From positions 372,001 to 436,000 of the forward strand of contig PMSM01000014.1 of the NCBI GenBank assembly GCA_003168335.1: 64,000 nucleotides of DNA. The letters are read 5' to 3'. Each line of letters starts with the position of its first letter. The first letter of the stretch is position 1. Below, one piece after another: positions 1 to 64,000 of the stretch. Source of the DNA: Blastocatellia bacterium. Its GTDB lineage: Bacteria > Acidobacteriota > Blastocatellia > Pyrinomonadales > Pyrinomonadaceae. The notes below the pieces were generated by a model. That model saw nothing but the letters and a program-made list of their open reading frames with translations, searched no databases and was not told the DNA's origin. Made by a program: the position numbers and the translations under genes.

Positions 1-121
1 CCCGTGAAGCCTGCTTACTTAGCCCCCGAAGTCGAGCTACTGGGATACGAGGCGTTCAAACGAGTTTGCTTTACGTGCTTTGATGGGGAAGAGTGAGTGC
101 TCGTCGAGCGCGGATTGTTTT

Positions 122-192
122 GGAGTGCGCCGACTTGTCGGCGCTTTTTCTGTGACAGCAATTCCCAAAACGGTGACAAATCACCGCACTCC
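122..192. repeat. Palindromic intergenic repeat, family A copy 1
   Basis: The copy begins GGAGTGCG and ends CGCACTCC, so the outer ends are inverted, with an internal GCCGAC/GTCGGC hairpin. Similar elements lie at 16857-16982, 22487-22592 and 39327-39453. It is a REP-like dispersed element with no coding potential. Together with the adjacent terminator it fills the first 264 bases; I see no gene there. Confidence 0.75.
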
Positions 193-229
193 AAAAAATG
201 GCGCCGCTGAGATCGCTCTCGGCGGCGCC
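193..229 (-). terminator. Rho-independent terminator of the Spy-like gene
   Basis: A 13-bp stem (200-212 with 217-229, one mismatch, loop TCGC) is followed, read on the minus strand, by six T residues (the A-run at 193-198). It lies 35 bp past the stop codon of the minus-strand gene at 265-768. Confidence 0.75.
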
Positions 230-264
230 TTCGATTGACTGCTGTATGCAGAACGAAGTTTAGC

Positions 265-768
265 TTAGTTCGGACGCGGAACCTGGGGTCCGAACAACCC
301 ATGGTTGGCCCGGCGTGTCTTGATCATCTCTTCGAGCTTCGCTTTCTGCTCGGGCGTGAGTACGCCGGTCAACTGAGTACGCACGCCCTTTCTTGATTCT
401 GCAAGTTGCCCGCGCAACTCCTTTGCCCGCGCCAAGCCCTCCGGCGCTAGCGTTCCTTGCCGCCATTGCTGAGTCAGTTGCCGGAGCTCCTGACGTTGCG
501 CCTTGGTACTCTGCAGGTTGGTTTGAATGATCGACCGCGCCTGCTGCTTCTGCTGATCAGTCAGACCTAGCTGACGCAGGATGCGGAACATGGGCTGTCT
601 GGCCCGCCGATCCGTTCCGCGTCTGGCCATGGCAGCCCGGCGCGTTTTCTGCACTCCTGCGGCAGGATTCTGTGCGGTAGTCTGAGTCTGCTGTGCCAGA
701 GCTACGCCGCCAAAGGCCGACAAACTAATTGCCAGGCCGGCGACCGAAAGTTTCGTCCGTAGGAACAT
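265..768 (-). CDS. Spy/CpxP-like periplasmic LTxxQ-motif protein
   Basis: The 167-residue protein has an N-terminal signal peptide (hydrophobic residues about 8-24, ending ALAQQ). The mature part is very rich in Arg, Gln and Leu and is predicted helical. It holds two LTxxQ-type motifs (LTDQQ near residue 69 and LTPEQ near 137), the hallmark of Spy/CpxP periplasmic chaperone and stress-sensor proteins. An ATG start is preceded by AAAGGAG at 10 nt. It is monocistronic, with its own terminator. The family binds unfolded proteins or damps envelope-stress signalling; its exact role here is not known. Only the motif and the overall composition support the call. Confidence 0.7.
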   Translation of the reverse strand: MFLRTKLSVAGLAISLSAFGGVALAQQTQTTAQNPAAGVQKTRRAAMARRGTDRRARQPMFRILRQLGLTDQQKQQARSIIQTNLQSTKAQRQELRQLTQQWRQGTLAPEGLARAKELRGQLAESRKGVRTQLTGVLTPEQKAKLEEMIKTRRANHGLFGPQVPRPN

Positions 769-958
769 GTCTCTATTACTCCTTTAGGGTTATGTATTAA
801 GTTACGCGAGTCTCAATTGGATATCGCTGGATATCCATGAATTAGAAGACGCCGCGAAGTATTAGACGCTTAGGAGACGTGTGTGGCCTGAGGAATTTCG
901 GAAGTGCAAACAACAAGAACCTTACTGAAGTCGGTACTCCGAGACCTCGAAAGAGGAA

Positions 959-1168
959 CTATTTTCTCAGAATTTGAACCGGACTGGTTCCGACATCTTG
1001 TTTCATCGGCTGCCTCGCCCCACAGCCTCCACAACCGTCACTGCAAGATGGAGCATTGATTCGCTTAGAGAGAGACAGTGAAGAAAGGCGCAACCAACCG
1101 CGCCGGCCCACATAGAGGCAGGCTAACAACAGTGCGCATACGACCAGGATTACTTGCCAGTCAAACAT
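959..1168 (-). CDS. FeoB-associated Cys-rich membrane protein
   Basis: A 69-residue protein with one N-terminal transmembrane helix (about residues 5-22), a basic stretch and a cysteine cluster (CSDGCGGCG near residues 42-50). This matches the small FeoB-associated Cys-rich family often encoded directly after feoB. It starts 10 bp after the feoB stop, so it is the third gene of a feoA-feoB operon. The cysteines probably bind iron or a cluster and may help Fe(II) transfer by FeoB; in the family this is inferred rather than proven. No other reading frame competes. Confidence 0.75.
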   Translation of the reverse strand: MFDWQVILVVCALLLACLYVGRRGWLRLSSLSLSKRINAPSCSDGCGGCGARQPMKQDVGTSPVQILRK

Positions 1169-1178
1169 TTTCCAATCT

Positions 1179-3398
1179 CTAACTAAAGCCCAGCAGTCGC
1201 CCGCCCTGAAACGTGATCAAGGAAGCAACGTATGCCAGCACAAGCATGTAGGCCACCATAAAGAGTGGCCAGCGCCAGGAGTTGGTTTCGCGCCTGACAA
1301 TCGCGACGGTCGACATGCACTGGCATGCGAGCAGAAAGAACACCATCAAAGACAGCGCCACCAGGGGCGTCCACACGGGCGAACCGTCCGCACGCTTGGC
1401 GTTGCGCATAGCGTCAACCAATGACGACTTCTCATCAGAACGCTCACCAACGTTGTAAACAATGCTGAGCGTCGAAATGATCGTTTCGCGCGCCGCGAAC
1501 GATGAAATCAAACCAATGCCGATCTTCCAGTCAAAGCCGAGCGGCCTAATCACAGGTTCGATCAGACGACCAGCCCGGCCCGCAAAACTATTTTGTATCT
1601 GTTGGCTCGATCCATCTGATCCGTTCAAACCTTGCTCTGATACTGCTGTCTGAGGGCTTGAGCTGTTCGCTACCTTCGCGCGCGGAAATGCAATAAGTGC
1701 CCAGAGCAGAATCGAGATCGCCAGAATCACCGTGCCGGCGCGCTTGAGGAAGACCGTGGTGCGAGTGAGCAGCGCGTGCGCGACGTTGCCGAAATCAGGG
1801 ACGCGATATGGCGGCAACTCCATCACAAAGGGTGGCGGCGGCGCGTTAAGGATCGTGTGTTTCAAGATCCAGGCCACGATTATCGCTACCGTAATCCCCA
1901 ACAGATACATTCCGAGAATGATCAGCGCGCCCAGGGAAACCACTCCGAGAACTTTCCGCCCGGAAAAAAACGCCGCAATCATCAGGGTGTATACCGGCAG
2001 ACGGGCCGAGCAACTCATGAAAGGAGCGATCATGATTGTGGCCACACGATCCTTTGGATTCTCGATCGTGCGGGTGGCCATGATTCCCGGAACAGCGCAG
2101 GCAAAGCTGCTCAGCAATGGCACAAAAGCTTTGCCGTGCAAACCTACGGCGCGCATTAGCCGGTCCATCAGGAACGCCGCCCGCGCCATGTAACCGCTGT
2201 CCTCGAGAATCGATATGAAGAGAAACAGCAACAGAATCTGAGGCAGGAAGGCCAGCACGCCGCCCACACCCGCGATGATGCCGTCGGTCAACAGATCTGT
2301 GAACACACCGGCGGGAAGATGTGTGCGCACAGCATCGGCCAAGGCAACGAAAACATGACCTATCAGAGTCATCGGCAGGTTGGCCCATGAAAAAATCGTC
2401 TGAAAGACCAGCAGCATCACCAGCAGGAGAATCACGGGGCCAAGAATCTTGTGCGTGATCACGGCATCGATGCGATCGGTCACGCTCCTCTGCCCGTTGC
2501 TTTCCTGCTGCACCGCCCCGGCAACTACGCCTTCAATCCAGTCGTAACGCGCGATTAAAGGCTCCTGTTGCCATTGCTGATTCATTTTGGCGAGACGCTC
2601 GCGCGCCTGCTTCACCAATTCGCGACGATCTGGCGCGTCCGGAAGCTCGTCGCTGTACAGGTCCGTGAAGGCCCCGTAGCGATCTTCATCATCGCCGGCA
2701 GAAAGTAGACTCAGTTCGCTTTCCGCTTCCGGAGAAAGTAGACAAAGCTTCGCCGGCATTCGCGGACTGCCGACAACTTCGGCGACTGCTTCTGCCAGGG
2801 CCACAATCCCCTGACGCCGTTTGGCGACGACCGGAACCACACGAACCCCAAGCGCTTTGCTTAGTTTGTCGATGTCGATCTGCAATTTGCTTCGCTCAGC
2901 CAGATCGAACATCGTGAGCGCGACGACGATTGGCTGACCCGTCTCGAGCAACTGGGTGAGGAAATAGAAATTTCTTATCAGGTTCGTAGAGTCAACCACC
3001 ACCACAATCACGTCCGGGGAAGGAATCGTCCGGGCTTGTCCCAGCAACACATCGCGGGCAATTTCTTCATCGAGCGATGCGGCATCCAGACTGTAGAGCC
3101 CGGGCAAGTCGATCAGTTGCGCCGGCGGCATTTCTTCCGACAGCGACCACCATCCGACTTTGCTTTCAATCGTCACCCCGGGGTAATTCGCGACCTTCTG
3201 TCTCAAACCCGTAAGCGCGTTAAAGAGAGAAGTTTTGCCGGCATTCGGATTTCCGGCCAGCGCGATCGTTAAGACTCGCGCCGGCGCCTGCTCGGGCTGA
3301 ATAGTCTCGGTTGATAATGGAAAAGCTGCGCTCATTTGGGAATCGACTGATTGATTTGAAAGTGAATCTGGCGTTGTCTTGAATGGATCAGATCCCAA
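1179..3398 (-). CDS. feoB: Ferrous iron transport protein B (FeoB)
   Basis: Inner-membrane Fe(II) transporter of 739 residues. The cytosolic N-terminal G domain has G1 GNPNAGKT (49-56), a G3 DLPG (97-100) and a G4-like TMFD. A GDI-like linker with many acidic residues follows, then a long membrane region with the paired gate segments, including a Cys-containing SSFACAVPGIMATR stretch typical of the first gate. Length and order match full-size FeoB. The frame opens with TTG inside the end of feoA (11-bp overlap, suggesting translational coupling); an ATG at 3335 is an alternative start. It sits between feoA and the Cys-rich partner and is probably Fur-repressed via the palindrome upstream of feoA. 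Confidence 0.95.
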   Translation of the reverse strand: MGSDPFKTTPDSLSNQSVDSQMSAAFPLSTETIQPEQAPARVLTIALAGNPNAGKTSLFNALTGLRQKVANYPGVTIESKVGWWSLSEEMPPAQLIDLPGLYSLDAASLDEEIARDVLLGQARTIPSPDVIVVVVDSTNLIRNFYFLTQLLETGQPIVVALTMFDLAERSKLQIDIDKLSKALGVRVVPVVAKRRQGIVALAEAVAEVVGSPRMPAKLCLLSPEAESELSLLSAGDDEDRYGAFTDLYSDELPDAPDRRELVKQARERLAKMNQQWQQEPLIARYDWIEGVVAGAVQQESNGQRSVTDRIDAVITHKILGPVILLLVMLLVFQTIFSWANLPMTLIGHVFVALADAVRTHLPAGVFTDLLTDGIIAGVGGVLAFLPQILLLFLFISILEDSGYMARAAFLMDRLMRAVGLHGKAFVPLLSSFACAVPGIMATRTIENPKDRVATIMIAPFMSCSARLPVYTLMIAAFFSGRKVLGVVSLGALIILGMYLLGITVAIIVAWILKHTILNAPPPPFVMELPPYRVPDFGNVAHALLTRTTVFLKRAGTVILAISILLWALIAFPRAKVANSSSPQTAVSEQGLNGSDGSSQQIQNSFAGRAGRLIEPVIRPLGFDWKIGIGLISSFAARETIISTLSIVYNVGERSDEKSSLVDAMRNAKRADGSPVWTPLVALSLMVFFLLACQCMSTVAIVRRETNSWRWPLFMVAYMLVLAYVASLITFQGGRLLGFS

Positions 3399-3660
3399 CG
3401 AGGACGGTTATCGCGCGTGCTTCCGCACGCCGCAAAGCGAGCTGACAGTCTCGCAGGCACACCTGAATTGGGTCTCCGAGGGGAGCGGCCCTGACGACTT
3501 TTATGACTGCCCCAGGCACGATACCCATTTCCATCAGGCGACGCGCGATCGCGGTGGATCCCTGGACGTTGACGACTCGCGCCGCCAGACCCGAAGGGAG
3601 CGTATCGAGCGATCCTGATTCGTTAGGTTCCGGATTCGCTTGTTTATCGTTCTTCCTCAA
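3388..3660 (-). CDS. feoA: Ferrous iron transport protein A (FeoA)
   Basis: A 90-residue protein with an SH3-like FeoA core: a PSGLAARVVNV start, then RRLMEMGIVPGAVIKVV and a C-terminal LALRRAEARAITV strand, all typical of FeoA. It acts as a small cytosolic partner of FeoB. The start is TTG, 9 nt after GGGAG; no ATG lies nearby in frame before the conserved core. It is the first gene of the feo operon and overlaps feoB by 11 bp. Confidence 0.9.
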   Translation of the reverse strand: MRKNDKQANPEPNESGSLDTLPSGLAARVVNVQGSTAIARRLMEMGIVPGAVIKVVRAAPLGDPIQVCLRDCQLALRRAEARAITVLVGI

Positions 3661-3681
3661 ATTTGTTTACTCCCTTTCAAG

Positions 3682-3710
3682 ACGAAATTGAAAACCATTT
3701 TCAATTTCGT
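3682..3710 (-). promoter_or_regulatory. Fur-box-like operator of feoAB
   Basis: A perfect inverted repeat: 13-bp arms (ACGAAATTGAAAA and its complement TTTTCAATTTCGT) around CCA. The core TGAAAACCATTTTCA follows the 7-1-7 layout of Fur boxes (TGATAAT-N-ATTATCA). It lies 22-50 bp upstream of the feoA start, where it would cover a promoter. The regulator is inferred; no fur gene is in the window. Confidence 0.75.
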
Positions 3711-4166
3711 CCTCAAACATAGCAGCAACCAGCGCGCCACGCCAGCCCCAAACTATCCCCAGACGGACAAGGGCCCCTATTAAGCGTGCCGGCGACGCCC
3801 AAACATACGGGACACGTGCGACTTTTGGAGAGGTTTTGCAGTTTGCTCAACCACATCGAGGAACGATTGCACGGGCGGAACGCGTCTGACGGATAAGCTC
3901 TCAGTGGCCCCAGCTTGCGGAATTCTGCGCATTAGTCGGGCATATTCCGCAGTAAATCTCGGACGATGGTTCGAGAAAGGGGCTTCTTGCGCTGGCACAA
4001 ACGTTGCTCGCTCCCCCGCCTGTACGCGCCACAAATATCTGACCGCAGCGGCGCTCGGAAAATAAATGAACACTTCCAGTTTCAGGGTCTCCTTCGGCGT
4101 GCGTTGTTTTGGGCCTGCTCGACAATTCGCGATCCTTATCTGCCGGCAGAGGCGGGAGGCGTCGCT
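3711..4166. other. Intergenic region between feo and the HemY-like gene
   Basis: About 450 bases with no convincing gene. An open frame runs through the plus strand into the next gene from 3966, but the stretch before 4167 shows no conserved sequence. It should hold the promoter of the plus-strand cluster; I could not pick clear -35/-10 boxes. Confidence 0.5.
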
Positions 4167-5459
4167 GTGATCGGCAAACTGGATCAACGCTATCGCGAAG
4201 CCACCATAGTTGGCGCTGGAATCGCCGGCATGCTCGCCGCGTATGTCCTCGACAAGCGCGGTTACTGCGTCACACTCCTCGAACAGAATCAACGCGCGGG
4301 TGGGCTGATACAGACGACCAGGACTGATTGCGGGATTGCTGAGAGCGCCGCTCATTCGCTGATCGCGACGGAACCCGTGCGTGAGTTATGCCACGATCTC
4401 GGCGTCGAACTGATCGAACCGCACAAGGAAGCCCAAGCCAAGTACATCGTCCGCGACGGCCGGCTGCGACGATTTCCGCTTACGTTTGGTGAAGCGATCA
4501 GCGCCTTTGCACACGCCGCGTTCACCCGATCCACTTTCGATAACACGACCTACACCGCGACCGACGCCACGCCGGATCTGGAGTCGTGGGCCATGAAGCA
4601 TCTGGGCAAAGCAGCGCTCGACTATCTGCTGACTCCTTTCGTGCGCGGGATCTATGGTGTGCAGCCCGCGGAGCTGGGCGTCGGCACCGCTTTCCCTTTC
4701 CTGAAGCTACCTGCGGGAAAGACTCTGCTGGGCGCCGCTCTAGCCAGACACCGAGACAAATCGTCAAAGAAGCAAACAAAACATCGGGCCGCGCCGCGCT
4801 TTGGCATGGGTGACCTGGTCGAGCATTTAGAGCGGCGGCTGGAACAGCGACTCGGCTCCAGGTTTTTGAAAGGCGAAAAGATCGACTATCTGCCGAACGC
4901 GCCGAATGTGATCATCGCCACGCCGGCGCACGCGGCGGCCAATCTCATTGAATCCGCATCGCAACCACTCGCCGACAATCTGCGTAGCGTTCGTTACACC
5001 CCGATCGTTTCGGTAACCACGTTCGTCGACCAGCGGGACTTTACTCACCCGGTCAACGGCGTGGGCGTTCTGATGCCCGCGCGTGAAGAGACCAAGTCGC
5101 TCGGCATACTTTTCAATTCCAGCTCGTTCGCCAATCGCGTGCATGACGAAGGACGTCTCGCTTCATTTACCGTAATGATGGGCGGCACTGCGCATCCCGA
5201 GTGGTTGGACGCATCCGACGCAGAAATTCGGCAAGCAATTAAGTTTGAACTATCGACGCTGCTGGGCATTCGCGAGCCGCATTACACGGTGATTCATCGC
5301 TGGCCCGCGGCCTTGCCGCAGTATTCGGTTGACCTGCCCAAGGTCTGGCAGAAAGCGCGCGATAGCTGGTGCGTCATCCCCGGTCGCATGCTGTTTGGTA
5401 ACTACACGGGTCAGATCAGCTTGCGCGGAATGATTGAGAGCGCGGCTGGTCTAAGTTAA
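4167..5459 (+). CDS. HemY-like FAD-dependent oxidoreductase (protoporphyrinogen-oxidase family)
   Basis: A 430-residue flavoprotein. The N-terminal Rossmann motif GAGIAG (about 16-21) with a following acidic strand end (LLEQN) and the RAGGL turn bind FAD. A middle TPFVRGIYGVQPAEL segment and a C-terminal GNYTGQISLRGMI segment match protoporphyrinogen oxidase and related amine-oxidase-fold enzymes. GTG at 4167 is preferred over the longer frame (from 3966) because GGAGG lies 7 nt upstream and homology starts there. It heads the cluster with the amidohydrolase-like, SDR and benzoyl-CoA-reductase-like genes, so it may serve in ring metabolism instead of haem synthesis; no other haem genes are nearby. 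The family call is firm; the substrate is not. Confidence 0.7.
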   Translation: MIGKLDQRYREATIVGAGIAGMLAAYVLDKRGYCVTLLEQNQRAGGLIQTTRTDCGIAESAAHSLIATEPVRELCHDLGVELIEPHKEAQAKYIVRDGRLRRFPLTFGEAISAFAHAAFTRSTFDNTTYTATDATPDLESWAMKHLGKAALDYLLTPFVRGIYGVQPAELGVGTAFPFLKLPAGKTLLGAALARHRDKSSKKQTKHRAAPRFGMGDLVEHLERRLEQRLGSRFLKGEKIDYLPNAPNVIIATPAHAAANLIESASQPLADNLRSVRYTPIVSVTTFVDQRDFTHPVNGVGVLMPAREETKSLGILFNSSSFANRVHDEGRLASFTVMMGGTAHPEWLDASDAEIRQAIKFELSTLLGIREPHYTVIHRWPAALPQYSVDLPKVWQKARDSWCVIPGRMLFGNYTGQISLRGMIESAAGLS

Positions 5460-5486
5460 CGACATTTGATAAAGGAGCACCCTGTT

Positions 5487-6419
5487 TTGGAGAAAATCAA
5501 AGCCATCGATTTTATGTACTATGTCGCGACGCCCGAGTTCATGGAAAAATGGGACCGCGCCAAAGAAGGCGAACTCGTCTGTCGCATGGAGAAAGCGATC
5601 GGCGGACTGCCGCGCTTTGTCTCGATCGAAGAGATGCTGCGGCAGATGGACGACGCCAGCGTGGAAAAAGTCTTCATCACGCAGTGCAAGATGTGGTCCT
5701 ATTGGCGCAAGTGGATGTACATGGACACGCAACTCGAAGACGTCCTCCAGTACACCGAACAATATCCCGATCGATTTGTGGGGCTAGCCGGTTATAACCC
5801 ATTTCGCATCAGGGAGAGTCTCGCCGAGATCGAACTCGCAGTCACCAAGCACGGATTCAAAGGCGTCTATGTCCACATCTACGGCTTCGACATCGCTCTG
5901 AACGATCCGAAGATGTATCCCCTTTTCGCGAAGTGCGTGGAATTGGATGTGCCGGTGTCGATGCAGGTGGGGCACGTGCTCGAGGCCTCACCCAGCGAAG
6001 GCGCGCGGCCGATGTTCCTAGATCGCATCGCGTGCGATTTTCCGGATTTGAAAATGATCGGCGCGCACACGGGCTGGCCCTGGGTCGATGAACTGCTGTC
6101 GGTTTGTTACAAGTGGGAGAACATCTGGTTTGGGGTCGACGCGTGGCTGCCGAAGTACCTTTCGCCGCAGATCATTCAGTTCATTAATAGCCGTATGGGT
6201 CGCGATCGTTGTATCTGGGGCACGAACGGTTTGCCCTGGAAAGAAAGCCTGAAACAGCTTGGCGACCTGGGCTTGAAAGAGGACGTGCAGAAAAAGATCC
6301 TGCGTGACAATGCCGTGGAGTTGTTCAAGCTCAGCAGCGAACAAGACTCAACCAAGCCACTCGTTTGTGTGAGCCAGGGAGTGGACACTCGGGCGCAGCC
6401 TTTGATGCCGGCACGCTAA
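5487..6419 (+). CDS. Amidohydrolase-2-fold protein with substituted metal ligands
   Basis: About 310 residues forming an amidohydrolase-related TIM barrel of the decarboxylase/lactonase type. A histidine-rich strand GAHTGWPW (192-199) fits the family, as does WGTNGLPW (244-251) near the C-terminus. Two usual metal sites differ. The N-terminal DxHxH is replaced by IDFMYY (7-12), and the late Asp of the GSDxP-like motif is Asn. The protein may therefore bind no metal, or bind it differently. Start: TTG at 5487, nine bases after AAAGGAG; an in-frame TTG at 5466 lies before that site. It starts 28 bp after the HemY-like gene and is followed by an SDR, so it is probably part of the same aromatic or acyl-CoA pathway. 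Confidence 0.65.
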   Translation: MEKIKAIDFMYYVATPEFMEKWDRAKEGELVCRMEKAIGGLPRFVSIEEMLRQMDDASVEKVFITQCKMWSYWRKWMYMDTQLEDVLQYTEQYPDRFVGLAGYNPFRIRESLAEIELAVTKHGFKGVYVHIYGFDIALNDPKMYPLFAKCVELDVPVSMQVGHVLEASPSEGARPMFLDRIACDFPDLKMIGAHTGWPWVDELLSVCYKWENIWFGVDAWLPKYLSPQIIQFINSRMGRDRCIWGTNGLPWKESLKQLGDLGLKEDVQKKILRDNAVELFKLSSEQDSTKPLVCVSQGVDTRAQPLMPAR

Positions 6420-6439
6420 TCGAGAAACACGTGCGGGAT

Positions 6440-7207
6440 ATGGTCGATATGAATGACAAGACAGTAATCGTAACCGGCGGCGCCCGGGGCATTGGGCGCG
6501 CGGTCGTGCAGGCTTTTGCCGAAGCCGGGGCTGACGTTGTGATCGCCGATCTACGTTTCGAAGACGCCAATGACACGGCCGTGAAAATCAGTGGGACCTC
6601 TGGCCGGCGCGTGGTTGCGGTCCAAACCGACGTAACCAAACGCGAAGACATCGAGAAGCTCCGTGATGAGACGCTAAGAATGTTTACCAAGATCGATGTC
6701 CTGATTAATTGCGCCGGCTGGGATCGCCTGCTTCCCTTCCTCAAAACCACGCCGGACCTTTGGCAGAAAGTACTTTCAATCAATTTTCTCGGCGTCGTTA
6801 ACATGTGCCACGTAATTCTGCCGCACATGGTGGAGCGCAAGCAGGGTGCCGTAGTCAACATCAGTTCAGACACGGGGCTCGTCGGGTCTTTTGGCGAAGC
6901 GATTTATGCCAGTTCAAAGGCCGCCATCATGGCCTTTTCAAAAACCATCGCCCGCGAACATGCCCGCGACAATATCCGGGTCAACGTGGTCTCTCCCGGG
7001 TTATGCGATACGCCTCTAATTGATGAAATGCGCGCAGACGAACTCACCGCGAAAATTCTTGGTTCGATCGTTAACTTTATTCCCTTGAAGCGCCTGGGAC
7101 GGCCCGACGAAATTTCTCCACTGGTCGTGTTTCTTGCTTCTGACGCGGCCAGCTACATCACGGGCCAGGTCTACAGCATCAACGGCGGACTGAACATGGT
7201 TGGGTGA
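6440..7207 (+). CDS. SDR oxidoreductase resembling BadH (2-hydroxycyclohexanecarboxyl-CoA dehydrogenase)
   Basis: Classical short-chain dehydrogenase of 255 residues. TGGARGIG (12-19) binds NAD(P), and CAGWD replaces the NNAG strand. The catalytic Ser is at about 142-143, and Tyr156 and Lys160 lie in YASSK. The C-terminus ends in an ITGQVYSINGGL stretch. From memory, the NAGWD variant, REHARDNIRVNVVSPG and the C-terminal ITGQV..SGGL closely follow BadH of the cyclohexanecarboxylate/benzoate pathway, but 3-oxoacyl-ACP reductases share much of this. ATG at 6440 is chosen because upstream codons overlap the previous gene; ATG 6449 is also possible. Its position before the reductase-like genes supports oxidation of an alicyclic 2-hydroxyacyl-CoA. 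Confidence 0.7.
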   Translation: MVDMNDKTVIVTGGARGIGRAVVQAFAEAGADVVIADLRFEDANDTAVKISGTSGRRVVAVQTDVTKREDIEKLRDETLRMFTKIDVLINCAGWDRLLPFLKTTPDLWQKVLSINFLGVVNMCHVILPHMVERKQGAVVNISSDTGLVGSFGEAIYASSKAAIMAFSKTIAREHARDNIRVNVVSPGLCDTPLIDEMRADELTAKILGSIVNFIPLKRLGRPDEISPLVVFLASDAASYITGQVYSINGGLNMVG

Positions 7208-7283
7208 AAACCGATGATAGCCGACACGATCAATTACGGAGACACCATCTCGGATCTCAACTACGGCTCGGCCGTTCGATGTG

Positions 7284-7429
7284 CGGAAAGGCTCAGCCTT
7301 TCCGATACGGTCGCTCAATTTGTTCTGGGAGGCTACGCCTCGAACCCTAAGACCGAGGCATAGCCTCATCAACACAGGTTAGAGGGCCGGAAAGGCAAAG
7401 CCTTTCCGCACATCAGGCGGCAAAGCCGC
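7284..7429. repeat. Cluster of short hairpins upstream of the reductase-like genes
   Basis: Five small inverted repeats are packed in 146 bp: CGGAAAGGCT/AGCCTTTCCG at 7284-7304, GAGGC/GCCTC at 7329-7341 and 7355-7367, CGGAAAGGC/GCCTTTCCG at 7388-7408, and GCGGC/GCCGC at 7417-7429. The first and fourth are copies of each other. They fill the 293-bp gap between two co-directional genes; otherwise I see no feature there. Confidence 0.7.
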
Positions 7430-7500
7430 AAACGACGTAGGGAACGATGCAAACTTAAGCTGAAGCGCTACCCAACTGCGCATTGTGAGTTGAATCAAAA

Positions 7501-8667
7501 ATGACCGAACCAATCTTTCACGAATGGCGAAACAGATCGCTCGACGATGCAATCTACGAATGCCGCGAGCTGTTTGAAGACACCACTTTTCCAACCGTGA
7601 AGCGTTGGCGGGAACGCGGCGGAAAAATAATCGGTCATTTCCAGGTTAACTTTCCTGAAGAGATAGTTCATGCCGCTGGTCTCTTGCCATTCAAAGTTCG
7701 TGGCGCTCCCATCGACACTGTCCAATCGGACTCGCACTTTGGATCGTACCTCTGCTCGATTCTCAAGACCTCGCTCGAGCTCGCCCTCAGTAACACTGTC
7801 CCGCTTGAGATGTTCGTTACGCATCCCATTTGTGACGCTGCGCGCAACCTCGGGGCCGTGTGGGGACGCAATGTTTCCTATCCATGTCAGATTCTGTATC
7901 TCCCGCAGAACCCGAACTCGCCGCATTCTGTGATCTATCTCCGTGGTGAGTACGACCGGTTGAAAAGGTCCATCGAAGAGATCTCCGGAGAGACTATCAC
8001 CAACGATGCGCTCCGAAATTCGATCGCTGTCTTCAACGAGAATCGCCTGCTCATGCGTGAGTTGTACGACATAAAAAGGGATACTCCCTGGCTCATTCCA
8101 GCCGATGAAGCGTACGTGCTCGTAGCGCTGGCCGGACTAATTCCGCGCGAAGAACACAACGAACTGCTGCACACGTTGCTCCCGCAGATTCGCGCGCGCA
8201 GTGCGCGGACGCAGGACAAAGTCCGGGTGGTGTTCGAAGGTGGTTTCTGCGAACAGCCGCCGCTGGACTTGATTCGCGCCATTGCGCGCTCGTGTTATGT
8301 CGTCGATGACGATCTGCTGATCGGGCTGCGCTGGTTGCTCGAAGACGTTCCGCTCGACGGCGATCCGCTGACAAATCTGGCCGAAGCCTATCTCGAAAAA
8401 TCTTCATATAGCCCGGTCCAACACGATCTGCGCAAGCCAAAGGAGAAGATGCTGCTGGCCCGGATGCGAAACGCGCGCGCCGACGCCGCCATCATCACGG
8501 CCGCCAAGATGTGCGAGCCGGGCCTCGAAGAGCAGGTCGCCTACACTCGCGCGCTCGACGAAGCAGGCATTCCGTATTTCGTCGGCGAATTTGAAGAGAG
8601 CATGACCAGCTTTGATTCCATGGAAATCCAGTTGGAGACGTTCGTCGAAAATATTTTGTTTAGCTGA
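7501..8667 (+). CDS. Benzoyl-CoA reductase-like subunit (BzdN/BcrC-like, 2-hydroxyacyl-CoA dehydratase fold)
   Basis: A 388-residue member of the HgdB/BcrC/FldBC family. The N-terminal part carries the typical [20 protein letters not shown] stretch. [16 protein letters not shown] and a C-terminal [10 protein letters not shown] supply three cysteines placed like the [4Fe-4S] ligands of the family. The C-terminus ([13 protein letters not shown], then QLETFVENI) is characteristic of these subunits. In class I benzoyl-CoA reductases such a subunit pairs with a second, related one to bind the acyl-CoA and do the two-electron ring reduction. ATG start; the stop abuts the next gene. Two unlike ASKHA genes downstream favour a reductase over a dehydratase, which has one activator. 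Confidence 0.75.
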
Positions 8668-8679
8668 TTGTCCAAAGAC

Positions 8680-9963
8680 ATGACCCAGACACATGACATC
8701 GTCGGCCGCGGCAATCGTGATGGCGCGGCGCTGTTTCAAAAGTGGTTCACTGAACTGAATCACACCTCCGACGTCGGCGGGCAGGCCGCTTACGTTTTCG
8801 TCATGGGTAGCATGGCCGAACTGCTACGCGTTTTTGATCTGCCGATTGTGATGCCGGAGATAAACTCGCTGCAAACCGCCGTGCGTCGCGTCGCGCATGA
8901 GTACCTGGACCAGGCGGAAGACTATGGCTATTCGCCGGATATTTGCGGGTATGTCAAAGCCGACGTCGCCGTCCAACTCAGACACGGCGAACATCCGATG
9001 GGTCGCATTCCGCAGCCTTCGCTCGCGGTGCTGACGAACGCGTGCAACACGTACATCAAGTGGGCGGAAATCTGGGAGCGCATGTATCACATTCCGATCT
9101 TCACCCTCGATATTCCGGGAACCCGGGCGTGCGGTAAACAGACCTGGCCCGGAGAAAGTGATTTCGAGAACGATCGCAAGTACGTCCTGGCCCAGGTAAA
9201 AGAGCTAATCACTGTTTGCGAAGGTCTCACCGGAAAGAAGTTCGACATCGATCGTCTGCGCGAGACTTTGCAGCACGCAAATGTCATGAGTCGTGGCTGG
9301 CGCCGGGTGCTCGAACTGAACCAGAGTACGCCGTCGGTCTTCAACGCGCTCACCGACGGAACGATTTACCTGGGCGTGTCGAATGGCTTCCGCGGCACAT
9401 CCGAGGGCGCGAAGTATTTCGAAGATCTGGTCGAAGAGATGGAGTTCAAGGCCGCGCAGGGCATCGGCACGATGACCGACGAAAAGTACCGCCTGCTATT
9501 CGTCGGGGTTCCGTGTTATCCGATCTTTCGGCGCTTTAACGAGCTATTCAGTGAATGGGGCGGCACGTTCGTGAACTCTACTTATCTTTGGTTTGCCGCG
9601 GGTGGAGTGGCCCAGGGGTACGAATACGATCTGAAGCGGCCACTCGAGAGTTTTGCCGAAGGGGTTCTGATCTACGTGCGCAATGCCATGGACAGCATGT
9701 TCTATCAGGAGCAGGCACTGGCCCAGATGATCGATCCGTTTCACGTCGACGGCGTGGTGTATCACCCGATCAAGAGTTGTCGCACGGTCTCGACCGGACT
9801 GGCTGACGGTCGTCGCGCGTTGATGGCCTCGCGCGACATTGCGAGTCTGTTCATCGAGTCGGACATGATGGATCGTCGCGTGGTGTCAGAGGCCCAGCTG
9901 AAGAACCGGGCTGATGCGTTTTTTGAAGGACTGGCGTCGCGGCGACTGACCGCCGCCCACTGA
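8680..9963 (+). CDS. Benzoyl-CoA reductase-like subunit (BzdO/BcrB-like, 2-hydroxyacyl-CoA dehydratase fold)
   Basis: A 427-residue paralogue of the preceding subunit and a second HgdB/BcrB-type protein. Cysteines in SPDICGYVK, LTNACNTY and IKSCRTVSTG are placed as candidate cluster ligands. The segments MPEINSLQ, IPIFTLDIP and MDGVVYHP-like (HVDGVVYHP) match the family. The first ATG at 8680 is chosen; an in-frame TTG at 8668 directly after the upstream stop would add four residues. The tight spacing suggests coupled expression with the 7501 gene, and the two should form the substrate-binding heterodimer. Confidence 0.75.
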   Translation: MTQTHDIVGRGNRDGAALFQKWFTELNHTSDVGGQAAYVFVMGSMAELLRVFDLPIVMPEINSLQTAVRRVAHEYLDQAEDYGYSPDICGYVKADVAVQLRHGEHPMGRIPQPSLAVLTNACNTYIKWAEIWERMYHIPIFTLDIPGTRACGKQTWPGESDFENDRKYVLAQVKELITVCEGLTGKKFDIDRLRETLQHANVMSRGWRRVLELNQSTPSVFNALTDGTIYLGVSNGFRGTSEGAKYFEDLVEEMEFKAAQGIGTMTDEKYRLLFVGVPCYPIFRRFNELFSEWGGTFVNSTYLWFAAGGVAQGYEYDLKRPLESFAEGVLIYVRNAMDSMFYQEQALAQMIDPFHVDGVVYHPIKSCRTVSTGLADGRRALMASRDIASLFIESDMMDRRVVSEAQLKNRADAFFEGLASRRLTAAH

Positions 9964-9972
9964 GTCCCGTTT

Positions 9973-10047
9973 AGAGTTCAAGCTTTAGCTTGCCACTGGA
10001 CAGGTGGTCAGTACCACCTGGCAATCAGCAACCTAAGGGTGAACTCT
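9973..10047. repeat. Palindromic repeat, family F copy 1
   Basis: Outer arms AGAGTTCAAGCTT and GGGTGAACTCT, with an inner AGGTGGT/ACCACCT hairpin. A related element lies at 55583-55640. It occupies the 110-bp gap between the two pairs of reductase-like genes. Confidence 0.6.
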
Positions 10048-10073
10048 GAACCCACCGAATAGATGGAGTTTGT

Positions 10074-10898
10074 ATGGCATACGCAGCCGGCGTTGACGTC
10101 GGATCAACTCAAACCAAAGCAGTCATCATCGACGAAGCCAGCGAGATCGTGGGGCGGGCGCTGATCGATACGGGCGCGAACGTTATCGCTGCCGCCGAAA
10201 ATGCTTTCGCCCAGGCCCTCGACTCCGGTCATCTCGACGAACGCGAGGTGGAATACGTGATCGGCACTGGCTACGGCCGCTATCGCGTGACGTTCGGCAA
10301 TGCCCAGGTAACCGAGATCAGTTGCCATGGGCGCGGCGCAGTGCACATGTTTCCGAACACTCGCACGGTGGTCGACATGGGCGGCCAGGATACAAAGGCA
10401 ATTCGCGTGAACGCGACCGGCGAGATCGTCGACTTCTGCATGAACGACAAATGCGCCGCCGGTACCGGCAGGTTTCTGGGGGCGGCGTCTGCCGCGCTCG
10501 ACATTCCGCTCGACGAGTTAGGCGAAGTGGCATTGCGCGCCGAGCGAGCGGTGAAGATCAGCACGACGTGCACGGTCTTTGCAGAGTCTGAAGTTCTCTC
10601 CTGGCTGGGTAAGGGGAAGAAGATCGAAGACATCCTGCTAGGCGTGCATCAATCGATCGCGGCACGCTCGATCGGTTTGCTACGGCGCGTCGGGATCGAG
10701 CCGGAAGTAACCTTCACCGGAGGCGTCGCCAGGAACATAGGGATGATCGCAGCACTTAATAAAGGAATGGACCTGAAGGTGAACGTAAGCCCTGATTCGC
10801 ATTTCATCGGCGCCCTCGGAGCGGCCCTGTTCGCGCTGGACCACATCCGCGCGAGCCGCGTTCCCGTGGTGCAGGAAGTTGCTCAGGAAGTCGCCTAG
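10074..10898 (+). CDS. Benzoyl-CoA reductase-like ATPase subunit (BzdP/BcrD-like, ASKHA fold)
   Basis: A 274-residue ASKHA-fold ATPase of the BcrA/BcrD/HgdC family. [10 protein letters not shown] (6-15) is the phosphate-1 motif and DMGGQDTK (101-108) the phosphate-2 motif. NDKCAAGTG (124-132) and [11 protein letters not shown] hold Cys127 and Cys166, the two cysteines that bridge a [4Fe-4S] cluster between two ATPase subunits in the family. Such proteins couple ATP hydrolysis to low-potential electron transfer into the partner reductase. ATG start. The size matches the small ATPase subunits of Azoarcus-type (bzd) enzymes. Confidence 0.8.
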
Positions 10899-10960
10899 CA
10901 GGACGGGCATCACTGCCCACCGTACGCATGATTGGAAAAACTTCGGACCGGATACCTTCT

Positions 10961-11821
10961 ATGACTTACACCGTGGGCATCGATGTCGGCTCTACCTATG
11001 CTAAGGCGCTAATTCTCTCCGATGACTTTCGCATCGTTGGCAAGGCGATGGCCAACACCGGTTTCAAACTCGCGGCAGTCTCGCGCAAACTGTTCGACCT
11101 GTCGCTTGAACAAGCCGGCCTGAAAGACACCGATGTTGCCTACGTGGTTGCGACCGGCTTTGGCCGCCACATGGTTCCCTTCAGCAACGTGGCCGTGACG
11201 GATCTAACGGCGAGCGCACGGGGCACGGCATTTCTGTTTCCCAACACTCGCACGGTTCTGGATGTCGGCGGGCAAACCATGAAGGCGAGTCGACTGGACG
11301 GAACAGCGAAAGTGAAATCTTTCCGGCTGAACGACAAGTGCGCCGCGGGCACGGGCGCATTCATCGAAAAAACCGCACGCTACATGGGCTACTCGACCGA
11401 AGAGATTGGGCCGCTCGTCGCCACCTCGAAAGTGGCCGTGCCGATCTCCGGCGTCTGCGCTGTTTTTGCCGAGTCCGAGGTGATCAATCAACTATCCATG
11501 GGCGCACCACCAGCGGACATCATGCATGGAGCGATCTCGTCGCTCGTCGATCGTTCTGTCCAATTGATGCGGCGGGTACAGATGGAACCCGAATACACAC
11601 TCATCGGCGGCATCCTGCGCTTCGGCATGATGGCCCGCGTTGTGCGCGAGAAGTTGAACTCGGAAGTAAACGTTCCCGAAGGCGAGATGGTTCAATACAC
11701 GACCGCTCTGGGCGCGGCCATCCTGGGCCACCAGCGCTTGCGAAAACTGAAAGAAACCGGTGTTGAGGTTTCCCGCGTGGCGGAAACAGTGGCGGGGGTA
11801 AGCCGGGCACCGGTCTTCTGA
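10961..11821 (+). CDS. Benzoyl-CoA reductase-like ATPase subunit (BzdQ/BcrA-like, ASKHA fold)
   Basis: A 286-residue second ASKHA ATPase, clearly paralogous to the previous gene. GIDVGSTYAK (6-15), NDKCAAGTG (124-132) and the GVCAVFAESEV stretch again place cluster cysteines at 127 and 166. In the phosphate-2 motif the usual GGQD is GGQT, so the acidic residue is missing. ATG at 10961 starts exactly where homology starts; an ATG at 10928 would add 11 unconserved residues. Two different ASKHA subunits are the mark of class I benzoyl-CoA reductases, against the single homodimeric activator of dehydratases. Confidence 0.78.
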   Translation: MTYTVGIDVGSTYAKALILSDDFRIVGKAMANTGFKLAAVSRKLFDLSLEQAGLKDTDVAYVVATGFGRHMVPFSNVAVTDLTASARGTAFLFPNTRTVLDVGGQTMKASRLDGTAKVKSFRLNDKCAAGTGAFIEKTARYMGYSTEEIGPLVATSKVAVPISGVCAVFAESEVINQLSMGAPPADIMHGAISSLVDRSVQLMRRVQMEPEYTLIGGILRFGMMARVVREKLNSEVNVPEGEMVQYTTALGAAILGHQRLRKLKETGVEVSRVAETVAGVSRAPVF

Positions 11822-11901
11822 GGGGCCTGCAAGACTGACGAGTGGACTCTCTCAGAAGTGGGAAAGCTTTCGAGCAACGCTCATTAAACCCCGGCTATCT
11901 C

Positions 11902-12093
11902 ATGACTGATAGGCTAAAGAAGTTTTGCCCTAACTGCGGAGACCGAATAAAGCGTTCAACGACTCGATGTCCGTATTGCGGCCGGCGCGTGATTACCGCC
12001 GGATTGGTTCTTAAATACACCATCATCGCCGTCATGATACTGGCGACAGTCTTTCTTGTGTTGCTCTACTTGAACAAGAGCAAGTCCCATTAG
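11902..12093 (+). CDS. Small zinc-ribbon membrane protein
   Basis: A 63-residue protein with an N-terminal zinc ribbon (CPNC...CPYC, about residues 9-27) followed by one transmembrane helix (about 36-57) and a short basic tail. ATG 11902 (MTDRLKKF) is preferred over an upstream ATG at 11842, because the extra 20 residues look like untranslated sequence. No family-specific function can be given. Confidence 0.6.
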   Translation: MTDRLKKFCPNCGDRIKRSTTRCPYCGRRVITAGLVLKYTIIAVMILATVFLVLLYLNKSKSH

Positions 12094-12177
12094 GACGACC
12101 CTACCAGAATCTGTTATTACTTTCCGCATAAGTGTCTTTTTGGATATCATGATGGCCTTGGGAGGAGCCCGACTGAC

Positions 12178-13173
12178 ATGAACTATTTCCCTTCGACAAA
12201 TCGTGTTTCCCAATCAGCAAAGGTGCGCGTCACACTAGCGGTTCTATGCTTAATGATAGTCGTGCCCCTACAAATCGCCGGACAAAAACGTGTGCCGGCA
12301 GTGGCGGCGAAGGTCACTCCGACGCCGGATGCTTTAGTCTTTTCTGATCGCACCTGGGTCTATTATCTGGAGGCGAATTCGTCCGTGCCGCGCAAGCTCG
12401 CCAGGGGAAACTACCCCGCGCTGTCCCCTGATCGACAGCGAGTGGCCTACTGTCTGCCACAGAACTCAGACGTAGCGGCGCCGGCGGCGGCCACGGTGAT
12501 GTTGTTTGATCTGGCGACTGGAAAATCCACCACGGTCCTGCGAGCAAATGCCTGGATTGCTCACCTGCGCTGGTCGCCGAACGGCGAACGAATATCTTTG
12601 ACGCTGGCGCTTTCTTCGGGTAAGCGCGAGCTGGACACGGTGGCGCCTGACGGTACCCACACGCAAAAGCTCATCACCGGAGGCGAGCAGGGCACCGACG
12701 ACATCTTCAGCCCCGTCTGGGCGCCTGATGGACAGAGCATCTATTTCCAGGACATGAACAATCTCGTTCAGGTCAGTACGTCAGGTGAGGTTCTGGCAAA
12801 GACTCCCCTGGGTCCGATCACGGAAGAGAAAGAAGCAGTTACCAGCGCCGATTCGTTCGTCCCGTCGCCCACCGATCCGAACGGGCTGGCTTACACCAGG
12901 TCAGTTCCGGGCACGCCATTCTTCGAGAAGACATTTGGCGAGCCAAACACCGCGCTGTTTCTCTATGACAGGCGCACAAAATCACGTCAGCGGCTCACCA
13001 CGCCCGAGGTGTTGGCGATGGACCCCGTCTGGTCGCGCGATGGCCGATTTATCTACTTCACCGGCTACCGGGATCGCGAAGGACGCGCCAGCTATCCGTT
13101 CAAGATCTATCGCATCGCTCGCGACGGAACCGGATTGATTCAGATCACCAGCGGCGAAACGCCGGATGTTTAA
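12178..13173 (+). CDS. Secreted PD40/TolB-like beta-propeller protein
   Basis: 331 residues. A signal peptide (hydrophobic about 18-36, ending IAGQ) precedes a series of WD40-like/PD40 repeats (for example YPALSPDRQRVAY, HLRWSPNGERISL, SPVWAPDGQSIYF, DPVWSRDGRFIYF), the pattern of TolB-type propellers. The start ATG follows GGAGGAG by about 10 nt. It is probably periplasmic. Such propellers bind proteins or act as sensor domains; no enzyme motif is visible. It is a single gene between repeat elements. Confidence 0.75.
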   Translation: MNYFPSTNRVSQSAKVRVTLAVLCLMIVVPLQIAGQKRVPAVAAKVTPTPDALVFSDRTWVYYLEANSSVPRKLARGNYPALSPDRQRVAYCLPQNSDVAAPAAATVMLFDLATGKSTTVLRANAWIAHLRWSPNGERISLTLALSSGKRELDTVAPDGTHTQKLITGGEQGTDDIFSPVWAPDGQSIYFQDMNNLVQVSTSGEVLAKTPLGPITEEKEAVTSADSFVPSPTDPNGLAYTRSVPGTPFFEKTFGEPNTALFLYDRRTKSRQRLTTPEVLAMDPVWSRDGRFIYFTGYRDREGRASYPFKIYRIARDGTGLIQITSGETPDV

Positions 13174-13193
13174 GACCCTCCCGTGACATTGAA

Positions 13194-13402
13194 GGCCCGT
13201 AGGGCCGGCATGCAATAGCCACGCCCGTAAGGGCGTGGATCACAGACGCCTCAGCACGACTGAGCGCCGAAGGTGCGGCACGAAACAATGATTGATGGGA
13301 TCGCATGACATAGAGTGTCGACCCTTCGGGCCTCAAGGCCGGTCAAGACGATCGCGACCACGCCCTTACGGGCGTGGCTATTACATGCCGGCCCTGCGGG
13401 CC
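13194..13402. repeat. Large inverted repeat, family C (45-bp arms)
   Basis: Arms 13194-13238 and 13358-13402 are near-perfect inverted copies (43 of 45 by eye), and each arm itself holds two small palindromes (GGCCCGTAGGGCC, CCACGCCCGTAAGGGCGTGG). The loop of about 120 bp has no ORF of note. It fills most of the 380-bp gap between the propeller and transpeptidase genes. Confidence 0.8.
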
Positions 13403-13554
13403 TAAGCTAGCCTCGTTCTGCGAAAAGTTTCTCATCGCTTTGCGCAAAAGCCCTCATTAAGAACCGCCGACAGCTTGATAAGACGCCGCAATCCAAGTAT
13501 CGCGCGGGCACAAAGATTGCTCTTTGACCAAAGCGAAAGGCTGGTCTCGTTACC

Positions 13555-14274
13555 ATGCGCGGGACGACATTAGAGAGATCTCATTCAGATCGCCGATTGG
13601 CAGCTTCAATCGGTCCTTTGGTTTTCGCGTTGTTTCTGCTGCTCCTGCTCACACCGTCCAATAACGTGTCGGGACAAAAGCTTTCCCACCCCCACTTAGA
13701 GTCCCCTGAGATAGTCGAGGCCGAGCAACGTCTGGCCGACCTCGGTTATTGGCCCGGCCCGGTTGATGGAGTCTTCGACGCCGCTTCAAGACATGCCTTG
13801 ATTGCGTTCCAGAAGATGGAAGGACGCAAGCGCACCGGCATTCTGACAACCGGGGAATTGGCAGCGCTACGCTCGGCCAGCCGTCCAGAGCCGCGTGACA
13901 ACAGCTATGCGCACATCGAGGTCGATCTCAAACGTCAGGTGTTGGTGGTCGTGGACGCTGAAGGGAAAGTAACCAGAGTCCTTCCCGTTTGCACCGGCAA
14001 TGAACAGTTCTACCTCGAAGACGGCCGCCGTAATCGTGCGCACACTCCGCGTGGCCGCTTCACGGTTACTCGAAAGATCAATGGCTGGCGCCGGAGCAAA
14101 CTCGGCTTGCTTTACTATCCAAGCTATATCATCAACGGTATCGCCATTCATGGCAGCCCCTCGATCATGACTTATCCGGCAAGTCATGGCTGCATCCGCA
14201 TTCCGATGTTCGCCGCAAAGGAACTCAGTGAAATGGCGCCGGTCGGAACGGTAGTCGTGGTTTACGACGATTGA
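13555..14274 (+). CDS. L,D-transpeptidase with peptidoglycan-binding domain
   Basis: 239 residues: an N-terminal signal or anchor helix (about 19-34), a PG_binding_1 domain (about 53-106; QRLADLGYWPGPVDGVFD) and a YkuD catalytic domain (about 118-238). The active-site motif is present: His199 in IHG, then SHGCIR (210-215) with the nucleophile Cys213. It cross-links or modifies peptidoglycan in the periplasm. An ATG start is assumed at 13555. A hairpin follows the gene. Confidence 0.88.
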   Translation: MRGTTLERSHSDRRLAASIGPLVFALFLLLLLTPSNNVSGQKLSHPHLESPEIVEAEQRLADLGYWPGPVDGVFDAASRHALIAFQKMEGRKRTGILTTGELAALRSASRPEPRDNSYAHIEVDLKRQVLVVVDAEGKVTRVLPVCTGNEQFYLEDGRRNRAHTPRGRFTVTRKINGWRRSKLGLLYYPSYIINGIAIHGSPSIMTYPASHGCIRIPMFAAKELSEMAPVGTVVVVYDD

Positions 14275-14308
14275 CGAGCGTTCGCTGCGAGCGCTCTGGT
14301 TAGGTTAA

Positions 14309-14344
14309 GGCGCAAACCCGCGCGATGGCGCGGCTGGCGCCTTT
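14309..14344 (+). terminator. Probable terminator after the L,D-transpeptidase gene
   Basis: A two-part stem, GGCGC...GGCGCC outside and CCGCGC/GCGCGG inside (loop GATG), is followed by TTT. The T-run is short, so it may be a weak terminator or only a hairpin. It lies 35 bp after the stop and before asnA. Confidence 0.5.
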
Positions 14345-14374
14345 CGGATTTCGAAACCAAAGAAAGGTGGAATG

Positions 14375-15520
14375 ATGAGCACTACTATTATGGTCGACAA
14401 GGCGGCGGATCTCGCCGGCCCAGGTATCGGAAATTACGAAGAGCTAGCCAAGGTACTTCCCGACGATTACAGCTCGTTGCTGGACCCAAAACACACCCAG
14501 GAAGCGATCACGATCCTCAAGCGTTACATCGAAGACAATCTCTGCCGCGAGCTGAAGCTGATGCGCGTGGAGGTTCCCTTGATCGTTGACGTGGAATCCG
14601 GGGTCAACGATTATCTGGATCGCGATGGTTCACGCACGCCGATCCAGTTTCACATCTCAAACGACCACGACCAACATCCAATGGACGCCCAGGTCGTGCA
14701 GGCGGCGACCAAATGGAAACGGTTGGCGCTAAAGCAATTTGGCATGAGGTTGGGCGAAGGTCTGATCACCGACATGCGCGCAGTGCGCAAGGATTATTTC
14801 CTCGATCACGATCACAGTGCCTACGTGGACCAGTGGGACTGGGAAAAAGCGATTACTGATCAGCAGCGGAATCTGGATTATCTGAGAGAGACGGTCGAGG
14901 CCATCTGGAAAGTCATCAAGGGCGCCGAAGACTTTGTTCATGGTCTGTTTCCACAATTGAAGACCGACAAATATCCGAACCTGCCTGAGAAGCTCACGTT
15001 CCTGCACGCTGAAGAAATACTGGAAAGATATCCGGACCTCCCCCGCAAGGCCCGTGAGACGGCGATCCTGCAGGAGTATCCGGCGGTATTCATTTACGGT
15101 ATCGGCTGGAAACTGAAGGACGGTTATCCGCACGAAATGCGTGCCGCGGACTATGATGACTGGGTAACGGAAACCGTTTCGAACAATGGCAGTTCAATGC
15201 ACGGACTGAACGGAGACATTCTGGTTTGGAATCCGGTAACGCGGCGGCGCCATGAATTGAGCTCGATGGGTATCCGCGTCAATGCTGAGACACTCAAGCA
15301 GCAACTCGAGATCACGGGCCAGCTCGATTTCCTCAAACTGCCGTATCACCAGGCGGTGATGAATAATGAAGTGCCGCTCAGCATTGGCGGCGGTATTGGC
15401 CAGTCGCGCACCGTCATGTTGTTACTCCGCAAAGCGCACCTGGGTGAGGTCAGCGTAACGGTCTGGCCAAAGATTCTGAAAGAGATCTGTCGCGAGAAAA
15501 ACATTCACGTGCTGGAATAA
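14375..15520 (+). CDS. asnA: Aspartate-ammonia ligase (asparagine synthetase A)
   Basis: Cytosolic AMP-forming enzyme making asparagine from aspartate, ammonia and ATP. The whole length resembles AsnA. AKWKRLALKQFG and GEGLITDMRAVR match the class-II synthetase-like N-terminal half. YVDQWDWEKAI, RAADYDDW, LNGDILVWNP, LSSMGIRV and the C-terminal SIGGGIGQSR are the conserved blocks. With 381 residues it is somewhat longer than the enterobacterial enzyme, mostly at the N-terminus. ATG 14375 has AAAGG 7 nt upstream; the adjacent ATG 14372 is equally in frame. It appears to be a single gene. Confidence 0.93.
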   Translation: MSTTIMVDKAADLAGPGIGNYEELAKVLPDDYSSLLDPKHTQEAITILKRYIEDNLCRELKLMRVEVPLIVDVESGVNDYLDRDGSRTPIQFHISNDHDQHPMDAQVVQAATKWKRLALKQFGMRLGEGLITDMRAVRKDYFLDHDHSAYVDQWDWEKAITDQQRNLDYLRETVEAIWKVIKGAEDFVHGLFPQLKTDKYPNLPEKLTFLHAEEILERYPDLPRKARETAILQEYPAVFIYGIGWKLKDGYPHEMRAADYDDWVTETVSNNGSSMHGLNGDILVWNPVTRRRHELSSMGIRVNAETLKQQLEITGQLDFLKLPYHQAVMNNEVPLSIGGGIGQSRTVMLLLRKAHLGEVSVTVWPKILKEICREKNIHVLE

Positions 15521-15682
15521 GCGGAGTTGATAAGGCCTACAGTCGGAGCAAGCGCAGGGCCTTCCGGTCTTGCGCCTGGGTGAAGTTCAGTAAGCCAGGC
15601 ATGCACTCGCTCCGGTCTAACAACAATTTCTTTGTGCGGAGCGATCAGCGGCGGCTAAATGTGCAGGCGTCAGCCGCCCGGG

Positions 15683-16057
15683 TTAAACCATCGCATCGAC
15701 CATTTCCGGTCGCGTAGCCGAGCGAAAGCACAGTAGCGTCATGGCATCGTCAGCACTCTTGATGGCCAATGCGTGGTTCGCGCCGTCTTCCGTATGCTCG
15801 AGACTGACTTCGACTGGATTGAGCACAGTGTGCGTGACGTGCTGATTCGGTTTTCCCCCGATCATAATCTCTATCTTATCTTTGTCACCGTTGCCCAGCT
15901 CAGCAGTCACACCTTCGAGAGCCAGATCACGCTCTTCGACCTGCGCCCCAATGTCGGGCTGAAAAATTTCAAGGGTCACCAGGCAGCCTTCATGCTGGCG
16001 ACTGAACCCGTCAAAGAACGACGGCCATTCGTTTCGCGCAATTTGTGTGGTTTTCAC
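15683..16057 (-). CDS. DUF5335 family protein
   Basis: A 124-residue soluble protein with a conserved WPSFFDGFSRQHEG start and alternating strands, recognisable as the DUF5335 type. A paralogue lies at 38241-38594 with the same layout (W..YF.EFTKRN, then an EERGLPF-like segment). It is the second gene of a two-gene unit with the BCAM0308-family gene (38-bp gap). Function unknown. In this window both copies sit among stress and low-oxygen-type genes. Confidence 0.7.
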   Translation of the reverse strand: MKTTQIARNEWPSFFDGFSRQHEGCLVTLEIFQPDIGAQVEERDLALEGVTAELGNGDKDKIEIMIGGKPNQHVTHTVLNPVEVSLEHTEDGANHALAIKSADDAMTLLCFRSATRPEMVDAMV

Positions 16058-16095
16058 GGTAATGCTCTCCTTTCAGACTCTGGTGGAAAATGAGA

Positions 16096-16617
16096 TCAAT
16101 TCCGACACCATTTCACGCGAGCCAGTTTGTTCTCATGCGAAAAATCGTAATGGACCGTGCCTCCATACGCCTTCTCGAGTGCGTGACCCAGGCGTTGCGC
16201 CAGGTGCTCAGTCGTAGTCGCCAGCGTTAACTTTGCGTCTCCGTCCTCTTTCCAATCCATGATGCGGCCCAACGGATTGTCTTCAGATGCTCGCTCTGCC
16301 TCGTTTCGCAGCAGTCGCTCAATCTCATCGCGATGCGCGATCACAAAGGCGCCTTCCACGTGGACATATCCGCCCGGGTTACCACTTTGCTTTTGTTTGC
16401 ACGCGGGACACGTGGTTAGTCTTGCTGGACGCCAGTGTTCCGGCTCGCGTGTGCCGCGATCCGCGTCGGCCGCGGTCCAGCGCCGGCTCGCATAGACGGC
16501 GCCGCACGATTCACAGACCGCCGGCTCGCGGGGTGCGCGGGCTGTGTGATGGCGGCCGGCTTCGTGATCGACGCGTTTCGTAAAAGTTGTGTTGGTGTAT
16601 CGTTTGTTGCTTCGCAT
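16096..16617 (-). CDS. BCAM0308 family protein (Cys-rich)
   Basis: 173 residues. A basic N-terminus is followed by a first cysteine pair (CESC) and a second (CPAC), forming a likely zinc ribbon. The C-terminal half has GYVHVEG, HRDEIERLLRNEAERASEDNPLGRIMDW-like conserved text and a C-terminal basic strand. This matches the family named after a gene of the Burkholderia low-oxygen-activated (lxa) locus. ATG 16617 is chosen: GAGG lies about 8 nt upstream, inside a longer frame starting at 16629. Function unknown; nucleic-acid or ribosome binding is a guess from the ribbon. Confidence 0.65.
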   Translation of the reverse strand: MRSNKRYTNTTFTKRVDHEAGRHHTARAPREPAVCESCGAVYASRRWTAADADRGTREPEHWRPARLTTCPACKQKQSGNPGGYVHVEGAFVIAHRDEIERLLRNEAERASEDNPLGRIMDWKEDGDAKLTLATTTEHLAQRLGHALEKAYGGTVHYDFSHENKLARVKWCRN

Positions 16618-16856
16618 TGGTTCCCTCATTCAATCCGAAAATGCGTTGCCAGGAATGCTTAACTTCACTTATTTCACAGCACCCCTCGTGCCATTTTTCT
16701 TTCGCCGATTTCGCGCACATTTCCGCCTGAACCCTACAACGAGGCCTGCGAAGTTTCGCGCCATATGCGCGCTTTTCCCCATGTAGATCCGGCCAGATCA
16801 CTCAATTAAGGCCCCACTTGTTTGCTGCCCGGTCGGCATGGGCATTGCTCAAATTT

Positions 16857-16982
16857 GGAGTGCGGCGACTTGTCGCCGCTTTGGTCTGCGGCGGCTTGAC
16901 GCCGCATTCTCTGAAGGACGCAACAAAGACATGGTCGCGACAAGTCGCGACCTACAAAAGCGGCGACAAGTCGCCGCACTCC
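16857..16982. repeat. Palindromic intergenic repeat, family A copy 2
   Basis: The ends GGAGTGCGGCGACTTGTCGC and its inverted copy flank inner GCGGCG/CGCCGC and GTCGCGAC palindromes. It lies in the 414-bp gap between the BCAM0308-family gene and the formate-dehydrogenase-like gene, which otherwise shows only unassigned promoter space. Confidence 0.8.
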
Positions 16983-17031
16983 AAAACGGGCGGCTCGCGC
17001 CTGAATCATGCCGCCGCTGGTAGCGCGTAAC

Positions 17032-19704
17032 ATGATCAAAGTAATCATCAACGGCCAACCCAAAGAATTCACCGCAGGCCTTTCCGTGCTGGCAGCGCTT
17101 TGCAGCATTGGCCTCGAAGTGCCCTCCATCTGTCACGATGAGCGACTGAAACCGATTGGCAGTTGCCGCCTGTGCCTGGTCCAGGTCGAAGGCAGGCCGC
17201 ATCCAATCACCGCCTGCGATAACCAACTCGTCGACGGCATGGTCATTTCAACGCACACCGAGGCGCTCGAAAACGAGCGACGAATGCTCTTGAGGATGTT
17301 GGCTCAGAATCATCCCAGCAAAGGCCTGCGGGAGTTTCCCGGCAAACAGTTCTATCGTTACGCGCTGCAATATGGCTTGACCGAAAACGATTTCAAAGGC
17401 GAGCACGATCCGGCCCTGCTCGACGATTCTCATCCATACATTCATGTCGATATGTCGCAGTGCGTCACCTGTTATCGCTGCGTGCGCATCTGCGAAGAGG
17501 TCCAGGGCCAGTTCGTCTGGCAGGTGGTAAATCGTGGACACGATACGAGAATCGTTCCGGACTCTGGAACAACCCTGCGCGCGAGTTCGTGCGTCAGCTG
17601 CGGCGCCTGCGTCGACACCTGCCCCAGCGGCGCCCTCGAAGATCACTCGATCCTTTCGCGCGGCGTCCCGACCAAGTGGACCAGGACCGCCTGCCCTTAC
17701 TGTGGCACGGGATGCGAGATGAATGTCGGCACGACAGACGACCGAATTGTTTCGGTTGCACCAGCGCTCGATGCCCCGGTAAGTCGCGGCCATCTGTGCG
17801 TCAAGGGTCGTTACGCCTTTGACTTTGTGCATGCTCCCGACCGGATCACCAAACCGATGATTCGCGAGCACGGCGAGTGGCGCCCGGTAAGATGGGACGA
17901 GGCAATCTCTTTCATTGCGGGCCGGCTTCAAGGTGTGATTGCAGAGCATGGCGCGGACAGCATCGGCATTCTCGGGTCAGCAAGAGCGACCAACGAAGAG
18001 AATTATGTGACCCAGAAGTTCGCGCGCCTCGTTATCGGCAACAACAACGTCGATTGCTGCGCGCGGGTATGTCACACACCGACCGCGGCGGCGATGAAGC
18101 TGATGCTGGGCACGGGCGCGGCCACGAATTCCTATGACGATATTGAGAAGGCGCAGACGATTCTGATCTGCGGCAGCAACGCGACTGAGAATCATCCGAT
18201 CATTGGGGCGCGAATCAAGCAAGCTGTTTTGAAGGGTGCGAAGTTAATCGTTATCGATCCGCGCGAGATCGAACTGGCCCGCTATGCGACGATTCACTTG
18301 CAGCCGCGTCCGGGCACGAACATTCCGCTGCTTAATGCGCTGGCTCAAACAATTATCGCGGAGCAAATCTACGATGAAGCATTTGGAAATAAGCGCGTGA
18401 CCGAGCTGGAAGAGTTCCGCGTGTTCATAGAGCGATTCACTCCGGACTTTGCCGCGGGCGTCAGTGGTGTAAAAGCAGATCTGATTCGCGCCGCGGCCCG
18501 TCTTTACGCGACCAGTAAACCTTCGATCTGTTTCCACGGCCTGGGTGTGACTGAACACACCCAGGGCACGGAAGGCGTTATGTGCCTCGTCAATCTCGCG
18601 CTGTTAACCGGCAATATCGGCCGGCCGGGCACCGGGATAAACCCCTTGCGTGGTCAGAACAACGTGCAGGGCGCGGCACACATGGGTTGCGATCCGGATA
18701 CTCTGACCGGAAGCGTGTCACTTAACGACGGCAGAGAACGATTCGAAAAGGCCTGGCAGGCCCGACTTCCCGAACAGCATGGATTGAACATGCTGGAGAT
18801 GATGGATGCAGCCGCAGCGGGAAAGCTGAAGGCCCTTTGGGCCATCGGCTACGACCTTTACCTGACTAACGCGAATGCCGGCGCGACCGAACGCGCCTTG
18901 CGCTCACTCGACCTGGTCATTGTCCAGGACATGTTTCTCAACGAAACTGCGCGCGAGTTTGGAACTGTCTTTCTGCCGGTGGCTTCGTCGTTTGAGAAAG
19001 ACGGCACGTTCATGAATGCCGAGCGTCGCATCCAGCGCGTTCGCACGGCGATCCATCCCATCGGTGAATCAAGATCGGACTGGGAAATTATCTGCGAAGT
19101 CGCGCGCGCGATGGGCAAGGGCGAATTGTTCGACTACAAATCAGCGGACGAAATCTGGAACGAAATCCGCGCGGTTTGGCCGGCGGGCAACGGAATCACG
19201 TATGAACGTCTTGAGAAAGGCGGACTGCAATGGCCCTGCGCCAACGAAGATGATCCGGGAACCGAAGTTCTGCATGAGCAGAGCTTTCCGACGGATAGGA
19301 AGGCCGCGCTGCGTCGCGTCCGTTACCGGCCGACGGAAGAAACGGTCAACAAAGAGTTTCCCTTTCTCCTGAACACCGGCAGAATGCTTTATCAATTCAA
19401 TGCCGGGACCATGACTGGTCGAACTCCGAACAGCGAATTGCAGCCAACGGATTATCTGGACATCTGCCGCGAGGATGCCGAGCGCCTGCGACTTGAGAAT
19501 GGACAAAGGGTCCACGTTCGCAGTCGTTATGGCGAAGCGCTGATGCCGATCAGAATCACCTCAAGCGTGAAAGCCGGCGAGTTGTTTGCTACCTTCCACT
19601 TTGCCGACATCTTCCTGAATCGCTTGACCAGCCCGCGCCGCGATCGCTACGTCAAGGCACCCGAGTACAAAGTCACGGCAGTCCGGATAGAAAGAGATAT
19701 TTAG
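17032..19704 (+). CDS. Formate dehydrogenase-like molybdopterin oxidoreductase, alpha subunit
   Basis: 890 residues in the order of NAD-linked formate dehydrogenase alpha subunits. An N-terminal [2Fe-2S] ferredoxin domain has cysteines at about 34, 45, 48 and 62. Two [4Fe-4S] motifs follow (CVTCYRCVRIC 144-154; CVSCGACVDTC 187-197), then the catalytic-domain [4Fe-4S] (CPYCGTGC 221-228 plus Cys256). The molybdenum ligand is Cys347 in ARVCHTP, where other enzymes have selenocysteine. A C-terminal molybdopterin-dinucleotide domain closes the protein. It probably oxidises formate to CO2 or runs in reverse. No beta or gamma subunit genes flank it, so its electron partner is unknown. ATG 17032 (MIKVIING) fits homology; 17008 is an in-frame alternative. 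Confidence 0.82.
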   Translation: MIKVIINGQPKEFTAGLSVLAALCSIGLEVPSICHDERLKPIGSCRLCLVQVEGRPHPITACDNQLVDGMVISTHTEALENERRMLLRMLAQNHPSKGLREFPGKQFYRYALQYGLTENDFKGEHDPALLDDSHPYIHVDMSQCVTCYRCVRICEEVQGQFVWQVVNRGHDTRIVPDSGTTLRASSCVSCGACVDTCPSGALEDHSILSRGVPTKWTRTACPYCGTGCEMNVGTTDDRIVSVAPALDAPVSRGHLCVKGRYAFDFVHAPDRITKPMIREHGEWRPVRWDEAISFIAGRLQGVIAEHGADSIGILGSARATNEENYVTQKFARLVIGNNNVDCCARVCHTPTAAAMKLMLGTGAATNSYDDIEKAQTILICGSNATENHPIIGARIKQAVLKGAKLIVIDPREIELARYATIHLQPRPGTNIPLLNALAQTIIAEQIYDEAFGNKRVTELEEFRVFIERFTPDFAAGVSGVKADLIRAAARLYATSKPSICFHGLGVTEHTQGTEGVMCLVNLALLTGNIGRPGTGINPLRGQNNVQGAAHMGCDPDTLTGSVSLNDGRERFEKAWQARLPEQHGLNMLEMMDAAAAGKLKALWAIGYDLYLTNANAGATERALRSLDLVIVQDMFLNETAREFGTVFLPVASSFEKDGTFMNAERRIQRVRTAIHPIGESRSDWEIICEVARAMGKGELFDYKSADEIWNEIRAVWPAGNGITYERLEKGGLQWPCANEDDPGTEVLHEQSFPTDRKAALRRVRYRPTEETVNKEFPFLLNTGRMLYQFNAGTMTGRTPNSELQPTDYLDICREDAERLRLENGQRVHVRSRYGEALMPIRITSSVKAGELFATFHFADIFLNRLTSPRRDRYVKAPEYKVTAVRIERDI

Positions 19705-19727
19705 GGCGGGCTACTGCAAGAGTGAGG

Positions 19728-19818
19728 CGATCCACGAAATAACACGAAGCCTCACGAAGTCACGGAGAACGATTCAATTCGGGTTATTTCGAGTTATTTC
19801 GTGTCCCTTCGTGGATCG
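19728..19818. repeat. Inverted repeat, family G
   Basis: CGATCCACGAAATAACACGAAG at the left is mirrored by a TTATTTCGTGTCCCTTCGTGGATCG-type right arm ending at 19818, with a partial inner copy. It spans the whole gap after the formate-dehydrogenase-like gene and covers the first codons of an open frame beginning at 19811, which argues against that start for the next gene. Confidence 0.7.
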
Positions 19819-19888
19819 TCTGAATGTTCTTGATCGACGCTTTTCAGTTTTCAGCAACCTGCCACGTGAGCTATGCTCAACGAAAGGC

Positions 19889-22435
19889 ATGCAACCTTCG
19901 CCTCCGACAATTTCTACCGGCGCTGAGGCTGGTCTCAGCACGACAGAAGCGCGCCAACGGCTCGCTCAATACGGCCCGAACGAACCTGTCTCGTCGCGCC
20001 GCACTTCGGGTCTGGTTCAGATCCTTTTTCTATTCATAAATCCGCTGGCCATCATTCTGCTGATCGCCAGCGGCATCTCAGCGGCTGTCGGTGAAGTCCT
20101 CAATGCTTCAATCATCGCGCTGATGGTGCTGTTGAGCGCCGCCCTGAACTTCTTCCAAACTTATCGCTCGCAACGCGCCGTCGAGCGGATTCGCCAGGAA
20201 GTCGCACCGGCAGCTAACGTTCTCCGCGATGGAAAGTGGACAGCGATTCCCAGACGAGAACTGGTGCCGGGTGATGTCGTCGGGCTCACGGCCGGCGATC
20301 TTGTGCCGGCGGATGCCTGGCTATTCAAGGTTCGGGATCTGCATGTACAGCAGGCCGCGCTGACCGGAGAGTCTCTACCTGTCGAGAAAGATGCTCTCGA
20401 TCTCAAGTCCCTCGAACAAACCAAAGGCGATGACCGTCACAAAGTTTTTCTCGGCACGTCTGTCGTCAGCGGCACCGGGACGGCCCTGGTCATGGCCACC
20501 GGCCGAAATACTTCTTTCGGCGATATCGCCACCCGCCTGGCCACCAAGCCGCCGGAAACCGAGTTCGAAAGAGGCACCCGACAGTTTGGTCTTTTGATCA
20601 TGAAGACGACCATTTTGCTGGTGCTCTTTGTGCTGATGGTGAGCGTCGTCCTTCATCACAATTTTCTCGAGTCCCTACTATTCGCCGTCGCCCTTGCGGT
20701 TGGGCTGACACCCGAGTTCCTGCCGATGATTACGACCGTCACCCTGGGCCAGGGAGCGGTGCACATGGCGCGAAAGAAAGTGATCGTCAAGCATCTCGAG
20801 GCGATGCAGAACTTCGGCAGCATCGATGTTCTTTGCAGCGACAAGACCGGCACGCTCACCAGCGGCGAGATGGCCCTGGACCAACACGTCGATCCATTTG
20901 GCAGTCCGTCTGAACGGGCCTTCTTACTCGCATACCTGAACAGCCTCCACGATACCGGAGTGAGCAATCCACTCGATCAGGCAATCAAGAGCAAGGCAAT
21001 TAAGCAGGACCCTGGAGCTAATCCTCTCGACGCAGCCGTCCTGCAACACGATCCTCCGGACATTCATGCCTACCGCAAGATTGATGAGATCCCTTTCGAT
21101 TTCGAAAGGCGTCGCGTCTCGATCGTGGTCGAGCGCGAAGCTGAGAGATTGTTGATCACTAAAGGCGCGCCGGAAAGCGTGCTGCCTGTCTGTTCGCGAT
21201 ATGAATTGAACGGTCAGGAGGCTCCGCTTGATGCCGATTCACGCGCGCACTGTGAAGCAACATATCGGGGCCTCTGCGCCAAAGGCTTCCGGGCGCTGGC
21301 CGTCGCCTACGCCGCAGTGCCGCTGAAAGAAGTTTACAAGGCGGACGATGAAAAGGATCTGGTGCTGGCGGGGTTCCTGACTTTCTCAGATCCACCGCTG
21401 GACAGCGCGAAGTTGGCCCTGGAAGCTCTCAAACGAGACGGCGTCGAGGTCAAGATTCTGACGGGCGATAACGAGCTGGTAACTCAGCACGTCTGCTCGC
21501 AGGTCGGCCTCATTGACGGACGCATCATCCTCGGCGATGAACTTGAGCGAATTGGTGACACCGCCCTGGCGCAGCTCGTCGAGCAAACGTCGGTCTTTGC
21601 TCGAGTCTCACCGGCCCAAAAGAACCGGATCATTCTGGCGCTCAAGAGTCGCAGTCACGTCGTCGGCTATTTGGGTGACGGGATCAACGACGCACCTTCC
21701 CTGCATGCGGCAGATGTCGGCATTTCTGTTTCCAGCGCGGTCGATGTCGCCCGCGACGCCGCGGACATCATTCTGCTTGAGCGCAGCCTGGATGTTCTTC
21801 ACGAGGGCATTATCGAAGGACGTAAAGCCTTCGGTAACGTGATGAAGTATTTGTTAATGGGGACAAGTTCCAACTTCGGCAACATGTTCAGCATGGCCGT
21901 GGCGGCGGTGTTCCTGCCGTTTCTGCCGATGCTGCCGACGCAGATACTCTTGAATAACTTTCTCTATGACCTGGCGCAGGTGACGATTCCGACAGATCAC
22001 GTTGACAACACATTCATCCACAAGCCACAGCGCTGGAACGTGAAGATGATCCGCGACTTTATGATCTACATCGGGCCGCTTAGTTCGATCTACGATTTTC
22101 TGACGTTCTTTGCGCTGCTAAAAGTCTTTCACGCCTCGGAACAGCTTTTCCATACCGGCTGGTTTGTGGAATCTCTCGCGACCCAGACGCTGGTGATCTT
22201 CATCATTCGCACCGCCGGCAATCCATTCCGCAGCCGGCCGAGCGTCGCCCTGACGGCTACCACGATCGTGGTCGTCATGGCCGGAATCGTGATCCCATTT
22301 ACTTCGCTGGGAAAGATCCTGGGGTTCGTTCCCTTGCCTTTTGCTTTCTTTGTTTTCCTGGCTGGAGCGTCAGTCACTTACCTGCTCTTAGTTGAAGTGG
22401 TGAAGCGAAAGCTGATGCGAAGACTTCTGGGATAA
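19889..22435 (+). CDS. Magnesium-type P-type ATPase (P3B, MgtA-like)
   Basis: 848 residues with all P-type ATPase landmarks: an actuator TGES, phosphorylation DKTGTLT (Asp about 318), a nucleotide-binding KGAPE and a hinge [10 protein letters not shown]. The P3B signature follows: FGNMFSMAVAAVFLPFLPMLPTQ and an LYDLAQVTIPTD stretch, both as in MgtA. It imports Mg2+ across the inner membrane using ATP. The ATG at 19889 is chosen because upstream codons fall in a repeat; the longer frame starts GTG 19811. No Mg2+ leader sequence was recognised upstream. It is one of three P-type ATPases in this window. Confidence 0.85.
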   Translation: MQPSPPTISTGAEAGLSTTEARQRLAQYGPNEPVSSRRTSGLVQILFLFINPLAIILLIASGISAAVGEVLNASIIALMVLLSAALNFFQTYRSQRAVERIRQEVAPAANVLRDGKWTAIPRRELVPGDVVGLTAGDLVPADAWLFKVRDLHVQQAALTGESLPVEKDALDLKSLEQTKGDDRHKVFLGTSVVSGTGTALVMATGRNTSFGDIATRLATKPPETEFERGTRQFGLLIMKTTILLVLFVLMVSVVLHHNFLESLLFAVALAVGLTPEFLPMITTVTLGQGAVHMARKKVIVKHLEAMQNFGSIDVLCSDKTGTLTSGEMALDQHVDPFGSPSERAFLLAYLNSLHDTGVSNPLDQAIKSKAIKQDPGANPLDAAVLQHDPPDIHAYRKIDEIPFDFERRRVSIVVEREAERLLITKGAPESVLPVCSRYELNGQEAPLDADSRAHCEATYRGLCAKGFRALAVAYAAVPLKEVYKADDEKDLVLAGFLTFSDPPLDSAKLALEALKRDGVEVKILTGDNELVTQHVCSQVGLIDGRIILGDELERIGDTALAQLVEQTSVFARVSPAQKNRIILALKSRSHVVGYLGDGINDAPSLHAADVGISVSSAVDVARDAADIILLERSLDVLHEGIIEGRKAFGNVMKYLLMGTSSNFGNMFSMAVAAVFLPFLPMLPTQILLNNFLYDLAQVTIPTDHVDNTFIHKPQRWNVKMIRDFMIYIGPLSSIYDFLTFFALLKVFHASEQLFHTGWFVESLATQTLVIFIIRTAGNPFRSRPSVALTATTIVVVMAGIVIPFTSLGKILGFVPLPFAFFVFLAGASVTYLLLVEVVKRKLMRRLLG

Positions 22436-22486
22436 GGACCGTCTGGCAGGGCGCTGATAAACTAATTCGAGAGGGCCGTCCTTCTT

Positions 22487-22592
22487 GGAGTGCGGCGACC
22501 TGTCGCTGCTTTCGTATGGCTTTTTGCTAAGCCCGGCGCTTGCGGTCTCCTGGTAACACCGGAGCAAAAGCGGCGACAGGTCGCCGCACTCC
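22487..22592. repeat. Palindromic intergenic repeat, family A copy 3
   Basis: GGAGTGCGGCGACCTGTCGC at one end and the inverted GCGACAGGTCGCCGCACTCC at the other, with about 65 bp between them. It lies between the convergent MgtA-like and DUF883-like genes and may act as a bidirectional hairpin. Confidence 0.8.
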
Positions 22593-22656
22593 AAATTCCC
22601 CTCTCCCTGGGTGAGAGCTGGTTAGCAAAGACCTGTTGTTTGGTTGTCCGTGCGAC

Positions 22657-22935
22657 TCAACGACGTCTACTCAGAAAACCGCTCAGGAAGCCAAGCGTGA
22701 GCCCGACTCCTAACGCCACGCCCACGGACTGCCAGGGATTATGTTTGATGTAGCGCTTTGATTCATCCAAATAATCTTCTCCGGCTTCATAGCCCTTCCG
22801 GACCATCCGCTGCGCTTTTCTTTTTCCAATCTCCACCAAATCTTCAGCCAGCATTTTTCCTTCCGCCGCCCTGGCGGTTAGATGGGCCAGTTTGGCTGCG
22901 GTCCCTTTTCCGTTTTCCACTGTTGCAGTTTGCAT
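22657..22935 (-). CDS. DUF883-like (ElaB/YqjD) membrane-anchored protein
   Basis: A 92-residue protein: a long charged amphipathic helix (about 20-65) and a C-terminal transmembrane segment with a glycine-rich GVALGVGLTLGFLSGF pattern and an RRR tail. This is typical of ElaB/YqjD-type inner-membrane proteins that bind ribosomes in stationary phase. The start ATG 22935 has a strong AAGGAG 9 nt upstream; a longer frame to 22965 lacks one. It is a single gene with nothing in the same operon. Confidence 0.7.
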   Translation of the reverse strand: MQTATVENGKGTAAKLAHLTARAAEGKMLAEDLVEIGKRKAQRMVRKGYEAGEDYLDESKRYIKHNPWQSVGVALGVGLTLGFLSGFLSRRR

Positions 22936-23114
22936 TTTGTTATCTCCTTTTATTGATGATTGCATCGAGCATTTGAAAGTATATACCCCAAAATGCGTTG
23001 TCCCGGTTTCGAACCTGCAACGTTCTGGTTGCCAAAAAACTCTATCTCACAAAATAAAGCTGCCATAGTTTGCTGATTTCTCTCGCGGTCGCCATTGCAA
23101 ATGCTCAGCAAGGC

Positions 23115-23675
23115 TCAGTCGCCCGCAAACCGGACTCCAAGCTCTTTCCCCATCCACCTCCGAATGTTGCTGAGCCAACTTCTCTTCGCCGTCCCGGCGT
23201 CAGCATCTTGCGTCCTGGCTTCAACTATGTCAGGCGTTGCCCGGTGGCCGGTCATTCGATCTATATGAATGCGATAGGAGATGGCGGTAGAAGAGTGCGG
23301 CATATCTCGGTGCGACGCAGAGACGTAAGCCGGCTCCCACCACATCGCGCGTCTTTGTAGAAGTTCCAGCGCCCGCGCCCGCGCAACTTTGTTCTCAAGA
23401 GTATCCGGTAATTCCTCGTAGCGCCCAAGGACAATGACACTCATCCATTCGTCGTGACCCGTTCGCTCGTCGATTTCCACGCAGACGCGCGGATTGGCGC
23501 GCATCCATTCGATCTTTTGCCCGAGGGTGCTGCAGCCGTAGAGGTAATAACCTTCGCTGGCGAAGTAAGTCGGTATGACATAAGGCCAGTTGTCGTGAGC
23601 GCACGCTAATCTGCCGAAACTCGCACGCTTCAGGGCAGTGCGACATTCATTCTCGCTCATCTCATGTATGAACAT
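23115..23675 (-). CDS. FMN-binding split-barrel (pyridoxamine-phosphate-oxidase-like) protein, copy 1
   Basis: 186 residues. The N-terminal ALKRASFGRLACAHDNWPYVIPTYF stretch and the later KIEWMRANPRVCVEID segment are the usual FMN-binding split-barrel layout (PPOX/NimA-like). A C-terminal extension of about 40 residues rich in Arg and Trp is not part of the fold. It probably binds a flavin or a related cofactor; no substrate can be named. A shorter paralogue lies at 38686-39105. Genes of this type are common in low-oxygen regulons. Confidence 0.7.
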   Translation of the reverse strand: MFIHEMSENECRTALKRASFGRLACAHDNWPYVIPTYFASEGYYLYGCSTLGQKIEWMRANPRVCVEIDERTGHDEWMSVIVLGRYEELPDTLENKVARARALELLQRRAMWWEPAYVSASHRDMPHSSTAISYRIHIDRMTGHRATPDIVEARTQDADAGTAKRSWLSNIRRWMGKELGVRFAGD

Positions 23676-24005
23676 GGCCTCGCCTTGTGAGCTAGTGAAC
23701 GCAATCAGCGCACCGTCAGATCACAGTTTTGGGCTGTGCGAATTACGCCCAGAGATCACACTTATCAACCAGTGAGTAGCGGCCCAACCGTGCGAGATTT
23801 CCCGCAGAGATGGGCAGTTTTCCACGCTTCCTGGTTGAGGCAAGGTGGGCGCTTCGATGATCAAAGCGAGCAGACAACTGCGTGTTACTGCGACCGAGGG
23901 GTAGAACGTACGTGATGAAAAACTGGCTGTGAGTGGAAGCCCGGAGAAAGCTGCTCATCAATCATTTCGACTCGTGCTGAGATCGCAGAATGCTTCAGGC
24001 CAGAA
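23676..24005. other. Intergenic region with no recognised gene
   Basis: 330 bases. The only pattern I see is the octamer AGATCACA twice (23718-23725 and 23753-23760, 35 bp apart). Read on the minus strand this is TGTGATCT, a Crp/Fnr half-site, upstream of the FMN-protein gene. No full palindrome is present. Confidence 0.4.
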
Positions 24006-24275
24006 CTAGATGCCCAGATAAGCGAGTGAATCAACCATCTGCCTCATGAGCAGCGTCACCCGCGGATGGGAAGCTTCAACCTGCGCCATCGCCTGACTGA
24101 ACCGCTCGCGCGCGTCAGGATCCGGCTGCAAATTGTCATCATCTCTGGAAAGTAATTCTTCGATATCGGCCTCGAGTTGCCTCAGCATCTTCTGCTCGTT
24201 TTCATCGACGGATTGGATCGCTCGGAGTTCGTTGTGCAGCTTCTGCAAATCGCTACGGAGTTGTTGATGGTTCAT
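24006..24275 (-). CDS. DUF4404 family protein
   Basis: An 89-residue, highly charged helical protein (LRSDLQKLHNELRAI, QLEADIEELLSR, then RFSQAMAQVEASHPRV) matching the small DUF4404 family. A coiled coil is likely, and no signal or membrane segment is visible. The ATG has an AGGATG site upstream. Function unknown; it lies in a run of small stress-type genes on the same strand. Confidence 0.65.
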   Translation of the reverse strand: MNHQQLRSDLQKLHNELRAIQSVDENEQKMLRQLEADIEELLSRDDDNLQPDPDARERFSQAMAQVEASHPRVTLLMRQMVDSLAYLGI

Positions 24276-24364
24276 CGCTATTCATCCTATCAATTTTGGT
24301 TGAGCCACGCATCTCTCGTCGCAACGCGCATCCTCCGAAACGGCGCCGCGATCCGGTTTTCGGT

Positions 24365-24628
24365 TTAAGAAGCAGGACGCAACCAGTTCCAAATCGCTGC
24401 CAACACCCAGCCCATTACGTAACCCACGATCGCCGTGATTACGATCAGGGCGACGGCCAGGTCAACTCGAAAGGGCGTAATGACGTAGGGTGGCTGGATG
24501 AAATGAAGTCGAAACACGAAATTAATCAGTGCCTGAGCAACTCCCACCGCAACCAGCAGCGACCAACCAAGGTGGCATGAGCCGACGAAGCCGCCGACCA
24601 CAATGCCCAGCTTGTTCTTACTGACCAT
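24365..24628 (-). CDS. Small two-helix membrane protein
   Basis: 87 residues with two transmembrane helices (about 7-33 and 56-80) separated by a loop rich in aromatic residues and proline. The ATG follows GGACGGG. I do not recognise a family. It lies between the DUF4404 and BON genes on the same strand and may share their transcript. Confidence 0.5.
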   Translation of the reverse strand: MVSKNKLGIVVGGFVGSCHLGWSLLVAVGVAQALINFVFRLHFIQPPYVITPFRVDLAVALIVITAIVGYVMGWVLAAIWNWLRPAS

Positions 24629-24700
24629 GATCCCGTCCGGCGATTGAAACGAAAAGCCGACCTTTCCGGCAGGAGCAGCCGGGAAACGCTTTTTCGAACT

Positions 24701-25372
24701 CTAGAAATAAGGATCTATCTGGATATGATCCCTGACCTGAGTCACGCCGGGCGCATGGCCTATCGATCCGATAACGGCTCGCTTCTCCTGCCATGAGTGC
24801 ACGCGGCCCCAGAGATCAACAGCTCCATCCTTGACGTCCACCCGCAAGCGTTCGGCCTCGCGATCGGCCCTCCGTTCAAGCGCATATTCGATCTGTTCGC
24901 GGATTTCTTCCGCATCAACCGGTCGCTCCTGGATCTTGATCCTGTTGACCACGCCCACGACGCCCGCTAAACGCAAAATCGCACGCTCTGCGTCTTCGCG
25001 CTCGCGCCAAAACTCCACGTCGCCCTCCAGAGTCACCCAACCGTCCGAGACGGTTGACTGAATGCGCTCGTTATTAACCAACGCATCCCATTCAAGGGCG
25101 TTGCGCACTGCCTTGGCAATGTCTGTGTCTTTGCGGACGAAGGCCCCAGCCGGTTTGACTTCAATGTCGTTGGCCACGTCGAGCACGCCCGGGACCAGAT
25201 GAGTAGCCTCTTGCGCTGCCACTTTCTTCGCATAGCTGGAAACTGTCCCCGTCAGCGTGACCACTCCGTTATCGACAGAAACCTCAATTCCTGCCCACCC
25301 AATTCGTGAATCCCATTTCAGCTCGCGCAATATTTGGCGCGCCACGTCTCTGTCACTCAATTTTTCCAGCAT
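24701..25372 (-). CDS. Triple BON-domain protein (OsmY-like)
   Basis: 223 residues made of three BON domains in tandem (about 5-72, 80-147 and 150-222). Each has the helix-strand pattern and the G-x-V-T/D-L-x-G strand (VVTLTGTVSS, WVTLEGDVEF, AVDLWGRVHS). No signal peptide is seen, so unlike OsmY it may be cytosolic. BON domains bind phospholipid or other envelope ligands and occur in osmotic and stationary-phase stress proteins. The ATG has GGGAGGG directly upstream. Confidence 0.85.
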   Translation of the reverse strand: MLEKLSDRDVARQILRELKWDSRIGWAGIEVSVDNGVVTLTGTVSSYAKKVAAQEATHLVPGVLDVANDIEVKPAGAFVRKDTDIAKAVRNALEWDALVNNERIQSTVSDGWVTLEGDVEFWREREDAERAILRLAGVVGVVNRIKIQERPVDAEEIREQIEYALERRADREAERLRVDVKDGAVDLWGRVHSWQEKRAVIGSIGHAPGVTQVRDHIQIDPYF

Positions 25373-25516
25373 AACTCCCTCCCACCAAAGCGTTGCCCCC
25401 GTGGTCCATAATTGGATCGACGCAGTCTGACCCCGGAGCGTGAAAACCCCGCGACATCTCCTAATCAGAACACCGATGGTTCTACGTCGCCGCCGTCGCC
25501 GCGGTGGCCATCCGGA

Positions 25517-26011
25517 CTACATCTTCTGGATCGTGATCGTCACGATGATCACTGGACCAGTCGTGCGGCTGTACGATACCCAGAGGCCCTGGTTCTCGTA
25601 ATACACAACCTTGTAGAGCGATCCGTTTTCTCTGGTTTCCAGTTCAGCACCAACGACAGCCCTGGGCGCCGGCGCACCGGTCCCGTTCTGATAATCAATG
25701 GAAATTGTTTTCACTTTCCCGGCGGCGTCATAGACGATCTGAACTGCTTCCGTCTCCGAGAAAACGAAGTAACCCAACTCTTTATCCATGAATGTCGGAT
25801 TGCCAAGTTTGGTTTTTACTTCCTCTGCCGTCATTCCCAGACGCACACCCTTGTAATCCGTGTAGAGCGGTTGTTGAGTCACTACTGCCCCGGCGTTGAT
25901 CGCAGCCCGGGACTTTTGTGCCTGAGCGTTCGCGCCCCAGACCAACACCATTAGAATGCTGATCACAAACATGATCAGTATGCTTCGAAAATTGCCCTTA
26001 TCTTTTCGCAT
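25517..26011 (-). CDS. Secreted BamE/SmpA-like small protein
   Basis: 164 residues with an N-terminal signal sequence (hydrophobic about 11-29, AQAQ). A YKGVRLGMTAEEVKTKLGNP segment near residue 52 recalls the SmpA/OmlA (BamE) fold, where a G-M-x-x-x-x-V-x-x-x-L-G-x-P helix is diagnostic. The rest is beta-rich. There is no lipobox cysteine, so it is probably soluble periplasmic. A perfect AAGGAGG precedes the ATG. Role unknown. Confidence 0.6.
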   Translation of the reverse strand: MRKDKGNFRSILIMFVISILMVLVWGANAQAQKSRAAINAGAVVTQQPLYTDYKGVRLGMTAEEVKTKLGNPTFMDKELGYFVFSETEAVQIVYDAAGKVKTISIDYQNGTGAPAPRAVVGAELETRENGSLYKVVYYENQGLWVSYSRTTGPVIIVTITIQKM

Positions 26012-26068
26012 CGTTCCGTTACCTCCTTAAAGAGAGAACTGCTTTCGCTTCGGCGAAGGCACTCGCTT

Positions 26069-26578
26069 TCATCCGTCGCGGCGTTGAATGATGGGCTGCT
26101 CAGCGTTAAGCTCGCCGCCCGACCTCCGGCCAACGGCCCAGAGTTCACCTCCGGCGCGCACCTGCAACATAATTTGATCGAGTGGTCGCGGCGGTGGGCC
26201 ATAAACCACGTAACCTGTCCTCGCGTCATAAACGCCCTGATGACAAGGACACGAAAGACAACGACGCGAGCTATCGTAGTCGACCGAGCATCCCCGGTGT
26301 GCGCATTTCCGGCTGTAAGCGAGGTATTCGCCATCCTCGCTGCGCACCAGCACCGCGGGATCATTTGGACGCGGATAATTGAAGTACAAGAATGAACCGG
26401 GCAGCACTCGCTCTGCGCCTTCAATCCTTAGTGGCGGGTAACGAAGCGAGGTGTCGTGCTGACTCTTCGGTTGACCCTTGAGGTCGCTCGCCGCCAGCGC
26501 TAGTCCCGCGGAGGTCAGCAACAGGCGATTGCAAAAGGTGCGGCGGGGAATGTTTGATTCTTCATTTTGGCTGGTCAT
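26069..26578 (-). CDS. Twin-arginine Rieske [2Fe-2S] protein
   Basis: 169 residues. The leader has IPRRTFCNRLLL (10-21), a likely Tat signal. The Rieske motifs are C92-A-H94-R-G-C97 and C110-P-C112-H113, so the [2Fe-2S] ligands are C92, H94, C110 and H113, with C97-C112 as the usual disulfide. The tail GPPPRPLDQI is also seen in quinol-oxidising Rieske proteins. No cytochrome b gene is adjacent (the other Rieske gene, at 55658, has one). It is probably a periplasmic, membrane-tethered electron carrier; its partner is unknown. Confidence 0.85.
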   Translation of the reverse strand: MTSQNEESNIPRRTFCNRLLLTSAGLALAASDLKGQPKSQHDTSLRYPPLRIEGAERVLPGSFLYFNYPRPNDPAVLVRSEDGEYLAYSRKCAHRGCSVDYDSSRRCLSCPCHQGVYDARTGYVVYGPPPRPLDQIMLQVRAGGELWAVGRRSGGELNAEQPIIQRRDG

Positions 26579-26603
26579 TTTCTTTGCTGCCTTTCATTGC
26601 GGT

Positions 26604-26927
26604 TCACTCTTCACTCAGGCGAATGGAAGTCGCTGGCTCGATGTGATCGTCCGCCGCGTTTGACTGCCCTTTCTTTCGTGTGCGTTTGCGGGCAATGGTC
26701 GCGCGGGCTTTCTCTAAGATCCCTTTGGCCCAGACAAACTCAGTTGCCAGAATAGCCAGCCCAAGCGGGATCACTATTACGGCCGGCCCGGGCAGGACCA
26801 CCATCGCCAGACCAATAAGCAAGACCGTAAAGCCAATCACCGCAACCACCGTGCGCCTGAGCCAGGCGAACTTGATCGTGGTCGTCGGCTGGAAAAACCT
26901 TGAATTGCTTTTGATCGTAACGGACAC
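26604..26927 (-). CDS. PGPGW-motif transmembrane protein
   Basis: 107 residues with two transmembrane helices (about 24-46 and 48-66) around a VLPGPAVIVIPLGLAILATEF stretch, the signature of the PGPGW-type putative membrane proteins. A basic and then polar C-terminal tail follows. GTG start with GAGGTG upstream. Function unknown. The gene ends 25 bp before the Rieske gene on the same strand. Confidence 0.65.
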   Translation of the reverse strand: MSVTIKSNSRFFQPTTTIKFAWLRRTVVAVIGFTVLLIGLAMVVLPGPAVIVIPLGLAILATEFVWAKGILEKARATIARKRTRKKGQSNAADDHIEPATSIRLSEE

Positions 26928-27227
26928 CTTGTCACCTCAACGAACGAGAGCACAGCATTGATTCATCTGCAACACTCATACCTATCCTGGCAATATAATA
27001 ACTGGAAGATTTTGGGCACTTACCGGACTAAATCGTGGCGAGGCATCGAACGGATGCGGTCTTTCCCACATCGGTTGGTAAACTTTTCGCAGCTATTTAT
27101 GCAGGACTGCGGTCTGGTCCAACGAATACCGGGGCACCGGTCCCGGCATATGCGTTGCACTCGATTACTATCCGTCGCGTTGAGTGATATGCGCGACGAC
27201 TGATCACCCCAAAGTAGCGCTTACATC
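26928..27227. other. Divergent promoter region
   Basis: 300 bases between the minus-strand PGPGW gene and the plus-strand GNAT-fusion gene. It should contain both promoters; I found no clear operator, repeat or RNA. Confidence 0.4.
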
Positions 27228-29981
27228 ATGGCAGATACTATTATCAATCCAACAGAGTCCACTTCTTCTGGAGTTCAATGCATGGTCAACGGTTCGTCAC
27301 ACCGCGATGGCGATGTCGTGCTCCGCGATGGTTCGACGGTTCGAATTCGCGCCATGCGTCCGACTGACGACAAGGCCCTGCTCGGCTTGTTAACGTCGTT
27401 ATCGGAAGAGTCGCGTTGGTTGCGATTCTTTTCGCCGACTAAAGGGGCCGCGCTCGCGGCGGAGGCGCATCGCGAAACCAACCTCGATCATACGTTTGGG
27501 CTGCTGGCGTTAAGTGGTCCGGACGAACGCGTGGTGGGCCATGCCTTCTATGCCGGGCTGGACGAGCATCGCGCGGAAGTCGCCTTTACCATCGCGGACG
27601 ATTTCCAGGGGCGCGGGCTCGGCACAATTCTGCTGGGGCAACTGGCTGAGGTGGCCGAAGCGAACAACATCCAGATGTTTGAAGCCGAAGTCGTGGCGGC
27701 CAATCATGCGATGCTGCATGTGTTCCGCGAATCGGGCTTTCCGATTGAAGTGAGCGCGATAGCGGGCCAGCTTCATGTGACCTTCCCCACTTCTTTCACC
27801 AGCGAAGCGATCGAGCGCTTTGAAAAGCGCGAGACGATCGCCGCAGTCAATGCTTTGAAGCTCTTCTTCAATCCACGCGCCGTGGCGGTCGTGGGCGCGT
27901 CAAGACAACGCGGCACCATCGGCGGTGAGATCTTTCATAACCTGCTGGCCTTTGGATTCAACGGCCCGGTGTATCCGGTTAATCCCACGGCCGAGGTGGT
28001 CCAGTCCGTGCCTGCTTACGCCACCGTCGAAGCCATCCCGGGCCCGGTCGACCTGGCAATCATCGTCGTTCCCGCCAACAGAGTTATTGAAGTCGCGGCC
28101 GGCTGCGGACGCAAAGGAGTCAAAGCTCTGGTGGTGATCTCAATGGGCTTCTCTGAAACCGGCGCGGAGGGCCAGAGTCAACAAGCTGAATTGGTTCGTG
28201 TCTGTCGCGCAGCGGGAATGCGTCTGATCGGGCCCAACTGCATGGGCATCGCCAACACCGATCCAAACGTGCGACTGGATGCGACCTTTGCGCCCGGCAT
28301 GCCGCCCATGGGCCGCGTTGGGTTTTCTTCACAGAGTGGAGCGCTGGGGTTGGCGATCATCGAACACGCAAACTCTCTGGGCCTGGGCATCTCGACTTTC
28401 GTATCGGTGGGAAACAAGGCCGACATCTCCGGAAACGATCTGCTTCGGTACTGGGAGTCTGATCCGGGAACGGATGTAATCCTGCTTTATCTCGAGTCAT
28501 TTGGAAACCCGAAAAAGTTTTCGCAGATCGCGCGTCGGGTCGGACGCAGCAAACCAATAGTCGTAGTGAAGAGCGGACGTTCGGCCGCCGGCGCCCGCGC
28601 GACGTCGTCACATACGGGCGCGCTGATTGCCGCTTCGGACGTCACGGTCAATGCCCTGTTTCGACAAGCCGGCGTCATCCGCACGGACACTCTGGAAGAG
28701 TTGTTCGACGTAGCTTCGCTGCTGGTGAACCAACCGTTGCCGCGCGGGAACCGCGTGGGCATTATCACCAATGCGGGCGGGCCGGCCATCCTTTGCGCCG
28801 ACGCCTGCGAGGCCAGAGGCCTGGAGGTTCCCGTCCTCAGCGAAGCCAGTCAAACGAAACTGCGTGCCTTCCTGCCGGCCGGGGCCAGCGCCACAAATCC
28901 GGTCGATATGATCGCGTCGGCGCCGGCTGAATACTATCGCCAGGCGATTGATATTGTCGCGAACGACGAAAATATCGACGCGCTAATAGTAATCTTCACT
29001 CCGCCTCTGGTTACGCGCTCGCAGGATGTAGCCCGAGAGATCGTGGACGCGGCTAAGAACATCGATAAAGCCAAGCCCGTGCTGAGCGTATTTCTGTCCG
29101 CACAAGCCGCGCCTGAAGAGCTCCATTCAAGTGACATCCGTATTCCGGCATATTCATTTCCGGAGACGGCGGCGATCGCCCTGGCCCGCGCAGCGCGTTA
29201 TCGCCAGTGGCGCGAGCGAGTGGAAACTGTGGCGCCGTGTTTCGAGGACGTGCGGCGCGATGAGGCTGCCGCCATTGTGGCCACGGCGCTGGCGCGCGGT
29301 GACGGTTGGCTGACAACCGAAGAAACCGCTGAACTGTTTTCCTGCTATGGCCTGCCGCTGATAGAACAAAGCATCGTGAAGACTCCTGAAGAAGCGGGCA
29401 CTGTAGCAGAAGGGATGGACTGTGAAGTTGCGTTGAAAGTAATTGCACCCGGCGTGCTTCACAAAACTGAAGTCGGCGGAGTTCGGCTTGGTTTGCGTGG
29501 CGCCAAACAAGTTACCGAAGCCGCCCGTGAGATGACGACGGGACTCGCAGCCGGGGGAAATTCTCCCACCGGCTTTTTGGTTCAACGCATGGCCGCCAGG
29601 GGAGTCGAGATGCTGGTCGGCGTCGTGCACGATCCGCAGTTCGGGCCCGTCGTGGCTTGTGGCGCGGGCGGAGTCCAGGTTGAGTTACTGCGCGATGTCT
29701 CAGTGCGCCTGACTCCCCTTTCCAGAGAAGACGCCGCTGAAATGATTCGCAGCTTGAAAACTTATCCGCTGCTCGACGGTTTCCGCGGCGGCCCGGTATG
29801 CGATGTTGCGGCCTTGGAAGAAGGGCTGCTGCGCACGAGTGCGATGGTTGAGGACATTCCGCAGATCGCCGAGCTCGACTGCAACCCGTTCGTCGTTTCA
29901 GAACACGGCGCAGTCATCCTCGACGCTCGTGTCCGCGTGACGGCGGTAGAACCGAGGCCGTTGCTGGGAGTGCGTGGATAG
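27228..29981 (+). CDS. GNAT acetyltransferase / ADP-forming acyl-CoA synthetase fusion (Pat-like)
   Basis: 917 residues. An N-terminal GNAT domain (about 30-190; FQGRGLGTILLGQL is the acetyl-CoA loop) is followed by the three parts of an NDP-forming acyl-CoA synthetase: CoA-binding (about 205-335; VVGASRQRGTIG), succinyl-CoA-synthetase-like (about 340-660; SSQSGALG, then SHTGAL with the candidate phospho-His) and an ATP-grasp domain (about 690-905). Proteins of this kind (Pat/AcsD) acetylate and switch off acyl-CoA synthetases. In enterobacterial Pat the GNAT domain is C-terminal, so the order here is the reversed one. The synthetase half keeps the His-containing motif and may be active. ATG start. 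Confidence 0.85.
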   Translation: MADTIINPTESTSSGVQCMVNGSSHRDGDVVLRDGSTVRIRAMRPTDDKALLGLLTSLSEESRWLRFFSPTKGAALAAEAHRETNLDHTFGLLALSGPDERVVGHAFYAGLDEHRAEVAFTIADDFQGRGLGTILLGQLAEVAEANNIQMFEAEVVAANHAMLHVFRESGFPIEVSAIAGQLHVTFPTSFTSEAIERFEKRETIAAVNALKLFFNPRAVAVVGASRQRGTIGGEIFHNLLAFGFNGPVYPVNPTAEVVQSVPAYATVEAIPGPVDLAIIVVPANRVIEVAAGCGRKGVKALVVISMGFSETGAEGQSQQAELVRVCRAAGMRLIGPNCMGIANTDPNVRLDATFAPGMPPMGRVGFSSQSGALGLAIIEHANSLGLGISTFVSVGNKADISGNDLLRYWESDPGTDVILLYLESFGNPKKFSQIARRVGRSKPIVVVKSGRSAAGARATSSHTGALIAASDVTVNALFRQAGVIRTDTLEELFDVASLLVNQPLPRGNRVGIITNAGGPAILCADACEARGLEVPVLSEASQTKLRAFLPAGASATNPVDMIASAPAEYYRQAIDIVANDENIDALIVIFTPPLVTRSQDVAREIVDAAKNIDKAKPVLSVFLSAQAAPEELHSSDIRIPAYSFPETAAIALARAARYRQWRERVETVAPCFEDVRRDEAAAIVATALARGDGWLTTEETAELFSCYGLPLIEQSIVKTPEEAGTVAEGMDCEVALKVIAPGVLHKTEVGGVRLGLRGAKQVTEAAREMTTGLAAGGNSPTGFLVQRMAARGVEMLVGVVHDPQFGPVVACGAGGVQVELLRDVSVRLTPLSREDAAEMIRSLKTYPLLDGFRGGPVCDVAALEEGLLRTSAMVEDIPQIAELDCNPFVVSEHGAVILDARVRVTAVEPRPLLGVRG

Positions 29982-30079
29982 AAATTCGCCGGCGCCTTTT
30001 GCGCTTGCGCGCTGTAAGCACCGACCGATGCCAGGAGAATTACGATGGCAACTCTCCATATGAATAAACGCTGTCCCAT
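29982..30079 (-). pseudogene. Signal-peptide gene remnant
   Basis: A minus-strand frame starts with ATG at 30079 behind a strong AAAGGAG. It encodes a convincing signal peptide (MGQRLFIWRVAIVILLASVG, then AYSAQAQ). After about 32 residues the frame runs into the antisense of the preceding gene, where the sequence is low-complexity Ser/Arg/Thr. It looks like the 5' end of a secreted-protein gene whose body was lost. A real gene of 105 codons (to 29762) is possible but less likely. Confidence 0.4.
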
Positions 30080-30203
30080 TTGCTAAGGCTCCTTTCTGAT
30101 TCGGCCACCCTTTTTATGGGAGGGGTGAAAGTGCGCACTCTGAGCGAAAACGCGCCGGAAGGAACGGACATCCGGCGGGACGCCTAATGGGCCCTTGGGT
30201 TGA

Positions 30204-32198
30204 TCAAAAATCTGCCAACTCGCTCACTGGTAACGTGACCCGCAGCGCATTCAACACGGCGAGGACATCGATCACTTCCTGGGTAACCGCGCCCGCGACC
30301 GGCGGCAGATAACCAAACGCGGCCAGGAACATTCCCACCAGGCTGAGGCCCATGCCGCCGACAGCGCTTTGCAGCGCAATCACTCTCATCCTCTGGCCGA
30401 TATGAATCAGCTCATCAACCCGGCGCAGAGAGGCATCCATGATCACCGCATCCGCAGCTTCCGAGGTGATGTCGCTGTTCTGGCCAAACGCTACCCCAAC
30501 TGTCGCCGCCTGCATCGCCGGCGCGTCGTTGATTCCATCACCAACAAATAGGGTTGGAGCACGTCTCGCCTCTTCAGTAACAATCGCAACCTTGTCTTCG
30601 GGGCTCTTGCCCGAGTGCACTTCAGTGATTCCCACTTTGCCGGCCAGGTAGTCAACCTCTGACTCTCTGTCCCCGGAAAGCAGCATGACTTTATTCACAC
30701 CGTGCCGTGGCGACAGGTGGCCGACAAACGAACTGCTGTCGTGACGCGGCTCGTCGCGAAAACGGAACGCTGCGGCGTAAACGCTATCGATGTAGATCAG
30801 GCATTCGAGGCCAGTGGTAGGCGGCGGCACGGCTTCAGGCAACTCGACACCTTCACCTATCAGCGCACCACGCCCGGTGATCTGGATCGCTCTTCCCTTA
30901 ACAATGCCTCGCATGCCATGGCCGGGTTTCTCGCTGACTTCACTAACGGGCTGAAGTTCGAGTTGGTCGTGCTCGGCCGTCTTGAGCAGGGCGAGCGCCA
31001 GCGGATGTTTGGAGTATTGTTCCAAGCTCGCCGCCAACACAAGCACTTCCTCTTTAAGAAATCCAGTGGCGCAAATCACTTCCGTCAGCTCCGGCCGGCC
31101 ATAGGTCAGCGTTCCGGTCTTGTCAAAGATTAGCGTGCGGCACTTGTCGATCTGCTCGAGCACCGCGGGGTTCTTGATAATGATGCCGCGCCTGGCGGCA
31201 AGCGAGATCGCTCCAATCACCGCAACCGGAATGGCAATTAAGAGAGGGCAAGGTGTGGCGATCACAATCACGGCAAGGAAGCGATCTGAGTCACCACTCA
31301 GCGCCCAGCCCAGCCCGGCAATGATCAGCGCGGCCGGTGTATACCAGGCGCCGAGGCGGTCACCGAGCCGGCGCAGTTGCGGGCGGTTCTGCTCGGCCTC
31401 TGCCATGACCTGCATGATTTTCGCGTAACGCGAATCTATGGGAAGCTTCGTCGCGCGAATCGTGATCGCGCTCTCGCCGTTAATTGCGCCCGACAGTACC
31501 GGCGAGCCCGGCGCCTTCGACATCTCGAACGGCTCTCCGGTCAGATATGATTCATCCATCGTGCCGTGCCCTTCGACTACGATGGCATCGACCGGACAAT
31601 ACTCGTGCGGCAGGACGATAAGAATCTCGCCTATTGAGATTTGGTCAAGTGGGATTTCCGCAATTCCGGATTCCAGTTTTATATGCGCGATGCGTGGCAT
31701 ACGTCTGGCCAAAGCGTCGAGCACCGAAGAGGCACGGTGCGTAGCGTATTGCTCAAGCGCGATGCCGCCAGAGAACATCAATACGATGATTGCCCCGACC
31801 AGGTACTCGCCTAACATCACGGAGGTGACAATTGCCAGGCCCGCCAGGACGTCAGTACCCAATTCGCGCTTTATGAGTTGATGCGCCAGATCGAAAAGAA
31901 TCGGTACGCCGCCGATAACCAATATGACGTAGAGCGGAATCGTCGCCATGGAGGGCGACACGGATACAAGATAACGAAGAATCAGATAGAGCAGGATTGA
32001 GACCGTCGCGATGACGGCAATAATAGTTTCAGAACTAAAGAACGCAGGCCTGATTTTGCGCGCCTCTCCAGAGTCTGGAGAGGAATTACCATCAACGGGA
32101 ATTCTGCCCGCGCGCGCGGCAGAGGCCGGCGAACGATCCTCGTGCACTGAAACAGATTCCCGTGAGGTGGATGAAACGTTTGGTTGTTTATTCTTCAA
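30204..32198 (-). CDS. Heavy-metal P-type ATPase of the TPCP type (P1B)
   Basis: 664 residues: a charged, unstructured N-terminal 50 residues without an HMA metal-binding domain, then the P1B core. The transmembrane metal motif is [10 protein letters not shown] (about residue 318) instead of CPC, CPH or SPC. It is followed by DKTGTLTYG (Asp about 360), the P1B-specific HP motif in [10 protein letters not shown], and [13 protein letters not shown]-type pumps form a separate P1B class linked in a few cases to Ni, Fe or other late metals. It lacks the C-terminal haemerythrin domain known from some. It exports or distributes a transition metal; the ion cannot be fixed from sequence. Confidence 0.8.
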
Positions 32199-32443
32199 GC
32201 CGGTGCCGAAATAGCCTTTGTTACTGGATCACAAACCTATCCGCGCGCTTTGCTGCAAGCGTTATGCCGACTTTCGATCGGATAGAATCACCGAATTAGT
32301 GATAGCAAACCGCGGAGTAGGCGGCCGCTCGGGCGACGGCTGCGAGCTTTCACGCTTTGCATGGTAACTTTGCGCAGAATAGATAAGGCGGGGAGCTTGA
32401 TTACGATTTTTACGAAAAGCCGACAAGGGCGAGACCACTCGAC

Positions 32444-32670
32444 GAGCCCGCGAACGCGGGCGGAAGCATAAAGCCTGGGTGTGTGAGCCCCAGGGTCAAC
32501 CGTCGTTTCCAGTCCCGGCCCGCGTGAGCGGGCGAAAGCGCAGTGGCTGAGTTAAGGTCTCGGTTGAGTATTACGAAAATGCTGTCACCCACGTCGCGGG
32601 CTAAACTCTCTTCCGGCATCATTCCTGGGGCTCACGCCCCAGGCTCTATGCTGCCACCTGCTTCGCAGGT
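32444..32670. repeat. Inverted repeat pair, family B copy 1
   Basis: Left part: CCCGCGAACGCGGG then an AAAGCCTGGG-type palindrome (about 32460-32497). Right part: CCTGGGGCTCACGCCCCAGG (from 32622) and ACCTGCTTCGCAGGT. The right part is the inverted counterpart of the left. It fills the 500-bp gap upstream of the P2-type ATPase gene. A second copy lies downstream of that gene (35542-35784) and a third at 52985-53150. Confidence 0.75.
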
Positions 32671-32702
32671 TTGCTGAGTCCGGTCACCCAAGTCGATCTT
32701 TT

Positions 32703-35459
32703 ATGAAAGCACCCTCGCAGATCTTGAACCAGACACCGGGCGGTCTGTCGCCTGCTACTTTTGATCAGGCGCGCACTTGGTATGCCCTGGAAGGTGCCGC
32801 AGTGGCGGCGGCGCTGGCTGTAGATCCGGCGCGAGGTCTCGCGAGTTCTGATGTTACCGAACGCCGTCTTGCTTTTGGCGCAAATGCAATTCAAGAGATC
32901 CGCCCCCGACCCGCCTGGCGGATGTTAGTTGATCAGTTCGCCAGTTTGGTGATTGGGCTATTGGCTGTAGCGGCCGCGGTCGCGTGGGCTACGGGCGATG
33001 TGCTCGAAGCAATAGCGATTCTGGTAGTCCTGGTCATAAACGCGTCCGTTGGTTTCGCGACTGAATGGCAAGCCGGGCGCGCGTTGGATTCGCTGCGACG
33101 ACAGGCGCGAACTATTACCCGAGTGCGCCGCGATGGCGTTGAGAAAACCATCGAGGCCGAAGGACTGGTGCCCGGCGACATCGTCGTTCTGAACGCTGGT
33201 GATCGCGTTCCGGCAGATGCTCGGCTGATTGAAGCCGCGCGCCCGCAAGTTGAAGAATCCGCTTTGACAGGAGAGAGCACGACGGTTGAAAAAGGCGTCG
33301 AGCCCGTCGCGGCAGACACGTCTTTGACTGAGCGTCGATCGATGGTTTACCTCGGCACCGGAATCGCTTCGGGGCGCGCAGTTGTGTTGGTTGTCGCCAC
33401 CGGGCTGCAAACTGAACTCGGCCGCATCGGTCAACTGGTAGCGACTTCGCAGAAAGAGCGGTCGCCACTCGAACAGCGTCTGACTGACCTGGGCCGGCGA
33501 TTGGTCTACATCGTCCTGGTCATCGCCGCCGTGGTAATGGTTACCGGATGGCTGCGCGGTGATGGTCTTTGGATGATGGTTGAAGTTGGCATCAGCCTGG
33601 CAGTCGCGGCCGTGCCCGAAGCCCTGCCGGCCGTCACCACTCTCATTCTCGCGTTGGGCGTCCTGCGCATGGCGCGTCAGCACGCGATCATTCGCCGTCT
33701 CAGCGCCGTGGAAACGCTCGGCAGCACTACGGTCGTCTGCTCTGATAAGACGGGCACCCTCACGGAAAATCGCATGACCGTCCGGGAATATTACCTTTCC
33801 GATGGCCGGGCTATTGAAGTAGAAAAAGAAAGAGCCCGCGTCGATGGCGACGAGCTATTGGAACGAGCAGTGCGCGTCGGCGTGCTTTGCAACGAAGCGT
33901 CTTTCAATTCCGCCGCTAACGATGAAACCCGAAGTATCGGCGACCCCACGGAAACTGCGCTCCTGTCTGTGGCCGACGCGCTGGCGCTGGACGTAGACCA
34001 CGAACGTCGCGCGCATCCGAAAGTGGCCGAGCAACCTTTCCAGACTTCGACCAAACGCATGACTACCTTGCACCGAAAGCTCGGCGGCGGTTACCTGGCG
34101 GCACTCAAGGGGGCGCCCGCGGTAGTGCTCGAAGCCTGTGCAACATACGCGACTGAGGCGAACGGAGAGAGCGCGATGGATGAGGCAGCGAAGACACGCT
34201 TCATCGCCGCGAACGAACAGATGGGTGAGCGCGCTTTGCGCGTGCTCGCCCTGGCCGTTAAGAACTTTGATGAAGAATCCGGCGACGCTTCAGCGGAAGC
34301 TCTGGAAAACGGTTATACGTTTCTCGGCTTTGTCGGCATGATTGATCCGCCACGGTCCGGAGTGGCTGAAGCTATTCGGCGGGCAGCGCTCGCGGGGATT
34401 CGCACTTGTATGCTAACCGGCGATCAACTAAATACGGGCCGGGCGATTGCGCGTGAGCTGGGCATCGGCGCCCAGGGGAAATTGAGGCGCGAACCGAGCG
34501 CACTTCATGCACGCGATTTGATCGGCGCGGACCAGGCACGAATTGCTGAGCTGGCCCGGACGACCGATGTCTTCGCTCGAGTTTCACCCGAAGATAAATT
34601 GCGAATAGTCGAAGCCCTGCAATCATCGGGCGAAGTCGTAGCCGTAACCGGTGATGGCGTTAACGACGCCCCGGCGTTGAAGCGAGCGAACATCGGCATA
34701 GCGATGGGGCAGCGTGGAACTGAAGTAGCGAAAGAGGCCGCCGATGTCGTGCTCGCCGACGACAACTTCGCCACGATCGTGCGCGCGGTAGAAGGCGGCC
34801 GGACGATCTACGCGAACATCACCAAGTTCGTACACCTGATGTTTTCCAAAAACCTCGGTGAAGTGCTGACCATTTTTCCGGCCATAGCCTTTGGCTGGCC
34901 TTTGCCTTTACTGCCGTTGCAGATTCTGTGGATCAACCTGGTCACTGACATCTTTCCGGGCCTGGCCCTCGCGCTTGAACCGACGGCGCCGGGCATAATG
35001 CAGCACCGTCCTCACTCGTCGCAGTCTGCTTTTTTTTCGCGTCCCTTCATTTTGCTCATCAGCTGGCAGGGAGCGATGCTCGCGGCGATTAATCTGTTTG
35101 CATATGCGTGGGCGCTTTCGCGATACGGCGCCGGTGCTCATGCGCGCAGCATCGCCCTGCTGGTCCTGGTGAGCGGCCAGCTTGGTCACCTGTTCAATTG
35201 TCGTTCAAGAATCAACTCGGCCTTTGAGGGAGTGACGCGCAATCCGTACATTTGGATGGCCGCCGGATCGATGATCGCCTTGCAGTTACTGGCGGTGTAC
35301 TTTGCTCCGCTGGCGCGCGTGCTGGACGTCGTTCCACCAAACGGCGCCGACTGGGTCGTGATAGTAATCGCTGCAGTGGTGCCGGTTGTTATTGTTGAGG
35401 TGACGAAGGCTATCGCCCGGCGTGGATCACGAAGAGCGAGGACCAGCCGCTCTTTCTGA
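32703..35459 (+). CDS. P2-type cation-transporting ATPase (Ca2+-ATPase-like)
   Basis: 918 residues with a cation-transporter N-terminal domain, TGES in the actuator, PEALP in the fourth transmembrane helix (P2 type), [11 protein letters not shown] (Asp about 347), KGAPA and [10 protein letters not shown], then six C-terminal helices. Length and motifs match bacterial PacL/Ca2+-ATPase-like pumps. The ion is probably Ca2+ or Na+; the motif set does not decide. ATG start at 32703. The gene is bracketed on both sides by family B repeats. Confidence 0.85.
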
Positions 35460-35541
35460 TTCAGAGATTTCAAAGTGTCTTTCTCTGTGGTTCTCTGTGG
35501 TTCTCTGTGCGATCTCTCCGGTCTCTGTGGTGAATAGCAGA

Positions 35542-35784
35542 GTCCGCGGAGCGGACGGAAGCATAAAGCCTGGGGCGTTAGCCCCAGGAATAAGTCATGG
35601 AGAGATTCGCGAGCCCGCGTAGTGGGCAAGAGCTGAATCGTTGGATCGCGATTTGAATTTCATTAACGTTACATCATCGGAAGCGCGCGGTCTGCCGCCC
35701 GCTCCGCGGGCTAGGAATTTCTTTGTGGTTGTCTTACCTGGGGCTCACGCCCCAGGCTCTATGCTGGCGCCTGCTCCGCAGGCT
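35542..35784. repeat. Inverted repeat pair, family B copy 2
   Basis: GTCCGCGGAGCGGAC and AAAGCCTGGGGCGTTAGCCC at the left; CCTGGGGCTCACGCCCCAGG and GCCTGCTCCGCAGGC at the right. Order and sequence match the copy at 32444-32670. It fills the 348-bp gap between the convergent P2-ATPase and ABC-ATPase genes. Confidence 0.75.
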
Positions 35785-35807
35785 GAAAGGAATCACACCG
35801 CGAGTGC

Positions 35808-36713
35808 TCATCTTCCCAGAATAGTTTCTTTAGGCCGGCGTTGTTTGTCCCAGGGATCGGGTGTGTAGAAATCTGAGAACTCGGTTCCGTTGTCGGCCCG
35901 CGTCAGCCGCGTCACTACCGGCAGCGTGCTCGCTTCGAACTCGATGACACCGCCCATAAAGACTATGCGGCCAGCATCAAGCACCAAAACCTTCGTCCGC
36001 GGGCCTTCTATTCCTGAAGCAGCTTCGTCAATGGTTATCATCCCGTCCGGGCGAGTAACCGCGCGATGAGTGGCCAGGTAGGGAATCTCGTTAAGTTGCT
36101 TCGTAACGTAGATGGAAGAGATGCGTTGTATGTCGCGAGCGCGAATAATCAAATTCAGGACCTTCTCGGCCGAAATCGGATCAAGGCTCGATGTTGGTTC
36201 GTCAAACAGCATGATCGAAGGCCAACCGATCAAGGCGCGCGCGATCTCCAGACGCCTCCTCATCCCGCCTGACAATTCTTCCGGAAACTTCTCTGCGTCC
36301 TGCTCCAGCCCCACAAACCGCAGCACCTCGAGCACGGCTCGCTCGGTTTCGTCCTCCGCGACGGCGTGTTCGTCCAGCCGAAACGCCGCGTTGTCGTAAG
36401 CCGTCAGGCCGGTAAAAAGTGAATCTTCCTGAAAGACGATTCCCATCCCGCGGCCGCGCATTTCCACCAGTTCGCTTTCATCGAGGGCTACGATCTCCTT
36501 ACCTTCAATGAAGATTTGACCTTCATCAGGTTTCAGTAATCCCATCGCCAGGTGCGTCAGCACCGATTTGCCGGAGGCTGACGCACCAGTCAGAAACATC
36601 ATCTCGCCCTGGGCCAGTTCAAAACTAATGTCGTCCAGTGCCTGCTGCTCGTCAAACCACAGCGAGACGTGACGAAACTCAATCGCCGGAGCTTGTAGTC
36701 GCTCAGTTGCCAT
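35808..36713 (-). CDS. ABC transporter ATP-binding protein (MlaF-like)
   Basis: A 301-residue ABC ATPase: Walker A GASASGKS (about 42-49; unusual but intact GxxxxGKS), a Q-loop at FQEDSLF, signature LSGGM with RRR, and Walker B IMLFDEPTS. The gaps and the LTRADNGTEFSDFYTP tail resemble ATPases of MlaEFD-type lipid or toluene-tolerance transporters. No permease or substrate-binding genes are adjacent, so it is an orphan here. ATG 36713 is inside the end of the Usp gene (11-bp overlap), so the two are co-transcribed. The longer frame to 36899 is antisense-like filler. Confidence 0.78.
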   Translation of the reverse strand: MATERLQAPAIEFRHVSLWFDEQQALDDISFELAQGEMMFLTGASASGKSVLTHLAMGLLKPDEGQIFIEGKEIVALDESELVEMRGRGMGIVFQEDSLFTGLTAYDNAAFRLDEHAVAEDETERAVLEVLRFVGLEQDAEKFPEELSGGMRRRLEIARALIGWPSIMLFDEPTSSLDPISAEKVLNLIIRARDIQRISSIYVTKQLNEIPYLATHRAVTRPDGMITIDEAASGIEGPRTKVLVLDAGRIVFMGGVIEFEASTLPVVTRLTRADNGTEFSDFYTPDPWDKQRRPKETILGR

Positions 36714-37695
36714 TTGTTTTTCTCGCTGGCTTCTGGCGCTTCTCGCGGGTGCGTACGACCTCGACCGAACAATGCGCCCGCGCCGCCACTGCGGCCGAAA
36801 CACTGCCCAGCACGAATCTCTCGAAGCGATTGCTGAAGCCCGTCGCGCCGACAAAGATGCTGTTGGCTCCCCACTTCTCTGCAACCTTTGGCAGCACATG
36901 TTTGGGATCGCCTTCCTCGATCACAGCCGTAGCGTGAAGGTTCGCAGACCTGATCAGTTTCGCCGCATCTTCCGCAAACTTTTGAATCCGTGCGCGATCC
37001 GTTTGGTTATTCGAATCTACCGATTCCGCTACCAGGGGAACCAGTTCACCGACCAACGTAGGCTGCAGCGGATCGTCCACCACCACGACCCGAGCCTGAC
37101 TTTGGGTCGGCCAATTGCGTTCAGCCACCGCCCGCACTGCCGCCAGTGATGCGGGCGATCCATCTACCCCAATGACGATGCGCACCGGGCTGCCGGGCTC
37201 TTCGACGCGCCCGCGAGCGATCCGCACTGAGCAACGCGCCTCGGTGACAACCCGCTGCGACACGCTTCCCAAAACAAAGCGGCCGAGGGCCGATCGGCCA
37301 TGCGAGCCCACCACGATCAGATCCGGTTTCCACTTGTCGGCTTTGAAAACCAATTCCCAGGCGGGCGAGCCATAGATGGCCTCTGTCTGCACTTTCCAAT
37401 GGGGAAAGGTCGACCTGACACGGGCCGCCCCACGTTCGGCGAGCGCCCTGGCCTCTTTGACGGCAAGCGATCCTTTCACATAAACCTTCTTTAGATCGGC
37501 GGGGACGTGCACACTCATCGCCTGCTGGACGATTTCATAGCTCGACACAGGTGGAGGTGGTAACCACACTTCCGTGATCGACATCACGATTGCTGAGGCG
37601 GTCTCTGGTAACCCGGCTTGCGCCAGATCATCGAGCGCGGCTTCCGCGCAATCCGATCCGTCATAAGCGATCAGGATTCTCATGTTCTTTTTCAT
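36703..37695 (-). CDS. Tandem universal stress protein (two Usp domains)
   Basis: 330 residues: two UspA-type domains (about 5-150 and 162-310). Each starts with a beta strand and Asp (ILIAYDGSD, IVIGVDGSP) and ends with the ATP-binding GxxG-(9)-GS pattern (VGSHGRSALGRFVLGS; the second, VGATGFSNRFERFVLGS, is also intact). A basic C-terminal tail follows. Such proteins support survival under starvation and low oxygen. ATG 37695 has GGAGG 5 nt upstream; a GTG at 37701 is also in frame. It overlaps the ABC ATPase gene. Confidence 0.88.
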   Translation of the reverse strand: MKKNMRILIAYDGSDCAEAALDDLAQAGLPETASAIVMSITEVWLPPPPVSSYEIVQQAMSVHVPADLKKVYVKGSLAVKEARALAERGAARVRSTFPHWKVQTEAIYGSPAWELVFKADKWKPDLIVVGSHGRSALGRFVLGSVSQRVVTEARCSVRIARGRVEEPGSPVRIVIGVDGSPASLAAVRAVAERNWPTQSQARVVVVDDPLQPTLVGELVPLVAESVDSNNQTDRARIQKFAEDAAKLIRSANLHATAVIEEGDPKHVLPKVAEKWGANSIFVGATGFSNRFERFVLGSVSAAVAARAHCSVEVVRTREKRQKPARKTNGN

Positions 37696-37921
37696 ACGCA
37701 CCTCCCTCGGGCTTGCGATTTGTCTGATCCAGATAACGGCAAGGAGCGTACCGCTGTCGGGCCCTTTTCTTTCTGACGTTCCGGTGTTTCGAATGCGAGA
37801 GATTGCGCAGGTTCTCGCGAGGCTGGGTAAGTTTGCTCAGCGAGAGCTGCCAAGGCTTCAACCCAGAGACCAAGCCAAGTGGACTCAAGGAGTCAAGAGC
37901 CTCATGGCCTGACTCGGCCTT

Positions 37922-38095
37922 CACTCCGTTAGGAGTGATATGTTTATAGTCCGGAGAGCCAACGAAGCATCAACTCCGTTCGGAGGAGCGGAATTCAACT
38001 AGAGCTTCATCACTCCAGAATCATTCCGCTCCTCCGAACGGAGCCGGTGGGGAGGTTGCTCTTCGATCTATAAACATGTCACCCCTGACGGGGTG
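37922..38095. repeat. Nested long inverted repeat, family D
   Basis: Outer arms 37922-37949 and 38068-38095 (28 bp, a few mismatches); perfect inner arms 37974-37994 and 38023-38043 (21 bp, CTCCGTTCGGAGGAGCGGAA-type). The outer arms also contain their own small palindromes. It lies upstream of the Usp gene within a 545-bp gap. Confidence 0.8.
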
Positions 38096-38170
38096 AAACC
38101 CGTTGACTCCTCCCGGACGAATGCCGTTGAAACAAAAAGCCCAAGCGGCGACAGCGCCTTGGTTAGGAGA

Positions 38171-38217
38171 TCCGTCTTCAGGCGGACCTTGCTTCTCATA
38201 ATTCCGCCTAAAGGCGG
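38171..38217. repeat. Small hairpin cluster
   Basis: CCGCC-TAAA-GGCGG at 38204-38217 and a longer GGCGGA/TCCGCC pairing (38181-38186 with 38203-38208). It is probably a further REP-like fragment just downstream of the minus-strand DUF5335 gene, where it could act as a weak terminator. Confidence 0.45.
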
Positions 38218-38240
38218 GACTCCGAACTATCCAAATCCCG

Positions 38241-38594
38241 TCAACCAGCGAGCATCGTTTGCGGTTCAAAACGCAGCAGGCTGGTTTCGCCCTCGCCGTT
38301 AACAATTTCCAGTGCTTCATCGCGACCGTCTAAGCCGAGCTTGGGCGTGATCTGATGAACATTCGCAACGACGTGCGTCAGATGGCGCGGCCCTGACACG
38401 TCGCCCAACATTATCTGGACGCGCGGCGTGCCGTCTTTTTGCTCGATGCTGATCCCGGTGAAGGGCAAGCCTCGCTCTTCCTCTTGCGCGCCGGCTTCAC
38501 CAAACACTTCCAACTTTGTCGGTCGTGATTGATTGCGTTTGGTGAACTCGTTGAAATAGTTGGCCCAATCAGCATGATCAAGTTTCTCGTTCAT
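38241..38594 (-). CDS. DUF5335 family protein, copy 2
   Basis: A 117-residue paralogue of the protein at 15683-16057: WANYFNEFTKRNQSRP start, a short acidic EEERGLPFTG segment and a C-terminal strand SLLRFEPQ. ATG 38594 is chosen, with AAAGGA 9 nt upstream; the in-frame ATG at 38603 has none at proper distance. It is followed upstream by the FMN-binding gene (91 bp away). Function unknown. Confidence 0.7.
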   Translation of the reverse strand: MNEKLDHADWANYFNEFTKRNQSRPTKLEVFGEAGAQEEERGLPFTGISIEQKDGTPRVQIMLGDVSGPRHLTHVVANVHQITPKLGLDGRDEALEIVNGEGETSLLRFEPQTMLAG

Positions 38595-38685
38595 AATCGA
38601 CATTCCTTTCTTACTGCTACTGCGTATTGAAGCTGGTCGTCAGTACGGTGGGCCGCCCAGCGAAGAATCTCCAGGCCCGAAATCT

Positions 38686-39105
38686 TCAATCTTCAGCCAC
38701 GCCCGTGACCTTATCGATGCGCAGACAAAAAACGACTACTTCCCACTTACCCTCACGGGCCAGTTGCGATTCTACGGGCGTGAGTTCGGGATAGCGCTCA
38801 AGGAGTTGGCGGAGGACCATCGTCCGCTTCTCAGCATCGTTGACCTCTTCATAGTCGCCAAAAGCGATAGCGCTCTGCCAGTGAAAGTCATTCTGGACTT
38901 GACCTACCTGCAGACATGCGCGCGGGTGATGACGAAGGGCGCTAATCTTTTTCCCCGGCAGCGAGTGGCTGTAGATTCGTCCGTCTTCAACCAGGTAGTT
39001 AATCGGCACGACGTAGGGCTCGTCGTGATCAATGCAGCCGAGATGGCCCATCCGGCCGGCCTTAATGACGACCCACGCCTCGTTTTCGTTCAGGGCTTTG
39101 GTCAC
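38686..39105 (-). CDS. FMN-binding split-barrel (pyridoxamine-phosphate-oxidase-like) protein, copy 2
   Basis: 139 residues. GRMGHLGCIDHDEPYVVPINYLV and the SALRHHPRACLQVGQV segment give the split-barrel flavin-binding layout; the C-terminus ends KWEVVVFCLRIDKVTGVAED. It starts with GTG behind GGAGG (9 nt). It is shorter than the 23115 copy by lacking the C-terminal extension. A -24/-12-like promoter lies directly upstream, which with the nearby NtrC-type activator suggests RpoN control. No substrate can be named. Confidence 0.72.
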   Translation of the reverse strand: MTKALNENEAWVVIKAGRMGHLGCIDHDEPYVVPINYLVEDGRIYSHSLPGKKISALRHHPRACLQVGQVQNDFHWQSAIAFGDYEEVNDAEKRTMVLRQLLERYPELTPVESQLAREGKWEVVVFCLRIDKVTGVAED

Positions 39106-39134
39106 GGCAAATCGCCTCCGTAGCCGTTACTAGC

Positions 39135-39149
39135 GCAATGCACGTGCCA
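39135..39149 (-). promoter_or_regulatory. Candidate sigma-54 (-24/-12) promoter
   Basis: On the minus strand TGGCAC-N5-TTGC (spacer GTGCA) matches the RpoN core exactly. A transcript would start near 39123, just before the GGAGG of the FMN-protein gene starting at 39105, so the leader would be very short. A search by eye found no other full match in the window. The NtrC-like activator gene at 40711 makes this plausible. Confidence 0.55.
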
Positions 39150-39326
39150 ATTGGAATTGTCGTGGAACTACGGGAGTGATGGATTGACTTGATAAAAACC
39201 TGTGGGCTTTCTCGCACTATCGTGAGCAACTTTCCGCAGAATTGGTGGCACAGGCTTCACCCCGTGATTCGCACGTTCCGATCACGGACTAACAGACTTC
39301 TGGTGAAGCAAAAGGGTCAACCCTTT

Positions 39327-39453
39327 GGAGTGCGCTGACCTGTCAGCGCTTTGGTCGGTCGCGACCTGTCGCGACCACGTCTTAGTTGGGTCCCTTCAAA
39401 GAATGCGGCGTCAAGCCGCCGCAGACCAAAGCGGCGACAGGTCGCCGCACTCC
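39327..39453. repeat. Palindromic intergenic repeat, family A copy 4
   Basis: Ends GGAGTGCGCTGACCTGTCAG and GCGACAGGTCGCCGCACTCC, with inner GGTCGCGACC and GGCGTCAAGCCGCC-type hairpins. It lies in the gap between the FMN-protein gene and the histidine-kinase gene. Confidence 0.8.
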
Positions 39454-39482
39454 AGGGAGTTGACCACTTAATCCAGAGTTCC

Positions 39483-40682
39483 CTAAAAGTCTGAGCCAGA
39501 TTTGGTCTGTGGATTTTCCAACGGCAGATGCATCGTGAAGGTCGACCCTTCGCCGACGGTCGACTTAGCTTCCACGCGGCCGCCGTGGGCGCGCACGATG
39601 CGGCGCACCGCGGGCAGACCGAGTCCGGTCCCTCCCTTTGTCGTAGTGAAGAACGGATGAAAGATGCGCGCCAGATCTTCTTCGCTAATGCCGGTGCCAG
39701 TGTCAGAGACTTCTATCACGGCTTCCTCGTCAAATTCGGCTTCGCTGTCGCTTTCGGTCCGCCGGATACTAATCGCGACCTTGCCTTCACCTTCGATGGC
39801 TTCGAGTGCGTTGATGATCAGATTCAACACCGCGTCTTCGACCTGCGCCGCGTCCGCCACGGGTTCTATGTCTTCGGCTGGCGGCTCGAACTCGATTTGC
39901 ACGCGATGACCGCGCGCTGCCGCACTAACGGCCTGCGATCGCGCGATGCCGACAGCTCGCCAGATCACTTCGGTGAGCGAGGTTCGGGCGGCGCTCAGGG
40001 CCCTGGGCCGCGCGCGATCCAGGAGTGCGCGCACCGTACCATCAATCCGTTCCACTTCGTGGCGAATGGCCTGTAGCGCTTCCGTTTCCGGGTCGCTCGC
40101 ATCGCGCCGCCTGATCAAAATGTCCACTGTGCCCTGGATCCCGGCCAGCGGATTTTTGATCTCATGCGCCAGACCGGCGGCCAACTCGCCCACGAACGAA
40201 AGCTGCGCGGCGCGCTGCAACTCGGTGGCCTGCTGTAGGATCTTTTCCTCGGCCTGTTTAAGTTTAGTAATCTCGTGGCGAATCGCTATGTACTGGTAAG
40301 GCTTTCCCTCAGCGTCGAGAAACGGAACGATCGTGGTATCGACCCAATACGTGCTGCCGTCTTTGGCGCGATTCTTAAGATCGCCCTTCCAAACCTTGCC
40401 GGCGGCGATCGTCGTCCAAAGATCGCGTATGAACTCTTTTGGGTGATGTCCGGAATTGATGAGGCGATGATCCTGCCCCAACAATTCATCACGCGAGTAT
40501 TGCGAGATGCGACAGAACTCGTCGTTCACATAATTGATTATGCCGCGCTGGTCGGTGATCGCCACGATCGTGGATTGATCGAGCGCAAACTTAATGTCGG
40601 CCAACTCTTTGAGAGTTTCCTGGAGCGCGAGATTAGAGCCCAGCAGGTCGTTCCCTTTCGAGGATGTGCTTTTCACCTTCAA
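39483..40682 (-). CDS. PAS-domain histidine kinase (NtrB-like)
   Basis: A 399-residue soluble kinase. A coiled segment (20-32), a PAS/PAC sensor domain (about 33-145), a HisKA domain with phospho-acceptor His173 in LAHEIKNPLAG, and HATPase (NLIINALEAIEG, DTGTGI, GGTGLGL). No membrane helix, so it senses a cytosolic signal; the PAS domain could bind haem or flavin, but no residue decides. It starts with TTG (GTG at 40676 is close). It lies 28 bp after the sigma-54 regulator gene and is surely its partner. Confidence 0.88.
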   Translation of the reverse strand: MKVKSTSSKGNDLLGSNLALQETLKELADIKFALDQSTIVAITDQRGIINYVNDEFCRISQYSRDELLGQDHRLINSGHHPKEFIRDLWTTIAAGKVWKGDLKNRAKDGSTYWVDTTIVPFLDAEGKPYQYIAIRHEITKLKQAEEKILQQATELQRAAQLSFVGELAAGLAHEIKNPLAGIQGTVDILIRRRDASDPETEALQAIRHEVERIDGTVRALLDRARPRALSAARTSLTEVIWRAVGIARSQAVSAAARGHRVQIEFEPPAEDIEPVADAAQVEDAVLNLIINALEAIEGEGKVAISIRRTESDSEAEFDEEAVIEVSDTGTGISEEDLARIFHPFFTTTKGGTGLGLPAVRRIVRAHGGRVEAKSTVGEGSTFTMHLPLENPQTKSGSDF

Positions 40683-40710
40683 CCTGGTGCGGAATTTCGG
40701 CTGGCGACCC

Positions 40711-42153
40711 TTAGGCCGTTTGGCCTTCCGCGACGTTGGCTTCCTCCAACTTCTTCAGCCGGTAGCGAAGTTGGTCTCGCGAGATGCCCAGTAATTCGGC
40801 GGCCCTGGTTTGATTTCCGCCGCTGCGGTCAATTGCCTGACGCACGAGCGACATCTCGACTTCCTCAAGCGAGGCGCCCGCCGGCGGCAAGCGAAACAGC
40901 TCGTGGGCGAACCCGTCGCCTTCGGAGATCGATTGGCTCGTCCCGGCAACTACGCCCCGCGGCACATACTTGGTCGTGATAACGTCGTCATCCTCCAGAA
41001 TCAACGCGCGTTCGATCACATTGCGCAACTCGCGCACGTTTCCCGGCCAATGATAGCGCCGGAACGCATCAGCCACGTCGTCCTCAATGCCCTGAACGGT
41101 CTTGCGCAGACGTTTGCCAAACGATGCGATGTAATGTTCAGCCAAAAGAATCACATCGTCACCACGCTCACGCAGGGACGGAATGTCGATCTGAATTACC
41201 GAAAGCCGGTAGTAAAGATCCAGCCGGAAGCGTCCCGCTTCGCTCTCTTTCCGTAAGTCACGATTTGAGGACGCGATGATGCGTGCGTCGAAAGGAATGT
41301 CCTTCAGCCCACCTACCCGCCGGAATGCGCCCTCTTCAAGCACGCGTAAGAGCTTTGCCTGCAGGCTCAGTTCCAGCTCGCCGATCTCATCAAGCAGGAG
41401 CGTGCCGCCTTCGGCCTGTTCGAACATTCCTTCTTTGCGAGCCTTGGCGTCGGTGAACGCGCCCTTTTCATACCCGAAGAGTTCGCTTTCGATCAGCGTG
41501 CCCGGAATTGCCGCACAGTTGATGGCGATGAACGGACCATCGGCGCGGTTAGATTGGTAGTGGATGGCCTTGGCCACCAGATCCTTGCCGGTGCCGGACT
41601 CGCCCTGCAGCAGGACCGACGAGACTTCGCTCTCCGCGACCTTGCGGGCCATGGCCAACATTTCGCGCATCGCCGGTGACTGTCCGAGGATCTGATCAAA
41701 GCTGAACTGCTGCGCGCGCTCGCGGCGAAACTGCGTCACTTCTTTACGCAGGCGACTGGCTTCGATGCCGTTGCGAATTGCGACATGGAGTTCTTCCAGG
41801 TTGATTGGCTTGCCGATAAAATCGTACGCGCCGCCGCGCAGCGCGGCGATTGTTTCGTCAACCAGCACGTTGGCGGTAATCATTATTACCACCGCGTCCG
41901 GCTGTCGATGACGGATCTTCCGCAGCACGTCAAGCCCCGAACCATCGGGCAAGTTAATGTCGAGCAGCACTGCAGAAGGTGGCTCGGCATCAAAGGCGGC
42001 CAGAGCGGCGTTGGCAGTTTCGGCCTCAGCCGGTTCATAGCCCCAACCTCGCAGCGCCTCACCCAGCGACCAACGAATCATCTTTTCGTCGTCGACGACG
42101 AGGATTTTGTGCTTTTGATTTTTCAGGGTGTACTTCTCGCTTTTCATCTCCAC
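40711..42153 (-). CDS. Sigma-54-dependent response regulator (NtrC-like)
   Basis: 480 residues: a receiver domain with Asp65 in LLDINLPDG, an AAA+ domain with Walker A GESGTGK (184-190), a GAFTDA loop (231-236, one change from GAFTGA) and Walker B LLLDEIG, and a C-terminal Fis-type helix-turn-helix ([22 protein letters not shown]). It activates RpoN promoters when phosphorylated by the neighbouring kinase. Start GTG 42153 or ATG 42147. It is the upstream gene of the two-component operon. A candidate -24/-12 promoter lies at 39135-39149. Confidence 0.92.
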
Positions 42154-42212
42154 CCAGCCCTCGATCTCAAGGTGACCAGATGATTATAGGTTACCGCGGA
42201 GTATCCAGAAAG

Positions 42213-42755
42213 CTACATCACCGGACGTTCGACTACCAGGTCGGGGTGCTCGTGGTAAAACGTCTGGGCGATATGGCAATTCCAGCACACGGGTTGATAA
42301 GTGGCCATCGCTTCGTTGATGGCCGAGATCGGAACTTCCGCCCATTCGACCGTGATGCCTTCCGGAGTAAACAACGCCGGCTTGTGATCGATCAAATCTG
42401 TCTCCTCAAACGACCGTTCGCAGAAAGCGCACTTCTTACCGCGGTACCACTTGGTAAGCACGCTGCGCACCAGACAGTCCTCCGGCGCAACGTCGAGTTG
42501 CAGCAGACACTCCTGACCACAGTCTTCCCTCAAGGGCCAGCGCCAGCAACTCTCCAGGCGAATATCGGTCTGCCCAACCAAAGATGTCAGCGCGGCGCGG
42601 CGCGTATCTACCTCGACCATCGCCTGCTTTCCTGTCTCAGGACAAACAATGACTCGCGAGCCCCCAAACTTTCTGCCGGCTCTCACGAAGTATCGAACGC
42701 CAAAGTAGATCGCCACGGCAACCAACACCGTGACGATTGTATATGCGACAGTCAT
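42213..42755 (-). CDS. Membrane-anchored protein with one CXXCH haem motif
   Basis: 180 residues. One N-terminal helix (about 4-25) anchors a domain with nine cysteines. CWNCH near the C-terminus is a c-type haem motif; CAFC earlier and C-x6-C pairs could bind a metal. I do not recognise the family. AAGGAGG precedes the ATG. It lies 26 bp downstream of the small Cys-rich gene at 42781-43149, so the two form a unit. A periplasmic single-haem redox or sensor protein fits; this is inference. Confidence 0.6.
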   Translation of the reverse strand: MTVAYTIVTVLVAVAIYFGVRYFVRAGRKFGGSRVIVCPETGKQAMVEVDTRRAALTSLVGQTDIRLESCWRWPLREDCGQECLLQLDVAPEDCLVRSVLTKWYRGKKCAFCERSFEETDLIDHKPALFTPEGITVEWAEVPISAINEAMATYQPVCWNCHIAQTFYHEHPDLVVERPVM

Positions 42756-42780
42756 GATTGCAGACCTCCTTCAAGCCGAT

Positions 42781-43149
42781 TTACAGCTTCTCAGCAGACC
42801 GTGCGGTCTCGAGCTCTTTAATCTTTGCGCGCATCCATTCTTTGAGAGATTCCTCGAGCTTTGCCTGGTTGTTCTCAAGACTTTCGACCGTATCGCCGGC
42901 GGCGTTAAGCGGAATGGCGTGGCAAGGAAGTTCTTCGCTGCGCTTATCGTCTGGAACGAAATCAATCAGATGGCAGTCAGAACAGGGATGGGCCTTCTCA
43001 GGTAGCGCGTAGTTGACACAGGACAGCGAATCGCGGAATGGGGAGGTAGCTTTCCAGGGCGTCCTGACTGAGCGCCCATAGCCGCCCTTCTCAATAAAGT
43101 CGAGTTCACTCTTAAGCAATTCGAGTATGTCGCGCTCATCTTTCGCCAT
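42781..43149 (-). CDS. Cys-rich small protein of unrecognised family, copy 1
   Basis: 122 residues, cytosolic-looking. It shares a strongly conserved core with the protein at 60998-61384: DILELLK.EL.FIEKGGYG, SVRTPW, DSLSC, a HPCxxC motif and an LPCH.IPL segment, then a charged helical tail. In this copy HPCSDCH happens to read as CXXCH; in the other it is CAECR, so haem binding is not the conserved function and a metal site (C...CxxC...CH) is more likely. ATG 43149 is chosen, GGAGG upstream. I do not know a named family. Confidence 0.65.
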   Translation of the reverse strand: MAKDERDILELLKSELDFIEKGGYGRSVRTPWKATSPFRDSLSCVNYALPEKAHPCSDCHLIDFVPDDKRSEELPCHAIPLNAAGDTVESLENNQAKLEESLKEWMRAKIKELETARSAEKL

Positions 43150-43386
43150 AGCTGCCTCCGGAGACATTCATCATCTGGACTCGGTCTTAGTCCCAGCGGA
43201 GCAAGGCTCATGCCGGGATTGCATGGCTGTTTTTCTCGCGAGACAGCGACGAAGCCGAAGCGCCCGTGGGTGAATTCACACAGTGCCGCGAGGTTTTCCG
43301 CATAAGTGCTCAGAGTACCAACTTCAGTTGGGCTTTTCCCCAATGGACAGAGACCCGACTGAAGCCGGTATTCCGAACGCGACCTA

Positions 43387-45342
43387 TCAGGCGCTTTGGG
43401 CCATGGTGAGGGTCTCAGCAGACTCGGTTGTCTCCCTGAGATGTTTCTGGAACAGACGGGCCGAAGCATCAAGAAAATCGTACGAGGTGACGATTCCTAC
43501 CAACTGATCGCCTTCGACGACCGGGAGACAGCCGACGCCGTGCTCGCGCATCATCTCTATCGCCTCCAGCGTCGGAGTTGAGGGTGAAATGGTGAAAGGC
43601 TTGGGCACCATGATCTCTTTCACGGTAATTACGCCGAGCTCCTTATCGCCGATCCTATTGATTAAGAGGTGAAGCAGGCCGCGATGAGTGACCAATCCAA
43701 CCAGGCGCCCGGCTTCATCTTCAACCGGCACATGTCTGATGTGCCTCCAGTCCATCACACTGGCGGCGAGATCGATTAGATCGTCGGGCTGGACCGTGAA
43801 CAGGTCCGTCGACATGAACTGGCCGACCGTTCGATAGCCCTGCTCCCAATCGTCCGGCTCTAAAGCTTTGATCAGCGGCCACCGATGAACGGGGTCTCCC
43901 TGCTTCTGGCCCGCCAACATCGCAGCCGTCAGCCTGCGCTGACTGATGTCCTTCGGCGCAACGTCTTGCATCACCTCGAGCGATTTCATGATCCAACGCG
44001 CGCCTGTCTGCCGGCTGCGCACGCGCTCTTCGATAATGCCGAGATACTTATCGACATCCGTGATACTCAGCCTCGCGTTGGTGAGTCCCTGGCGAGCCAG
44101 CGGCAGCAGGTGATCGAGGACCAGCGAAGATGCTGTGTGACTTCGCCCATCGATCCAGTTGAACTGGGCATCGAGTCCATGCCGTGCGGCGCGGAAGAAA
44201 TTTGATTTCGCATCGTCAAAGTTCATCCGCGCGGCGATGTCGCCGTACTCCTGCGGCAGCGACAACATCAGTCCGGCAAAGAACGCGGCGTTCGCTACCT
44301 CATCAACAATAGTTGGCCCGGCCGGCAAGGCCCTGTTCTCGATCCGCAGATGGGCGACGCCATCCTTAACTCCATAACAAGCGCGGTTCCAACGCCAGAC
44401 CGTGCCGTTGTGCATCCGCAGCGCCGAAAGCAGTGGGGTCTCGCCGCGTGCCAGGACCTGGAACGGATCTTCGTCCGGCTGTGTAATCATGATGGGCCGG
44501 AACCGCAAGATCTGATCATGGAAAAGCGCGATGATTGAATGCTCAAGCCAACTGTCGCCGAAACTAACCCGGGTTGGTTGGCTGCGAGCAAGCTGTGGGC
44601 GAGATCGAGCATCGGTGGAATGCTGGAACAATGCTACCCGTGTTTCCTGCCATAGCCGATGGCCAAACAAGACCGGAGAATTAACCGCAGCGGCCAGCAC
44701 CGGGGCGGTGATCGCCTGGGCCGTGTTGTAGTGCGAAACGAAGTCGCTGGCGTTCGATTGAAAATGCACCTGGAAACTTGTGTTGCACGATTCCATCATG
44801 ATGTTGTCGTGCGTAAGGTCCAGTTCATCCAGGCCTTTGATGTGAATCGTAAACGGTCCGCCGCGCAAACGAATTACTCCGCGATCCAACTCGCGGTAGC
44901 GGGGATCTGGCGTCAGGTTCTCCAGCGTAAGATCGGATTTCAGCAGCGTCGGCAAAATCCCCGAGAGCAGCACGTCAGCGCCGAACGCTCCGGCTTCCTT
45001 TCGTACCAGCGAAATAAGTTCGTTGAGCTCCTGCTCCATTTCACTGAGACACGCGCCCGTCAGGAGCAATGGGTTGAGATTGGCCTCGAGATTGAATCGG
45101 GCAATCTCAGTCGTGAGTCGGGGATCTTTGGTCTGCGCCAGAACTTCAAGTGAAAGCGGCGCCGGCCGTAGGTCGCGATCGATCAAAAACATTTCCTGCT
45201 CGGCGCCAATTCGCGTTACGCCGCTTTCGACGCCACCATGCTCGAGCATAAAAGCGAGCGCGCGCAGATCATCGAGCACCGCCTTCATAAAGGCTTGTGC
45301 CTTCTTCTGATCAACCTCCTGCTCGACGTTGTGGTCGCCCAT
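43387..45342 (-). CDS. Glutamate-cysteine-ligase-like / CBS-pair fusion protein
   Basis: 651 residues. The N-terminal 400 or so carry a GCS2-type glutamate-cysteine ligase fold ([19 protein letters not shown]-like segments, [25 protein letters not shown]). The C-terminal part (about 500-645) is a pair of CBS domains ([41 protein letters not shown]). CBS pairs bind adenine nucleotides and regulate linked enzymes, so peptide-bond formation may be gated by energy state. The true substrate is not certain. ATG start. It lies between the Cys-rich unit and the cytochrome locus. Confidence 0.8.
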
Positions 45343-45624
45343 AAGAAATCAGACACCGGCCTCTGCTCTTCCTGGGCCGGGGCGGGCTTGCATGTTCGTT
45401 GCTTGACGATCACTACGGCAATTTATATGCCGACTTGAGCCGGTTGTTTTAGGGCTTTCAGAAAACGGGTATGTCCCACTTCAGCGGCGGGGTTGGCTTG
45501 AGGGTTTTTGCTCAGCGTTGGGGAATCCTAACGAGTTAGCAGCCAAGAGCCATTCCTTACCGCCCAACCCCAGCCGGGCTGCCCGGCCGCGGACCCTGGA
45601 GTCGGGTTACTGCACCGATTTCGT

Positions 45625-47199
45625 TCACTTCTTCGGATGACACTCAACACACTGAAACTGAGATATATCGCCAAGATTGACTGGGTGTTGGAAGGGCTTG
45701 TTTGGTTTATGGCAATAATCGCATTTGTGTTCGGCCAGCGCGCCCAGGTCAACCGGATGTTGGAACGGTCCGGTCTTGACTGAGGCCGCCGGGTTCATTG
45801 AATCGTAGATCATCGTGTGACAGACGTTGCAGTTGTTGGTGATCACTTTGCCGGTGTTGCTGACGTGCTCGCCATCGTGACAGCGGAAGCAGCCCGCGAA
45901 ATACAAATGGCCGATGTTATTGGGGTGCGTCTCCCAGTCGGTCTTCATCTCCGGGAAAAAGTAGGTTTGAAAGATCCGTTGAACTTCGGTGACGGCGCCT
46001 TTGATCGCAGCCTGCTTCTGCGCGTACACATCTTTGTAGTTCGTTTGATAGAAGTCATTCAGGCCCTTATCAATTGAGGTTAGCGCCTGCGGCGTTGTTT
46101 CGTATGAGCCGCTCAGGACTTCAACCGCTTTTCGCTTGAGATACGGTATCGAAGGATCCAACCTGCCGGCGACGAAAGCCTGGTCCACCGCAACATCCGG
46201 CGGTTGATAGACGTGCGCGGGACGATTATGACAATCAACACAGTCCATCCGGCGCTTAGTGGCGGCGGCAACCTGATCCGGTGGCAGGGGCCGGGTGCGA
46301 TCATAAAACTCAGTGATGTTGCCTTCCCTATCTTTGATGCGTACCCAGGGAATTACCTGACGATGCTCATCAGTCGCAATGTAAGTGATTTCATTCGCGA
46401 TGTTCATGTGCCAGTGGATGCCGGTGACGAGCCCGGTGGTCGGACTTCCCCCGCCGACGTTAATCAACATTCGCCTCTGCCGCAGAGTATTGTGTTCGTC
46501 GTAGCCGTAACGATTGAAGACCTTCATTTGCGCGCCAAAAAACTTTTCGGGCCAGTGACACTGCTCGCAGGTTTCCGGGGCCGGGCGGAGGTTGTGAACA
46601 GGCGTGGTTATGGGCCTTGAAAATTTGTTGAAGGTCACTGCATAGAGCTGATAAGCGCCGGAAAGTTTTGAACGCGCATACCAACCGGCGCCTGATCCAA
46701 CGTGACAATCGACGCAACGGACGCGCGCATGAGCGCCGGCCTCATAGGCCGTGAATTCCGGCTTCATCACCGTATGACAGGTCTGGCCACAGAAGGTAAC
46801 CGATTCCGTGAATTCGAATGCGCGATAGCTTACGAAAGCGCTGCCTGAGACAAAGAAAAACGTGACTATGAGAAAAGCCAGAAGAGCACGCCGCGCATGA
46901 GGGTCGTTGAGATCCAGCTTTGGGTAAGCCATTATTGCAGAGGGCGCAGATCGCCGTCGCCGTCGCCGTTCCAGGATCATCCCGGCTACGACAACGAACA
47001 GGCCGAACATCAGAACCGAGGGAATAATTATGTAAGTGAGGATTCCCACATAAGGATTCTCAACAGTTGACGTGACCTCTATGAAAAAGAGGAGCACATC
47101 ACTTGCCAGGCTGGCGATGGAGATCGCTGCCCCGACAAAGCTGATGTAGTTACGGAAGAGGCTCGGTCTTTTGAGAGCCAGTGGTTCGATCTCACCCAT
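45625..47199 (-). CDS. ImcH-like octahaem NapC/NirT-family cytochrome
   Basis: A 524-residue inner-membrane quinol-side cytochrome. Three N-terminal transmembrane helices (about 16-40, 53-80 and 103-125) are followed by eight CXXCH motifs (the first CGQTCH, the last CVECH at the C-terminal end). The first two, with the nearby GAHARVRCVDCHVGSG stretch, are typical of NapC/NirT quinol dehydrogenases. Three helices plus a large haem domain resemble ImcH of Geobacter, which feeds electrons from quinol to periplasmic cytochromes; ImcH has seven motifs as I recall. ATG 47199 is chosen; a TTG at 47223 would extend it. It is last of the cytochrome genes. Confidence 0.78.
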   Translation of the reverse strand: MGEIEPLALKRPSLFRNYISFVGAAISIASLASDVLLFFIEVTSTVENPYVGILTYIIIPSVLMFGLFVVVAGMILERRRRRRSAPSAIMAYPKLDLNDPHARRALLAFLIVTFFFVSGSAFVSYRAFEFTESVTFCGQTCHTVMKPEFTAYEAGAHARVRCVDCHVGSGAGWYARSKLSGAYQLYAVTFNKFSRPITTPVHNLRPAPETCEQCHWPEKFFGAQMKVFNRYGYDEHNTLRQRRMLINVGGGSPTTGLVTGIHWHMNIANEITYIATDEHRQVIPWVRIKDREGNITEFYDRTRPLPPDQVAAATKRRMDCVDCHNRPAHVYQPPDVAVDQAFVAGRLDPSIPYLKRKAVEVLSGSYETTPQALTSIDKGLNDFYQTNYKDVYAQKQAAIKGAVTEVQRIFQTYFFPEMKTDWETHPNNIGHLYFAGCFRCHDGEHVSNTGKVITNNCNVCHTMIYDSMNPAASVKTGPFQHPVDLGALAEHKCDYCHKPNKPFQHPVNLGDISQFQCVECHPKK

Positions 47200-47316
47200 C
47201 TTGTTCTGCTCTAAGATAGACAATCAGGCAACGGCGCGCAAATCAGGTTTACCGGCGCCTAATAACACTTAGCCCTCTCTAACGGTTGGGCTTCTCACAC
47301 GCTCGTTTACCACATT

Positions 47317-47346
47317 GTGTCAGAAGCCCGCGCGTAAGCAAGGGCT
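47317..47346. repeat. Repeat family E, copy 1
   Basis: A 30-bp element beginning GTGTCAGAAGCCCGCGCG and ending AGCAAGGGCT. A partner GGGCTTCTCACAC just before it (47288-47300) makes a hairpin. The same 30 bp, inverted and with one mismatch, lies inside the nifJ coding sequence at 63169-63198. It overlaps the stop codon of the CbcL-like gene by two bases and lies between two genes, where it could attenuate transcription. Confidence 0.7.
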
Positions 47347-49330
47347 AGTTAGAACTCTTTCGATCTCGCGTATCCTGACCCGGCGAAAGCTCTTCGGTTT
47401 TCGTTTCTTCTCGCGTAGCCTGCTCCTTCATTTGTTCATACGCCAGTTCGTGCTCTTCTTTATATGACTCTTCAGACACTCGCCCGTCAATAAAAGCAAA
47501 GTTAACCGGATAAACGTCGGGATCGAAAATCACCTGATAAAAGTGCCAAACGATAATTGCCAGCGTCGCCAGCACCGCTTCGTAAAAGTGCACTGCGAGC
47601 GCGATATCAACCCACCAGCGCGGCAGGAAACCAAACACGCCAATCTTGAACCAGATCATGAGGCCGGTCAGGCCCATGATTATCGTGCCCCAAACAACGG
47701 CCCAATACTCGGCCTTCTCCGCGTAACCAAAACGCGCGATCTTCGGCTTCCGCCTTGTGACTCCGAGATAGTAGCCAAAATTCGCTACCACGTCTCTGAC
47801 GTCCTTCAACCTGGGCAGCATGTCCTTTACCCAGAGTCTTCCTTCTTTAGATAAGGCCAGGTAAAGAAGGTGATAGGTACCCACCAGAAGCATCACGACG
47901 GCGGCCACCCGATGAATTATCCGGCGCAGAAATTCGCTGTTGCCCAAAAGCCATCCCAGCCACGACTCAGGATATTGCAGCGCAAAGCCGCTCAACACGA
48001 GGACGATAAAGCTGGTGAGCAACAACCAGTGTTGGGCTCTTTGATTAGCGCTCAAGCGAATAATGCTTCGTTCCTGACGCCGTTTGGCCACCACTTTCTT
48101 GCGCCAGATGAGCGCGTTATGGACGATCATGCCGCCGATCACCAAAAAGATTAGGGGAAGATAAATCCAACGCACGATCCGGGTACCCACGACTCCCATG
48201 TCATGACGCGCGACTTCGGAAACCAGTCCGGAGGTCAAATGGATCTTGCCGTTGGTAAAGTTAGCGCTCGCGCCGACGTGGCACTGGCCGCAGGTCTGCG
48301 ACAGGTTGTTAGCGTTAACCATCGACTTGGCATCGGACGAAGGCAGGATATTGTGCACGCCGTGGCAGCTGGCGCAATTGGCTACTACCTTTGATCCAAG
48401 TTGTGAAGCTAACCCGTGATAACTGTCTTTATAACTGCTGACCCGTCCGCTCGCGACTCCGAATTCCTGAGTCAAAGCGACGCCTTCATGACATTTCGCG
48501 CACGAGTCGGTCCCTACCGCAGTCGTAGCCGTTGCCGTGGTCTGATCGAACGGCATCATGATGTTGTGAATACCGTGACAGTCTGTGCAGACGGGTGCGC
48601 GCGACACGCCGCGCGTTACGGCCTGTCCGTGAACGCTCTGAATGAACTCACCGGCCTCTGTCTTGTGACACTTGCCGCAGGTAGCCGGAATGTTAACCTT
48701 GGCAATCGATGACTGCGAATTCGATGCGGGTTGAATGTCGTGGCTGTTGTGGCAGTCAGTGCACACGGCCGCGCTGGTATTGCCGCGGGCCATGGCTTTC
48801 GCGTGAACGCTCTCTCGATAAGACAGGAATGGCCGGTCGCTGATGCCGCTTCCCTGCATCGCCGCTTTGTCCCCGTGACACTTGCCGCAGGTTTCAGCAA
48901 TGTTGGTGCGGTTAATTGTGGACTTTGGATCACCCTGCGGCAGGATCGTCGTCATGTCGCCGTTCTTCGTGTGGCAATCAAGACACGTCGCCGCTTTCGT
49001 ACCATTGCGAATCGCCTGGGCATGGAAACTGTGATCGTAGCCAGCGTGCGGCACGGTGTGGAAAAGGGAACCGGCTAAGTACGGAAGCGTCTTCCCCGGG
49101 CCGTGGCACCCCTGACACTGGAGACTTGGCGGCGCCGCAGGAGCGTTAGCATTAGGCCCGCCGATAATGCTTCCTTCGTTAGGCTTTACCGAAGACGCAG
49201 AAGTATTTTGATTAGCGTTTTGATTATCCTGGGCCTGGACAGGCTTCAGGGTGATCAAACGAGGCAGACTAAGCGCGGCGCAGAGAGATACTGCGGCCAG
49301 AACGATAGCGACGGCAAGGTAGCGTCTCAC
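47345..49330 (-). CDS. CbcL-like nonahaem cytochrome c fused to cytochrome b
   Basis: 661 residues: a signal peptide (hydrophobic about 5-24), a periplasmic domain with nine CXXCH motifs (about 74-350), then a membrane domain of five or six helices (about 385-610) of the FdnI/HydC b-type family with conserved histidines in HNALIW, QRAQHWLLL, IIHRVAAV, GTYHLLYLA and VWHFY. It ends in a charged tail. Such fusions (CbcL in Geobacter) oxidise quinol in the inner membrane and pass electrons to periplasmic cytochromes. As I recall, in CbcL the b domain is N-terminal, so the order here is the opposite. GTG start. Confidence 0.78.
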   Translation of the reverse strand: MRRYLAVAIVLAAVSLCAALSLPRLITLKPVQAQDNQNANQNTSASSVKPNEGSIIGGPNANAPAAPPSLQCQGCHGPGKTLPYLAGSLFHTVPHAGYDHSFHAQAIRNGTKAATCLDCHTKNGDMTTILPQGDPKSTINRTNIAETCGKCHGDKAAMQGSGISDRPFLSYRESVHAKAMARGNTSAAVCTDCHNSHDIQPASNSQSSIAKVNIPATCGKCHKTEAGEFIQSVHGQAVTRGVSRAPVCTDCHGIHNIMMPFDQTTATATTAVGTDSCAKCHEGVALTQEFGVASGRVSSYKDSYHGLASQLGSKVVANCASCHGVHNILPSSDAKSMVNANNLSQTCGQCHVGASANFTNGKIHLTSGLVSEVARHDMGVVGTRIVRWIYLPLIFLVIGGMIVHNALIWRKKVVAKRRQERSIIRLSANQRAQHWLLLTSFIVLVLSGFALQYPESWLGWLLGNSEFLRRIIHRVAAVVMLLVGTYHLLYLALSKEGRLWVKDMLPRLKDVRDVVANFGYYLGVTRRKPKIARFGYAEKAEYWAVVWGTIIMGLTGLMIWFKIGVFGFLPRWWVDIALAVHFYEAVLATLAIIVWHFYQVIFDPDVYPVNFAFIDGRVSEESYKEEHELAYEQMKEQATREETKTEELSPGQDTRDRKSSN

Positions 49331-49532
49331 AGACTTGGTTCCTCAGGAGCAGCCCTCAGAAAAATACCCTCGACGCCTTATCACCGCAAGCGGTTCCGTT
49401 GACATCGAGGGTACGCAAATTTGGCTGTAAAGTCTCGGGCGAGATTTACATGCATCACGCTCTGGCAAACCCTTCGGCTTGATCGCCGAAGGTCATCTGA
49501 AATCAGATCCTCGCTAAGCGCGCGGTTCCGAC

Positions 49533-49862
49533 TTACATGATGGACTTCATGTACGCGATCAAGGCCTTTGCCTGGCCGGAATCGATACCTTTATCGGCAA
49601 AGGCCGGCATGTTTGGTGGCTTCTCGGCCTTCTTGCCATTCAGTATCGATTGCACCATCTGATCCTCAGGGTGGGTCGAATCCCATTTCTTTTCCGCCTT
49701 GGCGCCATGACAGGCAAAGCACTTGGCTTTATAGGTTCCGGCTGCATCAAAGTCGTCCGCACTGGAGCGCGCGCGTACTGAAACCACCACAAAACTGGCG
49801 GCCAACATTACGCCGGCAAACGCGACTCCCAGCTTCATCAGACCATTAATCGTTATCTTCAT
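49533..49862 (-). CDS. Small monohaem cytochrome c
   Basis: 109 residues: a signal peptide (about 10-30), one CXXCH (CFACHGAKAEKKW, near residue 53) and a distal Met/Pro-rich segment (KAEKPPNMPAFADKG), as in class I cytochromes c. It is a likely soluble periplasmic electron shuttle between the larger complexes. ATG 49862, preceded by a GAGGAAGG site; an in-frame TTG at 49883 is less likely. It lies between the CbcL-like gene and the 4-haem gene on the same strand. Confidence 0.82.
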   Translation of the reverse strand: MKITINGLMKLGVAFAGVMLAASFVVVSVRARSSADDFDAAGTYKAKCFACHGAKAEKKWDSTHPEDQMVQSILNGKKAEKPPNMPAFADKGIDSGQAKALIAYMKSIM

Positions 49863-50159
49863 TCTCGCTTCTACCTTCCTCAAAGGAACTTAACAAACTC
49901 GGGGTTCAACCCGGAAAATACAACATGGCAATGACTGTGCCGCGCAGGGATCAGGGAAAATTGCGGACAGCTTCCGACCGTTTGCGTTCTCTTGCCCATG
50001 GGAGCCGGAAATTTACCCACAGGTGGATTAGATGATCATTAAAGATCATCACTTCGGGTTTGGTATCAGGCCAGGCGCTGGATGTACGGCCAGGGGGCCC
50101 TCTCCTCAGTAGATCTCCAAAAGGGAGAGGGCACCTACCAAATCAACATCACCACTAGT

Positions 50160-50738
50160 TCAAGCCGCCGCCTTCTTGTGACACTGCATGCATTTTTTCG
50201 AAGTCGGCGCCGTAGTGTCTGGTCTCTTCTTCGCCACCTCGTCATGACAAGTGCCGCAGTTATGATGAAACGCCTGTTGGTTGGTCATGATTGTCACGTC
50301 CGCACTACCCTCAAACTTGACCTGCGGAATCTCAGGCAGCAGCTTTGGCTTGGTATCCGCCCGGGCATGACAATCGCGGCAGACATTTACGGCCGGCGCA
50401 TTTGGATCCTTCTCAAGCAACTCCGCCGTCAAAGTAGTTGTGCGATCAGCCGGCCAGGCGGTTTTGTGCGGAGGATGCTTTACAGCTTCAGCCGCAGGTT
50501 GGGCTGTGTGATGGCATTCAACACAGGCGAGCTGTGTAGTGCCATCGACGCTGCGGTTTTTGGTGATGTGATCGAGGTGGTTGAACTTAATCGATCCAAG
50601 TTTCGCCTCAGCTCCCAGCGTGATTACTTCCGGCGGTTTCTTTCCGTCCTGGGCTGATACGTCGGCCGTGATCGTCGGGGTACTCGAGACCAGGAAAATA
50701 GCAAAAATGAAGGCTGCCAGTATCGTAAGAACTTTCAT
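50160..50738 (-). CDS. Tetrahaem periplasmic cytochrome c (c3/c7-like)
   Basis: 192 residues with a signal peptide (about 5-22) and four CXXCH motifs: CVECHH, CRDCHA, CGTCHD and CMQCHK, the last close to the C-terminus. Additional His residues (FNHLDH, HHNC) offer bis-His axial ligands, as in cytochromes c3/c7. ATG 50738 follows GAAAGGAG; the longer frame to 50864 is antisense-like. It lies 46 bp after the 9-haem gene and belongs to the same transcript. A likely periplasmic carrier. Confidence 0.8.
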   Translation of the reverse strand: MKVLTILAAFIFAIFLVSSTPTITADVSAQDGKKPPEVITLGAEAKLGSIKFNHLDHITKNRSVDGTTQLACVECHHTAQPAAEAVKHPPHKTAWPADRTTTLTAELLEKDPNAPAVNVCRDCHARADTKPKLLPEIPQVKFEGSADVTIMTNQQAFHHNCGTCHDEVAKKRPDTTAPTSKKCMQCHKKAAA

Positions 50739-50784
50739 AGTTAACTCCTTTCGAACCCGAGGTTCGTCTTCGGTGTTTCCTTTT

Positions 50785-51696
50785 TCAAAAACGCCATGCG
50801 GCTCCAGTATGGCAACGCTTGCAGACTGTGAAGTCATCGTCGCCAAACGCGCGCTTTCCGTCATGGCAAGTCATGCAACTTTGCGCGCGACCGGTTGCGT
50901 GATGGTTAAGCGGTTCCGGCGCGGTGACCTGTTTTCGCTGCGGCATTCCCGCCTTAACCTGGTGGCATTCGGTGCAGGTCACTTTTTGATGCTTGGCGTG
51001 ATTGAATCCCACGCGGAATGCCGGGGCGGATTGAGAAGTCCGCGAATACCCGCCCAACTGATGACACGTACCACAGGAAGAGATATCGCGGCCGCCGGAT
51101 TGCGCGCGCGGAGTGTGGCATCCAAAACAAGTTGTGTGCGCGTTGAATCCCGCGGGTATCGAGAGGGCCACGCCGCCACTTGCCGGTCGATGACACGTCG
51201 CACAACTGACACTGCCCATCTTCACATGCAGTGAATGATCGAACTTCATGCGAAAGCTCTTCAAACGGGGAAACGATTTCAGGGCCCCTGATTTGACGTC
51301 GGTGTGACAGATGGTGCAGATCGGACTCTCCGAATCTGAAAACTGCTGAGCATGACATCCGGCGCAAGGCAGATGATTGGAACCTCCCGGACGCTTCGGA
51401 ATCGGTGAATTGGAATCGCGACGATGACAGAGAAGACACGGCAGCCGCGAATGATTTCTGCTGCTGTGCATGAACTTTCCGTAATCCAGCCCTTCCGGAA
51501 ACTGCATTTGCTCCTGATTGCCTTCGGTCAGGTTGGGACCCGCATACGATTCAGTTATCGCTGTGGCGTGTGAATTAAAGATGATCGCCAGCACCAGGCC
51601 GCATGATCCGAGGGCGAACCCGCACAGCGCCACCCAACTGCGCGAGGGGTGCGGCTCGCGATCAACTGACCGACCATGTGCGGGTTTTTCTGGCAT
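50785..51696 (-). CDS. Nonahaem membrane-anchored cytochrome c
   Basis: 303 residues: a long N-terminal basic stretch, one helix (about 22-40) that may be an uncleaved anchor, and nine CXXCH motifs (from CLLCH near residue 87 to CKRCH near the C-terminus). FDHSLHVKMG and GFNHAKHQKV motifs are His-rich, as in cytochrome c7-type tandem repeats. It starts 1 bp after the stop of the 8-haem gene (TGA-T-ATG), so the two are translationally coupled. Probable role: relay between quinol oxidase and outer conduit; the order of transfer is unknown. Confidence 0.78.
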   Translation of the reverse strand: MPEKPAHGRSVDREPHPSRSWVALCGFALGSCGLVLAIIFNSHATAITESYAGPNLTEGNQEQMQFPEGLDYGKFMHSSRNHSRLPCLLCHRRDSNSPIPKRPGGSNHLPCAGCHAQQFSDSESPICTICHTDVKSGALKSFPRLKSFRMKFDHSLHVKMGSVSCATCHRPASGGVALSIPAGFNAHTTCFGCHTPRAQSGGRDISSCGTCHQLGGYSRTSQSAPAFRVGFNHAKHQKVTCTECHQVKAGMPQRKQVTAPEPLNHHATGRAQSCMTCHDGKRAFGDDDFTVCKRCHTGAAWRF

Positions 51697-51697
51697 A

Positions 51698-52939
51698 TCA
51701 CTCAGACGTTGCGCTCTTTTTCTTTGGCTCCGGAAAGGCCTTCAGATGATCTTCAGGAACACCTTCCTTGCCAAAGGTGGTATGGCACTTGGTACAAACA
51801 AACGTCGCATCCTTCTTCTTCTGATCGATCTCGAAATTCAAAGCCCCGCCGTCATCGGTGGTGGCCGTGATGTGACACCCGTCCGGTCCGCCGCACGAAC
51901 GCACCTGGACCTTCAAGGTCTTCGCGTCCAGCGTGTTCATCGTCGGCACATTGTGACAGCCCATGCAGTTCAGGTCAGGATGCTCTCCTCCTTCATGCCG
52001 GAAAGCGCCGGCGGAAATCCGGCGGCTCCATTTGCTGAGCATCGTTGCGTCCGTGATCCCCATGCTGGTCGCCAGCTTCAAATCGAAGTCCACCTTCAAC
52101 GACTGTGGCGTGACCAGCTTATGGCAAACGTTGCAATCGGTCGGCGCCGGCGCAATTCCGGAATCGGCGCTGTGGCAGGTAAAACACACCGTATGACTGT
52201 TAGGCGTCGTCTTGAAAGTGCCCTTCTTTAACCAGAAAGCATCGCCGATATTTTTGGGCGGCTTGGTCACGAACTCCTCGCTCGAATCCCCCTGCGGCTG
52301 ATAAGTCTGGTGGCAAACGGGGCAGCTCTTTGGCGGCCCGTCCTTTTTCTTTTCCTGCAGCGACACCGTCACGAACCAACCGCGGGGATCTCTGCCGGGA
52401 CGTGGCGCGTTAAAGCCAACGACATCGATGTGCTTGTCATGCGGGAATCCTACACCAAATTCAGAAATGAATTCCCTTCTCTTTTTAGTCGGATCGTTAA
52501 CGTCGCCAAGACTGGGAAACAGCCAGCGGCTGGTGTCTTTGGGGCTGTTTTTGACATGGCAGTTCGAGCAAATAGCCGGCGCGGGTCTTTCGCGCGCAAA
52601 GAACTGTTCGCGATGACAATTCAAACAGGAAGCATGCTCGGGAAAATCACTGACATCCGGAAATGCCGCCTCGCCTTTACGCACTTCCTTAAAATTCTTC
52701 GAGGGAACCTTGTGGCAGGAATTGCAGACCAGCTTCTGGGTGACGACGTGAGTCTGATGAGAAAACTTCGTGTAATCGACGCGCGGTTTCTTCGGCGTCG
52801 CGACTTTCTTCTGCGGGCGACGTTGTTGTGTTTCGTTGCCGCTCTCTGTTCGTGCCGCGATCGACATGAGTTGCGGCGTCAGAAACAGCAAAGACGCTGC
52901 GAACGTGAACGCAACCAAGCCTTGATACCGAAGCTTCAT
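51698..52939 (-). CDS. Octahaem periplasmic cytochrome c with one atypical haem motif
   Basis: 413 residues, a signal peptide (about 8-28), eight CXXCH motifs (CNSCH, CLNCH, CSNCH, CPVCH, CFTCH, CNVCH, CMGCH, CTKCH) and one CX5CH (C-GGPDG-CH, near residue 350) that could hold a ninth haem or be a relic. KFSHQTHVV and GFPHDKHIDV supply His ligands as in c3-type domains. ATG start. It is the first of three tightly packed cytochrome genes and lies after the 9-haem gene at 53155, 215 bp away. Confidence 0.78.
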   Translation of the reverse strand: MKLRYQGLVAFTFAASLLFLTPQLMSIAARTESGNETQQRRPQKKVATPKKPRVDYTKFSHQTHVVTQKLVCNSCHKVPSKNFKEVRKGEAAFPDVSDFPEHASCLNCHREQFFARERPAPAICSNCHVKNSPKDTSRWLFPSLGDVNDPTKKRREFISEFGVGFPHDKHIDVVGFNAPRPGRDPRGWFVTVSLQEKKKDGPPKSCPVCHQTYQPQGDSSEEFVTKPPKNIGDAFWLKKGTFKTTPNSHTVCFTCHSADSGIAPAPTDCNVCHKLVTPQSLKVDFDLKLATSMGITDATMLSKWSRRISAGAFRHEGGEHPDLNCMGCHNVPTMNTLDAKTLKVQVRSCGGPDGCHITATTDDGGALNFEIDQKKKDATFVCTKCHTTFGKEGVPEDHLKAFPEPKKKSATSE

Positions 52940-52984
52940 TCTTAGTTATGACAGTTCAAGCAAGCGCCAACGGCGCGGAATGCA

Positions 52985-53150
52985 AAAGCCTGGGGCAGCG
53001 CTCCAGGTGCGATTCCATCTGTTAATTCCAAGCCGCAACGCGGCGTAATTCTCCGGCACCCAACGTTCGGTCTCGGGCCAATTTTATTTCGCTCTTTCAG
53101 AGCCATGAAACATGTTATTTGCACTCACCTGTGGCGTTGCCCCAGGCTGT
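52985..53150. repeat. Inverted repeat pair, family B copy 3
   Basis: AAAAGCCTGGGGCAGCGCTC at the left and an inverted GGCGTTGCCCCAGGCT at the right, 100 bp apart; related to the family B pairs around the P2-ATPase gene. It fills the gap between two cytochrome genes on the same strand. Confidence 0.55.
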
Positions 53151-53154
53151 CCTA

Positions 53155-54501
53155 TTACGCGCCTTCAGCGCTTTCATTCTGCCGGCGCTCAATCTGTTTT
53201 ACCTTCAGATAGACCAACGTAGCCAGGAAAAGAATAAACACCAGTGAAACTGCGAGTCCCTTGCGCCTGAAGCTCCGTTCCGCCAGAGCGCCCAGTCCCG
53301 CCTGGTAACCCTTCGCGGACGCTGCCAGTCCCGGCGCAACTACCTTATCGACTTCGGCTGCGGACGAGGAATGTATCAGCACTCTCGCGTGGGTCAACGC
53401 ATCCGTCGCTTCTTTCATTTCGAACTTGGGCCGGCTGACTTCCATTCCGGCGCGTTCAGCTCGAGTCAGAATCTCCGTCGATCTATCGACGCTCGCTATC
53501 AATTCATCGATCCGTCCGCGCATACTTCCGGCCGCGATGAAGCCCTTGTCTCCGGCCGTATGGCAAGTGATGCAGACCGCCTTGTCGCCAGTGCCAAGCA
53601 TTTCGTCGCTCGGCTTGGCGATGAAATGATTGCTATGACATTTGATGCATTCGCCGAATTGACGCTGGTCAAACGCCGCTTTGTGCGGGCTGACCTGGAA
53701 CAGTTCAGCTTGCCGCCCATGGCACGTCCCGCAGACGTTTGCGACCGAAGCGATGCCTGGCGGCGTCGCGCCATGATTGCCATGACAATCGTTACAGGTC
53801 GGCGCGGACAAATCCTGCTTCTCATAAAGAGCTTTCGCGTGAACACTCTTCTTATAGTTTTCGAACTGATCGCTGGGAATTCCGAACCCGCGCATGTAAT
53901 CCGCGCTGGCGTGACACTTGGAGCACGTCTCGGCAACGTTCGACGGATAGACAGACGAGAGCGGATCTTTTGGGGACCTGATGCCATGGACGCTGTGACA
54001 ACTGATGCAGGTGGCGACTCTCTGCTCTCCCGTCTTGAGCAGCTTCCCGTGATTGCTGGTGTAATACTCGCGTTCCTGATCTACCCGCAGCGAAGGATTA
54101 AATCTCTTCATCAGGTTCGCGTCGCTGTGGCACTTGCCGCAGTACGCGGGGATGTCGAGTGTCTTTGGTTTTCCCAGATAGCCTTTTCGCGGATCCTTCG
54201 CGCCTTCCTTCGTGTCGGCGTTCGGATCGCCGCCATGGCAGTCGTTACAGGACAATCCGCGCGCACGATGTATGTCGTTATCAAAGAGCTTTGCCGGCGC
54301 GCTAAGCCTGGTGTCCTCCAGCTTCGAATGGCACTCAATGCATGAACTTTTCTTCTGCGCCGGCGCCAGAGTAAAGAGCATCAGGACCAGGGCGACGCGC
54401 AGAGCGATGCGCAGCGATCGCTTTGCGCTGATCACCTGCCGTACATCGGCCGCGGCCGCAACCGGCACGCCTGGATTAGACTGGTTCTGTTGACGATCCA
54501 T
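53155..54501 (-). CDS. Nonahaem cytochrome c with C-terminal membrane anchor
   Basis: 448 residues: a hydrophobic N-terminal segment (about 29-46) as signal or anchor, nine CXXCH motifs (CIECH near residue 54 to CITCH near 311), a helical Ala-rich linker and one C-terminal transmembrane helix (about 413-433). The haem part lies in the periplasm. It sits 13 bp after the cytochrome b gene, as the multihaem subunit of a Rieske/cytochrome b complex would. ATG start; the cytochrome b gene upstream is co-directional. Confidence 0.8.
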
Positions 54502-54514
54502 TCTTATAGCCTCG

Positions 54515-55579
54515 TCACGTTACATACCCGTAAACTGTCATCACCACAATATAAATGAGAGCTAGCACGCCAAGCACATTAAAGATCCATCTGCGCCGTA
54601 GATTCTCTGGATCCCGGTCGATAAAAGGGACGAAAAATAACAGCAGGGCGACCCCGTTGAAGGCCAGAATCCCAAGCACTTCGCCGTCAAAGCCGAGAAC
54701 CTTTGCCGGAATCAGCTTGAGCGTTTGGAACATGAACAGGAAGTACCACTCAGGTTTGATTCCCGCCGGCGCCGGCGCAAACGCGTCTGCTTTTTCTCCC
54801 AATTCCCAGGGGAACAGGGCCGCTAACGCGGCCAGCACGCCAATCGCCAGAATCCACCCGATTAGATCGCGAAGAAGAAAGTTAGGAACGAACTTCATCT
54901 TCTTCACCGGCTTGCCGATCAGTTTCGGCGGCACGCTCATGCCATGCAGTTGGACCAGCAACACATGAATTGCGATCAGCGCCGTCGCCGTCGCGGGCAG
55001 CACGGCGACGTGAAATCCAAAAAACCGTGTTAGGGTCGCGCCGGTGACGTCGTCGCCACCGCGCAGAAATCTAAGCATCGGCCGCCCTACGATGGGAATG
55101 ACTCCGGCGATCTCGGTGCCGACCTTGGTGGCAAAGAACGCGAGCTTGTTCCACGGCAGCAGATAGCCGCTGAAACCAAAACAGATGGCGACAAACAGCA
55201 GGAAGGCGCCGCTTAACCAGGTCATTTCGCGGGGCTTGTAATATGCCCGCAGAAAGAAAACGCTGAACATGTGGATGAACAACGTCGCGATCATCAGGTT
55301 GGCGGACCAGCTATGAATCGAACGGATCAGCCAACCAAACTTGACCTCGGTTATGATGAATTGAACGCTTTCGAAGGCGGTCTCTGAGCTGGGGCGATAA
55401 TAGAGCAGCAGCAGAATTCCGGTCACGACCTGCACCATAAAAAGAAACAGCGTCATGCCGCCAAAGTAGTACCAGATCGAATGGCGGTGGACCGGGACTT
55501 CCTTTTTTTGGGCCATGGCGGCGACCGTACTAAGCGATAGACGCTCATCCAGCCAGGCTCTTAGGGCTTCGATTCTCAC
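54515..55579 (-). CDS. Cytochrome b (b6 plus subunit IV type) of a quinol-oxidising complex
   Basis: About 354 residues in eight helices. It has the paired axial histidines ([17 protein letters not shown] and [17 protein letters not shown]), the GYLLPW quinol-site segment (as in b6/b) and a [13 protein letters not shown] segment (the PEWY Qo motif of subunit IV). It is therefore a fused cytochrome b. GTG 55579 is chosen to keep the WLDERL start; the frame is open to 55591 (TTG) and an ATG at 55516 is possible. It follows the Rieske gene, and a multihaem subunit replaces cytochrome c1/f. Confidence 0.9.
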
Positions 55580-55582
55580 TTT

Positions 55583-55640
55583 AGAGTTCAAGCTTTTAAC
55601 TTGCTTTTAGTTCAGAGTGGCAACCGGAAGGTTGAACTCT
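55583..55640. repeat. Palindromic repeat, family F copy 2
   Basis: AGAGTTCAAGCTT at one end and GTTGAACTCT at the other, related to 9973-10047. It lies between the Rieske and cytochrome b genes, so the reading frame of the latter opens inside or right after it. Confidence 0.6.
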
Positions 55641-55657
55641 GTACGTCGTCTTACAGG

Positions 55658-56140
55658 TTACGATTTACTAACCACAACATCATCACCGCGGGTGTTGACC
55701 TTGTACTCTTCCAGCGGGCGCGGTGGCGGTCCGCCGATGTTTTTGCCACCCAGATTATACTGGCCGTTGTGACAAGCGCACCAAATCTGTTTCGTATCCG
55801 GGCGATATTGCACGATGCATTCGAGGTGGGTGCACACGGCCGAAAAAGCTTTGAACTCTCCGGTAGCCGTGCGGACAAGTATTCCCGGCTTGTTGCCGAA
55901 CTTGAAAATCTTGCCCGAGTTGATCGGGATTTCTGTCAGCTTGGCCGCAACGACCGAGTTCTCGGCCGACTCGATCACCTGGGGCGGCGACATAAACCGG
56001 AAGATCGGATAGACGATTGCACCCAGAGTCGCCACCGCGCTCGTCCCCAGCAAATAATCCAGGAAACGCCGCCGCGTGTTTGGTTGTGGATCAGGATATT
56101 CGCGATCAGCTGTAGTCATGCCCTGGGCGGTGTTCGCCAT
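55658..56140 (-). CDS. Rieske [2Fe-2S] protein of the cytochrome b complex
   Basis: 160 residues. A Tat-type leader (RRRFLDYLL, 23-31) runs into the single anchor helix (about 33-50). The Rieske motifs are C103-T-H105-L-E-C108 and C121-A-C123-H124, so the cluster ligands are C103, H105, C121 and H124, with C108-C123 as disulfide. The [11 protein letters not shown] tail is typical. ATG 56140 is used because GGAGG lies 6 nt upstream. It precedes cytochrome b and is the first gene of that complex. Confidence 0.92.
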
Positions 56141-56232
56141 TCCCATCCTCCGACGTGGACTGCGGTAACCAAGTATCTCGCTTTCACGGACGTGCGTCAG
56201 CCGCTATTAATTTGCACTAACAGTCATAAACC

Positions 56233-56268
56233 AAACTCCAGCCGCGGTCAATACCGCAGCCGGAGTTT
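56233..56268 (-). terminator. Hairpin between barrel gene and Rieske gene
   Basis: Arms AAACTCCAGCCGCGGT (56233-56248) and ACCGCAGCCGGAGTTT (56253-56268) pair over 16 bp with two mismatches and a 4-nt loop. On the minus strand it is followed only by GGTTTATG, so it may attenuate read-through from the barrel gene instead of ending it. Confidence 0.5.
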
Positions 56269-56301
56269 GCATTGCTCAAACCTTCTCGTCGACTTCGATC
56301 C

Positions 56302-58584
56302 CTACTCTCTTCGTCCAAAATAGATCCGCAAGGACGTGTATGGCAAATGGGCGTGATAGTTCTGCGGCCTCGGACCGACCAGCGCGTTCTCGTTATAGTC
56401 GTAGTACTGGTACCCGAGATTCCAATCGATATGCCGGTTGATCTTAATCGAGAGCCGGCCTTCAGGCGATTGGTAACTCATCGGATAAGAATTGATCAGA
56501 GTCCCCGGGGTGCCGGTCGGATCCGACAGGCGGTTTCCCTGGCCGTGGTCCTGGTTGACGCGATAAGTCGCGTACAGCGACACGCGCGGACTGAGTTGGG
56601 CGACCACGTCGATGTAGAAGAAATTGTTTCTCTGAAAGTACAAGCTGTGCCCGAGCGGATGCTCTACGCTCACGGCGGGCGGGACCTGGAAGAAATAGTC
56701 GACGACGGCGTCGCTGTTCACCCAATTGTAGTTGTAGCCGGTGTTGAACGAGAGTTTGGAAGTCGGAACCCAATTAAACGAGGAAGTGAAGGTCCGCGAC
56801 TTAATGTTCACACCAAAGTCGGTCAGCGAAACACCGGCAATCTCTGAAGGATTTGCATTGTCCTTAGTGATCACCGCAAAGTTGAAATTCATCTTTCGAT
56901 TTGGGGCATACCTGCTCTTGGCGCGAATGTTCGTGTAGTTGTAATTCCCTATGCGGGTAAACACGTTGTCCGCGGTGCCGTGTTCGGCGTCGAAGAAGAT
57001 GGTCCAGTTCTTAGCCGGTCGCGCCTTGAAGCCGCCAAAGAAGGCATTGGTGTGATTTGTTTCGATCTCGTCCTTCGCGCATGTGACAGAGGGCGAAGTG
57101 CAAGCGGCAACACTCGTGAGCGGAACAGGCGCGTTGCTGTTGAGCGCAAACCCACTCAAAATTTGCTCGATGTGGCGGCTCCCGTAGCGATATCCGAAGT
57201 GAATCGAGTAGTTCTTGTTAAACTGGTAATCGCCTTCGACGGTGTCCTGATACTTGCGATACTTCGTGATCTTGCTGACGCCTAAATTGCTGAAGCTCCT
57301 GGTATCTACCAACACACCCCGCGAGACAGAGAAAAAGTCATTAAACAGGTCTGCGCCGTTGATCTCGAAGGTTTCCACGCGAAAAGTATTCGAAATTCTG
57401 AGTTTATCTGTCGCCAGAAAAGTCGCGCCAAAATCGAAGAGCGTGTTCGGTCGATTGGTATTTCCCGGGATGTTGTATTGGCCGAGAATAAGAACGTTGG
57501 GAGCTCCCAGTTGGGCTCCCGCTCCGCTGCCGATCCTGGTGGCGAAGTTCGTGCCGGTCTCGTTTTCCAAAAAAGTGAAGTTCGAGTTTGAACTGCTATG
57601 GACAATACGGGCCGTGAGGTCGAGTTTCCCGGCCACCAAACTGTGGACGCTGAACGTCGTGTAGTTAACACTCGTCCGGGTGGGTTCGCTGCGATTGAAG
57701 GTCGTGAAACTTGCAACTGCGGGATTCAGATTAACACCCAGCGTGGGGCCCAGATTAATGAAGCTATCGTCGCGGAAGCGACGGAAGCCCTGCTGGAATG
57801 AAAAGTCGATTGGCCCCACCTTGCCGTCCGCCCCAAGACGGAAGTCGTTTGACCGCGACTTCAGATTCTGCAGGAGCATGAATTCGTTTCCGCCCTGGTG
57901 GTAGGTTGTGTAAGCCGGGCCGCTGTAACGCTCGGGCGAATACCCCACGGTGAATCTGATCTTCTCGTTCTTTGGCAGGATTGTCAGATCAAAATCTCCC
58001 AACTGCGTCTGAGTGTCGAAGCCGTGCTCGCCCGTGACCGTACTCGGCGGACGATTAAAGGTGGTCGGGCTAAATATGAAATTGGGGTTCGCGATGTTAT
58101 CCAGGAAGCGAAAATACTTAAACCTCCGATAGCTGCCTTCGAACCGATACCATTTCGGCTTTTCTGCCAGAATCCGCATCTGCCCATAAGGATCGCCGCC
58201 CCAGCCCGACGAAGTTACCAGCAACGTATCAAAGAGCCCGCCCTTGCCGTCCTTTGACCGCATCAGAAAGCTGGAATCAAACAGACGCGGACCGGCCTTG
58301 TAATTCAGGTCGCTCTTGTATTTGTTGAGATCGCCGTCAACGCTGAGGCCGCGATAACCAATCTCAATACTGGAGGTGATGGTGTAGTCACCAGCGTCCT
58401 CTCCAGTTTGCGCCGAAGTGGTTTCTGCTTTCGGCTCCGCCTTTTTGGCGTCTGCTTTCTTTGGAGTCGGAGTTGGAGTTGGAGTTGGAGTTGGCTCCGC
58501 TGCAATGGCGGCACCGGCCGCCAACACCAGCACGAGCATCAATCCCGACAGAACCCGCAACATGTTTTTGACGTTGCTTTTCAT
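56302..58584 (-). CDS. MtrB/PioB-like outer-membrane beta-barrel
   Basis: A 760-residue protein with a signal peptide (about 9-28) and a PTPTPTPTPTP spacer with Lys/Ala/Glu repeats (about 30-55). A long series of amphipathic strands with aromatic girdles follows, and it ends in LRIYFGRRE. Strand-turn spacing and the YRRFKYFRFLDN and FQRNNFFYIDV stretches fit the MtrB/PioB barrel family that sheathes a decahaem cytochrome. No CXXC is seen near the mature N-terminus. The decahaem gene lies 61 bp upstream, as in mtrA/mtrB-type pairs. ATG 58584 has GAGG 9 nt upstream. The family call rests on layout and neighbour. Confidence 0.75.
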   Translation of the reverse strand: MKSNVKNMLRVLSGLMLVLVLAAGAAIAAEPTPTPTPTPTPKKADAKKAEPKAETTSAQTGEDAGDYTITSSIEIGYRGLSVDGDLNKYKSDLNYKAGPRLFDSSFLMRSKDGKGGLFDTLLVTSSGWGGDPYGQMRILAEKPKWYRFEGSYRRFKYFRFLDNIANPNFIFSPTTFNRPPSTVTGEHGFDTQTQLGDFDLTILPKNEKIRFTVGYSPERYSGPAYTTYHQGGNEFMLLQNLKSRSNDFRLGADGKVGPIDFSFQQGFRRFRDDSFINLGPTLGVNLNPAVASFTTFNRSEPTRTSVNYTTFSVHSLVAGKLDLTARIVHSSSNSNFTFLENETGTNFATRIGSGAGAQLGAPNVLILGQYNIPGNTNRPNTLFDFGATFLATDKLRISNTFRVETFEINGADLFNDFFSVSRGVLVDTRSFSNLGVSKITKYRKYQDTVEGDYQFNKNYSIHFGYRYGSRHIEQILSGFALNSNAPVPLTSVAACTSPSVTCAKDEIETNHTNAFFGGFKARPAKNWTIFFDAEHGTADNVFTRIGNYNYTNIRAKSRYAPNRKMNFNFAVITKDNANPSEIAGVSLTDFGVNIKSRTFTSSFNWVPTSKLSFNTGYNYNWVNSDAVVDYFFQVPPAVSVEHPLGHSLYFQRNNFFYIDVVAQLSPRVSLYATYRVNQDHGQGNRLSDPTGTPGTLINSYPMSYQSPEGRLSIKINRHIDWNLGYQYYDYNENALVGPRPQNYHAHLPYTSLRIYFGRRE

Positions 58585-58645
58585 ACGGTCCATCCTCTGG
58601 CTGAAATCTCGTTAAGCGCTACAAGCCATGTTCTGCCTGCTTTCG

Positions 58646-59671
58646 TCATCGGAAGAAAACGGGACTGGTACGCGATCCGTGTATCTTGATGTGACAAGCG
58701 GTGCAGTTGCCGTACTGCGCGTTTTGGTTATGCTGCGGGCCACTCGGTTCAACCGCTCCGACGCCATGGTCCACGCTGTGGCAGGTCAGACACAGTTGGT
58801 TGACCGCGGCGAATTTCAACAACCGCGGATTCGCCGAGCCGTGTGGCGTATGGCAAGCGGTGCAGCCTTCGGTCTTCACCGGAGCGTGTTCATAAGTGAA
58901 CGGGCCCTGCTTGTCCGCGTGGCACTTGATACAAGCTGCATCCCCGCCCGTTGAGAGCCTGGCTTGTTTGAGTTCGAATCCACCATGCGGATTGTGGCAA
59001 TCACTGCAACGCATGGCGCCTTCCAGAACCTTGTGATGGAAGGGCGAAGAAAATGCCGGCTTGACCTCACTGTGGCAACCCAGGCAGAGCTGAGGGTCGT
59101 TCGCCTTCAGCATTCTGATGGATGAGAAGCCCGGCTTTTCGGCATTCGCGGCCGTCACCAGTACATTCGAGTTGGCAAGATTTTTTCCGGTCGTAACGGA
59201 GTGCGGCGAGTGACAATCGGTGCAGCCGATATCATTGCGCCAGTGTTCACCACGACGGAAGTTGTTCCGCTCTTCCTTACCGGCATGGCAGCTAAGACAG
59301 GTCTCAGCCGTTTCTTTCGATGTTTTGTTCTTGAAAGAAATGATCTTGGTGGGATCGCCCTCGGCGATGTGGTTCTTTCCCGGACCATGACAAGATTCGC
59401 AGCCGGTGACCTTGCCCTTCCAACTACCAATCGTGGAAAGCTTGGCGTGCGAAGTGTGCGAGTACGCTTTGAACTGATCTTCGTGACAGTCTTTACAGGC
59501 ATCACTGCCGACATAGCCCGGATCATCAGCGTTGGCGATTACCGGCGCCGGATTCGGGTTAGTAACGGTCGGACTAACAGCCTGTGAGCTTCTGGCCGCC
59601 GTGAACCACACGACCATGCTCAATACTGACCCGCAGATGAGCAATGTCTTAATTGCTTTGGTCAGTCTCAC
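58646..59671 (-). CDS. DmsE/MtrA-like decahaem cytochrome c
   Basis: 341 residues with a signal peptide (about 7-30) and ten CXXCH motifs from CKDCH (near residue 59) to CTACH near the C-terminus. GSDACKDCHEDQ, TGCESCHGPGKNH, CTDCHSPHS and CSDCHNPHGG are the conserved blocks of the DmsE/MtrA/PioA decahaem family. In MtrAB it threads the barrel and carries electrons across the outer membrane. GTG start behind AAGGAGG. It is the first gene of the locus; a Crp-type operator lies 122 bp upstream. Confidence 0.88.
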   Translation of the reverse strand: MRLTKAIKTLLICGSVLSMVVWFTAARSSQAVSPTVTNPNPAPVIANADDPGYVGSDACKDCHEDQFKAYSHTSHAKLSTIGSWKGKVTGCESCHGPGKNHIAEGDPTKIISFKNKTSKETAETCLSCHAGKEERNNFRRGEHWRNDIGCTDCHSPHSVTTGKNLANSNVLVTAANAEKPGFSSIRMLKANDPQLCLGCHSEVKPAFSSPFHHKVLEGAMRCSDCHNPHGGFELKQARLSTGGDAACIKCHADKQGPFTYEHAPVKTEGCTACHTPHGSANPRLLKFAAVNQLCLTCHSVDHGVGAVEPSGPQHNQNAQYGNCTACHIKIHGSRTSPVFFR

Positions 59672-59792
59672 TTCGAGCCTCCTTCCAGAATGAAAGAACC
59701 AGCCTTTTCGTTTGCAGACAAAATACTTTAATTAAAAGAACTCGGGCGAGCGCTTTTGCGATATCAATGTTACGGGAACCAGAGTCAAATTA

Positions 59793-59810
59793 CTGTGACG
59801 CTGGTCACAG
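59793..59810 (-). promoter_or_regulatory. Crp/Fnr-type operator upstream of the decahaem gene
   Basis: CTGTGACGCTGGTCACAG is a perfect palindrome with the TGTGA-N6-TCACA layout of Crp sites. On the minus strand TTGACT follows after four bases and TGATAT after a further 16, a reasonable -35/-10 pair, so the site would sit about 48 bases before the start point. A Crp/Fnr-family gene ends 14 bp away. Confidence 0.7.
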
Positions 59811-59823
59811 TCCGCCAAATAAT

Positions 59824-60546
59824 CTAGGAGGACATTTGAGCCAGAGAGGCGAGCGCCGCACTGTTGCGAATGACCATGGCGCCACCATTGACGCGAATGA
59901 TCTGTTGTCGCTTGAGCGCGCTGAAAAGGCGCGTCACTGTTTCCCGTGACGAGCCGATTATTTGTGCGATCTCCTCTTGAGTCAGCAAAACTTGCACCCG
60001 TATTCCGCCAGTGGTCAACTCGCCAAAGTCACGACTCCACTTCAAAATCAAACGTGCCAGCTTCTCCGTCGCCGACTCGGACAACGCCAACAAGCGCGCA
60101 TGATCGACAAACTCGCTGAACTGCTCGCTGAAAACCTGAACCAGACCCAGGCCGAACGCTTCCTGACTGGCTATCAACTCGACCAGATTCTGCCGGGACA
60201 CAAAACTTACTCGGCCGGGCTCCAGCAATTCGGCGGTGGCTTCGTACGGGCGGCCCGTCAGCCCCGCATACAGCCCCAGCACATCCCCTGGTTTGGCGAT
60301 GCGCATAATTAGCTTTTTTCCATCAGCCGAGCAGATCGAAATCTTTGCGCTGCCCGTGCAGAGCACATACACGCCGCGGGCCACGTGGCCTTCATTAAAG
60401 AGTACTGCGCTGCGGGGATATAGTTTGCTGTAGCTTACGCGCTCAATTCCCGCGATCGCGCGGAGGGGCGAATTCGCAGGTAAGGTGCGCTCGAAAGCAT
60501 TTCCGCTGTGTCCATTGCCGACTACTGCTTTCCTCGCCCCGCGCAT
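59824..60546 (-). CDS. Crp/Fnr-family transcription regulator
   Basis: 240 residues: a cyclic-nucleotide-binding-type beta-barrel (about 30-150), a dimer helix (about 140-170) and a C-terminal winged helix with LTQEEIAQIIGSSRETVTRLFSALKR, where the recognition helix has SSRETVTR, as in Crp/Fnr proteins that read TGTGA half-sites. It has no Fnr-type cysteine set at the N-terminus (only two isolated Cys), so an oxygen-sensing [4Fe-4S] cluster is unlikely. A cAMP- or haem-dependent mechanism is open. ATG start. Its position beside the cytochrome operon suggests that it controls it. Confidence 0.88.
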   Translation of the reverse strand: MRGARKAVVGNGHSGNAFERTLPANSPLRAIAGIERVSYSKLYPRSAVLFNEGHVARGVYVLCTGSAKISICSADGKKLIMRIAKPGDVLGLYAGLTGRPYEATAELLEPGRVSFVSRQNLVELIASQEAFGLGLVQVFSEQFSEFVDHARLLALSESATEKLARLILKWSRDFGELTTGGIRVQVLLTQEEIAQIIGSSRETVTRLFSALKRQQIIRVNGGAMVIRNSAALASLAQMSS

Positions 60547-60774
60547 TTTGCTTTGTCTCCGGCTGTTGTTAGCAACCTCTTCGCTTTTTCTGCTTTCGAT
60601 CCTGGTTAAAGCTCCCGAAAATTGCCGCGGCTCGCTAAACCTAGACTACACGAGCTTGTTTGTATGTGCTGTAACCCACATACAAAGACCAGGCAAATAA
60701 AGATCAGACAAAATCATCGGTTCCTGCTTCAGCAAGTCATGTGCCGACACGGATGCGCTCTCTTTTCATTGTTT

Positions 60775-60836
60775 TGTGAAAAAAATCACCTGACTGTGGG
60801 AGTTTTCTCACAGCCCTTGCGGAACTTTACTCACAG
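60775..60836. promoter_or_regulatory. Array of Crp/Fnr-type sites in a divergent promoter region
   Basis: TGTGA-AAAAAA-TCACC (60775-60790, 9 of 10 core matches), then CTGTGGGAGTTTTCTCACAG (60794-60813, imperfect palindrome) and a second CTCACAG (60830-60836) 23 bp after the first CTCACAG. They lie in the 451-bp region between the regulator gene and the plus-strand Cys-rich gene and could serve both. I see nothing else in this gap. Confidence 0.6.
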
Positions 60837-60997
60837 ACTGCGGGACCTAACCGAACTTTTCTGCGAAAGCTTTCTCTTTTCGATCCGGCATGTGTGTTGC
60901 TTCTTCACGCAGAGGGTAAACCTAAAGCTCGCACGAACGGAGCAGCGGCTTGGCTGCTCAAAGAGAGCAGACTCAGGGAGAAGTGGAGGATCACACG

Positions 60998-61384
60998 ATG
61001 GCCAAGGATGGTCGAGACATTCTCGAAATACTCAAGGAAGAATTGGTTTTCATTGAAAAGGGCGGATATGGACGTTCTGTTCGCACGCCCTGGGTACCAA
61101 AGTCGATCTTCCAGGACTCCCTGAGTTGCCTCAACTATGGGTATCCGTATCGCGCCCATCCATGCGCTGAGTGCCGTCTACTTGATTTCGTTGGTCTGCA
61201 GGATCACTCGCAAGCTGTTCCCTGTCATTTCATCCCCCTTGATGACGAGGGAAACACGCTCGAGGAGCTTGAGTTGGAGGGCAACGAGTCGCGGACGGTA
61301 GGCACAGTCAAGAAATGGCTGCAACGTAAGATCAGCCAGATCGAAGCCGAACGTTCCAACAAGTTCTGGCAGAACGTTGACTGA
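60998..61384 (+). CDS. Cys-rich small protein of unrecognised family, copy 2
   Basis: A 128-residue paralogue of 42781-43149: DILEILKEELVFIEKGGYG, SVRTPW, DSLSCLNY, HPCAEC and VPCHFIPL are shared almost residue by residue, then a charged helix. The cysteines C...CxxC...CH suggest a structural or redox metal site. ATG 60998 has GTGGAGG upstream. It precedes hsp20 by 74 bp. The region upstream carries several Crp/Fnr-type sites, so expression may respond to the adjacent regulator. Function unknown. Confidence 0.65.
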   Translation: MAKDGRDILEILKEELVFIEKGGYGRSVRTPWVPKSIFQDSLSCLNYGYPYRAHPCAECRLLDFVGLQDHSQAVPCHFIPLDDEGNTLEELELEGNESRTVGTVKKWLQRKISQIEAERSNKFWQNVD

Positions 61385-61458
61385 AAGGCGCATGGACGGG
61401 CGCACCTTAAGAGCAAGGGGTTTGATTCGGGGCGGAGTATATGAAAGGAGAAGTGATC

Positions 61459-61944
61459 ATGAATACCGGAAACTTTTTGACTCCCGTCAAGGACTTTATG
61501 TCCATGGACCCGTTCCGTCTTTTCCCAAATCGCATGGAGCGTCTGTTTACAGAAGAGCCACTGGCCATGCTTCGGATGATGTTGCCGATCGAAGAGAATT
61601 ACTGGCCGCTAAAGGCATGGACGCCCGCTTGCGACATCTTCGAAACCGACAAGGAACTCGTGATCAAATTCGAGCTGCCCGAGGTCAGGAAGGAAGACGT
61701 CGAAGTTAAGATCGAGCAGAACGTGCTCACCTTGCGTGGCGAACGGAAATTTGAAGAGAAAAATGATCGCGAGAATTATCACCGCATCGAGCGGCGTTAT
61801 GGCGAGTTCATGCGCAGTTTCAACGTTCCCCTGTACGTCGATGCTGCGAAGATCAACGCCGAGTTCAAGGACGGCGTGCTCAACGTAACGCTACCGAAAA
61901 GCAAGGAAGCGAGACCTAAGCAAATCAACGTGAAGGTCAACTGA
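61459..61944 (+). CDS. Small heat-shock protein (Hsp20 family)
   Basis: 161 residues with an alpha-crystallin domain (about 55-155): ACDIFETDKELVIKFELPEV, VLTLRGERK, the Arg/Tyr-rich YHRIERRYGEFMRSFNVP and a KDGVLNVTLPK strand. ATP-independent holdase. It lacks a C-terminal I-x-I motif of the standard form (IKNVKV-like tail instead). ATG 61459 with AAAGGAG upstream is chosen; the frame opens at 61441. A strong terminator follows. Confidence 0.92.
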   Translation: MNTGNFLTPVKDFMSMDPFRLFPNRMERLFTEEPLAMLRMMLPIEENYWPLKAWTPACDIFETDKELVIKFELPEVRKEDVEVKIEQNVLTLRGERKFEEKNDRENYHRIERRYGEFMRSFNVPLYVDAAKINAEFKDGVLNVTLPKSKEARPKQINVKVN

Positions 61945-61984
61945 CGCATCCACCACGTGTCAGAGATTTAAGCTTCCTTGTGTG

Positions 61985-62027
61985 CGCCGCAGGCGGTTCA
62001 ATGGGAGGGGCCGCCTGCGGCGGTTTT
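61985..62027 (+). terminator. Rho-independent terminator after hsp20
   Basis: Perfect 12-bp arms CGCCGCAGGCGG (61985-61996) and CCGCCTGCGGCG (62011-62022), with a 14-base loop, followed by GTTTT. It lies 41 bp after the hsp20 stop and before nifJ. Confidence 0.75.
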
Positions 62028-62083
62028 ATGAATACGGTTTCTTGGAGTTACGAGATCGAACCGGTAGGAGACAACTGGGAAAC

Positions 62084-64000
62084 ATGACTAGCCGCACAGT
62101 CACAATCGATGGCAACGACGCCGCCGCACACGTTGCTTACAAAACCAACGAAGTGATAGCGATCTATCCGATCACTCCGTCTTCGCCGATGGGTGAATCG
62201 GCTGACGCCTGGGCCGCCCATGACGACAAGAACATCTGGGGCATGACGCCGCTGGTGCGCGAACTGCAATCCGAAGGTGGCGCCGCGGGAACCGTCCATG
62301 GCTCGCTGCAAACCGGCGCCCTGACTACCACTTTCACCGCAAGCCAGGGCCTGCTCCTGATGATCCCCAACATGTTCAAGATCGCCGGCGAGCAGACCAG
62401 CACCGTTTTTCACATCGCCGCGCGATCCATAGCCACGCATGCTCTGTCGATTTTCGGCGATCACAGCGACGTGATGGCTGCACGCTCGACAGGTTGGGGG
62501 ATGCTTTTCGCTAACTCGATCCAGGAGGTGATGGACTTTGCATTGATCTCTCAGGCCACCACCTTAGAAGCGCGTGTTCCCTTCCTGCATGTCTTTGACG
62601 GCTTTCGCACTTCGCATGAGGTGATGAAGATCCGGGAACTTTCTGACGAAGAGATTCGCGCGATGATCGATGATCAACTGGTGCAAGCGCATCGCCGGCG
62701 AGCGCTCACGCCCGATCATCCGGTGATGCGCGGCACGGCACAGAATCCTGACGTGTTCTTTCAATCACGCGAGCGGGCCAATTCGCTCTACACCGAAACC
62801 CCCGCGATCGTGGGACGCGTCATGGACAAATTCGCAGCTCTCACCGGGCGGCAATATCGGTTGTTTGACTATGTGGGCGCGCCCGATGCCGAGCGCGTGA
62901 TTGTAATGATGGGATCGGGATGCGAAACAGCCGAAGAGACCGTCACGGCTTTGTGTGCCCGCGGCGAAAAAGTCGGACTCTTGAAAGTCCGTCTGTACCG
63001 GCCATTCTCAGTAGACAGTTTTATCGCGGCCCTACCCGCGTCCGTCCGGACTATCGCGGTTTTGGATCGCACAAAAGAACCGGGCGGCGCGGGCGAGCCG
63101 CTCTATCAGGACGTGGTGACGGCGATCAGCGAAGCGTGTCAGAAGCCCGACCGTCAGGGAGGGCAAGCAGCCCTTGCTCACGCGCGGGCTTCTGACACTC
63201 CGCCGCGCATCATTGGCGGGCGCTATGGACTTGGTTCGAAAGAGTTCACGCCGGCGATGGCCAAGTCCGTGTTCGACGAGATGACCAAGCCTGCGCCGAA
63301 GAATCATTTTAGCGTCGGGATCACTGACGACCTTACTTTCACCAGTCTCGATGTCGATCCGAATTTCAATACCGAGCCCGAGGGGCAAGTCCGTGCGTTA
63401 TTCTGGGGCCTGGGCGCCGACGGCACGGTTAGCGCGAACAAGAATTCGATCAAGATCATCGGCGAAGAGACCCCGAATTACGCGCAGGGTTACTTCGTTT
63501 ATGATTCCAAGAAGGCGGGCGCGATGACCGTGTCGCACCTGCGCTTTGGACCCGAGCCAATCAAGAGCACCTATCTCATTCAGCGCGCCAGCTTCATCGC
63601 GGTCCATCAGTTCGACTTCCTGAACCGCTATCAGGTGCTCGACGCGGCCGAAGATGGCGCCACGCTGCTTTTGAATAGTCCATATGACGCGAATGAAGTG
63701 TGGGCCAACCTGCCGCGCCCGGTGCAAGAGACGATCATCGCCAAACGGATTAAGGTCCACACGATCAATGCCTACGCCGTGGCTAAAGAGAATCAGCTTG
63801 GCAATCGCACCAACACGATTATGCAGACCTGCTTTTTCGCCATCAGCGGCGTGCTGCCGCGCGAGGAAGCAATCACAAAAATCAAGGAATCGATCCGCAA
63901 GACTTACGGTAAGCGCGGTGAACCAGTCGTGCGACAAAACTTCGCGGCCGTCGATGCCGCACTTGCGCACTTGCATGAAGTGACGATACCGGCTGAGGCG
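62084..64000 (+). CDS. nifJ: Pyruvate:ferredoxin (flavodoxin) oxidoreductase, N-terminal part (cut by window end)
   Basis: The first 639 residues of a PFOR. Domain I with YPITPSSPMGE (about 27-37), the LQSEGGAAGTVHGSL and SQGLLLMIPNMFKIAGE segments, domain II (VMMGSGCETAEE) and the IGGRYGLGSKEFTP junction lead into domain III with an NTEPEGQ..FWGLGADGTV stretch. It oxidises pyruvate with CoA to acetyl-CoA and CO2, reducing ferredoxin or flavodoxin. ATG 62084 follows GGTAGGAG. Odd point: about 20 residues between domain II and the GGRYGL segment are encoded by a palindromic repeat (63136-63198), kept in frame. The C-terminal ferredoxin and TPP domains lie beyond the window. Confidence 0.93.
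   Translation, partial: MTSRTVTIDGNDAAAHVAYKTNEVIAIYPITPSSPMGESADAWAAHDDKNIWGMTPLVRELQSEGGAAGTVHGSLQTGALTTTFTASQGLLLMIPNMFKIAGEQTSTVFHIAARSIATHALSIFGDHSDVMAARSTGWGMLFANSIQEVMDFALISQATTLEARVPFLHVFDGFRTSHEVMKIRELSDEEIRAMIDDQLVQAHRRRALTPDHPVMRGTAQNPDVFFQSRERANSLYTETPAIVGRVMDKFAALTGRQYRLFDYVGAPDAERVIVMMGSGCETAEETVTALCARGEKVGLLKVRLYRPFSVDSFIAALPASVRTIAVLDRTKEPGGAGEPLYQDVVTAISEACQKPDRQGGQAALAHARASDTPPRIIGGRYGLGSKEFTPAMAKSVFDEMTKPAPKNHFSVGITDDLTFTSLDVDPNFNTEPEGQVRALFWGLGADGTVSANKNSIKIIGEETPNYAQGYFVYDSKKAGAMTVSHLRFGPEPIKSTYLIQRASFIAVHQFDFLNRYQVLDAAEDGATLLLNSPYDANEVWANLPRPVQETIIAKRIKVHTINAYAVAKENQLGNRTNTIMQTCFFAISGVLPREEAITKIKESIRKTYGKRGEPVVRQNFAAVDAALAHLHEVTIPAEA
63136..63198. repeat. Repeat family E, copy 2, inside nifJ
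   Basis: Perfect 14-bp arms GTGTCAGAAGCCCG (63136-63149) and CGGGCTTCTGACAC (63185-63198), with an inner GCAAG/CTTGC pair. The part 63169-63198 is the inverse of the intergenic element at 47317-47346 (29 of 30). It is translated as about 21 residues without a stop or frameshift. Confidence 0.8.

Follow-up and report, generated by a model that had tools for sequence, protein, structure and literature searches.

Seven open reading frames (ORFs) lie on the plus strand of the window, by which we mean the whole 64 kb stretch of DNA analyzed here (Table 1). As the first-pass annotation had reported, they encode a HemY-like protein, an amidohydrolase-fold protein (AMH) and a short-chain dehydrogenase (SDR), then two different HGD-D-fold subunits (N and O) and two different ASKHA ATPases (Q and P). 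Pfam assigned them to Amino_oxidase (HemY-like), Amidohydro_2, SDR, HGD-D (twice) and BcrAD_BadFG (twice). The SDR probably begins at the ATG at 6440 or 6449. The gap between SDR and N holds a palindrome that is present twice in the 64 kb and never in 100 shuffled sequences; a stretch overlapping its second copy (7393-7428) was found again, inverted, 3' of P in another locus (L198, 4684-4719). The window is cytochrome-rich, as previously noted, with multihaem cytochrome matches in three proteins between 45.6 and 54.5 kb. Outside the reductase operon, a pyruvate:ferredoxin oxidoreductase-like ORF (POR_N match at 62129-62824 of the window, G000:C1:434129-434824) is a possible source of reduced ferredoxin.

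Table 1. Positions of genes and sequence features in the window, with the evidence for each.
Feature	Position	Strand	Evidence
HemY-like flavoprotein	4167..5459	+	ORF opens at 3966; NCBIfam TIGR00562 155 bits (cut-off 98)
AMH, Amidohydro_2-fold protein without canonical metal ligands	5466..6419	+	PF04909 112 bits; clade identity 73-90%; ligands replaced in 17/17 clade loci
SDR, BadH-like short-chain dehydrogenase	6440..7207	+	inside ORF 6365-7207; TIGR03206 258 bits
Palindrome CGGAAAGGCTCAGCCTTTCCG, first copy, SDR-N gap	7284..7304	.	sequence count against shuffles
Palindrome CGGAAAGGCTCAGCCTTTCCG, second copy	7388..7408	.	sequence count against shuffles
N, MbdN/BcrC-type subunit	7501..8667	+	MbdN 540 bits; tree; cysteines
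O, MbdO/BcrB-type active-site subunit	8668..9963	+	MbdO 516 bits; tree; Cys93, Cys126, Cys371, Glu64
Q, ASKHA ATPase, MbdQ-like	10074..10898	+	MbdQ 420 bits
P, ASKHA ATPase, MbdP-like	10928..11821	+	MbdP 321 bits
Pyruvate:ferredoxin oxidoreductase-like ORF, runs off window	61982..64000	+	POR_N 257 bits

The best PDB match of every one of the four subunits was its counterpart in MbdNOPQ, the 3-methylbenzoyl-CoA reductase (MBR; PDB 9g87, 9gai, 9gal and 9gba), which likewise combines two HGD-D with two ASKHA subunits (scores in Table 1). N is 61% identical to MbdN, 35-38% to four BcrC references, 28% to HadC and 26% to BzdN. Among NCBIfam models, N scored best on TIGR02263 (BcrC; 264 bits, cut-off 421) and O on TIGR02260 (BcrB; 202 bits, cut-off 487), yet both fall below the equivalog cut-offs, which makes them BCR-like rather than BCR equivalogs; Q and P both exceeded TIGR00241 (265 and 199 bits, cut-off 125). 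In the N tree the window protein lies within an 85-row clade containing MbdN (SH-aLRT 100), and in the O tree it falls with MbdO in a group of MbdO plus 27 rows (support 99/99). This large clade, which spans about ten phyla and is apparently uncultured, stands apart from BcrC/B, BzdN/O and HadC/B in both trees. The N tree drew on usable sequences from 104 of 106 loci (none from L185 or L189), with L062 and L183 representing the same gene, and the O tree on 26 chosen Mbd-type, 6 N'-type and 9 Bcr loci; the programs flag long branches for the PDB rows in both. Together, the comparisons strongly favor assigning NOQP to the MBR type of class I benzoyl-CoA reductases and not to the BZD type. The original class I assignment is thereby upheld, whereas the likeness to bzdNOPQ that came with it was mistaken, given that N is so much closer to MbdN than to BzdN, and we rejected the Bzd-like reading. 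Grouping with 2-hydroxyacyl-CoA dehydratases, which we looked for, appeared neither in the best PDB matches nor in either tree.

Cysteines 85, 111, 250 and 338 of N are present in all 80 loci compared, Cys21 in 73 and Cys265 in 69. All six are common to BcrC and N', and the complex shares the N-O-Q-P composition and the O cluster residues of the BCR type (Thauera BcrABCD, R. palustris BadDEFG), from which it differs in its separate clade, in the modest identity of N to BcrC and in scoring below the equivalog cut-offs. Only three of the six double-cubane cysteines of BzdN (Aromatoleum BzdNOPQ) align with cysteine, Cys36, 263 and 293 of BzdN having no such partner; the BZD type lies outside the clade and is alike in predicted function class and in the O cluster cysteines. 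Cys93, Cys126 and Cys371 of O align with BzdO residues 95, 128 and 380, which PMC11971306 gives as cluster cysteines, with Glu65 as the catalytic glutamate; Glu64 of O is the counterpart of the latter by position only, the alignment beginning after it. O carries Tyr129 where BzdO has His131 and where MbdO and BcrB have Phe. A contig scan yielded 240 relatives of N, and among the best 80 of these 240, O was present at 78 loci and Q and P at 68 each, many loci being cut by contig ends; this recurrence shows that the N-O-Q-P set is not due to chance. A small protein, c5, lies 3' of P in 40 of the same 80 and had no match in the window; the counts for O, Q, P and c5 rest on thresholds chosen in this analysis.

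To follow AMH and the reductase across the host's class, we searched 162 genomes: N occurred in 16 of them and members of the AMH clade in 15, with 14 having both; in the three genomes with only one of the two, the loci end at contig ends. The AMH clade comprises 15 genomes at 73-100% identity, with the next-best identity at 43% and matches at 1e-20 in 40 of the 162; G060 and G157 are one genome, as are G061 and G173 (same contigs). Within the genus, only two of seven genomes carry the reductase. In a congener (locus L191), HemY-AMH-SDR precedes a different reductase type, whose N is 42% identical, and the DNA match to the window stops at the end of the SDR. AMH keeps its place next to both reductase types, whether its companion is the SDR or a HAD-like dehydrogenase. 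These results show a constant link between AMH and the reductase, and we take AMH-SDR to be the reductase's partner in the host's class. By contrast, the HemY-like gene adjoins the cluster in only two of 20 mapped loci, the window and L191 (70% identity between the two proteins), and had no match in the reductase neighbor loci searched before that map was made; we rejected it as a pathway member, and it is probably a mere neighbor. Among the titles listed in searches of open-licence papers, none describes the AMH-SDR-reductase arrangement. This neighborhood, with AMH-SDR upstream of an MBR-type reductase in an Acidobacteriota host, is the new part of the finding; Mbd itself was compared by subunit sequences.

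LigY, a C-C hydrolase, is among the nearest folds to a structural model of AMH, together with 3irs, LigW-type decarboxylases and LigJ hydratase. The model predicts the TIM barrel of these Amidohydro_2 enzymes, but AMH is only 15-24% identical to them and lacks the HxH motif, the strand-5 His and the strand-8 Asp. All of these are present in AMH2, a different amidohydrolase found near the reductase in Chloroflexi, where it accompanies a large OAH-like crotonase in three of five loci. At the ligand positions, Met13-Tyr14-Tyr15, Gln163 and Asn250 occur in 17 of 17 clade loci, and His197 is kept. The idea that AMH alone lost the metal site was weakened by its outer homologues, which share the strand-5 Gln (15/15) and lack HxH in the four with an aligned strand 1; 12 of 15 have the strand-8 Asp. 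The SDR scored best on the BadH model but below its cut-off of 431 bits, and its Ser, Tyr and Lys are conserved in 13 of 13 SDR loci; it may nevertheless work like BadH. Ring beta-oxidation by BadK-BadH-BadI follows a scheme of hydration, oxidation and hydrolysis, as set out in PMC9795900. Here, unlike in that system, no BadI lies beside the SDR, and AMH does not belong to the crotonases.

The usual ring-opening genes, previously noted as missing from the cluster, are missing from the whole genome as far as OAH and HAD types are concerned: the best matches reach 72 bits for OAH (cut-off 464) and 88 bits for HAD (cut-off 339). This coincides with the arrangement seen throughout the lineage, where the reductase has AMH and SDR at its side. 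OAH exceeded the cut-off in none of the 15 AMH carriers searched (those other than G145, G081 and G082) compared with three of eight reductase carriers lacking AMH (p=0.03, kinship not controlled). A strict AMH-or-OAH rule did not hold, since four of these eight also lack a good OAH and a fifth offers no more than a 166-bit frame. One AMH carrier (G051) has a 422-aa crotonase frame that scores 137 bits as OAH. In the window's own genome, eight or more genes have the crotonase fold, and none of them is clearly an OAH. Beside the reductase genes we found neither a hydratase nor a ligase dedicated to the pathway; elsewhere in the genome, benzoate-CoA-ligase-family genes pass the cut-off twice. 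One (541 bits, cut-off 375) adjoins kynureninase-like and TDO-like genes, whereas none of the four neighbors viewed around the other resembles an aromatic-pathway gene.

Taken as a whole, the locus is probably best explained as an NOQP reductase working in one pathway with its AMH-SDR partner. By analogy with MBR relatives and with the published account of the BzdNO structure, ferredoxin would supply electrons that Q and P, driven by ATP, pass to the N clusters; from there they would reach the [4Fe-4S] cluster in O and reduce aryl-CoA to 1,5-dienoyl-CoA. An unlinked crotonase would hydrate the dienoyl-CoA, the SDR, acting like BadH, would oxidize the resulting hydroxy group, and hydrolysis of the ring would fall to AMH, with its metal-ligand-poor amidohydrolase fold, in place of OAH. 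Inferred here are the reaction itself, its substrate, which would be benzoyl-CoA or a substituted form of it, and the parts played by SDR and AMH. Several points speak against this scheme: the sub-cut-off N and O scores, Tyr at the position of BzdO His131, the unlinked hydratase and ligase, the missing c5, the AMH2 loci with OAH-like genes and the reductase carriers that have neither AMH nor a good OAH. That AMH is the ring-opening hydrolase is a hypothesis, less likely than not to hold. Equally speculative is the wider proposal of an Acidobacteriota benzoyl-CoA pathway in which OAH/BadI has given way to AMH, a new kind of C-C hydrolase that lacks the customary metal site and is paired with a BadH-like SDR, two class I reductase types having been exchanged behind the pair.

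The same reductase could instead operate with AMH, and the SDR, on a peripheral step, for example one that decarboxylates, hydrates or hydrolyzes a compound on its way into the aryl-CoA pool, while an unrecognized crotonase opens the ring, a reading to which we give nearly even chances. It accords with the LigW- and LigJ-like folds predicted for AMH, the crotonase-fold genes of the genome, the co-occurrence of AMH2 with OAH-like genes, and the four carriers that manage without AMH or a good OAH. Set against these, all 15 AMH carriers searched lack OAH over the cut-off, and the retention of AMH beside two reductase types and either dehydrogenase fits a central step better than a feeder step for one substrate. 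The unusual acyl-CoA substrate suggested by the first-pass annotation is conceivable. An MBR-type enzyme might also have another aryl-CoA as its natural substrate, such as anthraniloyl-CoA from tryptophan, as the ligase beside the kynureninase-like and TDO-like genes would suggest. This is rather unlikely: that ligase is present in seven of seven genus genomes, of which only two have the reductase, and in 11 of 14 reductase carriers compared with nine of 14 non-carriers searched, and we rejected it as a substrate clue. Moreover, relatives of the reductase are found next to true OAH genes and HAD-like genes, an indication that the clade performs benzoyl-CoA chemistry.

Decay of a transferred cassette into a non-functional remnant would account for the missing c5, the unlinked hydratase and HAD, and the patchy distribution in the genus, but is very improbable, as the four frames are intact, the cluster residues are kept, and N, O, Q and P are 91-94% identical in another genome of the family. 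Least credible, to the point of near-dismissal, is the reading of the four subunits as a 2-hydroxyacyl-CoA dehydratase plus activator, or as a system of double-cubane proteins. Such proteins belong to the same superfamily, and Had/Hgd are the next-best characterized matches of N, O and Q; the two different ASKHA subunits, the far higher identity of N to MbdN than to HadC, and the presence in HadC of only three of the six N cysteines all argue otherwise, and we rejected this reading on the N and O trees.

The MBR type is represented by one solved enzyme, yet its clade consists mostly of uncultured bacteria from about ten phyla, so that ATP-driven dearomatization may be much more widespread beyond the Proteobacteria studied so far than has been supposed. 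The AMH-SDR pair, which stays the same across a change of reductase type, is a concrete candidate for a ring-opening enzyme of a new and chemically unusual kind. The genome also encodes a third BcrAD_BadFG protein (C13:512397-513221).

The cluster holds seven genes on one strand, with intergenic gaps of 6 bp between the HemY-like gene and that of an amidohydrolase-fold protein (AMH), 293 bp between the dehydrogenase gene (SDR) and the first reductase subunit gene (N), 0 bp for N-O, 110 bp for O-Q and 29 bp for Q-P; the AMH and SDR open reading frames overlap as listed. GC content is uniform (0.567 before, 0.576 within and 0.567 after the reductase genes).

Features of the cluster and its surroundings in the window
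Feature	Position	Strand	Remark
HemY-like, AMH (Amidohydro_2), SDR (BadH-like), N and O (HGD-D fold), Q and P (ASKHA ATPases)	4167-11821	+	seven genes
Palindrome, copy 1	7284-7304		SDR-N gap
Palindrome, copy 2	7388-7408		SDR-N gap
Acido-Lenti-1 RNA	13193-13238	-	
Acido-Lenti-1 RNA	13358-13403	+	
Molybdopterin oxidoreductase	17.0-19.7 kb		with ferredoxin domains
ADP-forming acyl-CoA-ligase-like protein	27.2-30.0 kb		
Multihaem cytochrome c proteins	45625-54501		several; one with NapC/NirT-like, one with cytochrome b561-like domain
Pyruvate:ferredoxin oxidoreductase-like ORF	from 61982		

In PDB sequence searches, 3-methylbenzoyl-CoA reductase (MBR) was the top match for every subunit: MbdN for N (540 bits; then HadC 130, BzdN 92), MbdO for O (516; then HadB 105, BzdO 85), MbdQ for Q (420; then the HgdC activator, 230) and MbdP for P (321; then MbdQ 182, a Had activator 169). 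N is 61.0% identical to MbdN, compared with 47 and 43% to two proteins of a divergent second type (N'), 35-38% to four BcrC references and 28% to HadC of 2-hydroxyacyl-CoA dehydratase. In the N tree (109 rows) the window protein and MbdN share one clade of 85 rows (SH-aLRT 100), outside which lie nine BcrC references (those over the NCBIfam cut-off, present in 9 of 369 genomes), eight N' proteins, HadC, BzdN and DCCP; the O tree (45 rows) was concordant, grouping MbdO with 27 rows (support 99/99), and in both trees the programs flag long branches on the PDB rows. Matches and trees thus place the subunits with benzoyl-CoA reductases, as the first-pass annotation had proposed, rather than with dehydratases or activators. 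The likeness to bzdNOPQ that it also saw fell away, since N is only 26% identical to BzdN. The window system is almost certainly an MBR-type class I reductase.

Passages of PMC11971306 assign cluster cysteines 95/128/380, Glu65 and His131 in BzdO and double-cubane cysteines 36/73/100/263/293/327 in BzdN, and describe permanent tetramers in the BCR and MBR types, unlike BZD. By alignment, window O has Cys93, Cys126, Cys371, Tyr95 and Tyr306, with Glu64 matched by position. Among the best 80 of 240 relatives these six residues were seen in 70-78 of 78 O-bearing loci, the exceptions being one locus with His at Tyr306 and loci that do not cover the position. BzdO His131 corresponds to Tyr129 in window O and in 75 covered Mbd-clade loci, whereas all nine BcrB references and MbdO carry Phe. 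Cysteines 85, 111, 250 and 338 of N occur in 80/80 of the best 80 of 240 loci; 73 of these loci have Cys 21 and 69 have Cys 265. The full set of six is present in 9/9 BcrC references. BzdN ligands and HadC cysteines align with it only at 85, 111 and 338.

One scan returned 240 relatives of N, the nearest (91% identical; L016 in G157) from a genome of the host's family. The best 80 (67-91%) are metagenome bins, judging by record titles, which name Acidobacteriota, Chloroflexota, Gemmatimonadota, Planctomycetota, Actinomycetota, Pseudomonadota, Calditrichota, KSB1, Bdellovibrionales and a deltaproteobacterium. Genes close to the reductase in the best 80 of 240 loci encode a large OAH-like crotonase (40), HAD-like Zn-ADH (28), PaaX-like regulator (21), hemerythrin (6) and the AMH clade (5); AMH and OAH-like crotonase never occurred together (0/80; one-sided Fisher 0.03). 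The OAH-like and HAD-like neighbours, with OAH over the equivalog cut-off in three carriers of Mbd-type reductase (532-571 bits), suggest that much of the clade carries out ordinary benzoyl-CoA chemistry. A small protein (c5, about 100 residues) follows P in 40 of the same 80 loci, across many phyla (for example L042 4171-4476). Its two cysteines, in a CxxC motif, are invariant, and a TR close to its end is conserved; the one member scanned had no NCBIfam or Pfam match, its model (pLDDT 82) had no PDB match at E 0.001, and no c5 match was found in the window. In G037 (L120 14261-16206) a hemerythrin and a Beta_elim_lyase, of the tryptophanase/tyrosine phenol-lyase family, lie between c5 and the crotonase.

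Across 162 genomes of the host's class, N occurs in 16, the AMH clade (73-90% identical to window AMH; the next match drops to 43%) in 15, and both in 14 (Fisher 3e-17, uncorrected for kinship). The three genomes with only one reflect contig ends: the contigs of G157 and G080 break off within SDR, and that of G082 retains AMH, P, Q and a truncated O. In all 14 genomes with both, AMH lies near the reductase on the same contig. AMH-SDR immediately precedes an Mbd-type reductase in the window, L017, L018 (= L195), L021, L120 and L121, and the N' type (N 41-46% identical) in L127, L128, L129 and L190-L194; the latter form their own clade beside the Bcr and Mbd types, and we saw no solved relative of their own. 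In L025, L032 and L196, AMH accompanies a Dch-like crotonase and HAD-like dehydrogenase, and SDR is absent. The congener G006 (L191) is 70% (HemY), 84% (AMH) and 81% (SDR) identical to the window; its DNA match (74%) runs as far as 7203, shortly ahead of the SDR stop, and resumes only in part of Q (68%). Genus g9 likewise has the Mbd type in G157 and the other type in G145. The congener comparison, genus g9 and the loci with each type show that the AMH-SDR pair accompanies either reductase. A fixed pair with exchange of reductase type goes beyond ordinary annotation, yet makes no new kind of system.

The absence of the usual ring-opening genes, first noted beside the cluster, extends to the whole own genome, in which neither OAH nor HAD was found over cut-off. 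Among 23 reductase carriers searched, OAH over cut-off occurs in 0 of 15 AMH-bearing genomes (best score 138 bits) versus three of eight lacking AMH (Fisher 0.03; numbers are small and kin not independent). Of two further Acidobacteriota cases, G067 combines OAH with a lack of AMH, and G064 lacks OAH but has an AMH that lies away from its reductase stretch. In 22 carriers from outside this phylum, no member of the AMH clade was found (best match 32%). The bad pathway, as outlined in part of PMC9795900, runs from hydration through BadH oxidation to BadI hydrolysis; given this order, SDR and a hydrolase (AMH) adjoining the reductase would complete a bad-like scheme, hydration being performed by a hydratase not linked to the cluster. 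The top own candidate (C9:309950-310720), next to a urocanate hydratase gene, reaches 180 of 292 bits with TIGR03189, and six AMH-linked candidates score likewise (145-184 bits).

This whole scheme, with AMH-SDR as dedicated reductase partners, is probable; that AMH itself opens the ring is doubtful. Counting against it, four of the eight AMH-minus carriers have no good OAH either, a fifth having a 166-bit frame, and AMH2, a different amidohydrolase (25-30% identical) near Chloroflexi reductases, occurs with the large OAH-like crotonase in three of five loci. AMH2 keeps its metal ligands, whereas in AMH the HxH, strand-5 His and strand-8 Asp are all absent in 17/17 loci; among 15 outer homologues, strand 5 is changed in all and the strand-8 Asp retained in 12. 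The predicted AMH model (pLDDT 77) is nearest to 3irs, LigW-type decarboxylases, LigJ hydratase and LigY, a likeness that would fit several roles.

A benzoate-CoA ligase is missing at the cluster, as first noted; a family member lies elsewhere, in a row with kynureninase-like and TDO-like genes (C9:506.8-510.7 kb, L122) that is perhaps an anthranilate-CoA route. The row suggested anthraniloyl-CoA as a possible substrate, but we set the ligase aside as a clue, since it shows no link to the reductase: it occurs in 7/7 genomes of the genus, only two of which have the reductase, and in 11/14 carriers versus 9/14 non-carriers searched. Class I BCRs also catalyse aryl-CoA dehalogenation, according to part of PMC4992971. 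The cytochrome-rich setting was borne out, and the genes from 17.0 kb onward are in keeping with, though not proof of, anaerobic growth and a ferredoxin source.

The two Acido-Lenti-1 RNAs downstream of the cluster are oppositely oriented and about 120 bp apart; L194 has a similar stretch in the interval from AMH to SDR (6608-6655 of its reverse complement). The short palindrome is perfect and confined to the SDR-N gap, where reductase type differs between congeners; in L198 a matching stretch (4684-4719) comes after P. The palindrome may be a REP-like element tied to cassette exchange.
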